Source of the DNA: Candidatus Krumholzibacteriota bacterium
GTDB lineage: Bacteria > Krumholzibacteriota > Krumholzibacteriia > Krumholzibacteriales > Krumholzibacteriaceae
Assembly (NCBI GenBank): GCA_016932415.1
Contig: JAFGCX010000017.1
Location: 32,310-96,309 of the forward strand
Direction of reading: 5' to 3'
DNA length: 64,000 nucleotides
A program made the position numbers and the translations under genes. This document shows positions 1-64,000 of this stretch, in pieces. The notes below the pieces were generated by a model, which was given only the letters and a program-made list of their open reading frames with translations, was not told the DNA's origin and did no database searches. Every line of letters begins with the position of its first letter. Position 1 is the stretch's first letter.

Positions 1-425
1 AGATCTCCCGTACTCTGTCCGGCAGTCACTATGGCTATATATGTCTCCGAAAAGACTTCGGGGTATTTAGTCAAAGCTTCGTCTACCTGGGCGCCACTGT
101 TTATCTCGCGCCTGATCCCGGCGATCATATTTTTCAAGTGTCCCTTGCCGCTGTCGTTCTCGAGATCGAGAAGAGCCGAACTTACAGGTATCCCCGCGGC
201 AAGGCAGGTCGCCATGTGCAGGGTGAAATCGCGAAGCTCCCGCGGATTTATCCTTCCGGCGATCGAGAAAGTCTTTCCAAAAGATTGAAGGGTCTGCCTG
301 GAGTTGAGGAGGATGAGGTTTTGCGCCGAGAGTTCCTCGGTTAGTAGCCACCTGTTCGACGCACGGTGAACGCCGGTGACTACCGCTCCGGAAGAATTCA
401 GCGCCTTGTATTGATACTCTTTCAT
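1..425 (-). CDS. gspF: Type II secretion inner-membrane platform protein GspF, partial
   Basis: GspF/PilC-family protein, the cytoplasmic-membrane platform that links the pseudopilus to the GspE ATPase. Only the N-terminal 141 codons are in the window; the gene runs off the left edge. Read on the minus strand from the ATG at 425, the protein opens MKEYQYKALNSSGAVVTG, the usual start of this family, and carries the GspF N-domain signature (FTLHMATCLAAGIPVSSAL) around residues 75-95. The ATG overlaps the stop of gspE by four bases (ATGA), implying translational coupling. Gene order gspG-gspE-gspF supports a type II secretion system, although a type IV pilus-like machine built from the same families cannot be excluded. 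Confidence 0.88.
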   Translation of the reverse strand, partial: MKEYQYKALNSSGAVVTGVHRASNRWLLTEELSAQNLILLNSRQTLQSFGKTFSIAGRINPRELRDFTLHMATCLAAGIPVSSALLDLENDSGKGHLKNMIAGIRREINSGAQVDEALTKYPEVFSETYIAIVTAGQSTGD

Positions 426-2095
426 GACACCACCCTCATCACTTCACTGAGCGATGTCTTTCCGGAAAGAAGTTTTTCCATCGCGTCCTGTCTCAGGGTC
501 CTCATATCCGACTCGATCGCTTTTTCCATTATCGCGTCAATGCTGGCCCCTTCGCTTATCAGTCTTCTGATGCTGGAATCGACCTGCAGATATTCGAAGA
601 CAGCTGCCCTGCCACTGCAACCGGTATGTTTGCAGGAAGGACAGCCTTTACCGGTAGAGTATCGCGGTGTTCCTTCAAGTTCGTCGAGGCGAAGAAGGAT
701 CTTCTGGTCCTCTGTCGGTTCCTCCCTGACCCGGCAAAGCGGGCATACGCTTCGTACCAGTCTCTGGGCCAGGACGGAGATGAGGGTCGCTGAAAGGAGA
801 AACGGTTCGATGCCCATATCTATCAGGCGGGGTATGGCGCCGGCGGCGGTATTCGTGTGAAGAGTGCTGAATACGAGATGCCCGGTAAGCGCCGCCCTTA
901 TGGCAAGCTGGGCAGTCTCGGTATCGCGGATCTCCCCGATGAGGAGAATGTCGGGGTCCTGCCTCAGGATAGCCCTCAATCCGCTGGCGAAAGTGAACCC
1001 CTGCTGTGCCATGATCTGAGCCTGGCTGATAATCGACAGTTCATACTCGACCGGGTCTTCAAGAGTAATGATCTTCGTGTCAGGCTTGTTAAGGTAGGTC
1101 AGTGCCGAATAGAGCGTTGTCGTTTTCCCCGAACCGGTCGGACCGGTGACGAGTATCATCCCATGAGGCCTCGATATATCCTGCCTGAAACGGGTCAGCA
1201 TATCCCTGTTCATACCGAGTTTCTCAAGACCGTAGACGAGGTTCTTCTTGTCGAGAACCCTGCAGACTATCGTTTCGCCGTGAACGGTAGGAAGAGTGGA
1301 GACTCGCAGATCTGTTTTATCCTGACCTTTTCCGTACTGGATCCTTCCGTCCTGGGGTATACGGGTCTTGGAGATGTTCAGCCCCGCCATTATTTTCACG
1401 CGGGTCGTCACGATGCTCTGGAGCTCTCGCGCCAGGGAAGGGCCCTGAACGAGGCGTCCATCGATGCGGTATCGTATATGGACGACTTTTTCCTCCGGTT
1501 CTATGTGGATATCGGTTGCTCCTTCATCGACAGCTTTTTCAATGATCAGGTCTACCAGGCGGATATAGGGGGAGTCCGCTTCGCTGAGAGGCGTATCGTT
1601 GGCCGCCGCGGCGCGCGATTCCTCGATCGTGCTCTGCATAAGGGTGTCTATATCGCTTTTCGCTCCGTAATACTTTCTATGAGCTTCCTGGATATCCGAT
1701 TCGGTCGCGTATACCACTTCGACGTAATGGCCTGTCATCCTGCCGACGGCGTCGATCGTGTCGAGATCGAGAGGATCGGCCATCGCGAGGAGCAGAGTAC
1801 TTCCCTGGAGGGAAATAGGAAGGAGCATCTGTTTTTCGGCATATTCACCCGGTACCAGGTCGATCGCGTCACGCTTTATCCATTCCTCGGCAAGTGAGAC
1901 GTAACCGACCCCGATCTGAGACGCGAAGACCTTGTCGATCTCCTCGCGGGTGCAGATGCCGAGCCGGCTGAGGATATCGCCGAGCTTCTCACCTGTCTGC
2001 TTCTGTTCCTTCAACGCCAGTTCGAGCTGGTCTTCGGTCAGGTTCCCAGCTTCGACGAGGATCCGGCCCAGCTTTTTTGTCTTAGTGACGACCAT
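422..2095 (-). CDS. gspE: Type II secretion/type IV pilus assembly ATPase GspE (PilB family)
   Basis: Cytoplasmic hexameric ATPase that powers pseudopilus assembly. The N-terminus is an MshEN domain (LGRILVEAGNLTEDQL, residues about 8-60). The ATPase core has Walker A GPTGSGKTTT near residue 320, the Asp box/Walker B ILLIGEIRD near 385 and a His box (STLHTN) after it. Two CxxC pairs (CPLC near 453, CPSC near 486) form the zinc-binding C-terminal subdomain, followed by GRAAVFEYL. The ATG at 2095 is chosen because AGGGA lies 7-8 bases upstream and the protein then starts like other GspE proteins; an in-frame ATG at 2134 has no clear ribosome binding site. It lies between gspG and gspF, overlapping the latter by four bases. 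Confidence 0.93.
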   Translation of the reverse strand: MVVTKTKKLGRILVEAGNLTEDQLELALKEQKQTGEKLGDILSRLGICTREEIDKVFASQIGVGYVSLAEEWIKRDAIDLVPGEYAEKQMLLPISLQGSTLLLAMADPLDLDTIDAVGRMTGHYVEVVYATESDIQEAHRKYYGAKSDIDTLMQSTIEESRAAAANDTPLSEADSPYIRLVDLIIEKAVDEGATDIHIEPEEKVVHIRYRIDGRLVQGPSLARELQSIVTTRVKIMAGLNISKTRIPQDGRIQYGKGQDKTDLRVSTLPTVHGETIVCRVLDKKNLVYGLEKLGMNRDMLTRFRQDISRPHGMILVTGPTGSGKTTTLYSALTYLNKPDTKIITLEDPVEYELSIISQAQIMAQQGFTFASGLRAILRQDPDILLIGEIRDTETAQLAIRAALTGHLVFSTLHTNTAAGAIPRLIDMGIEPFLLSATLISVLAQRLVRSVCPLCRVREEPTEDQKILLRLDELEGTPRYSTGKGCPSCKHTGCSGRAAVFEYLQVDSSIRRLISEGASIDAIMEKAIESDMRTLRQDAMEKLLSGKTSLSEVMRVVS

Positions 2096-2199
2096 CTGCT
2101 TTCCCTGGTGAATAAAGTGGCAGACCTTCTCCATTACAGGCAGTAAGAGAGAAAGCCTGGAGAAAACCTGTTTTTCAATCTTCCCTTAAAGCCGCAATC

Positions 2200-2859
2200 C
2201 TATTGAGGCGTAGAACTCCTTATAATATAACCGACGTCATCTCCACCGATCTCCTCGTCGTACGTATTGTTTTGAAAAGCCGTGTCGAATACACCGTTCG
2301 GGCCGGCTGAAAGGACCATCACGTTGTGACGGTCATAGTTAGCAACGGTATTGTTCAAAAACCTGACATTTACGACGAAAGGATTACCCCAGGGATCGAG
2401 AGGAACCGATTCGAGATAGGGGCCGTTCCAACCCGGTCTGGTGTGAGGGCTTTTACTTTCCGGATATAGAGGATCGATCGTTCCTACCGCGTTGGCTACC
2501 AACTGCTCAGTGAGAGTACTCGATTCTCCCCAGCTGTCCCAATTTCCACCGCCGCTTATTCCCGTGCCCCCGGGAGGGACGCCGGTGTCTCCGCCACCGA
2601 GCGGGCCACTTCCGACGAGGCGCGTCAGGTCATATGCCGAATCGCTGTCGTTCTGCAGGGGCCACCGGCCCGTATCCTTGTAGAACGAAAGGACGGCGTT
2701 ACCGATCACCTGGGCGTCGCTCTGAGCCCTGGCGACTCTTCCCTCGTTGAGGTTCTTGATCAGGGGTGGAGCGATCGCTACCGCCATAATGGCTACTATA
2801 GCGACCGCGATGATTATCTCCAGCAGCGTGAAACCGCTGGAATCTTTAAGCTTCTGCAT
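2200..2859 (-). CDS. gspG: Type II secretion major pseudopilin GspG
   Basis: Major pseudopilin, exported, cleaved by a prepilin peptidase and polymerised in the periplasm. The short leader MQKLKDSSG is followed by FTLLEIIIAVAIVAIM, which shows the G/F cleavage site, the conserved Glu at +5 and the hydrophobic helix. The start is fixed by the strong AAAGGAGGAAGG just upstream of the ATG at 2859; the open frame extends farther upstream but without pilin features. The C-terminal part has NGPYLESVPLDPWGNPF, the GspG-typical segment. A glycine/proline-rich insert (about residues 85-110) is unusual for the family. It is the first of three genes (gspG-gspE-gspF). Confidence 0.9.
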   Translation of the reverse strand: MQKLKDSSGFTLLEIIIAVAIVAIMAVAIAPPLIKNLNEGRVARAQSDAQVIGNAVLSFYKDTGRWPLQNDSDSAYDLTRLVGSGPLGGGDTGVPPGGTGISGGGNWDSWGESSTLTEQLVANAVGTIDPLYPESKSPHTRPGWNGPYLESVPLDPWGNPFVVNVRFLNNTVANYDRHNVMVLSAGPNGVFDTAFQNNTYDEEIGGDDVGYIIRSSTPQ

Positions 2860-3329
2860 CAGAACCTTCCTCCTTTTCTGACTGCACCGAAGTATCCGTG
2901 GACCTTCCCGCGAAAGGTGATTGCCTGTCCCATCGGGACGAGAGACCCTGATTACACATCCTTGCCGCCGCGCGAACTCCTCTACTCGGGAACGCGCCGG
3001 TCCATCCGGACACAGATTTCTGCTCTCACAGAATCTTCGGCATTGGACCAGGAGCACTTTAAGGTTTTTATTCGAGAACCGGGGATTACCCGCGGGTATT
3101 TCTTCCATTCACTCTGATTTCCCATTGTATCGGGAAATTTCCGGTCATTGCCGATAGTTGAGAACAGTTCTTGCAACCCAATCGCTTGACAAGCCAGGAG
3201 GCGTCATTGGTGGATGAGGTGTAATAGCCTCAATTATAAAAAGATATACGATTGTCGAGCAAAAGTATCAGGCACCGACACGACATGCGCAATAGGGGAT
3301 AAAGAATCAAATAATAATAAGTTATACCT
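2860..3329. other. Intergenic region between divergent gspG and the surface-protein operon
   Basis: This 470-base gap contains no convincing gene. Its gspG-proximal part, read on the minus strand, can fold into consecutive short hairpins (GTCCC-GAT-GGGAC, then ACCTT-tcgcggg-AAGGT) ahead of the gspG ribosome binding site, so a structured leader is possible. I did not recognise a known riboswitch class. The right part is AT-rich and must carry the promoter for the gene at 3330, but I could not place convincing -35/-10 boxes. Confidence 0.4.
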
Positions 3330-6300
3330 ATGCTGGTATCGATGGACAAGATGCGGAAAAGAAGCTTAAAAATCGCTAAAAAAGGAAAAACCGGTAAATT
3401 ATTGCCCACTGTAGCTGCAATTCTGGCATTCAATTATCTTCTCTGTGCCTCCGGCTCACGAGTCCTGGCTGACCAGGGGGGAGAATGGAGCCCGGATAGA
3501 CCTCAAGCCGCCGTCGCTGTGACCGCGGGGTTATGGATCACCGAAGTATCCTGCCCGTACGATACTCTCGCAATCAATCAGAAGAATATACCGGTGACAG
3601 TCAGGGTGAAGAACCTTTCTGACTCGGAGATCAGTATACAGCTTCTGTCGCTGATCTTTACCTATGTCTCATCGGGGGATCACAATTCAGATTACACGGT
3701 CACAGGGTCGCCGAGCGCCGACTCGCTCCTTTCGCCGGATATGACGGGCACTTTCGAATTCGATATAGATGTCAATCCCGATGCTATTACCGATGTCAAC
3801 ATTTCTGTCAAAGCGGTGGTCGTCGGAGAGAAACAGGACAATCTGCAGATCATATCGGCGAGAAGTGACGACATCATCTACGCGCTCGATAGTTTTTCCA
3901 TAGTAGCTCTCGACAATAATGATGGAACGTATAACTGGCGGGCTGAGTGGACGGAGATCGGCGAGTCGGATGGTCCCGGAATCGGAAAGATACAGGTAGT
4001 CGAAAGCCCGGGAAATCTGCGGATCGGTGACCCCGCTTCATATTCCCCCGTGGGAGTCAGCAGAGCGATCAAACTTGGTGACGCGGGCAGGGCCCTTCTT
4101 GAGTTCAGTTGGGCGAGGGATCCCGCATACGGGTTTAACGGGACCCTGGTCGTCGAAATATCCGAGAACGGGACAGACGGATGGGAGACGATCTTTACTG
4201 TTGGAAGTGGTCCCGGCACATCTTTCGCGACACAGATCTTTGATATGTCAGATTATATCTCCGACGATACTGCTATCCGTCTCATGACTTCCGGGACCTG
4301 TTCGGGAATTGTATATTTCGACGATATTAAGGTGACTCCCGAGACTTTGACCGGCGCGTTCGACTGGACCGTTCTGTCCGATGTCATCTTTTTTACCGCC
4401 GCTCTTTTTGACACGAAGAATTCAAGAGTGCGGGCGGACGATGGACTACTTTTTGTTTCGGATGAGGAAGGAGTGATCCTCAACAATATACATTATTTGA
4501 ATGGCGGCAGACCGTTGATTTCGATCCCATTTGAGCAGGAAACGCTCTATCGCCTCGTCATCCAGTTCAATTCGACATTTGACTGGGACTGGGAACCTAA
4601 GGAAAGTGAAGAAGGCTACGTCGCCTTCAACGATTCTTCTCTTGGTTTCGGGAGGATCTCGGCCCCTCGACCCGGCCTGAAGGAGCTTCTTCTCTCCGAA
4701 TTGATGATAGGGGACGAGGAGGCCGATCCGGCTGATTATCTTATAGGCGCAACCAAAAGCGACGATCCCGTTATCCCCTGGACGATGAAGACCGATCCCC
4801 TGCTCGACCCGAAAGTGGACGATGGGAAAGTCAAGGAGTATGGTGCTCTGGTGGAGGGATTAGATCCTCCGAGGATGATCATCGACTGCAGGGATGATGA
4901 TAAACACTGGGAAATAACGGGCAACTGCGAGTCGGACCGCTACTATTTCCACGAAGTATGGTTTAAGCCGGACCTTGAATGGGCGCATGGCGATACGGCT
5001 GACATCTTTCTTCATCTCGGCGGCAAGGAACCGGACGAAAACCTCGACGAGCTCCATCTTCTCCTCAGGATGATAGACGATGATTACGCAGGTCCAGTCA
5101 TCTCGGATTTTTCCCCCGAAGTACTTCCGGCAGGGGCTGTGGATTATATAACATGTCTTATAACCGATCCGAGCGGCGTCTATGACGACGAGTCGGGGGC
5201 GGGTGGCCAGGGAGTATATCTTCTCTGGGATACCGATGGCAGCCTTGAAGACGATTATAATGAAATGCTGATGTCCCCGGCGGGCGGCGGATATTTTACA
5301 AGCGACGGGATGGTCGGAGGAGTGGCGGAAGGGACAGACCTGGTATACAGGGTCTTCGCCTGCGACGACGATTCCGACAGGGGGGCTCCGGACAGGAGCT
5401 GTTCGGTGAGCAGTATACAGCATATCCAGATACTCGGTTCGGCGATAGTATTCGACAACCCGTCAACGCTTACGCCCGATTTCGTGTACCCGGGAGATGA
5501 GGATCAGGTCTTTTCGATCAAAGTCAGCAATCCAAATCCAGAAAATATAGTAATTCTACCCGCGGTATCGTATCTGCAAATAGATGACGGTGATTCGATC
5601 ATCACGACTTACCTGGCAAACGAGACCCTTCTTGTCCCGGGCGCGACTCAATTCCCGATTTCATTCGATCCGGTCGATATTCCTGAAGATTTTTCCGCTC
5701 CCGATTCTCTCGAGCTGACCCTCCACCTTGAGGGGACTTTCATGGGATTTATATTCTGGGAGCAAACCTGGACAGCTTCCATCACGAACAGGCTAATAGT
5801 CAGGGAACCTCTCCTGCTGATCGAAGCTCATTCGATCGCTTCGGTAGATGTAAACCCCGGAGATAGAAAAATTGAACTGATGCGCCTGGAGATAAGCCTC
5901 GATGGCATCGGTGATATATCGATCGATAGCCTCGTTGTCTTGAATCCAATTGGCAGCGAGGCTGAGCGTTCGGGAAGCGATTCGAATTTTGAAAGATTGT
6001 ATCTTTACAAGGAGGCTGATGTTCCCGAGACGACCGGTCAAATCGAGGAAGACGCCGGGGAGCCTCTCCCGGCGAGCAGGCCGCTGGGCGAAGGAGATTC
6101 TCTTCTGGCCGAGGCTGTTTTTGAAAACAGAAGGGCCGTATTCGATCTGTCGAGTGGAAAGGTGATTCATCCCGGAGAATCTGTCTATTATTACATCGCC
6201 GCGGATGTCGATTCATTTTCAGCCCGGGATGGAGAATATCTCGACGTTGAGATCGACTCTCCCGATTCGATCCATATCTCGGGAAATGCATCGATATTTA

Positions 6301-9300
6301 TCGATGATCTTCCGCTGAATTCAGAGGGAAGCTGCCGCATAGACGGTTTTCTCAGCTTCCAGGCCCGGGTCGTCAATGTTCTTCCCGACACGGTCTATTC
6401 CGGAGGCAGCGGCGAGCTTGTACTTGCCGTCGACCTTCCCGGAAACGGTAATTCTCCCGATATACTGTCGGGTCTTTCGGCATGGAACTTCGGCGATTAT
6501 GAAGCGAACGGCCTGGTCGAGGAGTTGATCCTGTGGGCTGATAACGGGAATGGCGTTTTTTCTTCGGAAACCGACGGCTCTCTCGGGATCTTAAGCAACA
6601 CGGGAGGCCGTTTCCAGATATCCGGACTCTCGCAACCTATATTCGGGTCAAAAAGATTCTTTCTGACGGCTGTCTTCGGACAGGGATTTACAGAGAATCT
6701 CCTGGTGAGATTCGGAATCCCGGAAAACGGCGTCGAATATATATCGGGAAACGATGGTCCACTTGATTCAGAATTGATCAACACTCACTCGCAGATCCTC
6801 ATAAGGCGCGAAGGAGTGACAATCGAGAGTTTTCAGTCAGCCGACCGGCCGGACGTGTTGTATCCAGGTGATAGAAATGCGGAGATATTCGGGATGAGGG
6901 TCAGAAACAACACCATTGGTCAGGCTATTATCGATTCTCTGAGTCTTGCATCGGAGATGAGACTCTTCGAATGCGAACCTCTCAAGCCGGTGTTTCTGTT
7001 TCTTGATGACGGCGATGACACGTTCGATCCTGAAAAGGATACCATACTGTCAGAGACAGCCTGGTCTGAAGGGGAGGGATTTTTCGGCGAGATCGGAATC
7101 GATATAGCTTCGGGAGCCGAAGCAGTACTGTATCTGGCCACAGACATCGATTCATTCAGGACCGCTGATGGTGAGACTCTGTCAGTGTGGCTTGATAACG
7201 TAGAGGATATCTATTTGTCAATAGAAACAGAGAACCCTTATGAGATATCGGGAGATTTTCCCCTCATGGTCGAGGAGGCGCCGTCTACCGATGGGATGCT
7301 TTCATTCCAGATCAGATTAAGCGCGGGGGACAGCACGATCTCGGGGCGGACCGAAAATATCCCGGTCCTTGATCTTGTTATTCCCGGAAACGGTTGCCAT
7401 GACGATACGCTCACTTCGATCACGGTCGTCAACGACGGAACAGCTGGCAAAGAACATATAAAAAGGACTGTTCTCTGGAAAGATGATGGAGACGGGATCT
7501 TCGATCCGGATTCGGATGAATTCCTTTCCGAACTTGATCAGATCGAGACAAAGAAATACAATTCTTCCGGCCTTGCGGTAACGTTGACTGGCGGATCGGG
7601 GGAAAGACTGTTTGTATCGGTAGACCTTGAGGACGCCTTTACTACCGGGGCTTCGATCATGGCGGGAATTCCCAGGATGGGCATCGGGGTCGCCTCGGGG
7701 AACGATGGACCGTCAGATAAGGATATATTTTCCGATAAAAGCATACTGATTCCCGTTCCAGACCGCGTGACGCTATATACCAGCATGCTGGGAAACAGAC
7801 GAGTCCACCCGGGAGAAAATGATCTGCTCATAATGGTGATCGGCGCGTACAACAGCTACGCGCTGCCCAAAACGCTTCAGTCGATCCAGCTTCTGAGAAG
7901 CGGTTCGGCCAGGCCTGAGGAGATCCTCAGAGCGAAAGCATATTCAGACGCGGATGAAGACGGATTTTTCGATCCAGCGTCCGACAGACTGCTTCAGACG
8001 GTAGAATCTTCCGGCGTACTCTTCGAGTTCGACGCCCTTCTGATGACGCTGGCACCTTATAAAAGCAGCCAGATATTTATTGCCTATGATATTCCCGGCG
8101 AAGGAGTGCGCGATTCGGTCGCGGTCGATTTCAGCATACCAGACAGGACATGGGTATCATTTATAAGCGGTACTACGGTAATAGAGGGCGAATTTCCGCT
8201 CAATTCGGCCGGAGAAGACCTGATTGATGGCATGGTGGCATCGCAGATAGAAGTCGCGACGGTAAACAGCGCGCGGGTTTCCCCCGGGGACATGGATGTT
8301 CCCTGTTTTTCCTTCCGGCTGCCGTGCAACGGGACCCAGGGGGATTCGCTTATAAGCATAGTCCTTGAAAACGAAGGTTCCGGCATGCCGGGGATCGATA
8401 TCGAATATCTCAAGTTATGGAAGGAAGGGGGGGGTGAAGATGGGATCTACGATCCGGGGGAGGAAGAGTTTATAGGGTATTTCATGTGGAACGGTAGCAG
8501 TTGGAACACAGTATCGAGCCTCTGGGAGTATATCGATTGCGATGGATTGTCTCTTCATGTCACGGCCGATTTTTCCGAGATAGCGGTCGATGGCAGGACA
8601 GTTGTTCTCTCTCTCCCTGTAGACGCGATCGAAGTCCGGTCCGGTAACGATGGACCGATCGACAGGCCGCTGATATCTAAAGCGAAAATTACAGTCACCA
8701 CCGATCCGATCATCGTATCATTCGTACCAATACTGCCGGTAACTACGGGCCAGGTATTCGACTGCGAATTGATTTTGAGCAACGTCACCGATTCACTGCT
8801 CACAATGGTCCGCCCCGACAGTTTTATGCACTTTGGCGACGGAGGAATCGCGCCTCTCTCCGGACCTTTCCCGGAATCGATCGATCTGGAAGCCCACCAC
8901 GACAGCTCTTTCACATGGAGTTTCAACGCCGTCTCGCAGGGAAAAATCGTTTTTCAGGCAAAAGCCTCTGAAGACGGGGGAATCGCCCAGAGCCGCCTGG
9001 AATACTCTGATACAATATCGATTGAAAACATCCCCGACGATTTCGATATCATGATCGACGATCTTTCCCCGGTAAGTCTCAACAGGGGACACAGGGCAGC
9101 CGAAGTTTTCGAAATGGCCGTCAGTTATAGTTCAGGATGCGAGCAGTGCGCCGCTGTGGACTTTGTCTCGATCGAATTGATCTTCACCGATGGCGCGGGA
9201 ACCGGACTTGCGGTAAACGACGTCGCTTCTAAAATAACTTTTGAGGATGAAACAATGGTCCTGTTCTCTGCGCAGACCTCATCGGTGACAGATTCGACGA

Positions 9301-11300
9301 TCGAACTGACACCGGTCGAACCTGTAATATTTTCTCCCGGCGATATGAAGATATTCACAGTTTCTCTCGATGTGGCAGAGGATGCCAGGGCGGCGAATTT
9401 CAGGCTGCTGTTGGAAGACCCCGATGATATATCTATAATCGATCATAATAACTCTGCCCTGGTCATTTTCGGCGGATCGACATTTCCCTGGTCGACCAAT
9501 ACGATCACTCTTAAAGATCCGGCGGTCGAGCTTCTGGTGGGCGTCGATACGCAACTTCCTGAAAAGGTCAACAGGGGACAGGAGACAGTACCAGCGTTCA
9601 GTCTTGTCATTGCGAATTCAGGGGGATCTTCGGCGGCCGATATCAGTGTTTCGGCGATCGAGTTCAAGACATTCGATATGTCGAATGAACCGCTCGCGCC
9701 ATCCGGTTTTCTGAAAAAGATAAGAATTCAGGATATGTACGGGTACAGTTATTTCGTCACCGATGTTTTCCCGCTTTCGTCAGGGATCCACTGTCTTTTC
9801 CAGCCCGAACTGGTCGTTTCAGCGCTGACTCCCCTGGTACTTAACGCATTTCTGGATTTCAGATCTGATCCCGAGCCATCCGCGTTCGCCATATCTTTAC
9901 ACGATTCGATCTCTGTTTCGGCCAGGGATATAAATTCCGGTCAGACTGTGGAAGTCAGGGCGAACGCATCCGAAGGATACGGGTTTCCTATGAATTGCGG
10001 CGAAGCGATTTTTATAGATCCTTTGAGCAGCTTTTCAATTTCAGGTGATGGACTTCTTCCCACCAGGATCACCGGTGGGCTCGACGATGTCGACGCTCTA
10101 CGCCTGACCCTTTGTCACACGGGAACAACCGGCGAATCTCCGGCGGCAGTATCGGGGCTTTCCCTGCGGCTGATCGACCAGACTGGAGGAGGTCTCGCGC
10201 AGAACAGTAAATTTTCAGCGATAAGAGTCGAATCGATCGACAGTGTTATCTGCGCAGTCTACCCTACCGCTCTCGATACTTCATCTTACATAAGGATGGA
10301 ATTTGACGATCCTGTCCTTATCGAACCGGAAGGTTCCGTGGTCCTTGATATATCGCTGGATATTGACCAGGATGCGGTTCCGGGATATTTCCAGATGCAT
10401 CTATACGGAACCGCGGTCGAAATACTTGACGCGACATCTGGAGCGGTTTTCGACAAACCGACAGGCGCTTTTCCCCTGTCGAGCGGATTGACCAACGTGG
10501 TGATCCCCGTGGGCAGCATCTCTTTCGAAGCCAGTGGAGTCCTGCCTGCGAATATTGCCGCGGGCGAGAAAGTAAAGGCATTCGACCTCCGGTTCTCAAG
10601 AAGCGCTGATTCAGGCGGCTCGACCGCCATGATCGATTTCATAACTCTTCACTTCGAGGATGAAAAGAAGATGCCGGTGGAGACAGCTTCCGATATCGCC
10701 GGAATCACCATCGAATCCGGGTCCGGGATGATAGAGACAGAGGCAGTCCAGATCGAAGATGGCGTAAGGGTGGATTTTATCGATCCTCAAAGACTTGAAT
10801 CGGAAGAAACACTCGATCTCGAACTTTTTCTCACCATCGCCCCCGGCACCGCGATCACGATGGTATCTGCCGCGATCAGGTCTGCCGATGATATTTCCGG
10901 CACTGACGAGACTACAGGCGATCCCGTCGCGGTGGGACTCGCCGATGGAAGCGCGTTTCCCTTTAATTCAGGGAGGGCAGCCCTGCTCTCGACTGAACTG
11001 GAAGACTCGTTTTCCAACTATCCCAACCCGTTTGTCGCCAGCAGAGAAAAGACGACGATCGTTTTTTTCATGCCGGATAATGGAACGGTGACGGTCCAGG
11101 TTTATACTATTCTGGGCCGCCTCGTCAGGACTCTGGCGCTCAATGAAGAACGTGGCGCGGGGCCACACCAGGATATTTCATGGGATGGACGAAATGGCAG
11201 GGGAGAAAAAGTGATCAACGGAGTCTACTACCTGGTTCTGAAAGCGAAAATCAATGGAAAGGAACAGGTCCTGAGACGAAAGGCCGCTTTGGTACGATGA
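3330..11300 (+). CDS. Giant repeat-containing surface protein with FlgD-like C-terminal domain
   Basis: Secreted protein of 2656 residues, probably displayed on the cell surface. A basic N-terminus and hydrophobic stretch (LLPTVAAILAFNYLLCASG) give a signal peptide ending near ALADQ-type cleavage around residue 47. A jelly-roll-like segment lies near residues 190-340. The middle has at least three tandem units of about 316 residues, each ending SGNDGP (coding positions 6744, 7695 and 8640) and carrying a GxFPLN-like motif; related FPW/FPL/FPFNSG motifs recur later. The last 90 residues (NYPNPF...GVYYLVLKA) are a FlgD Ig-like domain, common at the C-terminus of exported proteins in FCB-type lineages. 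No good ribosome binding site precedes the ATG at 3330, so the start is uncertain. The stop overlaps the next gene (ATGA). Function unknown. Confidence 0.85.
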   Translation: MLVSMDKMRKRSLKIAKKGKTGKLLPTVAAILAFNYLLCASGSRVLADQGGEWSPDRPQAAVAVTAGLWITEVSCPYDTLAINQKNIPVTVRVKNLSDSEISIQLLSLIFTYVSSGDHNSDYTVTGSPSADSLLSPDMTGTFEFDIDVNPDAITDVNISVKAVVVGEKQDNLQIISARSDDIIYALDSFSIVALDNNDGTYNWRAEWTEIGESDGPGIGKIQVVESPGNLRIGDPASYSPVGVSRAIKLGDAGRALLEFSWARDPAYGFNGTLVVEISENGTDGWETIFTVGSGPGTSFATQIFDMSDYISDDTAIRLMTSGTCSGIVYFDDIKVTPETLTGAFDWTVLSDVIFFTAALFDTKNSRVRADDGLLFVSDEEGVILNNIHYLNGGRPLISIPFEQETLYRLVIQFNSTFDWDWEPKESEEGYVAFNDSSLGFGRISAPRPGLKELLLSELMIGDEEADPADYLIGATKSDDPVIPWTMKTDPLLDPKVDDGKVKEYGALVEGLDPPRMIIDCRDDDKHWEITGNCESDRYYFHEVWFKPDLEWAHGDTADIFLHLGGKEPDENLDELHLLLRMIDDDYAGPVISDFSPEVLPAGAVDYITCLITDPSGVYDDESGAGGQGVYLLWDTDGSLEDDYNEMLMSPAGGGYFTSDGMVGGVAEGTDLVYRVFACDDDSDRGAPDRSCSVSSIQHIQILGSAIVFDNPSTLTPDFVYPGDEDQVFSIKVSNPNPENIVILPAVSYLQIDDGDSIITTYLANETLLVPGATQFPISFDPVDIPEDFSAPDSLELTLHLEGTFMGFIFWEQTWTASITNRLIVREPLLLIEAHSIASVDVNPGDRKIELMRLEISLDGIGDISIDSLVVLNPIGSEAERSGSDSNFERLYLYKEADVPETTGQIEEDAGEPLPASRPLGEGDSLLAEAVFENRRAVFDLSSGKVIHPGESVYYYIAADVDSFSARDGEYLDVEIDSPDSIHISGNASIFIDDLPLNSEGSCRIDGFLSFQARVVNVLPDTVYSGGSGELVLAVDLPGNGNSPDILSGLSAWNFGDYEANGLVEELILWADNGNGVFSSETDGSLGILSNTGGRFQISGLSQPIFGSKRFFLTAVFGQGFTENLLVRFGIPENGVEYISGNDGPLDSELINTHSQILIRREGVTIESFQSADRPDVLYPGDRNAEIFGMRVRNNTIGQAIIDSLSLASEMRLFECEPLKPVFLFLDDGDDTFDPEKDTILSETAWSEGEGFFGEIGIDIASGAEAVLYLATDIDSFRTADGETLSVWLDNVEDIYLSIETENPYEISGDFPLMVEEAPSTDGMLSFQIRLSAGDSTISGRTENIPVLDLVIPGNGCHDDTLTSITVVNDGTAGKEHIKRTVLWKDDGDGIFDPDSDEFLSELDQIETKKYNSSGLAVTLTGGSGERLFVSVDLEDAFTTGASIMAGIPRMGIGVASGNDGPSDKDIFSDKSILIPVPDRVTLYTSMLGNRRVHPGENDLLIMVIGAYNSYALPKTLQSIQLLRSGSARPEEILRAKAYSDADEDGFFDPASDRLLQTVESSGVLFEFDALLMTLAPYKSSQIFIAYDIPGEGVRDSVAVDFSIPDRTWVSFISGTTVIEGEFPLNSAGEDLIDGMVASQIEVATVNSARVSPGDMDVPCFSFRLPCNGTQGDSLISIVLENEGSGMPGIDIEYLKLWKEGGGEDGIYDPGEEEFIGYFMWNGSSWNTVSSLWEYIDCDGLSLHVTADFSEIAVDGRTVVLSLPVDAIEVRSGNDGPIDRPLISKAKITVTTDPIIVSFVPILPVTTGQVFDCELILSNVTDSLLTMVRPDSFMHFGDGGIAPLSGPFPESIDLEAHHDSSFTWSFNAVSQGKIVFQAKASEDGGIAQSRLEYSDTISIENIPDDFDIMIDDLSPVSLNRGHRAAEVFEMAVSYSSGCEQCAAVDFVSIELIFTDGAGTGLAVNDVASKITFEDETMVLFSAQTSSVTDSTIELTPVEPVIFSPGDMKIFTVSLDVAEDARAANFRLLLEDPDDISIIDHNNSALVIFGGSTFPWSTNTITLKDPAVELLVGVDTQLPEKVNRGQETVPAFSLVIANSGGSSAADISVSAIEFKTFDMSNEPLAPSGFLKKIRIQDMYGYSYFVTDVFPLSSGIHCLFQPELVVSALTPLVLNAFLDFRSDPEPSAFAISLHDSISVSARDINSGQTVEVRANASEGYGFPMNCGEAIFIDPLSSFSISGDGLLPTRITGGLDDVDALRLTLCHTGTTGESPAAVSGLSLRLIDQTGGGLAQNSKFSAIRVESIDSVICAVYPTALDTSSYIRMEFDDPVLIEPEGSVVLDISLDIDQDAVPGYFQMHLYGTAVEILDATSGAVFDKPTGAFPLSSGLTNVVIPVGSISFEASGVLPANIAAGEKVKAFDLRFSRSADSGGSTAMIDFITLHFEDEKKMPVETASDIAGITIESGSGMIETEAVQIEDGVRVDFIDPQRLESEETLDLELFLTIAPGTAITMVSAAIRSADDISGTDETTGDPVAVGLADGSAFPFNSGRAALLSTELEDSFSNYPNPFVASREKTTIVFFMPDNGTVTVQVYTILGRLVRTLALNEERGAGPHQDISWDGRNGRGEKVINGVYYLVLKAKINGKEQVLRRKAALVR

Positions 11301-13312
11301 TGTTTGTGCAGAGCAGAAAATATGTCGATGCCGTTCTGATATCGATGGCGATCCTCGCGCTCGGGGATCTTCCCCTGTTGGCCGGGGGCGAGGGAGGAGG
11401 CACGGAGTCTCCTTTTTCTCTTGGAGCGGGAGGTCGGAGTATTGCCATGGGAGGAGCGAAATGCGTGGTCTGGGGAGAGGCATATACGCTTCTCTGGAAT
11501 CCGGCCGGGTTGGAATATCTTGAACGCGGGGAGATCAATCTGTTCCACACCCCTCTTTTGGATGAAACGAGTTCCTATTCCTCCATTCTGGGTTCATATC
11601 CATTGACCGATTTCGGCGCGATATCGTTCGGAGTCCTCAGGCTCGATGTCGGCGGAATAGAACGCAGGGACCAGGAAAACCTGGTGATCGACGGAGAATT
11701 ATCAAACAGGCAGACGAGGTATCTTTTCGGGTATGCAAGGAAAATATACAGAGGACTGTCAGGCGGCGTGACGATGAAACTCGACCGTTTCGTCCAAGGG
11801 TCGTACAACGCCAGCGGGTTCGGTGTCGACGCCGGGTTCGGGGTCAAGTCTGATATTGACAATGAGGCGTTCGATGGAGCCGCGTTGGGACTTACACTGA
11901 TAAATATAATCGAACCGAAGCTTAAACTCGAAGACGAAGAATCGGGCGACCCGTATGGGACCAGGGTCGGATTTGCCGTTTGGAGGTCTCTTTCAGGGCG
12001 TTTCGATGACAGGCTGCTCGTAGCGGTCGATATGATCAAGACAAAACATGACGAAGCGCGGATACAAGCCGGGTTCGAATATTCAGTAAACCGGATGCTG
12101 GCTCTGCGTGGTGGATGGGATTCCGGTTCTCCGACCTTCGGGCTGGGATTCTCTCTTTCTTTCCTGCAGCTGGACTACGCCTGGCGAGACAGCGACCTTG
12201 AAAATTGTCATCTTTTCTCTCTTTCTTACAGATTCGGCAGCTCAAAGACGGAGCGGATCGAAAGACGGAAAAAAGAAAGAGAAGAGGAGATAAAAAGGGA
12301 GCTGGAAAGAGAGACGGCGAGGTATGAGACAAGGCAGATGGAAAACTACCTTGCGAAAGCGCGGGAAGCCCTGCGGCAGGACAAGTTCAGTCAGGCGGAG
12401 GATCATTTCAAAACAGTCCTTCTCTGGGACCCTGAAAACGAGGAAGCAAAGGCGGGAAACCTGAAAGCGCAAGGATATATCATTATTACCCTGGCGGATT
12501 CGCTTTTCGCCGATGGAAGTTATGGCGAAGCCCTTATGCATTATCGAAAGGGGAACGAGAAGCTCTCCATCAGCGCGATAGACGACAGGATCAGAGAATG
12601 CGAAAAACTGATCGGCCAGACCGCGGACCAGAGGCAGATGATCGATGCCGTCTTTGCCCATGCCGTTGAACTTTACTCCGAAAGGGACTGGACTGGCGCC
12701 GTGGCAGCTTTCGCGCAGGTACTCAGGTTGGATCCGGGGCATGATATTGCCAGGCATTATTATGATAAGGCGACGGCTAGGCACAAGGAAGATTACGCAA
12801 GGGTCCTTCAGCAGACCGGCGTTCTGGCGAGGAAAAAACGATACGGAGAAGCAATCGATCTTTTACGCTCTGGCCTGGACAAATTCAAGGGTGACGCCGA
12901 ACTGGAGAAAAAACTTGCCGAGGTCATGGAACTCAGACAAAGAGAAGAAATAAGCACCATGGAAAAAGAAAAACCGGCGGCCACGAAAGCGCCTCTGACG
13001 AAAGAAGAAGCCGATAACTTGAGGTTGATATATGAAAAAGGCGCTGAATATTTCAAAAACGGAAAATTCGACAGAGCGATCGTCGAGTGGGAAAAAGTGT
13101 GGCATGGATACCCCGGATCCGAGCAGATCGGAGAGTACCTGGTCAAGGCCTACCTTTACCGGGGGATGGAGCTTTACACGATGCATGATTACGAAGAAGC
13201 GCTCGAGATCTGGGGCAGGATATTGAAAGTAGATCCTGATAATGAAAAAGCTATCAGATATATAAGAAGGACAAAAGAGGAACTGAGCAGTCTCGAAAAT
13301 GTAGCCGGATAG
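11297..13312 (+). CDS. PorV/PorQ-like outer-membrane barrel protein with TPR tail
   Basis: Protein of 671 residues. A signal peptide (about residues 1-30) is followed by the PorV/UPF0164-type opening LGAGGRSIAMGGAKC and LLWNPAGLEYL, so residues about 33-315 should form an outer-membrane beta-barrel. A highly charged helical linker (ERRKKEREEEIKRE) leads into TPR repeats in the C-terminal half, for instance around residues 355-390, 480-520 and 575-660. The ATG at 11297 overlaps the previous stop as ATGA, so it is translationally coupled to the giant surface protein. PorV proteins act with type IX secretion in Bacteroidetes; I see no other type IX gene here, so a role in exporting or anchoring the upstream protein is inference. 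Confidence 0.8.
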   Translation: MMFVQSRKYVDAVLISMAILALGDLPLLAGGEGGGTESPFSLGAGGRSIAMGGAKCVVWGEAYTLLWNPAGLEYLERGEINLFHTPLLDETSSYSSILGSYPLTDFGAISFGVLRLDVGGIERRDQENLVIDGELSNRQTRYLFGYARKIYRGLSGGVTMKLDRFVQGSYNASGFGVDAGFGVKSDIDNEAFDGAALGLTLINIIEPKLKLEDEESGDPYGTRVGFAVWRSLSGRFDDRLLVAVDMIKTKHDEARIQAGFEYSVNRMLALRGGWDSGSPTFGLGFSLSFLQLDYAWRDSDLENCHLFSLSYRFGSSKTERIERRKKEREEEIKRELERETARYETRQMENYLAKAREALRQDKFSQAEDHFKTVLLWDPENEEAKAGNLKAQGYIIITLADSLFADGSYGEALMHYRKGNEKLSISAIDDRIRECEKLIGQTADQRQMIDAVFAHAVELYSERDWTGAVAAFAQVLRLDPGHDIARHYYDKATARHKEDYARVLQQTGVLARKKRYGEAIDLLRSGLDKFKGDAELEKKLAEVMELRQREEISTMEKEKPAATKAPLTKEEADNLRLIYEKGAEYFKNGKFDRAIVEWEKVWHGYPGSEQIGEYLVKAYLYRGMELYTMHDYEEALEIWGRILKVDPDNEKAIRYIRRTKEELSSLENVAG

Positions 13313-13322
13313 CCGAAAGGCG

Positions 13323-14882
13323 TTGAAAGACGTGAAGATATTAAGTCTGAAAATACAGATCACTTTATCAGTGATTCTTCTGGTCGCAGGTATTGTCGGG
13401 GCGTTTTCATTGACCGTTGCCAGGATACAGAAAAATATCGTTCTGGAAGAGATGACAGAGATCGTTATCCTCCAGGGCAGGAACCTCGCGCTGAATTATT
13501 CAAAGCCCCTTCTTCACAGCGATCCGGAGTTCGAGCTTCATCCGCATATCTCAAGAGTGCTTGAAAAGAACGCCGATATCATACAGATAATCGTTGTCGA
13601 TAACGCCGGTATAATCAAAGGACACAGCGATCTTAGAATGATCGACGGCAGGTACGCTCATTCCCCGGGATTGGAGAGAACGAAAGGGTCCTCGAGGCTG
13701 GACGGGATAGAAGAACTTCGTGAAAACGACGACATTCTTGAGGCGAAGATACCGATCATCGATCAGGATGAATCGATCGGTCATGTCTATCTGACATATT
13801 CAAAAAAGAGGATGCGGCAGGCGGTCGCCGCGATTTACAGCAGAGTCCTCAAGATCGGACTAAGCGCTCTTGTCGCGGGGTCTGTAATTTCCCTTCTGCT
13901 GGCGCTGCATATAACGAGACCCGTAAGTATACTGACCGAGGGCGCCGAGTTGATCGGGCAGGGGAATCTTGATACGAGGATCACCGTAAAATCAGGCAGA
14001 GAGATCCAGGCCCTCGCTGACACATTCAACCAGATGGCAGTGAGGCTTAAAAGCGACAGGATCGCGATGCTCGAAAAAGAAAGAATGGATAAGGAGCTTG
14101 AGATAGCGAAAAGCATCCAGGAAACGCTACTTCCGTCTGACATGCCGGTGATGAAAGGTTACCAGCTGGAAACGTATTATAATCCCGCTCAGGAGGTCGG
14201 GGGGGATTATTTCGATGTGATACCGATAGGCGGCAACAGGATAATGTTCATTGTCGGCGACGTGGCGGGAAAGGGAGTGCCGGGCCTGGTGATCATGGCC
14301 ATGGCCAGGGTCATGGTTAGGGATCTTGCCAAAAGAGGAGAAAACCCGGCAAGGTTGCTCAGATACCTTAATATCCACCTTGGGCAGGATATAAAGAACA
14401 ACATCTTTTTGACCCTTTTCTGTGGAATTCTCGATACGGAAAAGCGGACTTTCGATTACGCCAGCGCCGCTCATATGCCTATACTCTTTTATCGGCATAA
14501 AGAACAGACAGTCTATTCGCTTGGAACAAAAGCCAAGCCGCTTGGAATTTTCGACGATGATGTATTTTCCGTTGGGCTGGAGGAAAACAGACTAGTTCTC
14601 GAGCCTGGAGACCTGATACTGCAGTATACTGACGGGCTTACCGAGATGCGTAACCTGTCGGGTGATGAATATGGATTTGACAGGATCACATCGATCGTCA
14701 AAGGAAGCGCTCGCAAAGGGGCGCGTGATCTTCTTCCCGAGATCCTGAGCGATCTTGGTGAATTCAGGGCTGAAGCGGCGCAGAGCGATGATCTGACCCT
14801 TCTTGCTCTAAGCCTCACCGGGAACCGGATAATAGACGAAGTTGCCGGAGGCAAAAACGGAATGATGGTAAAGAGGGGCTGA
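13323..14882 (+). CDS. Membrane-bound PP2C-type serine phosphatase (RsbU/SpoIIE family) with HAMP
   Basis: Integral-membrane phosphatase expected to dephosphorylate a STAS-domain antagonist in a partner-switching pathway. Order: transmembrane helix (about residues 10-33), extracytoplasmic sensor (about 40-170), second helix (about 178-200), HAMP (about 195-250), PP2C/SpoIIE domain (about 290-505). Metal-binding motifs GDYFDV (near 293), VGDVAGKG (near 311), YTDGLTEM (near 434) and SDDLTLL (near 488) are all present, so it should be active. The start is a TTG ten bases after the preceding gene, close behind AAAGG; a GTG nine bases farther is an alternative. The next gene encodes a STAS domain, its likely substrate. 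Confidence 0.88.
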   Translation: MKDVKILSLKIQITLSVILLVAGIVGAFSLTVARIQKNIVLEEMTEIVILQGRNLALNYSKPLLHSDPEFELHPHISRVLEKNADIIQIIVVDNAGIIKGHSDLRMIDGRYAHSPGLERTKGSSRLDGIEELRENDDILEAKIPIIDQDESIGHVYLTYSKKRMRQAVAAIYSRVLKIGLSALVAGSVISLLLALHITRPVSILTEGAELIGQGNLDTRITVKSGREIQALADTFNQMAVRLKSDRIAMLEKERMDKELEIAKSIQETLLPSDMPVMKGYQLETYYNPAQEVGGDYFDVIPIGGNRIMFIVGDVAGKGVPGLVIMAMARVMVRDLAKRGENPARLLRYLNIHLGQDIKNNIFLTLFCGILDTEKRTFDYASAAHMPILFYRHKEQTVYSLGTKAKPLGIFDDDVFSVGLEENRLVLEPGDLILQYTDGLTEMRNLSGDEYGFDRITSIVKGSARKGARDLLPEILSDLGEFRAEAAQSDDLTLLALSLTGNRIIDEVAGGKNGMMVKRG

Positions 14883-14907
14883 ACAAAGGAACGACAGGCA
14901 GGAATCG

Positions 14908-15999
14908 ATGATTCTGGAAGAAATAAAATTTACTCCTTTTATTATCAGGGTCAGTGGCGATGAAAAACCGACTCCGGAATTCGCGATCAAGCTGATCAGC
15001 CTCGTGCACACGGCGGTTGAATGCAGGCTGGAGAGGATATTGCTTGCCCCACCGGATGATTATACGGTGTTCATGGAAAATGTTGTCAAAAATATCATTG
15101 ATAACAACGGGATAATCAAGAGGACGGCAGAAAAATCCCGACTCGAAAAAGATGTCGAAGGGAACGATATTATATGCAATGAAGAAAAATTCATATGCAT
15201 CCGGAACCGGATGACTCCGGATAAATATTCGCTACGGATCATGGCAACCATGGACAATGTCGAACTGGCTCCGAAAGTTTCCGCGATGATAACGAACATA
15301 CTTGGATTTCCAGGATTCATCTCTTTCGGGGTACGATTCAGCGTCTACGAACTGCTCAATAATATTGTCGAATACGGCATTTACCGTATCGATAAAGAAT
15401 GGATCGATCTTGAAATTGAGAAGGAAAACGACAGATTACTCATCTCTATAGCCGATGAAGGAATAGAATTCGATCCGACAAGCAGTGACGAGTTCAATCT
15501 TGATAATTACCTGAAAGGCGGTGCCAAAAGAGGCTTGGGCCTGATGATGATAAAGAAGCTTAACGAGAAAATGAAATACGCGAGAGAAAGAAAAACAAAC
15601 AGGGTGGTAATTGAAAAATTTGTTCCGGGAGAAGATATCCCGGGAAAGGAGAGGAATATGACGCCACTCAACATAGGGGTACCGAAATCGGTCGGCGAAG
15701 GGATATACAAGATCGAGCTTTCGGGAGATCTGGATTCCAAGGGAGCTCTGATTCTGGAAGAGACGATGAATGCGTTGCTCGAACGCAAAATACACAACGT
15801 CATACTTGATTTTGACAAGTTGACCTTTATCTCGAGCGCGGGAGTGGGGATGCTCCTGGGGCTCGTCTCGTCACTCAGGCGCGAGAAGGGGCAAGCGACC
15901 TTCATCAATGTCTCTGAGCACGTGAGATCAGTCTTCAATCTACTTAACCTGAATGATTATTTCGAGTTTTCAACGCCTGAAGAAGTTGCCGGGCGCTAA
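14908..15999 (+). CDS. Fused anti-sigma-type ATP-binding kinase and STAS antagonist
   Basis: Protein of 363 residues joining two normally separate partner-switching parts. Residues 1-120 are unrecognised. Residues about 130-235 are a GHKL ATPase like RsbW/SpoIIAB, with an N-box (YELLNNIVEYG), a G1 box (ADEGIEFDP) and a glycine-rich lid (KRGLGLMMIKKL). Residues 251-363 are a STAS anti-anti-sigma domain (RsbV/SpoIIAA type) with the phosphorylation loop FISSAGVGML; Ser310 aligns with the phosphorylated serine of SpoIIAA. The start has AGGAATCG upstream. A strong internal ribosome binding site precedes codon 251, so the STAS domain may also be made alone. It lies between an RsbU-type phosphatase and a histidine kinase; no sigma factor gene is nearby. 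Confidence 0.88.
   Translation: MILEEIKFTPFIIRVSGDEKPTPEFAIKLISLVHTAVECRLERILLAPPDDYTVFMENVVKNIIDNNGIIKRTAEKSRLEKDVEGNDIICNEEKFICIRNRMTPDKYSLRIMATMDNVELAPKVSAMITNILGFPGFISFGVRFSVYELLNNIVEYGIYRIDKEWIDLEIEKENDRLLISIADEGIEFDPTSSDEFNLDNYLKGGAKRGLGLMMIKKLNEKMKYARERKTNRVVIEKFVPGEDIPGKERNMTPLNIGVPKSVGEGIYKIELSGDLDSKGALILEETMNALLERKIHNVILDFDKLTFISSAGVGMLLGLVSSLRREKGQATFINVSEHVRSVFNLLNLNDYFEFSTPEEVAGR
15645..15660 (+). promoter_or_regulatory. Internal ribosome binding site and ATG at the STAS domain
   Basis: Inside the kinase-STAS fusion, AAAGGAGAGG (15645-15654) precedes an in-frame ATG (15658-15660) at optimal spacing. The ATG falls exactly at the boundary between the GHKL and STAS domains. Use of this site would yield a separate 113-residue STAS protein. 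That it is used is inference. Confidence 0.5.
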
Positions 16000-16025
16000 A
16001 ATAACCTCAGTGAAAAAGGGCCGAA

Positions 16026-17471
16026 ATGACTGCGGCGGCAAGTATTGATGAGGAAAAAAAGACCGAATTGACGGTCGAAAAGACGAGGACCAGCCTTGAC
16101 AACCGCGATTATTCATTCGATGCGCTTTTCCGTCTTTTTGAGAAACTCGGGACGACTCTCGAACTTGACAAGGTCATCAGGCTTTTTGTCATGACCTTGG
16201 CCGGGCAATTGAGCCTGGGGCAGATATCATTCTATCTTTTTTCGAGGAAAACGGAAAAACTCGATTTATACTATTCACTCGGACTGGGCCGGGAAAACAG
16301 CGTTGATTCAATCTCAATCGATTCAGGTTTTGTCAATTGGCTTTTGTCGCGGGGATATCCGGCTAAGATAGAACTATTCGTGGCGAAACCGGATGATAAC
16401 AGCGACGAAGATCAGAATGTCAAAAACCTACTGGTGGACGACTCGTTCAGGTACGCTTATCCACTGATCGATGGAGGCGAACTGCAGGGGATGATAATTT
16501 TCGGTGACAGGATCACCGGTGAAGGATTCACCGATTTCAATATAGAGATACTCCACATGATGACGAGGATCGCGTCAATGACTGTTAAAAACGCGGCACT
16601 CTACGAACATATGGTTCAATCCAGGATAAAACTAGAGAACTTCTCGAAAATGAAAAGAGAATTCATGCATCATACGTCGCATGAACTGAGAACGCCATTG
16701 ACAATACTTAAAAGTTCCCTCTCCTCGATCGATCCGAGGGAAGGAAGCGACGCGATGCTTGTCAATATAGCCATGGAAGCTGTCAATAAGCTCGCCGAAC
16801 TGGTAGAACAGGTCCTTTCCCTGAACGCCGTAGAATCGGACGAGTCGTTTTTTAATTTCCAGAAAACAGAGATGGCCGGGTTCCTCGAAAAATATTCGAC
16901 AGATATCATTTCCGTTCTGGCCGAAAAAGGGATAACGTTGAAATTCGATAAAATCGGAGAGGCGAGAATAATCAGGGCCGATTCGGCAAAGATACGCATC
17001 GCCCTGGACAGGATAATCGATAACGCGGTCTCCTCACTCTACACGGGCGGTACAATCTGTCTTGAGAGTTCTTTCAACGTCAATGATCCGGACGATTCTG
17101 AAGGAGTCGAGATTAGGGGGGGAGCCCCGGGAGTTGAATCCACCTTTTTAGCTGAGAACAGACGTGAAGAAGAAGGATACGGGGAAGGCGCTGGTCGTTC
17201 GATAGACAAAATAAAAGCCGGGGATGATTTCGAAGGGTATTTCGTGATACGTATCAGGGATGATGGCGTCGGTATACCCGCCGGAGAGATCAAGGATATG
17301 GGAGAACCGTTCACCAGAGCTTCCAACTCAAGGACAAGCGAAGTTAAAGGGCTCGGTCTCGGGCTTTCAGTCTCGCAGAAGATAATCGCCGGTCACGGCG
17401 GGCACCTTCTATGTAAAAGTTCAGAAGGGAACGGGGCCGAATTTTCCATATGGCTTCCTGTCGCGAAGTGA
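16026..17471 (+). CDS. GAF-domain sensor histidine kinase
   Basis: Soluble histidine kinase of 481 residues without evident membrane segments. Residues about 30-200 resemble a GAF sensor domain. The HisKA dimerisation domain carries the H-box HHTSHELRTPLTIL with phospho-acceptor His219, and the ATPase domain has an N-box (DRIIDNAVSSL), G1 (RIRDDGVGIPAGEI) and G2 (GLGLGLSVSQKI). A poorly conserved insert of about 45 residues (roughly 355-400) lies between the N and G1 boxes. The ATG at 16026 is preceded by AAAGGG. It is the last of five co-directional genes with gaps of 26 bases or fewer; no response regulator follows, so its partner must be elsewhere or it acts with the partner-switching proteins just upstream. 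Confidence 0.88.
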   Translation: MTAAASIDEEKKTELTVEKTRTSLDNRDYSFDALFRLFEKLGTTLELDKVIRLFVMTLAGQLSLGQISFYLFSRKTEKLDLYYSLGLGRENSVDSISIDSGFVNWLLSRGYPAKIELFVAKPDDNSDEDQNVKNLLVDDSFRYAYPLIDGGELQGMIIFGDRITGEGFTDFNIEILHMMTRIASMTVKNAALYEHMVQSRIKLENFSKMKREFMHHTSHELRTPLTILKSSLSSIDPREGSDAMLVNIAMEAVNKLAELVEQVLSLNAVESDESFFNFQKTEMAGFLEKYSTDIISVLAEKGITLKFDKIGEARIIRADSAKIRIALDRIIDNAVSSLYTGGTICLESSFNVNDPDDSEGVEIRGGAPGVESTFLAENRREEEGYGEGAGRSIDKIKAGDDFEGYFVIRIRDDGVGIPAGEIKDMGEPFTRASNSRTSEVKGLGLGLSVSQKIIAGHGGHLLCKSSEGNGAEFSIWLPVAK

Positions 17472-17500
17472 CAGACACCACAAAAGGATTCCCAGTCATT

Positions 17501-17531
17501 AAAAAACGCCACGCCCATCAGGGGCGCGGCG
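17501..17531 (-). terminator. Rho-independent terminator of the PadR operon
   Basis: Read on the minus strand, a GC-rich hairpin (GCCGCGCCCC, loop, GGGCGTGGC) is followed directly by six T. It lies just beyond the stop of the minus-strand gene ending at 17562. Confidence 0.8.
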
Positions 17532-17561
17532 AACATAAAATCCAGGATTCCACGGCGGGTG

Positions 17562-17948
17562 TTATTTGAGCGCGCCCTTGATCCTGTTGTAGCGGGCAAG
17601 TAGAATAAACCAGACGATACCGGAAACGATCAGGACGTGGATGCCATAAATCGTTGTTGTAAGGGCCTGGCCGAAGCCGGACGCGATAATTGCCGGGGAA
17701 AGCGATTCGGCCCGGGAGATCGCCAGCATCGCGTTATAGATACCGGTGGCCTGTCCCAGAATACCGGTCACGGCGCTAATGACCCCCCAGAAGATTATCG
17801 CGTGCAAACCCTTGAACAGCTGAGCGTTTGAAAGTCCTTTTCTGAAATATAGATCAACGGTCTTTTTAACAACGAGCGCGATTATAGCGAGACTTATTAT
17901 GAACAGGGGCACAGCCCAGGTCCCCATTGAAGTAATGAAGTATCTCAT
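17562..17948 (-). CDS. Small TolQ/ExbB/MotA-like membrane protein
   Basis: Protein of 128 residues with three predicted membrane helices (about 10-30, 45-65 and 95-118). The segment TGILGQATGIYNAMLAI ... GFGQALTTTIYG resembles the pore-forming part of MotA/TolQ/ExbB proton channels (glycine-rich helix, then the AL-TT-x-G motif), but it is shorter than those proteins and no ExbD/TolR/MotB partner is encoded nearby. The start has AAAGGAGATGAT upstream. It is last in a padR-led operon, 11 bases after a larger protein whose C-terminal half has the same pattern. Specific function unknown. Confidence 0.75.
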   Translation of the reverse strand: MRYFITSMGTWAVPLFIISLAIIALVVKKTVDLYFRKGLSNAQLFKGLHAIIFWGVISAVTGILGQATGIYNAMLAISRAESLSPAIIASGFGQALTTTIYGIHVLIVSGIVWFILLARYNRIKGALK

Positions 17949-17959
17949 ATCATCTCCTT

Positions 17960-18703
17960 TTATCTGATATCAAACAACCATTCGGTTTCCGCTTCTTCGA
18001 TTCGCCTGACCCTCCCTGTGATGAAGAACCAGATCAGGCCAATGGCGATAGAGAGAAGAAGACACGTCATCATCATGGCCGAGAGATTTATCGCCAGATT
18101 GACAGCTCCTTTGAAAGCCGAGTCGATATTACCTGGTGCCGCTCTCATCGCTTTGAAGGTCTCAACGGATAATCCGTATACACCAGTAAGGACGCTGCCG
18201 CAGCCAAGGGCGATGAACCACGCGGAACCGGATCGCAGCTTTCCCGTCCCGTGGTCTTTCCTTATGAAAAGAAGGTAGAATTGCCTGACCGTCAAGATTA
18301 TGGCGGTTATGGCGATTCCCAGCAGAGGCCAGGCGTATGGCCCGATCCTGTTAAAAAAGCCGTCAGAAAAAAGATGTGGAACGGAGAAGACAGCGATAGT
18401 AAGAAGGATCACGATTAGCAACGCTTTTTCCCATCTCGATCTTGCCTGTTCCGAAAGACGAGCGAGCAGCCTGTTGATAGCCGTCTGGTGAATATTTACA
18501 AGTTCGGCAAGAGCCGCGTCGGAAATATCGAATTTCTCTCCCGCTCTCTTTTCCGCTTCCGCCTCGCTGAGTCCTTCCGCGACGTAGAGCTTGAACATCT
18601 CTTCCAGGTCAGACCCGACTTCGAGCAGTATTCTTGATTTGTCAGGTTGCGGCAGGTCCAATTTTCGGCTGATCTCCTTCAAAATCGTGCTGAATCTCCT
18701 CAT
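17960..18703 (-). CDS. Membrane protein with HAAS-like N-terminal domain, PadR-linked
   Basis: Protein of 247 residues. The first 60 residues (LEEMFKLYVAEGLSEAEAEK) resemble the HAAS/permease-prefix domain commonly encoded beside PadR regulators. Four hydrophobic helices follow (about residues 95-115, 122-145, 165-185 and 205-230). The last two lie in a segment (TGVYGLSVETFKAM ... ) patterned like the neighbouring 128-residue TolQ/ExbB-like protein, which suggests the two are paralogues. The ATG overlaps the padR stop by four bases. The family is known by context, not by activity; a PadR-controlled envelope function is inferred. Confidence 0.78.
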   Translation of the reverse strand: MRRFSTILKEISRKLDLPQPDKSRILLEVGSDLEEMFKLYVAEGLSEAEAEKRAGEKFDISDAALAELVNIHQTAINRLLARLSEQARSRWEKALLIVILLTIAVFSVPHLFSDGFFNRIGPYAWPLLGIAITAIILTVRQFYLLFIRKDHGTGKLRSGSAWFIALGCGSVLTGVYGLSVETFKAMRAAPGNIDSAFKGAVNLAINLSAMMMTCLLLSIAIGLIWFFITGRVRRIEEAETEWLFDIR

Positions 18704-19047
18704 TTTCCAGCACCTCCCGTTATATTAAGGAATTGATCGAAGAATTCTTTCCACGCGAGAGCTTGACTGTCAGCGTATTTTTTCCCCCTGGCGGTCAGTG
18801 AATATTGTTTTCTTTTCCGTCTGCTTTCTTCCTTGAGCCATTCGCCCCTGATCTTGCCTTCTTTTTCGAGTTTATGAAGGATGGGGTAGAGAGTTCCATG
18901 ATTGAATCTGAAATAATGACTGCTCTTTTCCTCGATTTCCAGCGCGATCTGATATCCGTGCATCTTTCCCTGGCGAAGCACGGCAAGTATAAGGTCCTCG
19001 TTACAATGTTTTGTGAGGTTCTGTATTTCGAGCCCGTTTTTATCCAT
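18700..19047 (-). CDS. PadR-family transcriptional regulator
   Basis: Winged-helix DNA-binding protein of 115 residues with the PadR signature: ILAVLRQGKMHGYQIALEIE (helix-turn-helix entry), then FNHGTLYPILHKLEKEGKI and the basic wing WLKEESRRKRKQYSLTARG. PadR proteins repress linked membrane-protein operons and themselves. AGGTAG lies just ahead of the ATG. It overlaps the following HAAS-type gene by four bases, and AT-rich repeats upstream (19099-19121) are a plausible autoregulatory operator. Confidence 0.93.
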   Translation of the reverse strand: MDKNGLEIQNLTKHCNEDLILAVLRQGKMHGYQIALEIEEKSSHYFRFNHGTLYPILHKLEKEGKIRGEWLKEESRRKRKQYSLTARGKKYADSQALAWKEFFDQFLNITGGAGK

Positions 19048-19098
19048 CTCTACCTATCCGGGACGTGTTTCGATCCCCGAAGGGCTATATGTATGATC

Positions 19099-19121
19099 TC
19101 TATATATCGACCATCTATATA
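19099..19121 (-). promoter_or_regulatory. Candidate PadR operator/promoter region
   Basis: Two exact direct copies of TCTATATA (19099-19106 and 19114-19121, plus-strand reading) lie 52-75 bases upstream of padR in a very AT-rich tract. Their 15-base period and position suggest an operator overlapping the padR promoter. Binding is inferred. Confidence 0.4.
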
Positions 19122-19212
19122 ATAACTGGCGGTGTGATTCCTGTCAATGTCTTTTGTCGATCTCAATCGTTAAAAACCATTAAGGAAAGCCTGTCATGGG
19201 GGAATGGCAGTG

Positions 19213-20181
19213 TCAGAGGCAGTTTTTTCCCCCGACCGAATCTTTTATGTGGACCAGGCCTTCAGGGTAAGGCGAAAAATAGGTCTGGGATCTCAGATCT
19301 GCCGTTTTAAAACGGGCTATCCACACGCGAAGGAGCAGAAGCAGGGAACTGAGCGGCATTTTCTTTTCCCTGTAGCGTTCCATCGATTCGAGAAAAAACC
19401 CTTTTTCCTCGTGGGTCAGCGTATAGGAAAAATAACTCATCGCGTGAAGAAGAATATTTATATTGGAAGTATATCTTGAGGGTCTTCTCAGCGCGTAATT
19501 GAGATGTCTTCCATAGTCTTCCATTAACTGCCGGGTCGTCCTGCCGTCATGGTCCGAGAGAACCGTTTCAAGAGACCTCTTCTCTTTCGCGTTGTAGGAA
19601 GTGAGAAGAAGGTTGTTTTCCTCGTGGAACCTGGCGATTGCCCCTGCTTTGCCGCTCGAAGCGGCGACGCGGAAGCGGGCCATGGTAAAGATCCTGGTCA
19701 GAAAATGCTCCCTTAATCTCAGATCATCGAGTCTTGTCTCATCCTCGATCGGGAGGTGACCAAATCGCGATAAGACGGAAGAGGCAAAAAATCCCGAACC
19801 CCTTGAGCCCGGTGAAACAGAAGCTGGAGAAGAATATATTTTCACGCCGCCCGGTCCACATGAAGGAGACCTGCTTTTTAAAATAAATCCGTCGATCTTT
19901 TCAAGGCGCTCAAGAAAACGATCTGAAAAATCGATCATCCCGGTTGTAAGATCCCTGCCCGTCGAGGGCTGGAGCAGCCGCAGCGACCCTTTTTCTTCGA
20001 CTATCCTTATCGTGTCCCGCGGAGTCCCCAGGGCGATCGCGACCTCGGGACAGACAGGTATGAAGTCGACATATTTCCCCAAACGCTTGATAAACGGTGC
20101 CGAAACGACCTTGCCGTCATAACGGCAGGCGCTGAATCCGAGACATTCGCTGACTACTATAACGGGCCTGATCTTTTTCAT
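19213..20181 (-). CDS. DUF523-DUF1722 (TudS-YbgA) fusion protein
   Basis: Protein of 322 residues with two domains. Residues 1-150 are DUF523: an N-terminal SECLGFSACRYDG, then VCPEVAIALGTPRD and SRSPSCGPGG. The thiouracil desulfidase TudS belongs to this family and holds an iron-sulfur cluster with three cysteines; equivalents are visible here in the SEC, CPE and PSCG motifs. Residues about 190-310 are DUF1722 (YbgA), with REHFLTRIF ... FHEENNLLLTSYN. The start has GAGGAGAA directly upstream. It stands alone on the minus strand. A role in sulfur removal from tRNA-derived or toxic thio-compounds is possible but unproven for the fused form. Confidence 0.88.
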   Translation of the reverse strand: MKKIRPVIVVSECLGFSACRYDGKVVSAPFIKRLGKYVDFIPVCPEVAIALGTPRDTIRIVEEKGSLRLLQPSTGRDLTTGMIDFSDRFLERLEKIDGFILKSRSPSCGPGGVKIYSSPASVSPGSRGSGFFASSVLSRFGHLPIEDETRLDDLRLREHFLTRIFTMARFRVAASSGKAGAIARFHEENNLLLTSYNAKEKRSLETVLSDHDGRTTRQLMEDYGRHLNYALRRPSRYTSNINILLHAMSYFSYTLTHEEKGFFLESMERYREKKMPLSSLLLLLRVWIARFKTADLRSQTYFSPYPEGLVHIKDSVGGKNCL

Positions 20182-20421
20182 TTCTCCTCACCGCGCCGGA
20201 AAAGCCGGCATGCCGGACCGTCGATCTCACCCGGGGAAATTAAACGATCCGCTTTCCGGACACAAACAGAAAAAGAGGTGCCAGGAGGCCGATCCGATTC
20301 AAGACTGGACAAAAATGGCAATGGGAAGTACTCTCTGAAAGAATTTCCGCCTGGTTGCCACCGCTAAGGCAATAAGATCGATCTGTATCAGGGTCCCCGA
20401 GATGAAACGAGGTCATTATAT

Positions 20422-22560
20422 ATGAAGATCGCGAAAACGATAGTACTGATCATCGCATTTCCCGCGATCATTGGTTGTGCCGGGATCTCCGGCCGGCTTC
20501 CAGCTCCCGCAGAACCCGTAGCGAGCGGGGAATTTAACTCGGGCGCCGCTAAGGTCGATATTACGCCGATACCGGGATACCCGATGGGCGGATACGCTAT
20601 CGCGGGATATATATCAAGAGGTGTCTGGACGCGGCTGTACGCAAGGGCGGTATCTTTCGAAGATCCCGAAGGCAGAAGCATGGTGATCGTCTCGGCCGAT
20701 CTCTGGGCGATGCCGGCGGGGCTAGCTGACAGGGTCGCCGAACTGGTAGCCCGGAAACACGGGATCGAGAGACTTTCGAGGGAACAGATGATCCTGGCTG
20801 CTACTCATACTCACAACGGACCCGGCAATTTTTCATCGAGCAAATTCTATAACCAGATGGCTTCTCTGGAAGGCGGGTTCGACCGGGCGCTTTTTGATTT
20901 TCTCGCTGACAGGATAGCCTGGGCTATCGCTGAATCATGGAAGAAGAGAGAACCGGCGGCGGTGCGCTACGCGCAGGGACAGGTACCCGGAATAGCGCGA
21001 AACCGCAGCATCGGACCGTTCAAGAAAAACGGATCGGACGCGCTGGAGCTTATCGAATCCAACAAGGGGCTTCCGGTCAGAAAAACCGATTTTCCCATTG
21101 GCGGCGACAAGGCATATATGGCGATCGACCAGACCCTGAGGATGATCAAGATACAGAGCGCCACGCGTGGCGGTGAGCTTATCGCCGCTCTTGCTTTTTA
21201 CGCGGTACATCCGACCGTCATGAACACGACTACACGGGTATACAGCAGCGATATCTTCGGTGTGGCCACATCGATCGTGGAGAATTCGCTTCACGCAGCT
21301 GGAAGGGGAACGCCTGTTGTCGCGATGATCAACGGAGCCGAGGGAGATGTCGCCGCCAACTGGAAGCGGCGTGACAGGGAGGAGACGATCGAGATCGGAA
21401 GGCTGCTTTCCACCGGGATCCTCGATCTGATCGAGGGTCCGGGCAGTGATATAACCGGTCCGATCAAGTACAGTTTCGGTGAATCCCGCCTTTCGGAACT
21501 GACCGGTCCTGCCTCGGGAGCGTCCACTTTGTGCGGTGCTGAAGCAGACTGGTCATTCCTTCGGGACGCGGGGTTTTATGAGGGGATGAAACAGGAAGAT
21601 CCTGAAAGGCAGATGCCGGGGCAGTGGGTAAAGAGGAATCCTCTTAAGGACGATATCGAATCAAATATGATCAAGTCAGCCTATCCATGGATCGTCAAGA
21701 ACGTCATGCGGCCACCGGCAAGCGTTCCGATAGGAGTCTACGGCATAGGACCGGTGACGATTGCCACCTTGCCGGGGGAATTCACCACTGTGCTGGGTAA
21801 GAGGATAGCGAAAGCAGTAGCGAGGGAGCGTTCAGAGCGCGGGCCGGTTCTCCTGGCCGGGCTTGCCAACGAGTATATCTCGTATTTCTGTACAAGGGAA
21901 GAATATGCCGAGCAGCATTACGAAGGAGCTTCGATGATTTACGGGCCATCGGCCGGAGAACGGATCAGGGATGACCTGGCCGGGTTGGCGAAGACGATGG
22001 ACGGGAAGGAGCCACGGCTGAAAAGCAGGAAGTACAGGTATTCGACAGGATCGGGAAAAAGTTTCGGAGTAAAGCAGTTCGATCTTGTCTCCCACCAGGA
22101 CAGATTGAAAGCTTTTCACTATACCCTTGACGGCCTGTTGCGCGGTGGCGAAAACAGCCTTCCAGTAACGGATAATCCACGTTTTATCTGGATCGATGAT
22201 AATCCCAGATGGTCGGATTACAGGTCTTCGAAACTCTCGCCGATGCCAGCGGTCGCCGTGGAAGTCCTCAGCCCTGACGGATGGAAACGGCTGAAAGTAG
22301 ATGGGATCGATGAGACGGACGAGGGGACCGATTTCGTAACGGCGGTAGTGGCGTCGCTGATAGATAAGACCCGGTGGTCCACTATATGGATCCCACCAGC
22401 GTCGGTAGAAAGCGACCCGGTCTTGCGAGAGGCGGAGTACAGGTTCGTCGTCAGGGGAAATACAGGCTTGTTCATCTCTCCTCCCTTTACGATCGAATCG
22501 GCAAGAGCGAAAAGCGGCCTTACCGGAGTAGCGAGGAAGCCTGTCGAGCGGGAAAGCTGA
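20422..22560 (+). CDS. Neutral/alkaline ceramidase-like lipoprotein
   Basis: Protein of 712 residues related to neutral/alkaline non-lysosomal ceramidases, zinc amidases that cleave N-acyl-sphingosine. A lipoprotein signal (IIAFPAIIGC) precedes GAAKVDITPIPGYPMGGY, the typical opening of the family. The zinc-site motif AATHTHNGPG is at about residue 135, and NGAEGDVAAN near 315 sits where the catalytic-serine loop (GDxSPN-like) is normally found, here without the serine. AFYAVHPTVMN contains a further conserved His. GAGGTC lies upstream of the ATG. The missing canonical serine means a substrate other than ceramide, or a different mechanism, is possible. Monocistronic or co-transcribed with the OsmC gene 52 bases downstream. 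Confidence 0.8.
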   Translation: MKIAKTIVLIIAFPAIIGCAGISGRLPAPAEPVASGEFNSGAAKVDITPIPGYPMGGYAIAGYISRGVWTRLYARAVSFEDPEGRSMVIVSADLWAMPAGLADRVAELVARKHGIERLSREQMILAATHTHNGPGNFSSSKFYNQMASLEGGFDRALFDFLADRIAWAIAESWKKREPAAVRYAQGQVPGIARNRSIGPFKKNGSDALELIESNKGLPVRKTDFPIGGDKAYMAIDQTLRMIKIQSATRGGELIAALAFYAVHPTVMNTTTRVYSSDIFGVATSIVENSLHAAGRGTPVVAMINGAEGDVAANWKRRDREETIEIGRLLSTGILDLIEGPGSDITGPIKYSFGESRLSELTGPASGASTLCGAEADWSFLRDAGFYEGMKQEDPERQMPGQWVKRNPLKDDIESNMIKSAYPWIVKNVMRPPASVPIGVYGIGPVTIATLPGEFTTVLGKRIAKAVARERSERGPVLLAGLANEYISYFCTREEYAEQHYEGASMIYGPSAGERIRDDLAGLAKTMDGKEPRLKSRKYRYSTGSGKSFGVKQFDLVSHQDRLKAFHYTLDGLLRGGENSLPVTDNPRFIWIDDNPRWSDYRSSKLSPMPAVAVEVLSPDGWKRLKVDGIDETDEGTDFVTAVVASLIDKTRWSTIWIPPASVESDPVLREAEYRFVVRGNTGLFISPPFTIESARAKSGLTGVARKPVERES

Positions 22561-22612
22561 TCAAGGCATCGCTGTCAGGCGGCCGCCCCGAAAAACAAAG
22601 GAGAAGGATACG

Positions 22613-23032
22613 ATGTCAAAACAGACGGTCGACCTGAACTGGACAGAGAATATGTCTTTCAGCACGACACTCGACGGGCATGAGATCGTCCTGGACGCCG
22701 GGAGCGGATCGGGAGGGGAGGACAGAGGGCCGAGGCCGAAACAGCTGATGCTTGTAGCTCTTGCCGGATGCACCGGGATGGATGTCGTATCGATATTGAA
22801 AAAAATGAAGGTCGAGATTGAGGGTTTCAGAGTACTTGTCGAGGGGGAGCTGACCGATGAGCACCCGAAGTATTACAGGGCGATGCATGTAATATACGAG
22901 TTTCGCGGAGACGGCCTGCCGATGGACAAACTGGAAAAGGCGGTGAGCCTTTCCGAAGAAAAATACTGCGGCGTGAGCGCTCTATACAAAAAAGCGATAG
23001 AAGTAAGTTCCGAGATCAGGATCGCCGGGTGA
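22613..23032 (+). CDS. OsmC-family peroxiredoxin-like protein
   Basis: Protein of 139 residues of the OsmC/Ohr fold, YhfA-like subgroup. PKQLMLVALAGCTGMDVVSIL contains the first reactive cysteine and EEKYCGVSALYKKA the second, at the spacing usual for thiol-dependent hydroperoxide reductases. The full length matches the family. AAAGGAGAAGG precedes the ATG. It ends four bases before the convergent mscS gene, so read-through from either side is likely unless a terminator lies within the coding ends. Confidence 0.92.
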   Translation: MSKQTVDLNWTENMSFSTTLDGHEIVLDAGSGSGGEDRGPRPKQLMLVALAGCTGMDVVSILKKMKVEIEGFRVLVEGELTDEHPKYYRAMHVIYEFRGDGLPMDKLEKAVSLSEEKYCGVSALYKKAIEVSSEIRIAG

Positions 23033-23036
23033 CGCC

Positions 23037-24086
23037 CTACTGGTTTTCGATGTAGATCGACTGTGTCGGGAAAGCGAATTCTATCCCGTTCTTCTCGAAC
23101 TCTTCCCTGATCCTTAAATTTATCTCCTGCTGGATATCCATATATTTATTATAATCCCTCGTCTCTATGAAATATGCGGTCTCTATATCCTGGCTGTAAT
23201 CACCGAACCCCTGAAAATGGCAGCGGTCGAAAGTCGTCATTTCTGTCGACTCTATGATGTTTTTTATCAGTCCGGGAATGATCCTCAGTTTGTCACCTGG
23301 AGTATTGTACGTCACGCCGATCTTGAATATTGCGCGCCGCCTTTCCATCCGGCGATAGTTGCTCAGTCTCGAGTTGGTAATGTCGGTGTTCGAAAAAACG
23401 AGTTCCTCTCCGCTGAGACTTCTTATCCTCGACGTCTTGATCCCTATATGTTCCACCGTTCCCTTGAACTCACCGATGATGATGAAGTCGCCGATCTCGA
23501 AAGGCTTGTCGAAAAATATAGTGAAATAGCTGAAAAGATCTCCAAGTATCGTCTGGGCGGCAAGGGCGATAGCTATGCCGCCGATCCCGAGTCCGGTGAC
23601 GAGAGCCGTTATCTTAAGTCCAAGATTGTCGAGCAGGATAAGCAGCGCGAATGTCCAGATGATAAGCCTGGCGATCGTGAGTATACCCTTGTAGACATGT
23701 TGCCTGGAATGGTCTGATCCTCTCTTCGCCTGGTATCTGTTCAGCAGGATCGAGATCAGCGCGAGGATGCTTCTTACGGCAAGATAGATTATGACGGCAA
23801 TGCTGGCGACGCTTATCGTTTTTTCAGCGAGAAGGCCGAGTTTCAGCTTGTGGATGCTGATGTAAAAGACGCCGTAATAGAGGATCGGCACAAGCCATTT
23901 GGCACTGGCAAGAAATATGTTATCAACGATTGCCTCTGTTTTTGCAGTCAGCTTCCTGAGACGGCGGAGAATAATTGATTTAAAGATCCATATGACAGCA
24001 ACGCCTGAAAGAAAGTATATTAGAAAAACGAGATAATCCAGGACCCTGTTATTATAGAATATTTTTTGCAAGAATTCCTGATACAT
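23037..24086 (-). CDS. mscS: MscS-family mechanosensitive ion channel
   Basis: Protein of 349 residues in the cytoplasmic membrane that should open under osmotic tension. Several membrane helices occupy residues 1-165; the pore-lining helix and beta domain are recognisable as GIGGIAIALAAQTILGDLFS followed by DKPFEIGDFI, then GTVEHIGIKTSRIRSLSGE. The C-terminal alpha/beta domain ends at residue 349. AAAGGAGG sits ahead of the ATG. It follows oadB by about 110 bases on the same strand and could be read with it. Confidence 0.92.
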   Translation of the reverse strand: MYQEFLQKIFYNNRVLDYLVFLIYFLSGVAVIWIFKSIILRRLRKLTAKTEAIVDNIFLASAKWLVPILYYGVFYISIHKLKLGLLAEKTISVASIAVIIYLAVRSILALISILLNRYQAKRGSDHSRQHVYKGILTIARLIIWTFALLILLDNLGLKITALVTGLGIGGIAIALAAQTILGDLFSYFTIFFDKPFEIGDFIIIGEFKGTVEHIGIKTSRIRSLSGEELVFSNTDITNSRLSNYRRMERRRAIFKIGVTYNTPGDKLRIIPGLIKNIIESTEMTTFDRCHFQGFGDYSQDIETAYFIETRDYNKYMDIQQEINLRIREEFEKNGIEFAFPTQSIYIENQ

Positions 24087-24196
24087 CAGGCGCCTCCTTT
24101 TACGGTTTGTGCCATATTAAGGCCGCGGGCCCGCTCGCTCAATGAAAAAAACAGGACAGACAGCGCGGCGGAGTATTTTGGACGGGTCAAGCAGGC

Positions 24197-25561
24197 CTAA
24201 CGGCAGAGCGTAAGAAGGACGCCAGCGGCGACGGCCGATCCGATCACGCCGGCCACGTTCGGGCCCATTGCGTGCATGAGAAGAAAATTTCCCGGGTTCG
24301 CCTTCAACCCGACATCGGTGACTACCCTTGCCGCCATCGGGACGGCCGATACGCCAGCGGCTCCGATCAAAGGATTGATTTTCTCTCTGCTTACGAGGTT
24401 CATCAGCTTGGCAAGTATTATCCCAGCGGCGGTGCCGATGGCAAAAGCTATCATCCCAAGGGCTAGTATTCCAAGAGTCTCGGTGTGGAGGAATTTATCG
24501 GCGGCCAGTTTCGAACCTACCGAAAGACCGAGAAGAATAGTTATCGTATTGATCAGTTCGTTAGCCGCGGTATGCGAGAGCCGTTCCACGACGCCAGATT
24601 CCCTGAGAAGGTTTCCGAACATCAGCATGCCGATCAGCGGGGTCGCTCCGGGAAGGAGAAGTATGCAGAGGCCGAGGACAATGAGCGGGAAGATTATTTT
24701 TTCAACCGCCGAGACTTCCCTGAGCTGTTTCATCTCGATCTCGCGCTCTTTTTTTGAAGTAAGGATCTTCATGATCGGGGGCTGTATTATCGGTACGAGG
24801 GCCATGTATGAATAGGCGGCGACGGCGATCGCGCCGAGCAGGCCAGGGGAAAGCCTTCCCGCGAGAAAGATCGCGGTAGGGCCGTCAGCGCCTCCGATGA
24901 TACCTATCGCAGCGGCATCCTTGAGGGAAAAATCGATCCCGTCAACGGCTCCTGAAAGCCACAACGCTCCGATAAGGGTGGTGAAAATCCCGAACTGGGC
25001 TGCCGCGCCGAGAAGGGCTGTCTTGGGGTGAGCTATCAGTGGTCCGAAATCGGTCATTGCGCCCACTCCCATGAAGATCAGAAGAGGGAATACCCCTGTC
25101 TGAAGGCCAAATGTGTAAAGCATTCCAAGAAAGCCTTCCGGTCCGGATATCGCGGCAAGGGGTATATTGGCAAGTATTCCTCCGAACCCTATCGGAAGAA
25201 GAAGCAGGGGTTCGTACTTGTTGTGTATCGCCAGGTAAATCAGTCCCGTACTTAGAGCGATCATAAGTATCTGGCCGAGACCGGCCGGTATTCGCGCCTC
25301 ACCTTCTGTCCCGGCAGCGACTTCGGCATCAGGGCCCCCGATGAAAGCAAATATCCCGGTAGACTTCCACAATTCCTTTATCTGACTCGCGATTGTAGTC
25401 GTATCGGGGGCTTGCGCGAGTTCAGGCGATCTCACAGCCGGTTTTTCTTCCTGTGAAGAAAGAGTCAGGGGAGATAGAAAAAACCACGATACAACAGCCA
25501 GGAAAAGGATCATCAGGCAATATCGCTCCGGAGATTTAATTTTTCCTGTCACAATGTCCAT
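24197..25561 (-). CDS. oadB: Sodium-translocating decarboxylase beta subunit
   Basis: Membrane subunit (454 residues) of a biotin-dependent, sodium-pumping decarboxylase (oxaloacetate/methylmalonyl-CoA type). It decarboxylates carboxybiotin and exports sodium. The family motif [18 protein letters not shown] is present with the conserved Asp, along with about nine helices and the C-terminal [17 protein letters not shown]. An N-terminal extension of roughly 90 residues with its own hydrophobic segment ([16 protein letters not shown]-like, about residues 18-35) is longer than typical. The gene is last in the nadE-oadG-oadA-oadB run, 44 bases after oadA. Confidence 0.93.
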
Positions 25562-25605
25562 TCGAACGCGACCTTTTCAAAGAAGGCCCCCGGAAGGGGA
25601 GCATC

Positions 25606-27405
25606 TCAATAAATATACAGCAATATCTGTCCTGTTTTGACATGGTCTCCTATCAAGACGGCTATATCGGTGACTGTTCCGTCCGAAGGAGCGCTGATCG
25701 CCGTTTCCATCTTCATCGCTTCCTGTACGAGAAGGGCAGCCCCTGTTTTTACTTCCATACCATCCTTGACCAGAATGCGGACTATAGTACCCGGCATCCG
25801 GGCGGTCACTGCAATCTTGATCCTCGACTCGGCCACGGGGGTTTCTTCGATATCGTCGAAACCGTCATCGATCCGGTAATCATATTCTCTGCCGTTGACG
25901 ATCGCCTTGTCCCCATCAAGCCTTACAGCATATCTGTTTTTGCCGACGCTTACCGTATAACGGCCTGATTCGGATGTCGTCTCCGCTTGAGAGGCCTGCG
26001 GACTGTTTTTCCGGACCCCCGTAGATGCATTTCCGAGAAGGTAGGTTATCCCTTTATCGCCGCAGGTAGCGGTTATGAATATATTTTCGTCAGTGGCCGG
26101 CAATCCATTTTCTTCAAGCTTTTTTGTTGCCGGAGCTATTCCCCTGGCGGGATCTTCCTCGACTATATCAAGCGGGTTTCTCGTGATCGGTTCAAGGCCG
26201 AGCTGTTTCGCCGCGATTTCGACAATATGGGGATCAGGCGGAATAGGGGTCTTTCCGAAATATCCAAGGATCATTTTTCCGTAACCTTCCGCGATATTTT
26301 TCCATTCCCCCAGGATCACGTTGTTGTAGGCCTGCTGGAAGTAAAACTGGCTTACCGGCGTGACCGATGTTCCGAATCCGCCCAGGCGGACCACTTCACG
26401 AAGGGCGAGGACTACTTCGGGAAATCTGTCCATGATATCGTTATCACGCATCATCTGAGTATTGGCGGTCAATGCTCCGCCAGGCATCGGCGACCATGGG
26501 ATAAGGGGTTCCACAGCCTTAGCCTCCGGAGGCATGAAATAATCCTTCATACACTCCTTGAATACTTCTTCAGCTTTCAGGACCTTGTCGATATCTATGT
26601 CGAGTGTGTAATCTGTTCCCCGAAGGGCGTGCCACATCGTAGCTATATCCGGCTGGCAGGTCCCTCCTGAACAGGGAGCCATGGAGAGATCTATGATATC
26701 TGCTCCCGCTTCTATCGCTGCTTTATACCCCGCTATACTTATTCCGGCCGTCTCATGCGTATGAAAATGGAGCGGGATGCCGCAGGGAAGGATCTTTTTA
26801 GCCCTTTTTACCGTTTCGAAGATCGTTGAAGGAGTCGAAGTGCCGGAAGCGTCCTTGAAACATATCGAATCGAATTCTATCCCGGCGGCAAGGATCTTCT
26901 TGAGGATCATCTCGTAGAAATCGGCGTCATGAGCTCCTTCGCACCCCGGAGGAAGGCCCATCATCGTGACGGCGACCTGGTGCCGCAGCCCCGCCTCAAC
27001 AATGCACTTTCCACTGTATATAAGATTGTCCACGTCGTTCAGCGCGTCGAAATTCCTTATAGCGGTGATTCCGTGCCTGGCGAAAAGGGTAGCGTGCAAT
27101 TTTATTATATCCCGGGGTTGTGATTCAAGCCCGACGACGTTGATCCCTCTTGCAAGGGTCTGGAGCTCGGCGTCAGGGCCGGCGGCATCTCGAAAACGAT
27201 CCATCATCTCGAAAGCGTCTTCGTTGCTGTAGAAATAAAGCGACTGAAAGCGGGCGCCTCCCCCAGCCTCGAAATATCTTATTCCCGCGGCGGCGGCGGC
27301 CTTTACGGCAGGCAAAAAATCGTCGGTAAAGACCCGCGCTCCGTAAACTGACTGGAAGCCATCCCGGAAGGCGGTATTCATGAATCTGACAGTTTTTTTA
27401 GACAT
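25606..27405 (-). CDS. oadA: Biotin-dependent carboxyltransferase (oxaloacetate decarboxylase alpha / pyruvate carboxylase subunit B)
   Basis: Cytosolic 599-residue subunit that moves CO2 between an oxo-acid and biotin. The N-terminal 300 residues are the HMGL-like carboxyltransferase barrel: FRDGFQSVYGAR, the carbamylated-lysine motif CFKDASGT and the metal-binding HFHTHET. A conserved carboxylase domain follows (about 305-470), and residues about 530-599 form a biotinyl domain with AMKMET, whose Lys is biotinylated. Its ATG overlaps the end of oadG by eight bases. With oadB and oadG it should form a sodium-pump decarboxylase; whether the natural substrate is oxaloacetate or another acyl compound is not decided by sequence. 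Confidence 0.93.
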   Translation of the reverse strand: MSKKTVRFMNTAFRDGFQSVYGARVFTDDFLPAVKAAAAAGIRYFEAGGGARFQSLYFYSNEDAFEMMDRFRDAAGPDAELQTLARGINVVGLESQPRDIIKLHATLFARHGITAIRNFDALNDVDNLIYSGKCIVEAGLRHQVAVTMMGLPPGCEGAHDADFYEMILKKILAAGIEFDSICFKDASGTSTPSTIFETVKRAKKILPCGIPLHFHTHETAGISIAGYKAAIEAGADIIDLSMAPCSGGTCQPDIATMWHALRGTDYTLDIDIDKVLKAEEVFKECMKDYFMPPEAKAVEPLIPWSPMPGGALTANTQMMRDNDIMDRFPEVVLALREVVRLGGFGTSVTPVSQFYFQQAYNNVILGEWKNIAEGYGKMILGYFGKTPIPPDPHIVEIAAKQLGLEPITRNPLDIVEEDPARGIAPATKKLEENGLPATDENIFITATCGDKGITYLLGNASTGVRKNSPQASQAETTSESGRYTVSVGKNRYAVRLDGDKAIVNGREYDYRIDDGFDDIEETPVAESRIKIAVTARMPGTIVRILVKDGMEVKTGAALLVQEAMKMETAISAPSDGTVTDIAVLIGDHVKTGQILLYIY

Positions 27406-27652
27406 TGGTATCCTTCCCCTGTCCCTCTCTGGTCACGGCCAGCGCGATCGCCAGAGCGATCTCGGCAGGATTCCCCGTGGAGTTATCAGGCCTTCGTTCT
27501 TCATTGCCGCTATCGGAGGGAAGATCGGCAGGCATTACGGAAAAATGTCTGAAGATCCTTGCCGAGACGTTCATGACAAGGACCATCAGGAGGAGGAACG
27601 CGAAGACCATTCCCATACCGGCAGCCATAAGGCCAAGGCCTTCAGTCAGCAT
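27398..27652 (-). CDS. oadG: Sodium-pump decarboxylase gamma subunit (OadG family)
   Basis: Small 84-residue subunit with one N-terminal membrane helix (MAAGMGMVFAFLLLMVLVM) and a hydrophilic tail, as in OadG, which holds the alpha and beta subunits together. The C-terminal EIALAIALAVTREG is also typical. It starts seven bases inside the end of nadE, with AAAGGAAAAAGA as ribosome binding site within the nadE coding end, and overlaps the oadA start by eight bases, so all three genes are translationally coupled. Confidence 0.88.
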   Translation of the reverse strand: MLTEGLGLMAAGMGMVFAFLLLMVLVMNVSARIFRHFSVMPADLPSDSGNEERRPDNSTGNPAEIALAIALAVTREGQGKDTNV

Positions 27653-29484
27653 TCTTTTTCCTTTCGCCCGCCTGGATGTATTTTTGCCGACCGCCTGTAC
27701 CTGTTAGTGATAGGAAGCCGCCTGTCTCTTCCGAAAGCTTTCGGCGTGATTTTGATCCCCGGCGGCCCCTGGCGGCGCTTGTATTCGCTGAGATCTATCA
27801 TCCGAACTGTTTTCTCCGCGATACCGGGAGCTATCCCGTCAGATATGATGCCGGAAAGGGAAAAGTCTTTTTCCACATAGAGTTCTATGATTCTGTCAAG
27901 CGTCGGATAGGGAGGCAGCGAATCCTCATCGAGCTGTCCCGGGCGCAGTTCTGCCGAGGGTCTTCTTCTTATCGTCGACGCGGGGATCAGCGCCACGCCC
28001 GCCCGGCGGTTTCTGTATCTGCTCAGCGAAAAGACGAGAGTCTTGGGGACATCCTTCAATACGGCGAACCCTCCCGCCATATCTCCGTAAAGAGTGCAGT
28101 ATCCGACGGCGATCTCGCTTTTATTGCCTGTCGTCAGGACGAGATGGCCGAATCTGTTCGAGAGGGCCATCAGGATGTTTCCCCGGATCCTGGCCTGCAG
28201 GTTTTCTTCGGTTATTCCAACAGGCCCTCTGGGAATGATATCGGCGAGCAGGTCGCGATAAGCATCGTAAAGCTTTCCGACCGGTATCTCTTTTATGTTT
28301 ATATCGAGATTTTCAGCAAGGTGGTGAGCGTCTTTCAATGTAGATGAAGAAGTGTACTCCGAAGGCATCGTGACGCCGATGACTCTCTCTGGGCCGAGGG
28401 CATCGACCGCGATGGTAGCCGTAAGGGCGGAATCTATTCCTCCGCTCAATCCTATTATCACTCCGCTGAAGCCGTTTTTATCCACGTAATCACGGGTCCC
28501 AAGGACGAGAGCTTCGTATATTTCTTTGTTCGGACCCGGATGCGCGGTCTTTTGTCTCGAGGGAAGACGCCTTTTTTCATGCGGGGAAAGGGCGGGAAGG
28601 AAAGCGGTGTCGATCAGGCCAACGGGAAGCCCCGGCGCAGTCGCGGAGCTGGTCTTTCCCTCTTTTTCCCCTTTAGCGGTCAGGTCTATATCGGCGATGA
28701 TGAGATCTTCCCTGAACACCGCTCCACGGGCTATCGTGGAACCGCCGGGGTCTATCACAAGGGAATTGCCATCGAAGACGAGCTCATCCTGAGCGCCGAC
28801 GAGGTTCAGGTAGCAGAGCCAGGTGTTGTTCTCCCTGGCACGCCTTTGCATTAGTTTTTCGCGGTCTGGCCCTTTACGGCGATGATATGGCGAGGCCGAT
28901 ATATTTATTATGATCTCTGCTCCCCCATTGGAACATTGCGCGGTGATGGGCCCGTCATCGACCCATATATCCTCGCATATGCTTATCCCCACCCTCGTAT
29001 CGCCGAAAGAGGCGATAAAAGGGCGCTCGCCGGGAGCGAAATACCTTTTTTCGTCGAATACTCCGTAGTTCGGGAGGTTAATTTTGTCATAACGTGCGGC
29101 GATCTTTCCATCACACAGGATGGACGCTGTATTGCGAAGGGTCGAGCCGGGATCCTCGGAACGCCTCGGAGCTCCTGCTATCACCGCTATCCCCGTCGCG
29201 TGCCTGGCCAGTTTCCGCAGTTCTTTTTCGCAGTCGATGATAAAACCCGGTTTTAAAAGAAGGTCTTCGGCGGGATACCCGCAAAGGAAAAGCTCGGGAA
29301 AGGCGAGTATCTGTACTCCCGATCTTTTCGCGTCGGCTATTATTCGGCGGGCGATGCCGGCGTTTCCCCCGAGGTCGCCGACAGTCGGATTTACCTGCGC
29401 CAGGCCGATCCGGACTTTCCTCTTTTTTCGTCCCATCGCCACTGTCCTTTTCATTCTATCGCGCGCGGAGGAGATCTGAAACAT
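27646..29484 (-). CDS. nadE: Glutamine-dependent NAD+ synthetase
   Basis: Protein of 612 residues making NAD+ from nicotinate adenine dinucleotide, ATP and glutamine. The N-terminal nitrilase-type glutaminase domain has the Glu (FPELFLCGYPAED), Lys (KINLPNYGVF) and Cys (GISICEDIW) triad. The C-terminal synthetase domain has the P-loop GLSGGIDSALTATI at about residue 350 and TGNKSEIAVGYCTLYGDMAG. GGAGG lies directly before the ATG at 29484, supporting this start. It leads a four-gene operon with the decarboxylase subunits and is divergent from the DUF4097 gene only about 60 bases away. Confidence 0.94.
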   Translation of the reverse strand: MFQISSARDRMKRTVAMGRKKRKVRIGLAQVNPTVGDLGGNAGIARRIIADAKRSGVQILAFPELFLCGYPAEDLLLKPGFIIDCEKELRKLARHATGIAVIAGAPRRSEDPGSTLRNTASILCDGKIAARYDKINLPNYGVFDEKRYFAPGERPFIASFGDTRVGISICEDIWVDDGPITAQCSNGGAEIIINISASPYHRRKGPDREKLMQRRARENNTWLCYLNLVGAQDELVFDGNSLVIDPGGSTIARGAVFREDLIIADIDLTAKGEKEGKTSSATAPGLPVGLIDTAFLPALSPHEKRRLPSRQKTAHPGPNKEIYEALVLGTRDYVDKNGFSGVIIGLSGGIDSALTATIAVDALGPERVIGVTMPSEYTSSSTLKDAHHLAENLDINIKEIPVGKLYDAYRDLLADIIPRGPVGITEENLQARIRGNILMALSNRFGHLVLTTGNKSEIAVGYCTLYGDMAGGFAVLKDVPKTLVFSLSRYRNRRAGVALIPASTIRRRPSAELRPGQLDEDSLPPYPTLDRIIELYVEKDFSLSGIISDGIAPGIAEKTVRMIDLSEYKRRQGPPGIKITPKAFGRDRRLPITNRYRRSAKIHPGGRKEKEC

Positions 29485-29546
29485 TACACCTCCGCAATCG
29501 TACTCAATATATGACGCGAAGGCAGGTTTTTGAAAGGAGAAAGAGG

Positions 29547-30800
29547 ATGAAAAAGGGAGTATTAATGGCAGCGGTCCTTCTGCTTGTCGGAATATTTCTG
29601 ACTATCGGCGCGGAAGCAGCCGGGGATAGGAAGATAAAGAAGGAATTCAATACGAAACCGGGGAAGACGATAAGATTTGATCTCGATACCGGTGGAGATA
29701 TCATGATAGAGGGGTGGGACCGCGATCTTATCGACGTGGAAGTGCTGCTAAAGGGTAAGGATAATGAGAATATCGAAGTCGATTTCGATATGGACCGTTC
29801 CGGGCTTGAGATCTCGAGCGAATTCAGAAAGAGAAGAAGAAACAGCTGCGATATGACAATCATCGCGCGGGTGCCTGAAAGGTATGATATCGAGTTCAAG
29901 ACGCTTGGAGGGGATATCGAGATCGATGGCGTCGAAGGGTTTGTCGAGGGATCTACGATGGGTGGAGATGTCGATTTCAGTGATCTGAAGGGTGAGCTGG
30001 CCGTGACGACGATGGGCGGCGATGTCACCGTGAAGGATTCATTTCTCGACGGCAAAGTGAAGACGATGGGCGGCGACGTGAATATAAAAAATGTCGAGGG
30101 CGACCTGAAGGGGTATTCGATGGGAGGAGATATCGAATATCGAAACGTCAGGGGAAGAGACAGGGAGAAGGATGATGACAGCGAGGTCAGCATAACGACT
30201 CTCGGGGGAGATCTCGACCTCGATTATGAGGGCAGGGATATCAAGGCCAAGACTTTCGGCGGGGATATCGACGTGGGTAAGGGCGAAAGGGTCAAGCTGA
30301 GCACGATGGGCGGAGATATCGATGTTAAGGAGGCGGGGCGAGGAGCCGATCTCCACACGATGGGGGGCGATATCAGGATCGGCCGGGCAGGCGTCTTCGC
30401 CAGGGCAAAGACGATGGGCGGAGATATAGAGATCCGGGAGGTAGACGGAAGCGCCAGGGCAACGACGATGGGTGGCGATGTTTTCGTAAGAATGGTCGGT
30501 GATCCTGATGAAGGGGAAAGGGATGTTGAACTGAAATCGATGGGAGGGGATATCGAGCTGATAGTGCCGAAAGGGCTTTCAATGAAGTTCGACATAGAGA
30601 TCTCCTATACGAAAAAGAGAAGCAGGGACTATAGGATAGAATCCGATTTCGAAATGAAAGTAAAAGAGACGAAAGAGTGGAAACGCAAGTGGGGTCAGAA
30701 AAGAAAATATATATACGGCACCGGTGAGGTAGGAGGTGGGAGGAACCTTGTAAAGATCCGTACGATGAACGGCAATGTAATTATTAAAAAGGGAGACTAG
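29547..30800 (+). CDS. DUF4097-type beta-solenoid repeat protein, exported
   Basis: Protein of 417 residues with a signal peptide (KKGVLMAAVLLLVGIFLTIGAEA). After a first strand motif DTGGDIMIEG, it contains a tandem series of T-M-G-G-D-(I/V) motifs about every 17-25 residues; I count twelve GGD motifs in the central array plus a final degenerate RTMNGNVIIKK. This pattern suggests a right-handed beta-solenoid of the DUF4097/DUF4098 family. The start is the ATG at 29547 with AAAGGAGA ahead; upstream in-frame codons lack export features. Composition is rich in Asp, Lys and Gly. The function is unknown; related proteins are often surface or periplasmic and linked to envelope regulators. Confidence 0.85.
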   Translation: MKKGVLMAAVLLLVGIFLTIGAEAAGDRKIKKEFNTKPGKTIRFDLDTGGDIMIEGWDRDLIDVEVLLKGKDNENIEVDFDMDRSGLEISSEFRKRRRNSCDMTIIARVPERYDIEFKTLGGDIEIDGVEGFVEGSTMGGDVDFSDLKGELAVTTMGGDVTVKDSFLDGKVKTMGGDVNIKNVEGDLKGYSMGGDIEYRNVRGRDREKDDDSEVSITTLGGDLDLDYEGRDIKAKTFGGDIDVGKGERVKLSTMGGDIDVKEAGRGADLHTMGGDIRIGRAGVFARAKTMGGDIEIREVDGSARATTMGGDVFVRMVGDPDEGERDVELKSMGGDIELIVPKGLSMKFDIEISYTKKRSRDYRIESDFEMKVKETKEWKRKWGQKRKYIYGTGEVGGGRNLVKIRTMNGNVIIKKGD

Positions 30801-30833
30801 ATTTTCTGCCACCGTAGAAGAATCTTCATATTA

Positions 30834-30855
30834 AGAGGGCCCCCCGGGGCCCTCT
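30834..30855 (+). terminator. Hairpin after the DUF4097 gene
   Basis: A perfect 10-base-pair stem (AGAGGGCCCC...GGGGCCCTCT) with a two-base loop lies 34 bases beyond the stop. It lacks a long T-tract, so termination may be inefficient. Confidence 0.55.
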
Positions 30856-30931
30856 CTTCGTCTGTCATCCCGGTCTTGACGATTTCAGCGCAACAGTGTA
30901 TTGATTATATGCTGACATTTGGAATTTAACA

Positions 30932-30963
30932 GGCCGGTTATTACAGGTCTCCGGCCGGGAGGA
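30932..30963 (+). promoter_or_regulatory. Hairpin abutting the hom ribosome binding site
   Basis: GGCCGG (30932-30937) and CCGGCC (30951-30956) form a stem with a 13-base loop; GGGAGGA (30957-30963), the ribosome binding site of hom, follows with no gap. The stem could modulate access of the ribosome. No known riboswitch was recognised. Confidence 0.4.
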
Positions 30964-30967
30964 CGCA

Positions 30968-31990
30968 ATGCAGAAACTGGCATTCATAGGGTTTGGAGTC
31001 GTCGGGCAGGGACTGGTGCAGATACTTCTCGAAAAAAAAGAGATGCTGAAAAAGAAATATCGCTACGATTATTCTGTCGTAGCGGTCAGTGATTTTACAA
31101 AGGGATCGGCTCTCGATGATAAAGGGCTCGACCTGGAAAAACTGCTCGAGCTGGCCAAAGATGGCAGAATATCGGAATACCCGGGCGCGAAGACCGGACT
31201 CAACGCGCTCGACACGATAAAGGAAACGGGTGCCGATGTCGTAATCGAGGTCTCATACACTGATATCAAGACTGCCGAACCTGCCAACAGCCACTTCGTC
31301 GCGGCCCTCAAAGGAGGCAAGCATCTTGTCACTACGAATAAAGGTCCGACAGCCCTGTTTCTTCGCGAGCTTCTGGAGCTTGCCAGAGCCAATAAGGCGC
31401 AGTTCCGGTATGAGGGGACCGTGGTGGCGGGGACGCCTGTCCTCAATCTCGGCGAGAAGTGTCTGGCCGGTAACGAAATAAGCGAAATAAGAGGTATCCT
31501 GAACGGGACGACGAACTTCATCCTGACGAATATGGAAAGTGGAAAAAGCTATGGAGACGCCCTGAAAGAGGCCCAGGAACTGGGATTCGCCGAGGCCGAC
31601 CCTACAGCCGATGTTGAGGGTTTCGATGCTCTCGCCAAGGTCGTCATCCTTGCCAAAAGCGTCATGGGCGCGGATATAGGCCCTGCTGACGTCGACAGGA
31701 CGGGGATCACCGGGATCAGCCTCGATGATGTTAAAAAAGCCGCCGAAGAGGGGATGAGATGGAAACTCATAGGGAAGGTAAAAAAAGAGGGTGGCAAGGT
31801 AAAAGCGTCGGTAAGACCGGAGAAAGTGGCGCTTGTCGATCCTCTCGCTTCTGTCGGCGGAGCGATGAACGCTCTTACCTTCGAAACGGACCTTCTCGGT
31901 CCGGTAACTATCGTAGGCCCCGGAGCGGGGAAGAAAGAAACGGGATATTCGCTGCTAATAGATATGCTGACGATAGATAAAAAGATATAG
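30968..31990 (+). CDS. hom: Homoserine dehydrogenase
   Basis: Protein of 340 residues reducing aspartate semialdehyde to homoserine, the branch to threonine and methionine. The Rossmann motif IGFGVVGQGL is at residue 7, TTNKGP near 120, the substrate motif ILNGTTNFILTNM near 180 and FAEADPTADVEGFDALAK near 215 with the catalytic Lys. There is no C-terminal ACT domain, so it is the short form without that route to threonine feedback. GGGAGGA precedes the ATG. It is convergent with dapB-dapA, so aspartate-family genes are grouped here. Confidence 0.93.
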   Translation: MQKLAFIGFGVVGQGLVQILLEKKEMLKKKYRYDYSVVAVSDFTKGSALDDKGLDLEKLLELAKDGRISEYPGAKTGLNALDTIKETGADVVIEVSYTDIKTAEPANSHFVAALKGGKHLVTTNKGPTALFLRELLELARANKAQFRYEGTVVAGTPVLNLGEKCLAGNEISEIRGILNGTTNFILTNMESGKSYGDALKEAQELGFAEADPTADVEGFDALAKVVILAKSVMGADIGPADVDRTGITGISLDDVKKAAEEGMRWKLIGKVKKEGGKVKASVRPEKVALVDPLASVGGAMNALTFETDLLGPVTIVGPGAGKKETGYSLLIDMLTIDKKI

Positions 31991-32025
31991 GAGCCGGGGC
32001 CACCCGACGCCGGCGGGAACTCGAA

Positions 32026-32072
32026 TAAAAAGACCCGGAGAGAAAGAACAGATCTATCTTTCCTCCGGGTCT
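32026..32072 (-). terminator. Rho-independent terminator between hom and dapB
   Basis: A long stem (AGACCCGGAG...CTCCGGGTCT, extended by GAAAG/CTTTC) spans 32031-32072. On the minus strand it is followed by TTTTTATT, so it terminates dapA-dapB; its position between convergent genes lets it act on hom too. Confidence 0.82.
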
Positions 32073-32095
32073 TGACTGTTTGACGATCCCATAGA

Positions 32096-32863
32096 TCAGG
32101 CGAGACCGAATATCTCGTCCATCGTATAAAAACCGGGCTCGCGGCCGTACATGAAATGAATCGCTATCATCGTTCCCCGGGCAAAGGTCATTCTCGAATG
32201 AGCCTTGTGCACCAGTTCCAGGCGTTCTCCCTCCCCGGCGAATATTATTCTGTGTTCCCCGGCCACATCTCCCCCGCGAAGGGAATGCATGCCGATCTCG
32301 TTCACCGGCCTTTCACCGAGAAGACCCTCTCTTCCATAGACGATATTCATCTCTTTTCTGACCGATCGCGCGACTTCGGCTATTTTCGCTGCGGTTCCGC
32401 TTGGAGAATCCTTCTTTTTTTTGTGATGGATCTCGACGATCTCGATATCGAAATCTTTCAGGGCGCTCGTGACTTCCCTGGTCAGCTTGAAGAGAAGGTT
32501 GACTCCCGCTGACATGTTGGGGCTTATCAGTACGGGGATATTATCAGCCACCTCCCGCGCTTCGGCGAGCTGGCCCGCGGAAAAGCCGGTCGCTCCGGTT
32601 ATGAATACTTTGCCGGCCGCGGAGGATTCGGCAAGATGGGTCAGCGCGGCTTCGGGAGATGAAAAATCTACTACAATATCTGTTTTGTCGATAATACTCT
32701 GTAGAGAAGAGCAGACCTTTACACCATGAAAGAGTCCTCCCAGGCTGCTGTGGCCGGGGGCCTCGACCGCGCCGACAAGGGAGACTTTTTTGTCTTTATC
32801 GATCTCCCCGGCAAGAATCCGGCTCATCCTTCCAAGGGCTCCGGTCAGTATCACCTTGATCAT
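32096..32863 (-). CDS. dapB: 4-hydroxy-tetrahydrodipicolinate reductase
   Basis: NAD(P)H-dependent reductase of 255 residues in the lysine/diaminopimelate pathway. The nucleotide-binding GALGRMSR is at the N-terminus; the catalytic motif EIHHKKKKDSPSGTA is at about residue 150. Family length and the C-terminal FMYGREPGFYTMDEIF-type end agree. AAGGGAG precedes the ATG. It lies 34 bases after dapA, which makes its substrate. Confidence 0.95.
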   Translation of the reverse strand: MIKVILTGALGRMSRILAGEIDKDKKVSLVGAVEAPGHSSLGGLFHGVKVCSSLQSIIDKTDIVVDFSSPEAALTHLAESSAAGKVFITGATGFSAGQLAEAREVADNIPVLISPNMSAGVNLLFKLTREVTSALKDFDIEIVEIHHKKKKDSPSGTAAKIAEVARSVRKEMNIVYGREGLLGERPVNEIGMHSLRGGDVAGEHRIIFAGEGERLELVHKAHSRMTFARGTMIAIHFMYGREPGFYTMDEIFGLA

Positions 32864-32897
32864 ATCAAGCGCTCCCTTCGGCGGTCCTTGACCGATC

Positions 32898-33776
32898 TCA
32901 TACAGAAAGGCCGTAATCGGAAAGAGCCAGCCTCAGCTTTTCTATATTTTCGGGCAACATCCTCACAAGCGGCAACCGGACATCGCCCACGCCCATACCG
33001 AGAAGATTCATCGCTTCCTTGACAGGCATGGGATTTGTTTCTATGAACATGGCCTGGCATAGGGGAAGAAGCCTGAAAAAGAGCCTGCGAGCTTCTTCGA
33101 TATCTCCACCTTCGTAAACGGTAAGGAGAGAGATCACATCTTTCGGCACTATATTGCCGACAACGGAAACGACGCCTCTTCCCCCGATCGAGAGGATCGG
33201 AAGAGTCAGGCCGTCATCGCCTGATAAAAGCACGATATCGTCTCCACAGAGGCTGACGATCTCTGACATCTGCTCCAGGTCGGCGCTTGCCTCCTTGAGA
33301 GCTACTATATTTTCGTGGCCGGACAGCTTCTTTACAGTCGCCGGTTTCATATTTACGCCGGTCCTGCCAGGCACGTTGTAAAGCATCAGGGGAAGGCCCC
33401 CTTCATCGGCGAGTTTCATAAAGTGGGCATAGAGCCCTTCCTGCGTCGGCTTGTTATAGTAAGGAGTCACGACCATGGCGCCGTCAACTCCGAGTTCGCC
33501 AGCTTTTTTCAGGTTCTCGATCGATCGCGTCGTAGAATTCGTGCCGCATCCCGCTATTACGTCGAGTCTTCCCGCCGCTTCTTCGACTACCAGCTCGATG
33601 ATCCTGAAATGTTCCTCCCACGAGTATGTAGGGTTTTCACTCGTCGTCGCGCACGGGACGAGACCGTCAGTCCCCGAGTCGATATGGAAGCGCACAAGTT
33701 CTCTAAGTTTTTCCTCGTTGAGACTGCTGTCTTCGTTAAATGGCGTGACAAGAGCGACATACAGACCCTTCAACAT
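32898..33776 (-). CDS. dapA: 4-hydroxy-tetrahydrodipicolinate synthase
   Basis: TIM-barrel aldolase of 292 residues condensing pyruvate with aspartate semialdehyde. Conserved residues are present: the TTSENPT loop, Tyr in MLYNVPGRTG, and the Schiff-base Lys in VALKEAS. AAGGAGGTAGGG precedes the ATG. It heads the dapA-dapB pair. Full length for the family. Confidence 0.95.
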   Translation of the reverse strand: MLKGLYVALVTPFNEDSSLNEEKLRELVRFHIDSGTDGLVPCATTSENPTYSWEEHFRIIELVVEEAAGRLDVIAGCGTNSTTRSIENLKKAGELGVDGAMVVTPYYNKPTQEGLYAHFMKLADEGGLPLMLYNVPGRTGVNMKPATVKKLSGHENIVALKEASADLEQMSEIVSLCGDDIVLLSGDDGLTLPILSIGGRGVVSVVGNIVPKDVISLLTVYEGGDIEEARRLFFRLLPLCQAMFIETNPMPVKEAMNLLGMGVGDVRLPLVRMLPENIEKLRLALSDYGLSV

Positions 33777-34078
33777 GACCCCTACCTCCTTGGCCCCTGG
33801 GCCCCTATGAGAAATGAAATAATTCCGGCCGGTTCAGCGGGCAGTGATTCCCTCCATCGGCTGGAATGACTTTATTTTTTTTTCGGGGAAGTGTCAAGCA
33901 GAAGTAAGGAAAGGCCCCGGGGGCAGCAACAGGGTTGGATCGATTTGACACCTGCCGACAGGGCGCGAACCCTGGCAGGAAAGCGGCTTTTGATGGGGAA
34001 AAGAAAAAAACAAAATCGCCCTTGACAAAACGTAATATTAATATATAATAATATCAAAACAATGAAGGGCCAGTAAAG
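33777..34078. other. Intergenic region upstream of dapA and arsR-type gene
   Basis: Non-coding, 302 bases, between two divergent operons. A hairpin (CCTGCC...GGCAGG with inner AGGG/CCCT, 33951-33979) lies in the middle. The right end holds the arsR-trxA promoter described separately. No gene was seen. Confidence 0.5.
34022..34054 (+). promoter_or_regulatory. Consensus promoter with overlapping ArsR-type operator
   Basis: TTGACA (34022-34027) and TATAAT (34044-34049) are perfect sigma-70 boxes with a 16-base spacer. An inverted repeat ATATTA...TAATAT (34035-34040 and 34049-34054, 8-base spacer) straddles the -10 box. An ArsR-family repressor is encoded directly downstream, so autoregulation by promoter occlusion is likely. 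Confidence 0.72.
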
Positions 34079-34408
34079 ATGAGTAAAGAAATAAACAAAG
34101 CGCCTCTTTCAGACACCGAGATAGACCGGTTGTCGGAAATACTGAAATCACTTGCCAATCCCGCTAGATTGCGTATTGTGAACCTTCTTATAAGAGGTGA
34201 ATCGACTGTTTCGGAGATATGCGACAGAACGGGGCTGAAACAATCCCTCGTATCCCAACAGTTGAAAAATCTCAGGTTGAACAATATAGTCCAGCGAAGA
34301 AGGGAAGTTCCGAAGATCTATTACAGTCTGAAGGAAAAAAACATTGTAAGTATGTTGATGTGCCTTAGCAGGTGCGGAACAGGGCTTGAAGTCCCGGGAA
34401 GGAATTAG
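34079..34408 (+). CDS. ArsR-family winged-helix regulator
   Basis: DNA-binding repressor of 109 residues: LKSLANPARLRIVNLLIRGE, then the recognition helix TGLKQSLVSQQLKNLR and the wing QRRREVPKIYYSL. The classical arsenic-site ELCVCD motif is not present (here SEICDR). Cysteines occur at 48, 95 and 99 (CLSRC), so a thiol-based signal is possible. It is followed after one base by thioredoxin, and an inverted repeat over its promoter suggests it represses both. Confidence 0.92.
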   Translation: MSKEINKAPLSDTEIDRLSEILKSLANPARLRIVNLLIRGESTVSEICDRTGLKQSLVSQQLKNLRLNNIVQRRREVPKIYYSLKEKNIVSMLMCLSRCGTGLEVPGRN

Positions 34409-34409
34409 T

Positions 34410-34739
34410 ATGAGTGACAAAGTAACACACGTTAACGATAATGATTTCCAGGAACAGGTAATCGAATCGGAAATACCGGTCGTAGTCGATTTCTGGGCTC
34501 CATGGTGCGGACCTTGCCTCATGGTAGGTCCGGTCATCGAGGAACTTGCCGAGGAGTATGACGGCAGGGTCAAGTTCGTCAAACTGAACACCGATGAATC
34601 GAGAGACACGGCGATCAAGTATGGTATCATGAGTATTCCGACCCTCAAGATCATAAAGGGGGGAGAGGTCGCCGATTCGATATCGGGAGCAGCTCCGAAG
34701 GAATACTTCAAGGAATGGATCGACAAGGTCCTTAAATAG
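34410..34739 (+). CDS. trxA: Thioredoxin
   Basis: Protein of 109 residues with the canonical FWAPWCGPC active site and the cis-proline loop SIPTLKIIKGG, a cytoplasmic dithiol reductase. GGAAGGAA ahead of the ATG at 34410 supports this start over an upstream in-frame ATG within arsR. One base separates it from the arsR-type gene, so both share a promoter. This unit suggests the regulator senses a thiol-reactive or metal stress relieved by thioredoxin; that is inference. Confidence 0.95.
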   Translation: MSDKVTHVNDNDFQEQVIESEIPVVVDFWAPWCGPCLMVGPVIEELAEEYDGRVKFVKLNTDESRDTAIKYGIMSIPTLKIIKGGEVADSISGAAPKEYFKEWIDKVLK

Positions 34740-34765
34740 CGATAAAGCGTTTTCAGGTGGAGAAG

Positions 34766-34796
34766 AGGGGGTGGGCTTAGCGATGGTCCGCCCCCT
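34766..34796 (+). terminator. Probable terminator of the arsR-trxA operon
   Basis: GC-rich hairpin (AGGGGGTGG...CCGCCCCCT) 26 bases beyond the thioredoxin stop. The following T-tract is poor, so assignment is moderate. Confidence 0.5.
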
Positions 34797-34875
34797 TGAC
34801 TGTTTACATCCGCCGAGGCCTCCACTATAATCCAGACAAAAGCGAATCGATACCGCCATTGAAGGGGGAGAATGG

Positions 34876-36267
34876 ATGAAAACCGGCTGGTACCTGTTGA
34901 TAATCGCGATAATTCTGGCAGCTGGCCTGAATTGTTCTCATTATGACGTTGAAAGCACAGGCCTCGTCAGGGTGTCGGAGAGGGTCTATGCCGTTGTCGC
35001 TGAAGGTCCATCGGCGCTTCAGGGCCTCGGAGCGAACAGCGGATTCATCGTCGGCGACGATGCGATACTGGTCATCGATTCCAGATATACACCGGACCTG
35101 GCGAAGGAACTTCTCCAAAGCATAAAAGCGGTCAGCGACCTGCCGGTGAGATTCGTTGTCAATACTCACTATCATCCTGACCACACATGGGGGAATTCGG
35201 TCTTCGCGGAATCGGGAGCGATTGTGATATCGACCCCCGCGACCCGAGACGCGATAGAAAAATATACTCCGGTATATCTTGAATTCTACAGGGAACAGAA
35301 ACCCGAAGTATACGATCAACTTCGCGGCGTGAAGATGCATCTTCCCGATTCTCTCGTGTTGAAAAGGACTTTTATCGATCTTGGAGGTGTCAGTGTCGAG
35401 ATCTATCATCCAGGGCCGGCACATACTGCCGGAGACCTCATCGTCTACGTGGAATCGGAAAAAGTAGTATTTACAGGAGGGATTACCAGTAATCACTACC
35501 ATGCCAACATGGGCGACCAGGGAGCGGATTTCCATGGCTGGATGACGGTTCTCGATGACCTTGGGAAGAGGGGGCCACGGCACGTAATACCGGGACAGGG
35601 AAAGATCTGCGGGAAGGATATCTTTGCCAAGCAGAAAAAATATCTCAACGATTTTATAGGCGCGGGTAAAACGGCGATCAGGGAAGAGAAAGCGCTTTCA
35701 CAGCTGGCGGCGACTGTCATACCCGGTACTGAGGATTATCTGCAGGAGAATATGATCCCCTTTAACATGCAGGCGATCTACAGGAAGTACATGATTTCGA
35801 CCGTCGATCCCGATTTCAGGTTTGACCCGGGTGATGATATTATCGTGCGTGAAGGTGGAGGAAACGCCGCGAGGGGGCGGATACAATGGGTGATGCAATC
35901 GGAAGACGGGTATTCCGAGCTGGAAGTATCGTGGAAACCGGTAAACAGGACCGAGGTGATAATCGAGGACATATACGACGACCTGTCAAGACACCTCGGT
36001 GAAAACCCCGACCATCATATGAGCATACTGGGATCAAAAGAGATAATGATAGGAAATACCGAAGCTGTCGCCGCGTTCGGCACCTGGGGGTACAAGATCG
36101 GTACAGTCGTCGCGGCCGGGGGAATCTGGACCTGGTCGATGATGATAGAAGGGAATATACTATATTCCGTAAAGCTTTCGACAAATACTGAAAGCGATCA
36201 TGAAAAGGAAAAAATGAATATGGAGATCCTCGAAAAAGCGGTCTCGACTTTTCATTTCATAAGGTAG
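34876..36267 (+). CDS. Metallo-beta-lactamase-fold lipoprotein with incomplete second metal site
   Basis: Protein of 463 residues with a lipoprotein signal (IIAIILAAGLNC). The N-terminal 290 residues are a metallo-beta-lactamase fold: THYHPDHTWG supplies HxHxDH and GPAHTAGD the next His. At the positions where the bridging Asp and the last His are expected the sequence has FTGGITSN and VIPGQGK, so both ligands of the second metal site appear replaced. Residues about 320-463 are a separate domain I could not assign (contains GNTEAVAAFGTWGYKIG). GGGGGAG precedes the ATG. It resembles quinoprotein-relay type hydrolases; substrate unknown. Confidence 0.82.
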   Translation: MKTGWYLLIIAIILAAGLNCSHYDVESTGLVRVSERVYAVVAEGPSALQGLGANSGFIVGDDAILVIDSRYTPDLAKELLQSIKAVSDLPVRFVVNTHYHPDHTWGNSVFAESGAIVISTPATRDAIEKYTPVYLEFYREQKPEVYDQLRGVKMHLPDSLVLKRTFIDLGGVSVEIYHPGPAHTAGDLIVYVESEKVVFTGGITSNHYHANMGDQGADFHGWMTVLDDLGKRGPRHVIPGQGKICGKDIFAKQKKYLNDFIGAGKTAIREEKALSQLAATVIPGTEDYLQENMIPFNMQAIYRKYMISTVDPDFRFDPGDDIIVREGGGNAARGRIQWVMQSEDGYSELEVSWKPVNRTEVIIEDIYDDLSRHLGENPDHHMSILGSKEIMIGNTEAVAAFGTWGYKIGTVVAAGGIWTWSMMIEGNILYSVKLSTNTESDHEKEKMNMEILEKAVSTFHFIR

Positions 36268-36355
36268 CAGCGGCGAATCTACTCAGATCGCGATGAGTAG
36301 GTCTTCGAACCCGCGATCCCACTCCGGGCCGGGAGGCAGATTTTCAGAAAAAGTC

Positions 36356-37561
36356 TCACGCGCCGTATTTTTTCAATTTTCCCGCGTTAGCCAGGGCAAG
36401 TTCCATTATCGAGACAGCGGAAAAGACTCCAAGCGATCCCCTGTCGCATTCAGTTTCGGTGAATCGCCGGGAGGCGTCGACGCCGCAGGACCTCGATCTT
36501 ATCATGAAAGGAACGGGGTGCCAGGAATGACCTTTCATCGCGCAGGGAGTGGAATGGTCACCCGCAACTATCAGCACTTCGGGAGCGAGATCGAGCAGAA
36601 GGGGGATTGCCGCGTCAACCTGTTCTATCACGCCTTTCTTTCCCTCGATATTTCCGTCTTCTCCGTATGAATCGGTTTTTTTGATATGGATGAAGAAAAA
36701 ATCGTAATCCTTGCCGTAAATGGATTTTACAGTTTCGAATTCCTCCGCCGGAGAGAACCCCGTATCGAAAAGATCCATCCCGCAAAGCTTCGCGACTCCC
36801 CTGTAAAGGGGATAAGCCGCGACGGCGGCCGCCTTTAGTCCATATCTCTTGTTGAACGACTCGATAGCAGGCTTTCTCGAGATACCTCTCATAAGGGCAG
36901 TCCTGGCCTTTTCTTCGTCGGCAAGGTTCTCGTCTATCAGCTTCACCAGTCTTTTCAGCACCGAAGCCGTCAGTTCAGCTTCGGGAGCTGTGGCCCGTGG
37001 AGCGAGGGGGCGTTTACCGGTGCTCTGCGGATCGGTCTCTTCAACGAACGGGGAGAGTCCTTTACCGCGAAGAACGATACCGAATCTGTATTCGCGCACC
37101 GGCATTATTATGATCTCGATGTCGTCGATCTTTTTTATCGCGGCGCTGAGTTTTTCGCAGATGCGGACTCCCTCTTCGTGCGGGATCCTTCCGGCCCTGC
37201 GGTCGGTGAGGACACCTTCGCCGTCTATCGTAGCGAAATTTCCCCTGATCGCGATATCGGTCTCTTTCAGGTCGAATCCGACCCCGGTCACTTCGACGAC
37301 TCCGCGTCCCGCATCGTTTACGGGAAGAAGGGGATCGTAGCCGAAGAGGGAGAAATGAGCGGGGCCGCTACCGGGAGTCACTCCGGTCGATACGGGAACA
37401 GTTCTTCCGCAGGCGCTTTCGGAAGCTATCATATCAAGGTTCGGAGTCCTCGCCGCTTCCAGGGCTGTCTGGGGGAAATCGGCGTTGCGGATCCCACCCA
37501 CGCCGTCGAGGACAAGATAGATGATTTTGGCGTCGTTTTTAATCAACAGGTCTTTCAGCAT
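36356..37561 (-). CDS. apgM: 2,3-bisphosphoglycerate-independent phosphoglycerate mutase, archaeal type
   Basis: Glycolytic enzyme of 401 residues interconverting 2- and 3-phosphoglycerate, of the alkaline-phosphatase superfamily ApgM branch. Motifs: YLVLDGVGGI near the N-terminus (metal Asp), the nucleophile region VTPGSGPAHFSLFGYDP, FIHIKKTDSYGEDG and the C-terminal VAGDHSTPCAMKGHSWHPVP with metal ligands. The ATG at 37561 is chosen because GGAGGA lies 8 bases upstream; an in-frame ATG five codons earlier lacks a ribosome binding site. It is monocistronic, divergent from a TPR lipoprotein. Confidence 0.93.
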   Translation of the reverse strand: MLKDLLIKNDAKIIYLVLDGVGGIRNADFPQTALEAARTPNLDMIASESACGRTVPVSTGVTPGSGPAHFSLFGYDPLLPVNDAGRGVVEVTGVGFDLKETDIAIRGNFATIDGEGVLTDRRAGRIPHEEGVRICEKLSAAIKKIDDIEIIIMPVREYRFGIVLRGKGLSPFVEETDPQSTGKRPLAPRATAPEAELTASVLKRLVKLIDENLADEEKARTALMRGISRKPAIESFNKRYGLKAAAVAAYPLYRGVAKLCGMDLFDTGFSPAEEFETVKSIYGKDYDFFFIHIKKTDSYGEDGNIEGKKGVIEQVDAAIPLLLDLAPEVLIVAGDHSTPCAMKGHSWHPVPFMIRSRSCGVDASRRFTETECDRGSLGVFSAVSIMELALANAGKLKKYGA

Positions 37562-37691
37562 TTGATATTCCTCCATTAAAAGTCGCTCAGAGTCCTCAGG
37601 AGCGGGCGGCCTGATTTCTTCCGCCTCGCGTGAAGGGTATAATCGATCTTACGACTCTGTCAAGAAACTGTATCCTGTTTTCTTTTCGGTG

Positions 37692-37729
37692 TTTCCATTT
37701 AGAGTCTTTAATGTTACAATAAATGGAAA
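37692..37729 (+). promoter_or_regulatory. Promoter framed by a 10-base inverted repeat
   Basis: TTTCCATTTA (37692-37701) and TAAATGGAAA (37720-37729) are exact inverted repeats 18 bases apart. TTTCCA (-35) and TACAAT (-10, 37715-37720) with a 17-base spacer coincide with them and point to the lipoprotein gene at 37821. A repressor site over the promoter is likely. Confidence 0.5.
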
Positions 37730-37820
37730 TCCGGAACGCGTCTGCTCTTTGTGGGTTTAATATCCGCAGAGGTCTGATTATCGTTGCCGTGCGGGAATAT
37801 TGACACAGGCTGGAGGAATC

Positions 37821-39329
37821 ATGAGGCCGAATATTGAAAATGCAAGGAAATACGGGTTGCCCACCCTGTTGGCGATCGCGCTTTTACCGATAATAGCGGG
37901 ATGCGGTAATGAGCCTGTCGTCGCGCTTCACGGAAAGATCGACAAGATATCAAAGGTCGAGACAAACTCGGAAGCTCTTCAGGCGTGGGTCGTCAACGAC
38001 GCGAAAGCAGATGTACTTATTCATATAGACACCTCGGACGATATGAAGGTATTTCCGGCTGCCTATGACGAGACACTGAAAAACGCTGCCGATCATCTCA
38101 AGAGAAAAAATATCCTCGTCATCGACCAGATCTCGCAGTTCATCGAAAATGGGGGCACGGTAAATCTCGGGCAGAAAGCGGGGATATATAAGAGAGTGAT
38201 ATGGGTCCTTCCCGCCACTGTCCCGATCTCGTCAAACCCGGTATTCTCCTTCAACAGGGTGCTTATCGAAAAACGCGGCTACAGGAAGACCGATCTTGCC
38301 GATCTGGCAGCCGACGGAAAGAATATTTCCGGAACGATAGACAACGTACCGATTACGGTGACTCGTCTCGAGGATCTCGAGCTTGGGCCTGAAGAAACAG
38401 CGATCATAGATATCGACCTCGGATATTTCATCGGGCAGAAAGCCCAGGATCAACAGCAGAGGATGGGGACGAGAGTCCTGATCGATTTTCTAAGGACACT
38501 GAGGAGAAAGAATATAAAAACAACCCAGGTAACGATAAATCTTTCATCGATAAACAGTACAGTTCCGATGGACATGAGGTTTTTCGGGAATCTGATCGAG
38601 GATATCCTTAAGGATCCGCAGATCATAGAAGGGGATATCCCCGAAAAATATTCGATGATGATCGAAGCGGAGGAAGCTCTTCTGGCAGGTCAGTTCGATA
38701 AATCGGAAGCGATCTACAAGGTCCTGAGCGACAGGTATCCCGATGATCCCGGCCTTTTCTTCTCTCTCGCCGTCTCAAGAGGATTCCAGGGAAAGGGAGA
38801 GGAAAGCGCCGAAGCTCTGCTGAAGGCATACGAAAATGACACGGCATACCTCAGGGGTTTCTTCCAGTTCGCCAGGGTGCTGGCCGTAAATAATAAGCTC
38901 GAGGCGGGGCAGAAACTGCTGCAGGCTCCGGGTCTTAAGGCCCTCGTACCCCAGGATGAACTCGATTACCAGATGGGGCTCTTCTTCTTCAACGCGGGCG
39001 CCTACTACGACGCTATCACCTACCTTGAGATGGTATCGCAGAAACGATCGAAAGACTTCGCTCTTAAAACGGTATTGTACAAGGCTTACAAGGCTGTCGA
39101 CGACCCGTACAAGATGACAGCGACCCTTAACAAGCTCGTAAAGCTCGATAAGGACCGGGTGATAAGGGATATGCCATGGGTATTCCTCGACCTTGGAGTA
39201 CTTGCTGAAGAAGCGGGATTGACAGCGACGGCGGCCGAGAACTACAAGGAATATCTCAGCTATGTCCCAAGCGCGGAAAACGCCGCTGAATTGAGAAAGA
39301 AGATCGATATATACACTGGCGGCAAGTGA
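37821..39329 (+). CDS. TPR-containing lipoprotein of unknown function
   Basis: Protein of 502 residues. A lipoprotein signal (LLAIALLPIIAGC) puts the lipidated cysteine near residue 28. The middle part (about 30-270) is not recognised. The C-terminal half contains TPR-like helical repeats (for example MMIEAEEALLAGQFDKSEAI and FFFNAGAYYDAITYLEMV), continuing to LGVLAEEAGLTATAAENYKE. GGAGGAATC just before the ATG at 37821 decides the start. Preceded by a promoter with an inverted repeat and followed by a strong terminator, so it is a single-gene transcript. Probably an envelope assembly or scaffolding protein, but that is a guess. Confidence 0.82.
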   Translation: MRPNIENARKYGLPTLLAIALLPIIAGCGNEPVVALHGKIDKISKVETNSEALQAWVVNDAKADVLIHIDTSDDMKVFPAAYDETLKNAADHLKRKNILVIDQISQFIENGGTVNLGQKAGIYKRVIWVLPATVPISSNPVFSFNRVLIEKRGYRKTDLADLAADGKNISGTIDNVPITVTRLEDLELGPEETAIIDIDLGYFIGQKAQDQQQRMGTRVLIDFLRTLRRKNIKTTQVTINLSSINSTVPMDMRFFGNLIEDILKDPQIIEGDIPEKYSMMIEAEEALLAGQFDKSEAIYKVLSDRYPDDPGLFFSLAVSRGFQGKGEESAEALLKAYENDTAYLRGFFQFARVLAVNNKLEAGQKLLQAPGLKALVPQDELDYQMGLFFFNAGAYYDAITYLEMVSQKRSKDFALKTVLYKAYKAVDDPYKMTATLNKLVKLDKDRVIRDMPWVFLDLGVLAEEAGLTATAAENYKEYLSYVPSAENAAELRKKIDIYTGGK

Positions 39330-39409
39330 CAGGGGAGATGAAAGCGATAATATTACGGTGGCAGGGCGGCAGTGGTATGAGCGGCCGCTCTTTGGCGCCA
39401 TCGAATGAT

Positions 39410-39448
39410 AAGCCCGGGGGCCTGGCCCTTTCGGGCTTATTTCTTTTC
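39410..39448 (+). terminator. Rho-independent terminator after the TPR lipoprotein
   Basis: AAGCCCG...CGGGCTT stem with a GC-rich loop followed by ATTTCTTTT, about 80 bases after the stop. Confidence 0.78.
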
Positions 39449-39542
39449 CGGAAAGGAGATGCGCCCGATCCGCTCGGCAGGCGATGTAACAATTCTCATG
39501 AAGATCCGTATATACTAATAGCCGCGGATGAGCGATTTGATT

Positions 39543-39608
39543 CAGGGGATACTGTAAAACGTTGAACGTTTTTAAACCCGGAACGCTCAGCCCCACACGT
39601 ATCCCCTG
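39543..39608. repeat. Nested palindrome next to the ParB-like gene
   Basis: Outer arms CAGGGGATAC (39543-39552) and GTATCCCCTG (39599-39608) are exact inverted repeats. Inside lies a 17-base palindrome AAAACGTTGAACGTTTT (39556-39572). It sits directly downstream of the minus-strand ParB-like gene, lacks a T-tract on either strand, and could be a protein-binding site; the sequence does not match the usual parS consensus. Confidence 0.55.
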
Positions 39609-39613
39609 TAATT

Positions 39614-40627
39614 TTATCTTTTCAGGATAGCAAGCAGCTTCGCGATTTTTCCATCATCTACAGCCGACAGGATTTTCCCGAGGACCGACCGGAGGTTTTT
39701 TTCATCCCTTATCCTTACGCTCAGCCTGTATCCTCCTCCCTCAAGATTATCGGGAGGAGCGATGGAAGCGTTTTGCGGAAGACGGATATCCGATATCACC
39801 CTCTCTATCTCGAGCGAATCCGAGGACATACGGGGGTAACAGGCTCTTCTGAGAAGATCGGGAAGGGGTTCAGGACCGTTGTCATACGAGGCGAGGAAAC
39901 TCTCCCATCTATTGTCCCCCTGGTCGGCAAGATAAGAGATCAGCCTGACTGCATCCTTCTGGCGGGCGCGGCTGAGTCTCTGGCTGGTGAGAAGCCTCAC
40001 TGCGTCGGAGATCCTGACAGAGGCGAGCCGGGAAAGGAGGAGAATGTCTGCTGGACTGACTGTTCCCCGGTGGACAGCGTCGAGAACGGTATTGTCGTAA
40101 TCGAGGATCGATAACAGATCCCTGGATATTTCGGCAGAGACAGCGCGTCCGAATATCCTCGAGACCGGACCGGCGACGGGAGAAAGATCATCAGGATAAA
40201 ACCTTGTAGTCCTGCCCAGAAAAATTATCTGTTCAAGCGGGGAGAGTTCCATGCCGCAAAGGAGATCCTCGATCCATACCGGGATGAACGGGGAAAGATC
40301 CCCGCCTCTGTTTTCTGCCGGATAGCGGGGGATCTCGTGGCCCTTCTCCACCAACAGGCCCGGCGCTCTTCCCGCTTCGATAACCCAGGCCTCTTTCAGG
40401 CCCGCCGCAAGAGCGGCGGCGAGTCTTCTATGGCCGAGAATGACAGTTCCCGAAGGTGCCACCAGAGGGGGAGATATGATGCCGTATCTGCTTACCGAGT
40501 CTATCAGTTCCGAGCAGGACAGATCAGAGATTTCCTCACCGGGAAGGAGATAGCGGCAGCAGAAAGGGGAATCTTTGATCTCCTCAAGCGGTGGGATTTT
40601 CATCGGAATTATTTTTCTGTCCCTCAT
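39614..40627 (-). CDS. ParB-like N-terminal domain protein
   Basis: Protein of 337 residues. Residues about 10-75 match the ParB/sulfiredoxin-type N-terminal fold: ELIDSVSRYGIISPPLV, then GTVILGHRRLAAALAAGL, whose GHRR is the CTP/DNA-phosphate-binding arginine patch. The region 120-260 is helical with ELSPLEQIIFLGR, like a ParB helix-turn-helix domain but divergent. The C-terminus is unassigned. No parA is nearby, so it is an orphan and not clearly the chromosome-segregation ParB. GAGGTG precedes the ATG at 40627. A nested palindrome lies just past its stop. Confidence 0.75.
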   Translation of the reverse strand: MRDRKIIPMKIPPLEEIKDSPFCCRYLLPGEEISDLSCSELIDSVSRYGIISPPLVAPSGTVILGHRRLAAALAAGLKEAWVIEAGRAPGLLVEKGHEIPRYPAENRGGDLSPFIPVWIEDLLCGMELSPLEQIIFLGRTTRFYPDDLSPVAGPVSRIFGRAVSAEISRDLLSILDYDNTVLDAVHRGTVSPADILLLSRLASVRISDAVRLLTSQRLSRARQKDAVRLISYLADQGDNRWESFLASYDNGPEPLPDLLRRACYPRMSSDSLEIERVISDIRLPQNASIAPPDNLEGGGYRLSVRIRDEKNLRSVLGKILSAVDDGKIAKLLAILKR

Positions 40628-40702
40628 CGGCAGTCACCTCTTTTTCAGATCGCGGGCTGGCTGTATATATTCTGACCGCTGCGGTGATATTAACATCCGG
40701 GT

Positions 40703-40747
40703 ATAATTATGCACACAACAGAAACAAATCGGGAGAATAATTCTGCA
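40703..40747. repeat. Paired near-identical 11-mers upstream of the rhodanese gene
   Basis: ATAATTATGCA (40703-40713) and ATAATTCTGCA (40737-40747) differ at one base and start 34 bases apart, about three helical turns. They lie in the divergent region between the ParB-like and rhodanese genes and may be regulator sites. Confidence 0.35.
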
Positions 40748-40813
40748 TCGTGATGTATAAGAAAGTGGACTGATTACGCGAATCGGTTGATTTAAAAAAG
40801 GACAGACTATATA

Positions 40814-41329
40814 TTGTTATCCATGAAGAAGTTGGCTCGATCAATAATACAGGCAGCAGCAGTCGGTTTGATAGCCCTGACAGGCGCGTTTATTCATAAC
40901 GCACTATCCTCGAACGGGATAGATCCGTTCAGGAAGATTTCCGAGGTCCCCGTTGTTGATGAAACGATGGAGGACGTGTCGGAGGGTATCAGATTTATTT
41001 CCCTTGAGAAGCTGATGAAAGTAATCGACGCGGGCGGGATCATAATCGATTCGAGAACGCAACGGGAATACAAGACGGGCCACATACCGGGCGCTGTCCA
41101 TCTTGACTATTACGAATTCGGCTGGCAGATGGAGGATGTCATTCCGCTGCTCGACTATGACAATGAATTCGCGATCTACTGTTCCGGACCGTTGTGCGAG
41201 GATTCAGAGATGCTCGCGAGGGAGCTGTATACTCTCGGATATCGCAAGATCCTTGTATTCAAGGGTGGGATGGAAAAGTGGGAAGAAGAGGGGCTGCCGG
41301 TCGAGAATGGAAATGGGCAGGAAGAATAA
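40814..41329 (+). CDS. Exported rhodanese-domain protein
   Basis: Protein of 171 residues with an N-terminal hydrophobic helix (IIQAAAVGLIALTGAFI, signal anchor) and one rhodanese domain: IIIDSRTQREYKTGHIPGAVHL and the active-site loop YCSGPLCEDS, whose first Cys would carry a persulfide, ending VFKGGMEKWEEEGLPV. The start could be the TTG at 40814 (AAAGGA about 10 bases before) or the ATG at 40823. It lies three bases before a MauE/DoxX gene and probably shares its operon, linking it to periplasmic thiol or sulfur chemistry. Confidence 0.85.
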   Translation: MLSMKKLARSIIQAAAVGLIALTGAFIHNALSSNGIDPFRKISEVPVVDETMEDVSEGIRFISLEKLMKVIDAGGIIIDSRTQREYKTGHIPGAVHLDYYEFGWQMEDVIPLLDYDNEFAIYCSGPLCEDSEMLARELYTLGYRKILVFKGGMEKWEEEGLPVENGNGQEE

Positions 41330-41332
41330 GAG

Positions 41333-41899
41333 ATGGCGGTAATGGAAAGTCTTAGGGATGCTCTTTTTGAAGGAGTAGACGGCGCGGATGTGGCGTGCCC
41401 GCCCCTGGAAAAACGCAGATGGTTCGAAACCCCGGTCTTCATATTGATCGTAAGGGTAGTGATAGCCGCGGTCTTTATATACGCCGCCGCGCAGAAGATC
41501 GGAAAACCGCTCCTCTTCGCCGACGAGATAAAGATGTACGGGATCCTTACCGGCGGGCCGTTGCTGTATATTTTTTCGATCTTTCTTCCCTGGCTGGAGC
41601 TTTTTTGCGCTCTTTCGATCCTTTCAGGGATATTCATCAGGGGATCGGCGCTGATATTCGTTCTGCTCAATACAGTCTTTATCGTTGTGATATCCTACAG
41701 GACCGTGATGATAATGAGGACGGCGGGCACCTCCTTTTTCGATATTTATTTCGACTGCGGTTGCGGATTCGGAGTAACATACGCGTGGAAGAAACTGATA
41801 GAGGACCTGATCCTGCTCATCGGCGCTATCATGATCATGCGTACCGACCGGTACCGGCTGGTCCCGCGGCTCTATGGAAGGAAAAAAAGTGATTGTTAG
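41333..41899 (+). CDS. MauE/DoxX-family redox-associated membrane protein
   Basis: Protein of 188 residues with four membrane helices (about 35-55, 75-100, 100-125 and 155-172). Motifs RVVIAAVFIYAAAQKI and FLPWLELFCALSILSGIF are typical of the MauE/DoxX group; a cysteine cluster DCGCGFG near residue 140 is characteristic of the redox-active members. AGGAAG precedes the ATG. It is between the rhodanese gene and a beta-barrel gene that overlaps its 3-prime end, so the three are probably expressed together. Confidence 0.85.
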   Translation: MAVMESLRDALFEGVDGADVACPPLEKRRWFETPVFILIVRVVIAAVFIYAAAQKIGKPLLFADEIKMYGILTGGPLLYIFSIFLPWLELFCALSILSGIFIRGSALIFVLLNTVFIVVISYRTVMIMRTAGTSFFDIYFDCGCGFGVTYAWKKLIEDLILLIGAIMIMRTDRYRLVPRLYGRKKSDC

Positions 41900-42383
41900 A
41901 AAAGAGGCGATATCAGGCGTTATACTTTTATCTGTCTCGATGATCTGCCTTTACGCGGGAAAAGCCGCAGCCGAATCATCAAGGCACAGGTTCTCCGGGG
42001 ATACGCGCGAATTCGGGATAATCCTGGGCGAACCGACAGGACTAACCTACAAGGAATGGACAGGATCAAGCACGGCTTTTGATCTTGGAGTGGCCTGGTC
42101 GTTCCGGCGCGAGGGGCATATTCATATTCACGCCGATTACCTTTTTCACAATTTTCTCTTTTTCGAGGTCGAAGGGGACAGGATGCCATACTATATCGGG
42201 TTCGGCGCCAGGGTGAGGATAGAGGACGACCCGAGAGCCGGCGCGAGATTCGTCATAGGGGCCGAATACTACCATAATGAGGTACCTCTTGGATTCTTCT
42301 TCGAACTAGCCCCGATATTCGATCTCATCCCAGAAACAGAGTTCGACATGAACGGGGGAGTGGGCGTAAGGGTCGTTTTCTGA
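41889..42383 (+). CDS. Small predicted outer-membrane beta-barrel protein
   Basis: Protein of about 164 residues with a signal peptide (SGVILLSVSMICLYAGKAAA) and alternating amphipathic strands ending in aromatic/hydrophobic residues (GGVGVRVVF-stop, terminal Phe as in outer-membrane proteins). The GTG at 41889 is preferred because GGAAGGA lies at good spacing; an in-frame ATG at 41874 has no ribosome binding site. It overlaps the MauE gene by 11 bases. No specific family recognised. Confidence 0.72.
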   Translation: MIVRKEAISGVILLSVSMICLYAGKAAAESSRHRFSGDTREFGIILGEPTGLTYKEWTGSSTAFDLGVAWSFRREGHIHIHADYLFHNFLFFEVEGDRMPYYIGFGARVRIEDDPRAGARFVIGAEYYHNEVPLGFFFELAPIFDLIPETEFDMNGGVGVRVVF

Positions 42384-42407
42384 TCAGCCTCTGAAAAAAA
42401 ACAGTCA

Positions 42408-42878
42408 TCACTTCATCAGAGGTCCGAGCTTCAGGCAGATCTTTTCCAGCAGAACACGGTCTTCCCAGGTGAACGGTCCCTTTCTGTGCGAATCGATATC
42501 GAGTTCTCCCACGACATCGTCGCCTTTCATTATCGGCACGACTATCTCCGATTCCACGTCAGAAGCGCACGCCAGGTAATTCGTCTCTTTCGAGACGTCC
42601 TGTATGATTATAGTCCTTTTTCTTTCGGCTGCCTGGCCGCAGATACCCTTTCCGAACGGTATACAGACATGTATGGTAGGGGTGCCGACGAACGGACCAA
42701 GGATCAACTCTCTCGGTCTGCTGCCTGTGAGATAGAATCCCACCCAGTCGTAATACTCCACTTCTCTTTCAAGAAGAACGCATATTGCCAGCAGTTTTTT
42801 CTTAAGTTCTTCATCTCCCTCGATGATCGCAATCGCTTCCGATTCGATCGACCGGTATTTGCTCTTTTCCAATTCCAT
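42408..42878 (-). CDS. msrC: Free methionine-(R)-sulfoxide reductase (GAF-domain protein)
   Basis: Protein of 156 residues of the fRMsr/YebR type, reducing free methionine-R-sulfoxide. Its GAF fold carries the motif VCIPFGKGICGQAA and YLACASDVESEIVVP. Cys80 and Cys104 correspond to the catalytic and resolving cysteines of the E. coli enzyme (24 apart as there); Cys72 is near, but two residues offset from, the third. The start at 42878 is set by GGAGAAG; an upstream GTG at 42914 has no such site. Monocistronic. Confidence 0.87.
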   Translation of the reverse strand: MELEKSKYRSIESEAIAIIEGDEELKKKLLAICVLLEREVEYYDWVGFYLTGSRPRELILGPFVGTPTIHVCIPFGKGICGQAAERKRTIIIQDVSKETNYLACASDVESEIVVPIMKGDDVVGELDIDSHRKGPFTWEDRVLLEKICLKLGPLMK

Positions 42879-42998
42879 ATCTTCTCCAGTCTGTAAATCT
42901 TCTGTTGTTAACACGGTCTCTTCGACCGGTTTATTATAGAAACAATATCACATTCCATACAGTATTTTTTCCGGATCGCCGGCCGGGGTTAATTATAC

Positions 42999-43013
42999 CG
43001 GAAAAATTTTCCG
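42999..43013. promoter_or_regulatory. 15-base palindrome upstream of the acyl-CoA synthetase gene
   Basis: CGGAAAAATTTTCCG is a perfect palindrome around a central A, in an AT-rich tract between the divergent msrC and acyl-CoA synthetase genes. It looks like a dimeric repressor site, possibly for a fatty-acid regulator. Confidence 0.4.
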
Positions 43014-43164
43014 AAACACCTTGCCCATGAAGGTCGAGATTTATATTTTCCATCCATAAATATTCAAATCGCTTCATCATGCGCGAAGAAATCAAGAAGA
43101 AGCATTAAAAGGATTAAAAATAAATTTAGAGGCATAAGACTGAAAGGAACAAAGGTATCCTGTT

Positions 43165-44892
43165 ATGAGTACAGAGCGATACTGCATGCCGAGAGGCGGG
43201 AAAAGCTATATTTTCGTCGGGTCTGATGAACCGTTGATCGGCGAGACGATAGGGACGATGCTGGGGAGGATCGCCAGGACATACCCTGACAACGAAGCGC
43301 TGGTCTTTGTTCCCCGGGACGAAAGATATACATACAGGCAGCTTTACAAGGTCTGCGTCCGGGCGGCAAAGAGCCTCATGGCCCTTGGAGTAAAAAAGGG
43401 CGATCGGGTGGCGATCTGGGCTACGAATCACCCCGAGTGGGTGATAGCGCAGTTTTCAACAGCCATGATAGGGGCAGTCCTTGTGACAGTCAATCCGGCC
43501 TACAGGACGCACGAACTCGAACACGGGCTTAGGGATTCCGAGGTCCAGACGCTGATTCTTATCCCCTCGTTCAAATCCTCCAATTACATAGAGATGCTTA
43601 ATTCGGTCGTACCCGAACTGGCATCATCGGAGCCGGGCAGGCTTGAGTCGAAAAATCTGCCGCTTCTGAGGAATGTCATGCTGATCGGGGGGGAGAAGAC
43701 CCCCGGCATGTTCACTCTCGATGAGTTCATGGCTCTCGGGGAGAAGATAAGCGAGGAGGATTATGAAGACCGTTGCATGGAACTCGATTTCGACGACGTG
43801 ATAAACATCCAGTACACTTCGGGAACGACAGGAATGCCCAAGGGGGCAAGCCTTACTCACCATAATATTCTCAATAACGGATATCACGTCGGTGAGACGA
43901 TGAGGCTCGGTAACCGCGACAGGCTCTGTATTCCTGTTCCTTTCTATCACTGTTTCGGGATGGTGCTTTCAAATCTCGCCTGCGTGACGCATGGGGCGAC
44001 AATGGTCATCCCGGGAGAGTATTTCGAGCCGGAATCGGTACTTCGGGCGGTGGAGAAGGAAAAATGCACGGCACTTCATGGAGTTCCAACGATGTTCATC
44101 GCCGAACTCTCCCTGCCGAATTTCACCGATTTTGATCTGGGGACGCTCAGGACCGGGATCATGGCCGGAGCGCCATGCCCGATAGAGGTGATGAAAAGGG
44201 TAAACGACGAGATGAACATGAAGGAAGTCACGATAGCGTACGGCCAGACGGAGACTTCACCGGTCATCACGCAGACTCCCTACAACGGATCTCTCGAGAC
44301 AAGAACGACCACGGTCGGGCCTCCGATCCCGCATACAGAGGTCAAGATCATCTCTCCCGAGACAGGAAGGATAGTTCCGCTTGGCGACCAGGGTGAACTT
44401 TGCTGCCGGGGTTACCAGGTGATGAGAGGTTATTACAATAACGAGGCGGCCACCAACGAGACGATCGATGAAGCAGGATGGATACATACAGGCGATCTCG
44501 CGGTGATGAGAGACGACGGAGCGTGCAAGATAACCGGCCGGATAAAGAATATGATCATCAGGGGAGGGGAGAATGTGTATCCGCGTGAGATCGAGGAGTA
44601 TTTCTTCACCAACCCGAAGGTGCAGGATGCCCAGGTCTTCGGCGTTCCCGATAAAAAGTACGGCGAAGAGATATGTATCTGGATAAAGCTGAACGAAGGG
44701 GAGACTTCGAGCGAAGAAGAGATAAAGGCTTTCTGCAAAGGGAAAATAGCTCACTACAAGATCCCGCGGTATATCAAGTTCGTCGATGAATTCCCGATGA
44801 CGGTAACTGGAAAGATACAGAAATTCAAAATGCGTGATATGGCGATAGAGGAGTTCGGGCTTCAGACCGACGCGGGGATCGAAACAGCGTGA
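43165..44892 (+). CDS. Acyl-CoA synthetase (AMP-forming, FadD-like)
   Basis: Adenylate-forming ligase of 575 residues that activates a carboxylic acid to acyl-CoA. Motifs: P-loop YTSGTTGMPKGASL near residue 215, AYGQTETSPV near 355, GWIHTGDLAVMRDDG near 440, GRIKNMIIRGGENVYPREIE near 455-475 and the terminal VTGKIQKFKM with the catalytic Lys. AAAGG lies before the ATG. Medium- or long-chain fatty acid is the likely substrate. Single-gene unit bounded by a terminator shared with pfkA. Confidence 0.93.
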   Translation: MSTERYCMPRGGKSYIFVGSDEPLIGETIGTMLGRIARTYPDNEALVFVPRDERYTYRQLYKVCVRAAKSLMALGVKKGDRVAIWATNHPEWVIAQFSTAMIGAVLVTVNPAYRTHELEHGLRDSEVQTLILIPSFKSSNYIEMLNSVVPELASSEPGRLESKNLPLLRNVMLIGGEKTPGMFTLDEFMALGEKISEEDYEDRCMELDFDDVINIQYTSGTTGMPKGASLTHHNILNNGYHVGETMRLGNRDRLCIPVPFYHCFGMVLSNLACVTHGATMVIPGEYFEPESVLRAVEKEKCTALHGVPTMFIAELSLPNFTDFDLGTLRTGIMAGAPCPIEVMKRVNDEMNMKEVTIAYGQTETSPVITQTPYNGSLETRTTTVGPPIPHTEVKIISPETGRIVPLGDQGELCCRGYQVMRGYYNNEAATNETIDEAGWIHTGDLAVMRDDGACKITGRIKNMIIRGGENVYPREIEEYFFTNPKVQDAQVFGVPDKKYGEEICIWIKLNEGETSSEEEIKAFCKGKIAHYKIPRYIKFVDEFPMTVTGKIQKFKMRDMAIEEFGLQTDAGIETA

Positions 44893-44942
44893 CGGGAAGC
44901 CGTCCGCTGGCTAGCCAGCTGTTTCAGGTTTGTGATGACAGT

Positions 44943-44977
44943 AAAAAGGGGCACTCTCCTGGGTGAGCGCCCCTTTG
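44943..44977 (-). terminator. Terminator between acyl-CoA synthetase gene and pfkA
   Basis: Stem AAGGGGCGCTC...AGAGTGCCCCTT on the minus strand followed by TTTTTAC. It ends pfkA transcripts and may also act weakly on the plus strand. Confidence 0.8.
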
Positions 44978-44987
44978 AATCATTGAT

Positions 44988-46175
44988 CTACTCTGCGGAA
45001 GTCGGACTTTCCTGGTATCTGCCTACCGAAGCTCCGAGTGATTCGGCGGTTCTCACCATCTGGCCTTCGGGATCGACGACCTTGAGTTTTTTTACCGCGC
45101 TTCTGATATCGGCTGACCTGATCTCCCTGCCCCTCAGGCAGACCATTTTGCCGTAATGGCCCTTTCCTATCAGATGGGCAGCCTCGACACCGAACCTTGT
45201 CGCCAGGATCCGGTCATACGTGGTGGGAGTGCCACCCCGCTGGATGTGGCCGAGCACCGTTACGCGCGTCTCCATCTTTGCCAGTAAGGTTATCTTCTCG
45301 GCAACCCACCTTCCAATCCCTCCGAGACGGCCAGGCGTACCGTCGGCACCGGGATCCTTTTCGTATACCTTCCTGCCTCCTTCGGGGAAGGCTCCCTCCG
45401 CGACTATTACGATACTGAATTTCTTTCCCCTCTTCTTCCTGTCGAGGATATGTCCGCATACGGCGTTCAGATCGAATGGGATCTCGGGGATCAATATCAC
45501 GTCGGCGCCTCCGGCTATTCCGGCTTCGAGCGCTATCCAGCCGCAATCGCGGCCCATCACCTCGAGAACAAGTACTCTGTGGTGGCTTTCAGCTGTAGTA
45601 TGCAGCCTGTCCAGCGCGCTCGTCGCGCAATCGACAGCGCTGTTGAATCCAAACGTCACATCGGTGACGTCGAGGTCATTATCTATAGTCTTCGGTACAC
45701 CCACGACAGGAATACCCTTTTCATAAATAGCCTGGGCGATCTTCATCGTGCCGTCCCCACCAACCGCTACAAGCACATCGATCTTCATCTTTTTTATGTT
45801 TCTGACGATATCGCCGGTGACATCTTTGAAGAAGGATTTCCCCTTTTCCCTCATCGGATACCTCAGGGGATTCCCCCTGTTGGATGTACCGAGGATAGTC
45901 CCCCCCTTAAGCTGCAACCCGGACATCATCGTAGAATTGAGAAGCTCGGTTCTGGACTCGAGGAGCCCGTCAAAGCCATCCTGTATCCCCAGTACTTCCC
46001 AGCCATAGTCCGATCGTGCCGAGCGTACGAGGCCTTTTATCACGGCGTTCAGACCGGGGCAATCTCCTCCCCCGGTAAGGACCGCGATCTTCTTGATCTT
46101 TTCGGGATCGATCATTTTTCCAGCGGTGGAAGACTTTTTAGCCACGGCATTCTTCTCCTTGTTATTAACAACCAC
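44988..46175 (-). CDS. pfkA: 6-phosphofructokinase
   Basis: Glycolytic kinase of 395 residues. The N-terminal LTGGGDCPGLNAVIKG, VGGDGTMKIA and VPKTIDNDL are the phosphate, nucleotide and sugar-binding loops; VEVMGRDCGWIA-type and HIQRGGTPTTYDRILA motifs follow. Gly in GGDG argues for ATP as phosphate donor, although the Lys of PKTIDND is shared with pyrophosphate enzymes. The GTG at 46175 has AGAGGAG before it; a second GTG at 46145 preceded by AAGGAG is an alternative. Longer than bacterial short PfkA, as in group-III PFKs. Single gene. Confidence 0.93.
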   Translation of the reverse strand: MVVNNKEKNAVAKKSSTAGKMIDPEKIKKIAVLTGGGDCPGLNAVIKGLVRSARSDYGWEVLGIQDGFDGLLESRTELLNSTMMSGLQLKGGTILGTSNRGNPLRYPMREKGKSFFKDVTGDIVRNIKKMKIDVLVAVGGDGTMKIAQAIYEKGIPVVGVPKTIDNDLDVTDVTFGFNSAVDCATSALDRLHTTAESHHRVLVLEVMGRDCGWIALEAGIAGGADVILIPEIPFDLNAVCGHILDRKKRGKKFSIVIVAEGAFPEGGRKVYEKDPGADGTPGRLGGIGRWVAEKITLLAKMETRVTVLGHIQRGGTPTTYDRILATRFGVEAAHLIGKGHYGKMVCLRGREIRSADIRSAVKKLKVVDPEGQMVRTAESLGASVGRYQESPTSAE

Positions 46176-46492
46176 AACTGCTCCTCTCCGCGTTGATGGC
46201 AGGCACTTTTGTCATTCAGGTCCGGATTTCTTGAGATCTCCCGCCCCGGTACGCGAATAAGCGGTATGTACGGTTTTTCCGATACCGGGATATTATAACA
46301 TTCGGCAAAACTTTGAAAATGTTTAAATAAAAAGGGGTGGTGACAATCTTCCCAAAAGGTATATACAGTTTCTTGACCGTAAGGGACAAATCTGTTATCT
46401 TCGCCCTGCGAGCCGGCCGAAGTGGTACACGGCCGGTGGATTATGAGAAGGATTGCAAGAAGAAAAGTGTTGTTTCAGACGGAGGTCGTGGA
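46176..46492. other. Divergent intergenic region pfkA / YHS lipoprotein
   Basis: Non-coding, 317 bases. The right half has the plus-strand promoter at 46373. The left half is AT-rich and presumably carries the pfkA promoter; I could not identify its boxes. No gene was seen. Confidence 0.5.
46373..46401 (+). promoter_or_regulatory. Sigma-70-type promoter of the YHS lipoprotein gene
   Basis: TTGACC (46373-46378) and TATCTT (46396-46401) with a 17-base spacer, about 90 bases upstream of the ATG at 46493. Confidence 0.55.
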
Positions 46493-46762
46493 ATGAAGAG
46501 AGTCCTTGTGGTATTTCTTGTAGCGCTTATGGTCGCGTCAGTCGGATGCGGCAAAAAACAGGAAGAGCAGAAAACCGACAGCCAGACCGAGGTAAAGAGA
46601 GTAAAGGGCGGGTATCTTATAGATCCGGTCGACAAACAGATGATCGATGTTGAGAATTCGCAGTACTCTTATGTCTACAAGGAGATCGAATACAAGTTCA
46701 ACAGCAAGGAAAACATGGAAGCGTTCATGAAAGATCCTGAGAAATACCTTGCCAAAAAATAG
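46493..46762 (+). CDS. Small YHS-domain lipoprotein
   Basis: Protein of 89 residues. The signal MKRVLVVFLVALMVASVGC is a lipoprotein signal with lipidated Cys19. The C-terminal part is a YHS domain (DPVDKQMIDVENSQYSY, then YKFNSKENMEAFMKDPEKYL), a small fold found in metal-binding or metal-pump associated proteins; the classic cysteine of the first YHS motif is not present. GGAGG is 8 bases ahead of the ATG. Followed by a strong terminator, so it is expressed separately from the DUF11 genes. Confidence 0.85.
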   Translation: MKRVLVVFLVALMVASVGCGKKQEEQKTDSQTEVKRVKGGYLIDPVDKQMIDVENSQYSYVYKEIEYKFNSKENMEAFMKDPEKYLAKK

Positions 46763-47148
46763 CCGGTCCGGCTTTTTGCATTTTGCAAAGCCTGATGCTT
46801 ATAATGAGACGAAAGTCCCCCTTCCGGGGGACTTTTTTATGTCCTGTCATTCCCTGAAGTGCCTTCCGATTCCCCTGAAGTCCCTGTCGTGTCTTGTCAT
46901 GAAACCGCTGTTCTGACAACGGGTTCAGAGTATTTTGCCGGATGCCCGGCTCTTTCCCCGTTTCCCCTCTGTGACTAAAGTCCCGGTTTTGGAATACCTG
47001 TTGCGCAAAGAGGTCCCCGTAGGAGTTTCAGCAGCTTTCTGCTTCAGAAAGGTGCGACCCATTATAAAGATCCTCCCTGTTGCGTGTACCGCAGCTTACC
47101 GCGTGGATACTCCGACTTCGAGTGGAGGAAAAAAAGGAGGACAGCCAG
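46763..47148. other. Intergenic region before the DUF11 gene cluster
   Basis: Non-coding, 386 bases. It starts with the terminator at 46812, then holds two loose copies of CCCTGAAGT and a small hairpin (CTTTCTG...CAGAAAG, 47035-47051). The promoter of the DUF11 cluster must lie here, but no clear boxes were found. Confidence 0.45.
46812..46839 (+). terminator. Rho-independent terminator of the YHS lipoprotein gene
   Basis: AAAGTCCCCC-TTCC-GGGGGACTTTTTTAT: a perfect stem with four-base loop and a six-T run. Confidence 0.92.
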
Positions 47149-47637
47149 ATGAGAAGAAGTCTTATGGCTGTGGTCTTTCTTTCCGTGATGACCTTCTCCG
47201 CCGCGGCATCGGCCGGAAAGCCCGAGCTTTCCAGCGAGATGACGGCCGTGAAGATTGTCATTGAAAAAGAAAACCATGAGATCAGAGTGCCCGCAGAGAC
47301 GGTGTATCCGAATGATATGGTCGAATACACCCTTGTCTGCCGCAATACCGGTGATGAATCAGCTTCGGATGTAGGCGTGATCGGACCGGTACCGACAGGT
47401 ACTTCTTACCTTGACAAGACTGCCAGCGAGATCGATGGGGCTACGCCCGTTTTCAGTATCGATGGTGGAGAAAGCTACCACCAGGCACCAGTCACATATG
47501 AGGTTGTCAGGAAAGACGGGAGCAGGGAGATAAAGACTGCCACCCCGGACATGATAACCCACATCAAATGGGTGGTCGCCGGAGAGATCGACGCTGGCAG
47601 AGAAGTCAAAGTCTCTTACCGCGTGCAGGTCAAGTAG
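47149..47637 (+). CDS. Single-domain DUF11-like exported protein
   Basis: Protein of 162 residues with a signal peptide (SLMAVVFLSVMTFSAAASA). The mature part is one DUF11/conserved-repeat-like Ig domain (YPNDMVEYTLVCRNTGDESA, then VPTGTSYLDKTASEIDG and ITHIKWVVAGEIDAG), similar to the C-terminal domain of the 900-residue protein encoded next. AAAGGAGG precedes the ATG. It may be a cap or subunit of the same surface structure. First gene of the DUF11 cluster. Confidence 0.83.
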   Translation: MRRSLMAVVFLSVMTFSAAASAGKPELSSEMTAVKIVIEKENHEIRVPAETVYPNDMVEYTLVCRNTGDESASDVGVIGPVPTGTSYLDKTASEIDGATPVFSIDGGESYHQAPVTYEVVRKDGSREIKTATPDMITHIKWVVAGEIDAGREVKVSYRVQVK

Positions 47638-47670
47638 ACAGACCCGGCTTCTCGAATCGGTTTTTAATCA

Positions 47671-47715
47671 GCGCCCCTGAGGGGGCGTATCAAGGTGGAA
47701 AGCCCATGCATGGGC
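47671..47715 (+). promoter_or_regulatory. Two hairpins between the first and second DUF11 genes
   Basis: GCCCC-TGA-GGGGC-type stem near 47672-47687 and the 14-base palindrome GCCCATGCATGGGC (47702-47715) fill the short gap 20 bases before the next ATG. Likely RNA processing or attenuation elements; no T-tract follows. Confidence 0.4.
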
Positions 47716-47734
47716 AGAAGGATGGTGATCAGCT

Positions 47735-50437
47735 ATGACGCTGAAAAAACTGACAGGTTCTGTTCTTCCTGTCATAGTGCTTGCGGTGCTGCTCGTTTCG
47801 GCATCAGCGCAGGCGCAGACGCCTGCCGGCACCACGATCCGGAACCAGGCCTCGGCCACGTTCCAGGATGCTGTCGGCAATACATATACGACGACGTCGA
47901 ATGAAGTCACGACGATCGTGCTTCCGGTCTACGGCGTCTCGGTCCTTCCGGATGATTCAGGTGAAACGCCACCGGTGGTACCGGCGCTTTCGCAGACGGC
48001 GATCCCCGGACAGACGGTCTATTTCAGTTATAACCTGACCAACACCGGAAACGACGCCGACGATTTCACGATCGAACCTCTGCTCGACGCCGTGAACACA
48101 TCGATGACCCTCGGTCTCGGCAGTATAACGATCTATCACGATATGAACGGCAACGGCGTTCTCGACGGCGGAGAACCGGCTATCTCAGCCGGTGGAGTTC
48201 CCGGAAATCTCGGGCCTGTAGCTGCCGGCACGACGGTCAGCCTGCTCGTTTCGTACCAGGTACCCGCCGCGGCGGTGGCCGGTGAAGTGGCGTATGTAGG
48301 TCTGCAGGCGACCTCCGTTGGAGATGCCGCTCAGATCGACACCCGTAACTATCACCTGACGGCTGTCGTCAGTGACGCGTCCCTTACCGCTTCGATGTCG
48401 GCCCTCCCGGCCAATGTCGATCCGGGAAACACAGTCACATACTCAGTGACCGGCTCCAATGTCGGAAGCGATGATGCTCACGGCGTCAATATCGCTTCAG
48501 TAGGGCTTACCGGCGTGCTGATCTATGATATTATTCCGATCGATCCTTCATCGGGCAACCCGCTGGCTCTTGCGGGCGCTCCGGCCGGGGCTCCCGCGGG
48601 TGGTACGAGACTTTATCTGCCCACGGGAAACTCGACAGCAGGATCTCCCGAAACGTGGGCATGGTCGACATCGGCCGCTGCAGGCGATATCGCCGTCGCT
48701 TACGTGACAAATGGCGATATGACGATCGGGCAGAACTATACTTTCACTTATGACGTGACCGTCCCCACGACGATGCCGGCCGGTATCATAAACAACAGCG
48801 CCGCGGTGGCGTTCGTTGATAATAACGCCGGTACGCCGGATCCCACGATCGTCGTCACGAACAACACCCAGGTCAACGTCAACATCCTTGCCGACGTCAT
48901 GGTCGGTCCGAACGGAGCTCCCGGAGCGGGTACTCCTCCTCTGTATAACGACGATCTTCAGGCAGTCGCCCTCGCCTATGCGAATACGACTGTCGATTTC
49001 GTCAATACTGTCCGTAATGATGGCAATGCCGCCGATGAGATCAATATTCAGCTCGATGCCGCTTCGACGATACCGGGCGGATGGTCGGTACAGCTTCTTC
49101 GCAGCGACGGCGTGACGCCCCTTAACGACTTTGGCGGCGACGGCATCGTCGACGTCGGCAATGTCAACCCAGGCGTAAGCGTCGATTTCATCGTCCGGGT
49201 AATGATACCCGGCACCGCTGCCGCCGGTGGTCCGTACAACGCGGTAATAAACGCGATATCGGCAAACAATCCGGCCGAATTCAACCAGACTAACGACGAG
49301 ATCACCGCTGTCAATCCAGCCGCTGTCGATATAGGAAACTATGACGGCGCGGTCGGAACCAACAATGTCGCGGTCAACCAGAATGTCAATCCCGGCAACC
49401 TTGTCGATTTCGCGCTCGACGTGATCAACACCGGCGGATCGAGTGACAACTTCAATCTGTCCTCGACATTCCCCGCCGGATGGGCAGTCACATACTATCT
49501 GGATTCCAATGGAAATGGTGTGCTGGATGTGCCCGAGCTCACACCTATCGCCAATGTAGGCCCGGTCGCTGCGGGCCTTGAAGTCAACCTTATCGCCCGG
49601 GTCAATGTCCCGGCCGGTGAAGTACCTGGCGTCAATCCTGTGGCTTTCAGGGCAACTTCGGCAAACAATCCTGCCATCTTCGATGAGATAGGCAACACGG
49701 TGACGGTAAATGGTGCCCCCTCGGTCGCCATAGTGCCTGATCGAAATGGAACGGGAACAGCTGGCGGAACGATCCGTTACCAGCACACCGTTACGAATAC
49801 GGGGAACGTCGACGACACGTTCCTTCTCAGCTTCGTCAGTTCAAACGCGTGGAGCTACGCATTCTTCGATCTGGCGAACAATCCTATCGCTTCGGTCAAT
49901 CTCGTGGCCGGCGCCAGTGACGATATCATAGTACAGATATCGATCCCCGGCGGCGTAGCGATGGGTACGGTCGAGACCGGTACGATAACGGTCACAGGAA
50001 GCGGAACTGGAGCGACCGATTCGGCGACAGATATCACGACGATCGTCGCCGGCAACCTCGTTCTCACAAAATCGGTCAACCCGGCCGGTAATCAGGCTCC
50101 AGGAACGGAACTGACCTACAGGACGGATTACTCGAACGTAGGTACAGGTGATCTCGACACGATAGTGCTCTTCGACATGATTCCGGCATGGACCCAGTTC
50201 CGCGTCGGATCAGAGGTAAGCGGCACTTTCGCTCCGGGGATCACGGCTATCACTATTGATTTCTCCGATGATGGCGCGGCGACATGGACGTACGTACCGG
50301 TAAGCGGTGGCGGCGGCGCTCCTGCCGGATTTGATGCCAACGTGACCAATGTCAGGTGGACCTTGACAGGTACTCTGGCTGGTGGCGACGGTACGGCAGA
50401 CGGTGTCGGTTTCATTGTCAGGATCATCGCAGAATAA
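47735..50437 (+). CDS. Multi-domain DUF11-repeat surface protein
   Basis: Protein of 900 residues with a signal peptide (VLPVIVLAVLLVSASAQAQ). It contains about six Ig-like DUF11-type domains, each with NTGNxADxF-like strands (TNTGNDADDFTI, RNDGNAADEINI, INTGGSSDNFNL, TNTGNVDDTFLL) and a final DUF11 domain (LTKSVNPAGNQAPGTELTY) as in bacterial surface proteins. Several copies of DSNGNGVLD/DMNGNGVLD loops could bind calcium. The protein is strongly poor in lysine and cysteine and rich in Ala, Gly, Asn and Asp. AGAAGGATGG lies before the ATG. Second gene in a row of DUF11 proteins; likely an extracellular stalk or sheath component. Confidence 0.85.
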   Translation: MTLKKLTGSVLPVIVLAVLLVSASAQAQTPAGTTIRNQASATFQDAVGNTYTTTSNEVTTIVLPVYGVSVLPDDSGETPPVVPALSQTAIPGQTVYFSYNLTNTGNDADDFTIEPLLDAVNTSMTLGLGSITIYHDMNGNGVLDGGEPAISAGGVPGNLGPVAAGTTVSLLVSYQVPAAAVAGEVAYVGLQATSVGDAAQIDTRNYHLTAVVSDASLTASMSALPANVDPGNTVTYSVTGSNVGSDDAHGVNIASVGLTGVLIYDIIPIDPSSGNPLALAGAPAGAPAGGTRLYLPTGNSTAGSPETWAWSTSAAAGDIAVAYVTNGDMTIGQNYTFTYDVTVPTTMPAGIINNSAAVAFVDNNAGTPDPTIVVTNNTQVNVNILADVMVGPNGAPGAGTPPLYNDDLQAVALAYANTTVDFVNTVRNDGNAADEINIQLDAASTIPGGWSVQLLRSDGVTPLNDFGGDGIVDVGNVNPGVSVDFIVRVMIPGTAAAGGPYNAVINAISANNPAEFNQTNDEITAVNPAAVDIGNYDGAVGTNNVAVNQNVNPGNLVDFALDVINTGGSSDNFNLSSTFPAGWAVTYYLDSNGNGVLDVPELTPIANVGPVAAGLEVNLIARVNVPAGEVPGVNPVAFRATSANNPAIFDEIGNTVTVNGAPSVAIVPDRNGTGTAGGTIRYQHTVTNTGNVDDTFLLSFVSSNAWSYAFFDLANNPIASVNLVAGASDDIIVQISIPGGVAMGTVETGTITVTGSGTGATDSATDITTIVAGNLVLTKSVNPAGNQAPGTELTYRTDYSNVGTGDLDTIVLFDMIPAWTQFRVGSEVSGTFAPGITAITIDFSDDGAATWTYVPVSGGGGAPAGFDANVTNVRWTLTGTLAGGDGTADGVGFIVRIIAE

Positions 50438-50509
50438 ACGTGAATTCACGCGGTGGGGCAGGGCTCGTCCCTCCCCGCCGTACAATATTGGAACCGGCGA
50501 GGCGGCGCC

Positions 50510-53500
50510 GTGAGAAAGCAAGTATTCCATAAAGCAATACTCTGCAGAGACAGCAGAGAGAGGTTCGCGATAACCGTGTGCCTCTTTCTGCTCGTTTCGT
50601 TTCTCGCGGGCGCCGCTTTCGCGCAGGTACCCGGTCCCGGTGATATGATCACCAGCAGGACTGAAGGGGCTTTCAGGCTCGGAGGCAACGACCTTACCGC
50701 CTTTTCCAATACAGTCTCAATCGGCCTGCTGCCCGTTTACGGACCGATGCTGCTTCCTGACGGGAGCGTTACGGCCCCGGCCGCCACGGCGGCCGCCTTC
50801 AGCGGCGAGCAGGTCATATTCCAGTATACCCTCGGCAATTCGGGAAATGATGAAGACTCGTTCGATCTCTTCGCCGCGGTGCTTTCCCCTTCCGATTTTA
50901 TCCCTGTCAACATAGAGATTTATCTCGATCAGGACGGCGATGGCCTTATCGATCCCGGTGAGGAGACGATAGTCCAGGCCGGGCCCCTCTCTCCCGGCGA
51001 GAGCGTTCATCTGGTAGCTTCCGCGTGGTTACCATCCGGTCTCAGCGGAGCTCAGAGAGCCCATCTCGATATCAGGGCGCGGTCGGTGAGCGATACCTCG
51101 GCGGTGGACGCCGGCAATGTCGTGCGGATCGAAGCGCGCAACGAGGCGAGCATTTCGCTCGTGACAGAGGCCGACAGGCCCGAAGTGATGCCTGGCGAGA
51201 CTTTCTATTACACGCTCGATTACGTGAACACCGGCGAGAGGGAAGCAGAGGATATAATAATCACAGATTTCATAGATTATTCAGGGATGAGCGGCGGAAC
51301 AGAGTATCTGCCCGGTTCGGCTGTCTCATCCCTGCCCGGAATGATAGAGTATTTTGACATTGAGCTTTTCGAATGGGTAGAAGTCGCACCGCCGGCAGAG
51401 AGAGTCAAAGGTGTCCGCCTACACCTTGAGACTCTCATCGCCGGCGCCGGCGGCTACCTGTCGTTCGCGCTCAGGGTCGATGACGATCACGAGAGCGGGC
51501 CTCTGTACAATACCGCCTCGTGCCTCTTCACCGGGGTGGATGCCCAGCCGTACAGTCTGAATTCAAACGAGCACCAGGTCATGGTCGGACAGATCAGCGC
51601 TCTCGATATAGGCCCGGCGGGAGACCCGTCCGCGCCCGAAGGAAGCGCGGCCGACCGGGTCGTGATCTCTCTTGCCGGAAGCGATTCGACAATAATCTTC
51701 TGGCACGAGATATTCAACGGCGGCAACTATATGGACACTGTCGAGATCGTCCTTGCAGATTCGGCCATGGTACATCCCGACTGGACGATGGAGTTCATCG
51801 ACGGATCGGGATATCCCCTCTCGAGCACCTCGCAGTATACGGCGGCGGCAGGAGTGATCCCTCAGAATGGATCGGTCGTCGCCGGGCTGAGGATCAGTTC
51901 GACAGCGGAAAGACTCCGGGCGTTCGAAGGAAGAGAACTCGATCTGACGGTTGAAGCGCGATCGCTCGTCGACGACGGGTCGAGAAACACGGTACATGAC
52001 ATCCTGGTAAAGGCAGATATTCCGCTTCTTTCGGTCAAGCAGTCGGTAAGGGAGACGAGCGTTATGACCGGTGATATCGCCAGCTATATCGTAACAGTCG
52101 AGAACCTTACCGAAGAGACGACAGTCGACAGCATCATTTTGGTCGAAAGAGTCTCTCCTGGACTCGGTTACGTCGGCGGAAGCGAAAAGCCCCGGATCAA
52201 CGGCAACATCCTCAGGTGGGAACTTGGCAGGCTCGAACCGGGAGAAAAGAAGGAAGTAGTCTTCAGGGCTGCCGTCAAGGCGGGCCAGGAGAAGGGACAT
52301 TTGACCAGCAGCGCCTGGGTCTACGGCATCTCGGTCCTTGGGGAGAGGACGGCGGACGGTCCGGCTATCGCCTCTGTCAGGATAATAGATGGGCTCTTTT
52401 CCCGGAAGGGGATCGTCTTCGGTTCGGTCTTTGTCGATAAAGACGGGGACGGAATGCGCGAGAAGGGAGAAAAAGGGATCAAGGGGGTCTCGGTATATCT
52501 CGAGAACGGGACTTACGCGATCACAGATTCATCCGGAGCGTATACCCTGCCCGGAACCTATGAAGGAACGCATGTCGTCAGGGCTGATCCGAAGACCTTT
52601 CCTGATTCTCTCGAAGCGGGAGCGTCTGCGCATTTCGGCCTGCGGGTCGAGGGAGAGTACCTGATCGACCTGCCGCCGTCGGGAAACCGGCGCGTGGATT
52701 TTCCGCTTCGGGCCCGAGTCGCCGCCGCGGCGGGAAGCGCTCCATCGGGATATTCAGAAAATAAAGACAGTACTGGCGCCATGATTGCCCGGGAGGAGAG
52801 TGGTCCGGAAACGCCGGAAGAGGGACTTTCCGGGCAATCTGGCGCGTATGGTAACAATACGTCGAAGGCCCGCTCAGGCGGCTCCGCGACTGGAGATTCA
52901 GATCCTGCCGGCCGGGCGACAGGCGGCCGGGATAAATCGATCACCAACAGAGCGGATGGATACGAAGCTATCACTATTCCGAGCGCCTATTTCAGCGCGG
53001 CCAGCGCCATCCTGGAGGAGATCCCGATAAGGGAGGTCGCTTCGCTCGGCCTGTGGATGATGGAACATCCCGGCTGGCGGATCATGATCACAGGGCATAC
53101 TGACAGTATTCCGATAAGTACGATCGATTATCCTTCGAATTTCGAACTATCCCTCGGCAGGGCGCGCTCTGTCTTCCAGCTCCTCAGGATGAACGGGATA
53201 CCGGAAGAAAAGATGGATTATTCCGGCGTCGGAGACAGGTATCCGATAGCGTCTAATTCCACTGCCGAGGGCAGGGCGCTTAACAGGCGGGTCAACATAA
53301 AGGTGATCCCGCCAGACTCCTATTCCGAAGGGGATCCGGGGCTGCCGGCGATCTTCGCGATGCCAGACACGACGGAGAAGAGATATTCACTCGCCGATGA
53401 CGCGGGAATTTGTTCCAAGATCGTCTCCCCGGACGAAGGGCATATTTTCACAGCACGCGACAAGATCGACGTCGAGGTCGTCACTCCCCTCTCGGCCGGA

Positions 53501-56404
53501 GTGGAGCTTTACGTGAACAACATCCCGGTGGGCAGGGAAAAACTTGGCCAGAAACGGATCGATACGGGGAACAACACTCTCGGCGTGATCTTCTACGACG
53601 TCAAGATCGCCGTCGGAAGGAACGACATCCTCGTCGTCTGCAGAAACCGCGGCGAACGGTCGGTATGCGTGCGGTACGTCTACCTTGCCGGCAACCCGGC
53701 GGGGATTGTCGCCGAGAGGGAAAAAATCTCGATACCGGCGGACGGCAACTCTACGCCCGAGATCATCTTCCTCGTAAACGACGAATCAGGACTGCCTGTA
53801 CGCGACGGGATCTTCGTCACGCTCGATGGCCCCGGGCACCTGATCGGAAAGCTCGATATCAACCCCCACCAGCCGGGAGTCCAGCTCGCCACGGAAGGCG
53901 GCAAGGTAGCCTTCACCCTGCCAGGATCGAGAGATCCGCTGCGGACGAAGATCGATGTCGTCCTCGATCGCCTGAGCGCGTCGTGCGGCGTGACATACGA
54001 ATCGCCTATGCGCGACTGGTTCCTCTTCGGTTTTGGAGAGGGAGAGATCGGTTACAGCAGCCTCTCTGGCGCCGCTCCCGTATACAGGACTGACGAAAAG
54101 TTCCATGACGGTCTCTTCGCCGAGGGGAAACTCTCCCTTTACGGACAGGGAGAGATAGCGACCGGCCACTTGATGACGCTGGCGGTCGACACGAGACCGA
54201 TACGCGAGGATATCCTGCTCGGAAGGATAGAACCGGAGAAGCAGTATCCGCTATATGGCGACGCGAGCGAGTTAAAGTTCAATTCCGCCTCCAGAAGCGG
54301 TACTTATCTGCGAGTCGATAACAGGCGCTATAACGTGATGTTCGGAGATTTCAAAACGGAACTCGGCGGGTTGGAATTCACCAGATATAACAGGACTTTC
54401 AACGGAGTAAGGGGAGAAGCGAATTTCACGCGCGGCGGAATAGCTACGTTCATCACAAGGACCGACCAGGTCACATGGCAGGAGGAGATAAACGCTGACG
54501 GGACGAGCGGCTTCTATTTCCTCTCGCATTTTCCACTGACCGAACATAGCGAGGAAATAAGGATCGAGGTGCGAGACAGGTACAGGCCGGAGAATATCAT
54601 CCGCGTCGATGACAAGAAATTCGGCCGCGACTATGACATAAACTATATGGATGGTTCGATCCTTTTTAAGGAACCAGTTGCAGCGAGGGACCGCGATCTT
54701 AATCCGGTGACGATCGTTGTGAGCTATGAATGCCGCGATTCAAAATCGATAAACTTCATTTACGGGATAAGGCCGACTTTCGAGATAACGGACAGCCTCA
54801 GCGCCGGGGCGACGGTAATCATCGAAGAAGAGGGAACTGGCAACTCCTCGATCACCGGTATCGATCTCTCCGGGTACCTGTACAGGGGAGTATCGATAGA
54901 AACAGAATATACGAGAAGCGACAAGTTCCTCCTCGGGAAGGGTGAAGCCTTCCGGGTCCGGTTCGCGGGGAGTTCGAAATCTCCGTTGAAATGGAGCGCC
55001 TATTACCGCGATGTCGACGCGAACTTCTATAACCCAGGATTCACCGGCGGCAAGACCGAGCTCGGCAGCAGAAAGACGGGGATCGATCTGAGCTGGATGA
55101 TAAACAGCAGGTACTCAGTCGCGGCGAAGGCGTTCGATCACTATTTCAGGGAGCGTGGCGAAGAGAAAAGATATCTCGACCTTTGCGGCCGCTACAGATC
55201 CGGCTGGCTCACTTCGAAGGCGGGATTCGGAGCGGCATCTTACGACGATAACGACGGAAGCCGGCGGTCGGCGGCTCTTCTGATAGCCGCGGCGGGGTTT
55301 GATAAGGGAAGATCGAAAGGGGAGCTGCAGGTAGATCAGATAATCGGAGGAGAAGAGGTCGAGGAATATCCGAACAGGATACAGGCAGATCTGTCTTACG
55401 AACTCTGGAAGAATATAGACGGGACGCTCAAGCATGAATACCGCACAGGCAGACGCACGGGAACAAGGCATCTTACCCAGCTCGGGCTCGAATCGAGGAT
55501 CAATGAGGATCTGAGCCTCTATTCGAGATACAGGATGGAGGGAGCGATGTCGGGGGAGAGGGGGCAGTCCGTAATAGGCCTGAAAAACAGGTTCAGGCTG
55601 AGCGACGCGCTTACATCGACAGTCACGGTCGAGAAGCTTGCCACTGTAAGCGGAGCGGCGAATGACGACTATACCGCATTCTCGACCGGGTGGCTCTACA
55701 CACCCGCCGGAGAGCTTTACAAGCTGAAGGGGGATTACGAGATCAGGATCGAACCGGAACGGGTCAAGCATCTCGTCGGGCTCGCAGGAATCAAAAGACT
55801 TGGAAGGCGCTGGTCGGGCATTTTCAAGGGAGACCTCTGGTATTCGAACGAGGAAATCGAATTCGACAGGGTCAAGGGTAGCTCGACCCTCGGCAGTTCT
55901 TTCAGGCCGGTCGACGGCGGGCCGCTGACGATCTTCTCTCTTGCCAGAACAAGGTACGAGAAGAACAGTCCGGCCCACCCGGGAACTGTCGACAAGGACC
56001 TGACGATAATGACGGAAGCGAATTACCTGCTTGGTCCGAAGTGGGAAGCAGAGGGAAAGATCGCCGGAAGGTGGGTAAGGAACTGTTTTAAATCATATAC
56101 GGCGAGCAGCGCGTCTTTCCTCTGGCAGGCAAGTGTTCTCAGGACGTTTGAATATGGGTGGGACCTTGGTATCAGCGCCAGGATCGTTCACCAGCGCGAA
56201 ACGTCGACAGTCAGGTATGGCGGTGGCCTCGAGGTCGGGAAGGTGGTGGCGGAAAATGTCTGGGTAGGGTGCGGGTACGATTTCGGCGGGCACAGCGACT
56301 CCGACGCTTCGATAAACGATTTCGAGAAAAACGGATTCCACGTGGGGATGAAGATGAAATTCAACGAGAAGATACTCGACTATTTTTATGCCGGGAAAGA
56401 ATGA
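50510..56404 (+). CDS. Giant DUF11-SdrD-OmpA protein with C-terminal beta-barrel
   Basis: Protein of about 1964 residues. Signal peptide (VCLFLLVSFLAGAAFAQ, cleaved near 39), then several DUF11-type Ig domains (about 40-630), an SdrD B-like domain with calcium loop (FVDKDGDGMREKGEKGIKGV, about 640-700), a low-complexity Gly/Ser linker, an OmpA peptidoglycan-binding domain (about 820-935; ITGHTDSIPIS and ALNRRVNIKV), Ig-like segments (about 965-1160) and a large region of amphipathic strands (about 1165-1964) that looks like an outer-membrane barrel (opening FGFGEGEIGYSSLSG; PLYGDASELKF, YNVMFGDFKTELGG). The GTG at 50510 is chosen for its GAGGCGG site; a GTG at 50453 is an alternative. It could anchor the DUF11 array to both outer membrane and peptidoglycan. 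Confidence 0.85.
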   Translation: MRKQVFHKAILCRDSRERFAITVCLFLLVSFLAGAAFAQVPGPGDMITSRTEGAFRLGGNDLTAFSNTVSIGLLPVYGPMLLPDGSVTAPAATAAAFSGEQVIFQYTLGNSGNDEDSFDLFAAVLSPSDFIPVNIEIYLDQDGDGLIDPGEETIVQAGPLSPGESVHLVASAWLPSGLSGAQRAHLDIRARSVSDTSAVDAGNVVRIEARNEASISLVTEADRPEVMPGETFYYTLDYVNTGEREAEDIIITDFIDYSGMSGGTEYLPGSAVSSLPGMIEYFDIELFEWVEVAPPAERVKGVRLHLETLIAGAGGYLSFALRVDDDHESGPLYNTASCLFTGVDAQPYSLNSNEHQVMVGQISALDIGPAGDPSAPEGSAADRVVISLAGSDSTIIFWHEIFNGGNYMDTVEIVLADSAMVHPDWTMEFIDGSGYPLSSTSQYTAAAGVIPQNGSVVAGLRISSTAERLRAFEGRELDLTVEARSLVDDGSRNTVHDILVKADIPLLSVKQSVRETSVMTGDIASYIVTVENLTEETTVDSIILVERVSPGLGYVGGSEKPRINGNILRWELGRLEPGEKKEVVFRAAVKAGQEKGHLTSSAWVYGISVLGERTADGPAIASVRIIDGLFSRKGIVFGSVFVDKDGDGMREKGEKGIKGVSVYLENGTYAITDSSGAYTLPGTYEGTHVVRADPKTFPDSLEAGASAHFGLRVEGEYLIDLPPSGNRRVDFPLRARVAAAAGSAPSGYSENKDSTGAMIAREESGPETPEEGLSGQSGAYGNNTSKARSGGSATGDSDPAGRATGGRDKSITNRADGYEAITIPSAYFSAASAILEEIPIREVASLGLWMMEHPGWRIMITGHTDSIPISTIDYPSNFELSLGRARSVFQLLRMNGIPEEKMDYSGVGDRYPIASNSTAEGRALNRRVNIKVIPPDSYSEGDPGLPAIFAMPDTTEKRYSLADDAGICSKIVSPDEGHIFTARDKIDVEVVTPLSAGVELYVNNIPVGREKLGQKRIDTGNNTLGVIFYDVKIAVGRNDILVVCRNRGERSVCVRYVYLAGNPAGIVAEREKISIPADGNSTPEIIFLVNDESGLPVRDGIFVTLDGPGHLIGKLDINPHQPGVQLATEGGKVAFTLPGSRDPLRTKIDVVLDRLSASCGVTYESPMRDWFLFGFGEGEIGYSSLSGAAPVYRTDEKFHDGLFAEGKLSLYGQGEIATGHLMTLAVDTRPIREDILLGRIEPEKQYPLYGDASELKFNSASRSGTYLRVDNRRYNVMFGDFKTELGGLEFTRYNRTFNGVRGEANFTRGGIATFITRTDQVTWQEEINADGTSGFYFLSHFPLTEHSEEIRIEVRDRYRPENIIRVDDKKFGRDYDINYMDGSILFKEPVAARDRDLNPVTIVVSYECRDSKSINFIYGIRPTFEITDSLSAGATVIIEEEGTGNSSITGIDLSGYLYRGVSIETEYTRSDKFLLGKGEAFRVRFAGSSKSPLKWSAYYRDVDANFYNPGFTGGKTELGSRKTGIDLSWMINSRYSVAAKAFDHYFRERGEEKRYLDLCGRYRSGWLTSKAGFGAASYDDNDGSRRSAALLIAAAGFDKGRSKGELQVDQIIGGEEVEEYPNRIQADLSYELWKNIDGTLKHEYRTGRRTGTRHLTQLGLESRINEDLSLYSRYRMEGAMSGERGQSVIGLKNRFRLSDALTSTVTVEKLATVSGAANDDYTAFSTGWLYTPAGELYKLKGDYEIRIEPERVKHLVGLAGIKRLGRRWSGIFKGDLWYSNEEIEFDRVKGSSTLGSSFRPVDGGPLTIFSLARTRYEKNSPAHPGTVDKDLTIMTEANYLLGPKWEAEGKIAGRWVRNCFKSYTASSASFLWQASVLRTFEYGWDLGISARIVHQRETSTVRYGGGLEVGKVVAENVWVGCGYDFGGHSDSDASINDFEKNGFHVGMKMKFNEKILDYFYAGKE

Positions 56405-56469
56405 CACGACGACGTGAGATATCCGCCATGGAGGGCGGCTTTCCCGGTCTTTAAAGAGAGAGACGGCAG

Positions 56470-59400
56470 ATGAGGATTTTCAAAGGCAGAAAAGAAAGGG
56501 CAGCTTTCCGGGCTATGGCGCTCGTATCGGCGGTGATCATCTCTGTCGCCGGCGGAGAGGCCGGAGGCGCGGAACTGATAGATGGAGGCACTTTCGAATC
56601 CGGTTCTTTCAGCGGGAGCTGGACGCACAATGGCGGGAACACGCTAGGGTTCACCAATCCAAGCTGGGCCGATCACGATGTCGTTCTGGATCTCCCTTAC
56701 AGCGGAAACTATAGCGCTCTCCTCGGTTTCAAATACACGACTCAGCGAAGGAACCGGTTGGGGTTCATGTATCATGACGTGACCATTCCCGCCGATATTT
56801 CGAGCGCTGTCCTCTATTTCGTCTTCCGGCAGCAGGGGTATGACGGCGTGAACTATGACCCGTTCACCGTGACGATAAGAAATACATCGAATACGGTGCT
56901 GGCGACCGTCGTCGATTTTTCCTTCTCCGAATGGGATAACCAGTTCAAGGACAGTGGCTGGATCGAAGATGATGGCGTGGGCCCGGTGGGGTATGATATG
57001 TCCGCGTGGGCGGGGCAGACTGTCAGGATCTATTTCAGGCAGATAAATACTTACGACAATTTTTACGAAACATGGACTTTCGTCGATGACGTCTCCCTGG
57101 TCGTCAGGCATTTCGCCGATCTCGCCGTCGACGGCGATGGCGACGATCTCTTTGCCGCGATCGGCAGCGGAGGCGGTGGATCATCGACCCGAAGTGGCGA
57201 GGAAGGTGAAACGGTGTCCTACCTGCTTGATATCGAGAACGAAGGGCTCGATATCGACTCCTACAACCTGTCCGTTTCACCTCCCGCCGGTTGGACCGTG
57301 ACGATAGAATACGGCGGAACGACATACCCCTTCCCATGGACGACTCCGTCGATCCCCGCGGGATCGTCGATAAGCGCCGAAGTCCATGTCGCCATACCTT
57401 CCGGTGAGCCTCTCGGCGGGTACGCGACGATACTCGACGCTGTCTCGGTCGCCCATGGCAACAGGTACGACAGCGCCACCCTCGGGACGAATGTAGTCCC
57501 TTCAGATCACCTGACCGATCTGGCGATAGATTCGAACGGGTTCGGCGTGATAGACCGATCAGGGGGCGGGGGGATATCGATCCGTAACTGCCCGGCTGAT
57601 ACGATTCTGGAGTACGCGATCGATCTGGTCAACGCGGGAACGCTCAATGATTCATTCACCGTATGGTTCACGCCCGGCGCGCCACTCTCGGCCGGGATAG
57701 ACGATGGCGCCACGGTCCATACGGGGCTTTTCACCACCGGCGGCATAGCTCCGGGAAGCAGCGAGCAGTATACGCTGAGAGTCACAGTCCCCGTTTCGTT
57801 GCCTGGAGGAGCGTACAATACCATAGTCTACGCCGCTTCTGTCACCGACACTTTGAGGGTCGATGCCGTTACGGCAAGGGCTATAGTGGCGGCGCCGAAG
57901 ATAGATATGATAATCGCCTCGAGCGGTAACGGTATCATAGATATGACAGCATCCGGGCTCGGCGGGAACAGCACGATCTCGGGAGAGAGGGGAAACACGA
58001 TCTATTTCCCCGTGATAATTCAGAACGAGGGAGGAGTCGCCGATTCGTTCGAGATCGACTGGGATTCGCCGGGAGGCGGATGGTCCGGGGTCATCAATGA
58101 CGGGACTTCAGATCACGACTTCCCGTGGGTCACTCCGGTCTTCGATCCGTACAGCGAGAGAGCATTCACCCTTGCCGTGACGATCCCCGGGAACGCGGCG
58201 TACGACACTTACCTATCCCTTCTAGATGCCATATCGGAGGTGGATGGAAATATCTCAGAAAGCGTTACGGCGGGGATCTCGGTCGCTTCGGGGAACGAGA
58301 TCGATCTTCTGATCGACGGGAACGGGGACGACACCTACGGACCGATCGATACGGGTCTCGGAGGCAGTTCGATGATCAGCGCCGATCCGGGCGACACTGT
58401 CTTCTTCAATATCACGGTACAGAACCAGGCTGGAGGGAACATATTCGATCTCGAGTGGGATACGCCAGCGGGGTGGGAAGTGGTGATAGGAGATTCGACT
58501 TCGTCGCTTTCGGGAGTCCCGGCCGGCGATTACACCCTGGAGGTCAGGGTGCCGGCTTCTTCGACTGGAGGCACCTTCGATATTATCCTCAACGGATACA
58601 AGGCGAATAAGAGATATTACGTCGACAGCGTCACGGGAAGGGTCGTCGTCTCTTCTCCCGCCCTTGTCGACGCTATTGTAGACGGCAACGGCGACGAACT
58701 GTTCGCAGCAACAGGCACGGGAGCCGGCGGATACTCGGCTCAGAGCACTGTCGGAGGCCAGCTTGTCAATTTCACCGTCGAACTGCAGAACCAGGGAGCT
58801 GATCCGGAAGAATACATAGTCGAATGGAACTCGATCCCAGGCTGGACGGCTACATTCCAGGGGGCCGCTTCGCCTGCGGCGACACCGGTCATCATAGACG
58901 GCGGGTCGGGGTTCTATATCTTTTCAGTCACCGCCCCTGTCTCCGCGCCGGAAGGTGATTATTCATACATAATAGACTTCATGTCGACCTCCGATTCGAC
59001 AAATGTAGAAAGCGTGACGGCCGAGGTCCATATAAACGCCCCTCCATTGGCCGATCTTATCATAGAGGGAGATGGAGCGTTCGACACGGCGCCGGCGGGG
59101 ACGGGAGAAGGTGGCCGGGCCGTCGTCTTCGGCGATCCGGGGTCTTTGGCGACCGCCCTGCTCGAGATCGTCAACAGGGGAGGATTCCCCGATTCGTTCC
59201 GGATCGTCTGGCAGGATCCAGCAGGATGGCCTGCCGGGTCGGTGCTTCTCTCTGACGGGGTGAGCGATTTCACATCGCCTTTCGTGACGCCGCTTATTGC
59301 TCCTGGCGGGTCGCTGGTATTCACCGTGAAGATGGCGATACCGGCAGGGGCGGGATCGCGGGCAGGGATCATAATCGACGCGATCGCGCTTTTGATGGAT

Positions 59401-60465
59401 ATCGAGGACAGCGTTCTGCTTGAAGTGCTAACCGGCGCCTTTGTAAGGGGGATCGTATTCGATGACAGCGATCATGACGGTATTTATGATCCGGGAGAGG
59501 CGGGCTGGAGCGGCGTAAAGATCACCTTCGCCGATCCGTCGGCCCCCGTCACTGTCTATACGGATGGGGGAGGAAGGTACCTTATCGGCGTACCGGCTGG
59601 ACCTGCTACCGATGTCATCGAACTGACGCCTGGAGGGATGATCAGTCTGAGCCCCGACACTGTACAGACGGGAGCGATCTCGGCAGGTGATACTATCGAA
59701 ATCGATTTTGCCGACGTAAGGATCTCAACGATAACTCCCGAAGTCAGCGCGAGCGGTCCGGCGGGAGGTTTTATCGAGCTTCCCCACACGATCACAGCCG
59801 GGACGGCAGGCCAGGCCACCGTATGGACGGCGCTGCCTGCAGGGTGGACCGATGTGTGGTACAGGGACGTCAACGGCGACGGAAGGCTCGACGGGCTTGA
59901 TACGAGGCTGACATCGGCAGACCTCGATATTGATCCGGCAGTGCCGGGGCGCGATATCATCCGGGTGATCGTAAGAGTATATATACCAACGCAGGCGGCG
60001 GCCGGGACTGTCGCTCCCGCCACAGTGACCCTTCAGCAGACTCTCGGCGGGACCTCTATCGTGACCTCGGCGCTTGTCTGCGACCAGATGACGGTCCTCG
60101 CCAGCGCAAGCGGGCTCCTCAGACTGGCCAAGGAGGTCGATCTGACCGCGGCAAGGCCGGGCGATATTGTGACATATACTATCGTTTTTTCCAACCCAGG
60201 TATCGAAGGAGTAAGCGAGATCGAGATTATCGATCCGGTCTCCCCCGCTGTCGAACTTGTCGCTGACGCTTTCGGACCTGGAAACGATATCGAATGGGTG
60301 CGCTCAGGCGTGCCAGTATATCTTACCGCCGAGCCCGCCGATGCCGATGAAGCGCTCTATGACATCGCTTCGGGAACACTGAGACTTATCCTTTCGAGGC
60401 AGGGTCCGTTCGTACTCCAAAGCGGAATGGCCGGATCTGTGAGCTACCGGGTGAGGATAAGATAA
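56470..60465 (+). CDS. Surface protein with jelly-roll head and six tandem DUF11-like repeats
   Basis: Protein of 1331 residues. A signal peptide (ALVSAVIISVAGGEAGG) precedes a galactose-binding-like/jelly-roll domain (about 30-215; FESGSFSGSWTHNG ... WTFVDDVSLVV). Six tandem units of about 128 residues follow, each starting D-x-x-x-D-G-N-G-D-like (coding positions near 57118, 57517, 57905, 58303, 58669 and 59052), then an SdrD B-like domain (FDDSDHDGIYDPGEAGWSGV, near 997) and a final DUF11 domain (about 1215-1331; LAKEVDLTAARPGDIVTY). The repeated Asp/Gly loops suggest calcium binding. Start uncertain: only a weak purine-rich site precedes the ATG. Third large member of the cluster. Confidence 0.85.
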   Translation: MRIFKGRKERAAFRAMALVSAVIISVAGGEAGGAELIDGGTFESGSFSGSWTHNGGNTLGFTNPSWADHDVVLDLPYSGNYSALLGFKYTTQRRNRLGFMYHDVTIPADISSAVLYFVFRQQGYDGVNYDPFTVTIRNTSNTVLATVVDFSFSEWDNQFKDSGWIEDDGVGPVGYDMSAWAGQTVRIYFRQINTYDNFYETWTFVDDVSLVVRHFADLAVDGDGDDLFAAIGSGGGGSSTRSGEEGETVSYLLDIENEGLDIDSYNLSVSPPAGWTVTIEYGGTTYPFPWTTPSIPAGSSISAEVHVAIPSGEPLGGYATILDAVSVAHGNRYDSATLGTNVVPSDHLTDLAIDSNGFGVIDRSGGGGISIRNCPADTILEYAIDLVNAGTLNDSFTVWFTPGAPLSAGIDDGATVHTGLFTTGGIAPGSSEQYTLRVTVPVSLPGGAYNTIVYAASVTDTLRVDAVTARAIVAAPKIDMIIASSGNGIIDMTASGLGGNSTISGERGNTIYFPVIIQNEGGVADSFEIDWDSPGGGWSGVINDGTSDHDFPWVTPVFDPYSERAFTLAVTIPGNAAYDTYLSLLDAISEVDGNISESVTAGISVASGNEIDLLIDGNGDDTYGPIDTGLGGSSMISADPGDTVFFNITVQNQAGGNIFDLEWDTPAGWEVVIGDSTSSLSGVPAGDYTLEVRVPASSTGGTFDIILNGYKANKRYYVDSVTGRVVVSSPALVDAIVDGNGDELFAATGTGAGGYSAQSTVGGQLVNFTVELQNQGADPEEYIVEWNSIPGWTATFQGAASPAATPVIIDGGSGFYIFSVTAPVSAPEGDYSYIIDFMSTSDSTNVESVTAEVHINAPPLADLIIEGDGAFDTAPAGTGEGGRAVVFGDPGSLATALLEIVNRGGFPDSFRIVWQDPAGWPAGSVLLSDGVSDFTSPFVTPLIAPGGSLVFTVKMAIPAGAGSRAGIIIDAIALLMDIEDSVLLEVLTGAFVRGIVFDDSDHDGIYDPGEAGWSGVKITFADPSAPVTVYTDGGGRYLIGVPAGPATDVIELTPGGMISLSPDTVQTGAISAGDTIEIDFADVRISTITPEVSASGPAGGFIELPHTITAGTAGQATVWTALPAGWTDVWYRDVNGDGRLDGLDTRLTSADLDIDPAVPGRDIIRVIVRVYIPTQAAAGTVAPATVTLQQTLGGTSIVTSALVCDQMTVLASASGLLRLAKEVDLTAARPGDIVTYTIVFSNPGIEGVSEIEIIDPVSPAVELVADAFGPGNDIEWVRSGVPVYLTAEPADADEALYDIASGTLRLILSRQGPFVLQSGMAGSVSYRVRIR

Positions 60466-60583
60466 TACAGGCGATCAAGCATCCAGCGCCCGCTGATAGG
60501 TAAATAACCCCAATCAATCTTCTTGACCTCCCCGGGTTTCCAAGGTAGTCTATTAATCGGTAAGGATTGAAAGGAGGTCCAAG

Positions 60584-61540
60584 GTGAAGAAAATCGTATT
60601 TCTGTTTATTCTCTGCTTTTTTCTGGCAACGGCCGGTTCACCTGTAGAAGCGGGCAGATGCTCATGCATGAAATGGAAAGACCGCCCCGAGCTTAATATT
60701 ACGCCATGCCAGATGTTCGCGCCCTGGTGGTTCAAATGCCGCGATTGCACCGATATAGATATGGATGGGATAAACGATTGCGACGACCAGTGTCTCGGAA
60801 CGCCGAGGAACGTCGTCGTCGATGAGTTCGGTTGTCCGATCGACTCTGACATGGACGGTGTTTTCGATGGCCTCGATCAGTGCCCCGCGACGCCTAAGGG
60901 AGCCAAAGTCGACAAAAGCGGTTGTCCGATCGACTCTGACAATGACGGTGTCTTCGACGGGATCGACAAATGCGAGAGAACTCCAAAGGGAGCGAAAGTC
61001 GACAAGAAAGGTTGTCCGATTGATTCTGACAAGGACGGTGTCTTCGATGGGATCGACAAATGTCCCGACACGCCGGCCGATCTTGCTGTTGATGACAGTG
61101 GGTGCCCAGTGCCGATGAGCGAGATCGAGACGGAGTTCATCAATACAGGCGTCATAACGACATCGAAGATAAATTTCGAATCGAACAAGGATGAGTTTCT
61201 GCCCGGCACGAAGAAAGTGATCGACGAAATAGGCGCGGTGCTGGTGCGCTGGCCTGACGCGAAGATAGAGATCGGCGGGCATACCGACGCCCAGGGAGCC
61301 GCTGAATACAACCAGAAGCTCTCTGAAAAGCGCGCCGCCGCTGTAAGGGCTTATCTCGTGTCCAAATATCCCAAGATGGATACGGCGAAATTGACAGTGA
61401 AGGGATTCGGCGAGAGCAAACCGGTCACGACCAATGATACGAAAGAGGGACGGGCGCAAAACAGACGCGTCGAGTTCAATGTTCTTAACAAGGAAGAACT
61501 AAAGAAGGAGATCGAGCGAAAAGGATTCAAGAAACGTTGA
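60584..61540 (+). CDS. OmpA-family protein with thrombospondin type 3 repeats
   Basis: Protein of 318 residues with a signal peptide (VFLFILCFFLATAGSPVEA). Four calcium-binding thrombospondin type 3 repeats (DSDxDGVFDGxDxCPxTP with GCP-x-DSD links) occupy about residues 55-175; an OmpA peptidoglycan-binding domain is at about 195-305 (ITTSKINFESNKDEFLPGTK, IEIGGHTDAQGAAEYN, GRAQNRRVEFNV). The start is a GTG with AAAGGAGGT ahead. It lies at the end of the DUF11 cluster with its own leader and a strong terminator, and probably tethers the outer membrane or surface layer to the cell wall. Confidence 0.92.
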   Translation: MKKIVFLFILCFFLATAGSPVEAGRCSCMKWKDRPELNITPCQMFAPWWFKCRDCTDIDMDGINDCDDQCLGTPRNVVVDEFGCPIDSDMDGVFDGLDQCPATPKGAKVDKSGCPIDSDNDGVFDGIDKCERTPKGAKVDKKGCPIDSDKDGVFDGIDKCPDTPADLAVDDSGCPVPMSEIETEFINTGVITTSKINFESNKDEFLPGTKKVIDEIGAVLVRWPDAKIEIGGHTDAQGAAEYNQKLSEKRAAAVRAYLVSKYPKMDTAKLTVKGFGESKPVTTNDTKEGRAQNRRVEFNVLNKEELKKEIERKGFKKR

Positions 61541-61573
61541 TCCAGTGCCTCGATTCTGTTGATAGGTTACCAG

Positions 61574-61607
61574 AAGAGCAGGGCGCGTACCCTGCTCTTT
61601 TGGTTTA
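61574..61607 (+). terminator. Terminator of the OmpA/TSP3 gene
   Basis: AAGAGCAGGG-cgcgta-CCCTGCTCTT, a 10-base-pair stem, followed by TTGGTTT. Confidence 0.88.
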
Positions 61608-61638
61608 AACATGCTAATTAACGAAAGGGATTCTGGCG

Positions 61639-62463
61639 ATGAAGAAAATAAATCTCCGCAGGCTGGCAGTTCTGTTTTTTGTCGCTCTCTTCGTTCTGGT
61701 ATCGGGACAGGACCTGAGCGCCCAGCAGAAGAAGGGAAAAGGGGGAAAAGAAAAAGGACAGAAGAAAGAGACCGTGGAAAAGGTCGCTGGAGAGAAAAAA
61801 GAGATGAAGGAAAGAGCGGACTCCCTCTCTAGAGGCGGGGAAAAAACTGGGTATAGACCGAAGAGATTAGGGAATGAAGAGGCAGCGCAATGGGAAGGGG
61901 ACCGGCCTCCCGGATGGTCAAGAGGCGGAAAGACAGGATGGAGTGGCGCTGACATGCCAAAGGGGCAAAAAAAAGGAGACGCGGAACGGAACAGGGAGAT
62001 GAAGAGAAGATATCCGCCCGGAGCAAAGAACTGGGACGATAAAAAGAAGGAAAAATGGGATAAGCATCTCGAGGAGTCAAAAGATCGAGTACGAAGAAAA
62101 GCACACGATAAAAGAGGGGCGGCTGGAAAATACGGGGATAGCGCCGTTATTTCTATAGAAGAAGCGGCGCGAGGCGGTGTTCCGGTCGATAAGGCTGAGG
62201 CTGTCGTCGAAAAAGCGATTGAACGCGATATGGAGGGCGAAGAAATAGAAAAAATGACCAGGGCGATGACCTACGGCGCGGACAAAAACGTCGACTATGA
62301 AAAACTCGATACCTTTATAGGCAAAAAGATCGATTCGGGAGAACGAGGCGACGATCTGGCCGTATCGATATACAAGGAGATCGACAGCGGATCGCTGGAA
62401 AAGACAGAAGAAACGAAGGAAGAAAAGAAATCGGTCTGGAAAAGGATTTTTAAAAGAGATTGA
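61639..62463 (+). CDS. Lysine-rich exported protein of unknown function
   Basis: Protein of 274 residues. Signal peptide (RLAVLFFVALFVLVSGQDLSA) then a strongly basic, low-complexity stretch (KKGKGGKEKGQKKETVEK, about 30-60), a Gly/Arg/Trp-rich segment (GDRPPGWSRGGKTGW) and further charged sequence. The last 110 residues form a more ordered acidic domain (SIEEAARGGVPVDKAEAVVE ... RGDDLAVSIYKEI). No family recognised. The ATG is preceded by AACGAAAGGGA. It lies between the surface cluster and the integron integrase and has terminators on both sides, so it is a single transcript. Confidence 0.75.
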   Translation: MKKINLRRLAVLFFVALFVLVSGQDLSAQQKKGKGGKEKGQKKETVEKVAGEKKEMKERADSLSRGGEKTGYRPKRLGNEEAAQWEGDRPPGWSRGGKTGWSGADMPKGQKKGDAERNREMKRRYPPGAKNWDDKKKEKWDKHLEESKDRVRRKAHDKRGAAGKYGDSAVISIEEAARGGVPVDKAEAVVEKAIERDMEGEEIEKMTRAMTYGADKNVDYEKLDTFIGKKIDSGERGDDLAVSIYKEIDSGSLEKTEETKEEKKSVWKRIFKRD

Positions 62464-62487
62464 AAGTGACAACCGCTCTGCTATCGT

Positions 62488-62550
62488 AAATGTCCCTGCG
62501 GGTCTGGCGGCGAGTTCCGCAGTCCGCAGGGACGTTTCAAACTGTTTTTT
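62488..62550 (+). terminator. Long hairpin after the lysine-rich protein gene
   Basis: AAATGTCCCTGCGG (62488-62501) pairs with CCGCAGGGACGTTT (62524-62537), a 14-base-pair stem with one G-T, followed 7 bases later by six T (62545-62550). It is most simply a terminator, although it also lies directly upstream of the integrase. Confidence 0.65.
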
Positions 62551-62637
62551 AATTGAAAAATCCACATCTTTATAGTAGAAGTAGCGAAAGTAGAGATGAT
62601 TTTCATGACAGGGACTTTTATAAAGAAAACATCGTAG

Positions 62638-63768
62638 ATGAACGAAACGACCTTCATCCACAGCTTTAACAGCTACGGGAAAGAACCTCTTTACCGCCTG
62701 GATCGGTGTTGCCTCTATAATTCTGAGACGATAATCCGTGAGACTGTGGCAGAAAATGATGACTCCCGGTTCATCGTGATGGACTCACAGCGGCAATACG
62801 GAGGAAAAAAAGTAAAACTTCTCGATAAAGTGAGAAATACCATTCGCTCCAGGCACTATAGTCCCCGCACAGAAAAGGCATACACCGGCTGGATCCGCCG
62901 TTTCATATATTTCCATGGAAAGCGTCATCCTTCTGGAATGGGAGAAGCGGAGATCACCGAGTATCTTTCGTATCTTGCTACAAGGCGCAAAGTCAGCGCG
63001 TCTACGCAAAACCAGGCTCTCAGCGCGATACTGTTTTTATACAAGGATGTGTTGGGCATCAATCTGGGCTGGCTTGAAGGAATCGTCAGGGCAAAACGGC
63101 CGAGGCGAATGCCAGTTGTGCTGACTCGAAACGAGATCCGGGCTATCCTTGCGCAGATGAGAGGAGTGCAGCGGCTTGCCGCGTCGCTGATGTACGGCGC
63201 GGGGCTGCGTTTGACGGAAACACTGAATCTGCGGATAAAGGATATCGATTTTGATCGCGGCGAGATCATCATTCGGCAGGGAAAGGGACGCAAAGACCGG
63301 ATCACAGTCCTCCCTGATCCACTTAAAGCAATCTTAATGAAGCATATCGAGCATGTCAGGAAGCAGCATCAGAACGATCTGCAAAGAGGGTTGGGAAGCG
63401 TCCAACTTCCCAATGCGTTGGAGATCAAATATTCGAAAACTGCCTGGGAGTGGGGATGGCAATGGGTATTTCCGGCGGCCAGGTTTTACAGGGACACGGA
63501 GAGAGGCGTATACCGAAGGCACCACCTTCACGAATCGGCAGTCCAGCGAGCAGTAAAGGAGGCGGTCAGGATCTCGGGAGTAGCTAAAAATGCCAGCTGT
63601 CACTCACTGCGGCATTCTTTTGCCACGCACCTGCTAGAGAACGGTTACGATATCAGGACGATCCAGGAACTGCTCGGGCATAAAGATGTCAATACTACGA
63701 TGATATACACACACGTATTGAACCGTGGCGGCAAAGGAGTACGCAGCCCGATAGAAGGGCTGCTATGA
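62638..63768 (+). CDS. intI: Integron integrase (IntI)
   Basis: Tyrosine recombinase of up to 376 residues that recombines attI and attC sites to capture gene cassettes. The core-binding domain (RSRHYSPRTEKAYTGWIRRF) and catalytic domain align closely with class 1 IntI. Catalytic residues are present: Arg in MYGAGLRLTETLNLR, Lys in RQGKGRKDR, HSLRHSFATHLL, the final His in LLGHKDVNTTMIYTHV and its Tyr. The integron-specific insertion (WEWGWQWVFPAARF, then RRHHLHESAVQRAVKEAV) separates it from XerC/XerD. About 50 residues at the N-terminus are extra relative to IntI1; the ATG at 62779 is an alternative start. No attI or cassette was recognised inside the window. Confidence 0.92.
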   Translation: MNETTFIHSFNSYGKEPLYRLDRCCLYNSETIIRETVAENDDSRFIVMDSQRQYGGKKVKLLDKVRNTIRSRHYSPRTEKAYTGWIRRFIYFHGKRHPSGMGEAEITEYLSYLATRRKVSASTQNQALSAILFLYKDVLGINLGWLEGIVRAKRPRRMPVVLTRNEIRAILAQMRGVQRLAASLMYGAGLRLTETLNLRIKDIDFDRGEIIIRQGKGRKDRITVLPDPLKAILMKHIEHVRKQHQNDLQRGLGSVQLPNALEIKYSKTAWEWGWQWVFPAARFYRDTERGVYRRHHLHESAVQRAVKEAVRISGVAKNASCHSLRHSFATHLLENGYDIRTIQELLGHKDVNTTMIYTHVLNRGGKGVRSPIEGLL

Positions 63769-63808
63769 TCATAAAAATTTTTCCATGCAGTGATACGAGA
63801 GAATGGAG

Positions 63809-63977
63809 GGATAATCGCAGTTATTATCCGGTTATCCAGCATAGCCCTCGCAGGATATCAATTAAAAGCGGATGCGGCGACAGCGTCTAAAAGTTGGCTT
63901 TTGAGGGAGTTATGGACAACAGGACCATTTTAATAGTTGATTTATACTGCATTCCTTCGCAGTATTTATCCGGTTAT
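63809..63977. repeat. Repeat- and hairpin-rich segment downstream of the integrase
   Basis: Exact 12-base direct repeats TTATCCGGTTAT at 63824-63835 and 63966-63977, plus two perfect 7-base-pair inverted repeats (GGATAAT...ATTATCC, 63809-63829; ATACTGC...GCAGTAT, 63944-63965) each next to one repeat copy. No GTTRRRY/RYYYAAC recombination core was found here by eye. Confidence 0.5.
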
Positions 63978-64000
63978 ATAGTTCAGTAGACTTATTGTTA

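Follow-up and report, generated by a model that had tools for sequence, protein, structure and literature searches.

The usual description of an integron has a single integrase and a single attI. The recombinase gene at the right edge of the DNA analysed here raises the question of whether it encodes a true integron integrase and, if so, where its attI site and cassettes lie and whether it serves one attI or several. The window, by which we mean the whole stretch of 64,000 nucleotides, corresponds to positions 32310-96309 of contig C17 in a genome (G000) of 3.11 Mb, 38 contigs and 95.5% completeness. The host belongs to the class Krumholzibacteriia, which is FCB-type, as had been guessed in a reading made from the sequence alone. 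The genes concerned are as follows.

62638..63768, + strand: intI, a tyrosine recombinase of the integron integrase type that has the insertion specific to IntI (TIGR02249, PDB 2A3V, IntI clade, single copy)
61639..62463, + strand: neighbour gene, 274 aa, of no Pfam or NCBIfam family, co-directional with intI; a homologue lies 3.4 kb 5' of intI in the relative G011

The intI product of 376 aa (62638-63768, + strand) is as the sequence-only reading described it, and the full tyrosine-recombinase catalytic set and IntI-only insertion that were claimed for it are both present. By motif, the catalytic residues are R191, K216/K219, H322, R325, H348 and Y357, which is the full set. TIGR02249, the NCBIfam integron integrase model, matched residues 61-375 with 454.6 bits against a cut-off of 265. 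The nearest solved structure was IntI4 (PDB 2A3V, 304 bits, compared with 68 for XerD), and the alignment to it is unbroken across the IntI-specific insertion (ALEIKYSKTAWEWGWQWVFPA, residues 260-280, around WGWQWVFP). Because the homology begins only at residue 57-61 or thereabouts, translation may in fact start at M48 (62779) and not at 62638.

The tyrosine-recombinase fold and its motifs are common to IntI and to XerC/XerD, and taken by themselves they would equally suit a protein of the latter type. However, the XerC and XerD models gave 155 and 151 bits, both far under their own cut-offs, and in a maximum-likelihood tree of 40 recombinases the intI product fell inside the IntI clade, alongside class 1 IntI1, with support of 100/100, while three Xer-type proteins from the same genome fell outside it. 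This placement already refutes a Xer-type identity, which the scores of TIGR02249 and of the structure comparison and the IntI insertion also oppose, and we give that identity virtually no credence. Judged by its sequence, 62638-63768 encodes a true IntI. The suggested closeness to class 1 IntI did not hold up, since the identity to IntI1 is 51.7%, not especially close, compared with up to 68% for relatives of the same class. With this identity, and on a long chromosomal contig with no mobile-element context seen near intI, the gene does not belong to the mobile class 1-3 integrons. A genome-wide search revealed no other copy of IntI. At the left end of contig C25 (L010:150-983) we noted a 306-aa XerA-like recombinase at the contig end, without the IntI insertion and 40% identical to IntI, which is possibly another mobile element.

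A strong IntI match was found in 44 of the 146 relatives searched, G000 counted in. In the tree, the IntI of the sister species G001 (L075:9988-10932) grouped with those of an actinomycetote MAG and of another phylum, apart from the G000 IntI; it would therefore appear that intI also moves between lineages, and this placement suggests transfer between phyla. In addition, the window encodes two very large secreted repeat proteins of 1983 and 1331 aa (50453-60465). In the relative G007 the homologues of these proteins come straight after the cassette array; in G000 the two precede intI, and the neighbourhood is therefore conserved with rearrangement.

The region between intI and the end of the contig contains the following features.

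63769..64000, + strand: attI region, the intergenic stretch that follows intI and reaches to the end of the contig; aligned to relatives with assembled arrays and repeated on contig C31
63815..63835, + strand: direct repeat 1 (TTATCCGGTTAT-type), which may bind IntI and matches 63957-63977 at 90% over 21 nt
63957..63977, + strand: direct repeat 2, the same TTATCCGGTTAT-type motif, adjoining the crossover; match to repeat 1

The window edge coincides with the contig edge: C17 ends at 64000, which is 232 nt past the intI stop and 3 nt past the predicted crossover (after G63997, TTATTG^TTA, G63997^T63998), placed by aligning the region to that of relatives and to the C31 copy. On this prediction the contig end would cut off the first cassette after 3 nt. 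In the relatives, the distance from the intI stop to the G^TT point of attI is about 110-220 nt or more. Where more 3' sequence is available, relatives carry attC 3' of intI on the same strand, and in several of them the attC fold single-stranded as long imperfect hairpins, with z-scores down to -9.7. A contig break within 400 nt 3' of intI was found in 8 of the 29 relatives listed, and within 400 nt 5' in none of the 29. As the relatives' attC sit 3' of intI on the same strand, the polarity of the integron is inverted, and the C31 copy gives the direction of attI in G000 itself; the order read from these alignments is intI, attI and then cassettes, all on one strand. The prediction of the sequence-only reading that cassettes would lie past 64000 and not to the left agrees with the attC positions in relatives and with a contig that stops 3 nt past the crossover.

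The 21-nt direct repeats in the attI region are possible IntI binding sites. A scan of the window for a Pc promoter gave matches at chance level only, TTGACA/TATAAT-like pairs were spotted by eye in the attI of some relatives, and Rfam at gathering thresholds gave no match in window 60000-64000. Toxin-antitoxin-like genes were observed just 3' of intI, between it and the first attC, in several relatives (L083, L084, L080).

When G000 was searched with the last 101 nt of the window, a second place, 85% identical, was found on contig C31. The two regions correspond as follows.

63805..64000, + strand: matches L109:14508-14702 on C31 at 83% over 192 nt; the similarity runs to the last known base, 3 nt past the crossover
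63943..64000, + strand: 58-nt attI core, an exact match to the C31 copy by sequence comparison

The C31 attI sits after purA and tRNA-Lys and runs on into a small cassette-like ORF, and C31 ends 90 nt later; no intI was found near it. The purA-tRNA-Lys order is kept in the family, and the sister species has another gene after the tRNA, by eye an MscS-like channel. The exact repeat of 58 nt is a likely cause of the assembly break. It could also mis-join contigs, and C17 and C31 both end at the repeat or within about 90 nt of it, as would be expected if this were an ordinary one-array chromosomal integron and the C31 attI an assembly or binning artefact or a strain variant. However, upstream of the core the copies diverge (83% over 192 nt) and their flanks are unrelated, C31 carries the core genes clpX, lon, purA and tRNA-Lys in conserved synteny, and attI copies lacking intI recur in five further genomes, of which one is a single contig. 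An artefact or strain variant is thus very improbable.

To search for attC, we used a covariance model (R1) built from full-length attC of the class, which is almost sequence-only and retains only 5 pairs in its consensus structure because MAFFT misaligns the attC arms. In G000, it detected 5 attC at the right end of contig C38 (best E 1.5e-14) and 3 at the left end of C30 (best E 7.5e-9), these E-values being rough. Arrays of attC are thus present in G000, as they are directly 3' of intI in relatives, and with the tree neither of the two outcomes that would have spoken against the sequence-only reading was obtained. Most G000 attC fold better than shuffles as the bottom strand; L184:2492 and L142:1963 do not. 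A hand-written attC scanner found the class arrays and missed those of G000, the contig ends of which looked like background to it. A structure-based, arms-only model (R2) works on individual loci; genome-wide it misses its own training genomes, and its negative result for G000 was discarded.

Both the C38 and the C30 arrays are headless, the head of the array lying beyond the contig end, and G000 therefore has two attI heads (C17 and C31) and two headless tails (C38 and C30). An end overlap of C17 or C31 with C38 or C30 was sought, and 3 nt were found for C17-C38 and none for the other pairs tested. The natural reading is that of two arrays and one integrase, with heads paired to tails by accounting and not by sequence overlap. 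An MBL-fold protein and a CBM_4_9-like protein are among those encoded by the cassettes. Several other elements were observed in or beside arrays. IS110/IS1111-like ends lie inside attC at L142:1-56 (on C30) and in G007 arrays (L070 ~2700-3720, L215 ~16700-17900) and are reminiscent of the attC-targeting IS1111 group; the end at L142:1-56 is the probable reason why contig C30 breaks there. Next to the C30 array (L142:2312-4998) lie genes for a uridine-kinase-like and a SIR2-like/TPR protein, possibly for defence.

For the relatives, the 92 nt around the crossover from 24 other integron genomes were joined into a single query for a search of the same genomes. This gave the 24 expected places and nine others (four in G007, two in G012 and one each in G038, G032 and G135), which together with G000 gives ten extra intI-less attI copies in 6 of the 25 integron genomes. 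Neither intI nor a remnant of it was found near any of the ten. The matched control used the final 92 nt of intI, which adjoin attI, and these had no second copy in the six genomes. Extra control hits in G046, G060 and G077 matched segments of other genomes' intI and were set aside as most likely conserved motifs of other recombinases.

G007 is assembled as a single (gapped) contig, and each of its four copies is followed by attC-bounded cassettes in the right orientation.

G007 copy at 861.6k: followed by attC at 860.8k, 858.7k and 857.7k, right orientation
G007 copy at 3816.9k: followed by attC at 3815.5k, right orientation
G007 copy at 3814.7k: followed by attC at 3814.0k, right orientation
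G007 copy at 816.1k: followed by attC at 815.0k, right orientation

The copy on C29 of G012 is likewise followed by attC in the right orientation; no attC was found after the copies on C1 of G012 and C290 of G135, despite more than 1 kb of downstream sequence in each, and three of the copies lie at contig ends. The 861k locus of G007, with three attC and no intI, is a CALIN as defined (at least two attC, no intI) that has an attI in addition; the other G007 copies have a single attC each. Two of these copies lie 2.1 kb apart (G007:C1:3812500-3817000) in the arrangement attI-genes-attC-gene-attI-gene-attC. Elsewhere in G007 (G007:C1:1507700-1522100), a minus-strand attC cluster was observed with no attI detected at its head. 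Dispersed attC clusters were also seen in G008, G013, G014 and G020, which have no strong IntI match; because many intI-less relatives carry CALINs, such genomes are unusable as a negative control for attC.

Compared with the intI-linked attI, the copies showed an identity of approximately 0.87 in the 60 nt before the crossover and 0.63 at 60-120 nt. Past the crossover it fell to about 0.5, which is background; G012 is the exception, as the 40 nt that follow are identical at both sites. This peak of conservation is partly one of ascertainment, as probes of 92 nt favour the region within 85 nt, and only the contrast within those 85 nt and the sharp end at the crossover therefore carry weight. 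The homology of the copies starts at differing distances from the crossover.

Considering these results, we think it likely that the locus is part of a chromosomal integron in which a single integrase is accompanied by several dispersed attI platforms and probably acts on them in trans. IntI would recombine the attC of circular cassettes, folded as single strands, with the G^TT of attI, so that new cassettes would be placed adjoining attI. In G000 and some relatives the same site also stands elsewhere on the chromosome as intI-less copies, most of which, where enough sequence is assembled, are followed by attC-bounded cassettes. The single IntI would most likely serve these platforms too, recombining at the copies in trans, and the cassettes there may be expressed. 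Continued use by IntI would account for the conserved core, which is no proof of such use.

Two accounts of how the copies arose have to be weighed against this proposal or beside it. They might be remnants, left when a whole integron or an attI with its array was duplicated and intI was deleted, and now decaying as functionless CALINs. CALINs in general have been proposed to be degraded integrons (PMC9024848, PMC8618304), relatives without intI also bear attC clusters, and a PPIase-IS-attC segment of 1.15 kb is shared by the 861k array and the intI array of G007, where a segmental duplication of attI and array is possible. However, no trace of intI lies beside any copy, and no second 3' end of intI was found even in G038, whose copy spans precisely bases 1-197 downstream of the intI stop, at 94% identity. 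The core near the crossover is also more conserved than the rest, and we consider the remnant account unlikely.

Alternatively, attI may spread in unusual cassettes that consist of a gene followed by attI instead of attC and are inserted by IntI at secondary sites. Delta-attI-type cassettes do recombine with IntI1 (PMC12901181), the 3814.7k attI of G007 lies inside the array of another copy (attC-gene-attI-gene-attC), and the intI-attI unit of an inverted integron is itself laid out like a cassette. Against this, the 5' ends of the copies yielded neither an attC nor a crossover signature, and the start of their homology varies in its distance from the crossover. We regard such spread as doubtful; it is an account of where the copies came from, and it does not conflict with one integrase serving several platforms. 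A broader view is that the integrons of Krumholzibacteriia are distributed systems, with one integrase and free-standing attI platforms copied around the chromosome, so that at least some CALINs would be working satellites and not remains. This we advance tentatively, as a nearly balanced matter.

If intI-less attI sites head cassette arrays, the origin of CALINs becomes testable. In that case, a cell could also express several new cassettes at once from several promoters or genomic positions. The intI-less copies suggest that a single enzyme may supply more than one gene-capture station, where the textbook has only one. The finding also adds Krumholzibacteriia, a class absent from the integron-bearing phyla listed in PMC8618304, to the integron hosts. 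In the open-access literature searched, we found no report that mentions Krumholzibacteriota and integrons together and none of free-standing attI copies heading chromosomal arrays, which is no proof of novelty. IntegronFinder 2 seeks attI for class 1 only, other attI being poorly described (PMC9024848).

Among known systems, the sedentary chromosomal integrons of the Vibrio/Xanthomonas type likewise combine the IntI family, attI and chromosomal arrays of attC cassettes. Unlike in that type, intI is here transcribed towards attI, and a genome may hold several intI-less attI. Inverted polarity has been described for the chromosomal integrons of Treponema (PMC3607928), with one attI per integron, whereas the extra attI found here are scattered over the genome. 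The integron of Gemmatirosa kalamazoonensis (NZ_CP007129) has an IntI that is 57% identical and an inverted polarity, with 36 attC 3' of intI. Its attI occurs once in the replicon, unlike the multiple copies here, and extra attI copies are therefore not a general property. CALIN elements are also attC arrays without an adjacent intI, in genomes that may have intI elsewhere. They are about as common as complete integrons in one survey, which called them probable degraded integrons (PMC9024848); off-target insertion, intI loss and rearrangement have been proposed as their origins (PMC8618304), and in Xanthomonas they lie at several fixed loci away from intI (PMC12444791). However, CALINs are defined by attC only and are usually read as degraded or off-target, whereas several arrays here keep an attI head and some have a single attC. 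Finally, the Delta-attI-type cassettes of mobile integrons (PMC12901181) likewise carry attI apart from intI; those lie within class 1/2 arrays, whereas the attI copies described here are free-standing and chromosomal.
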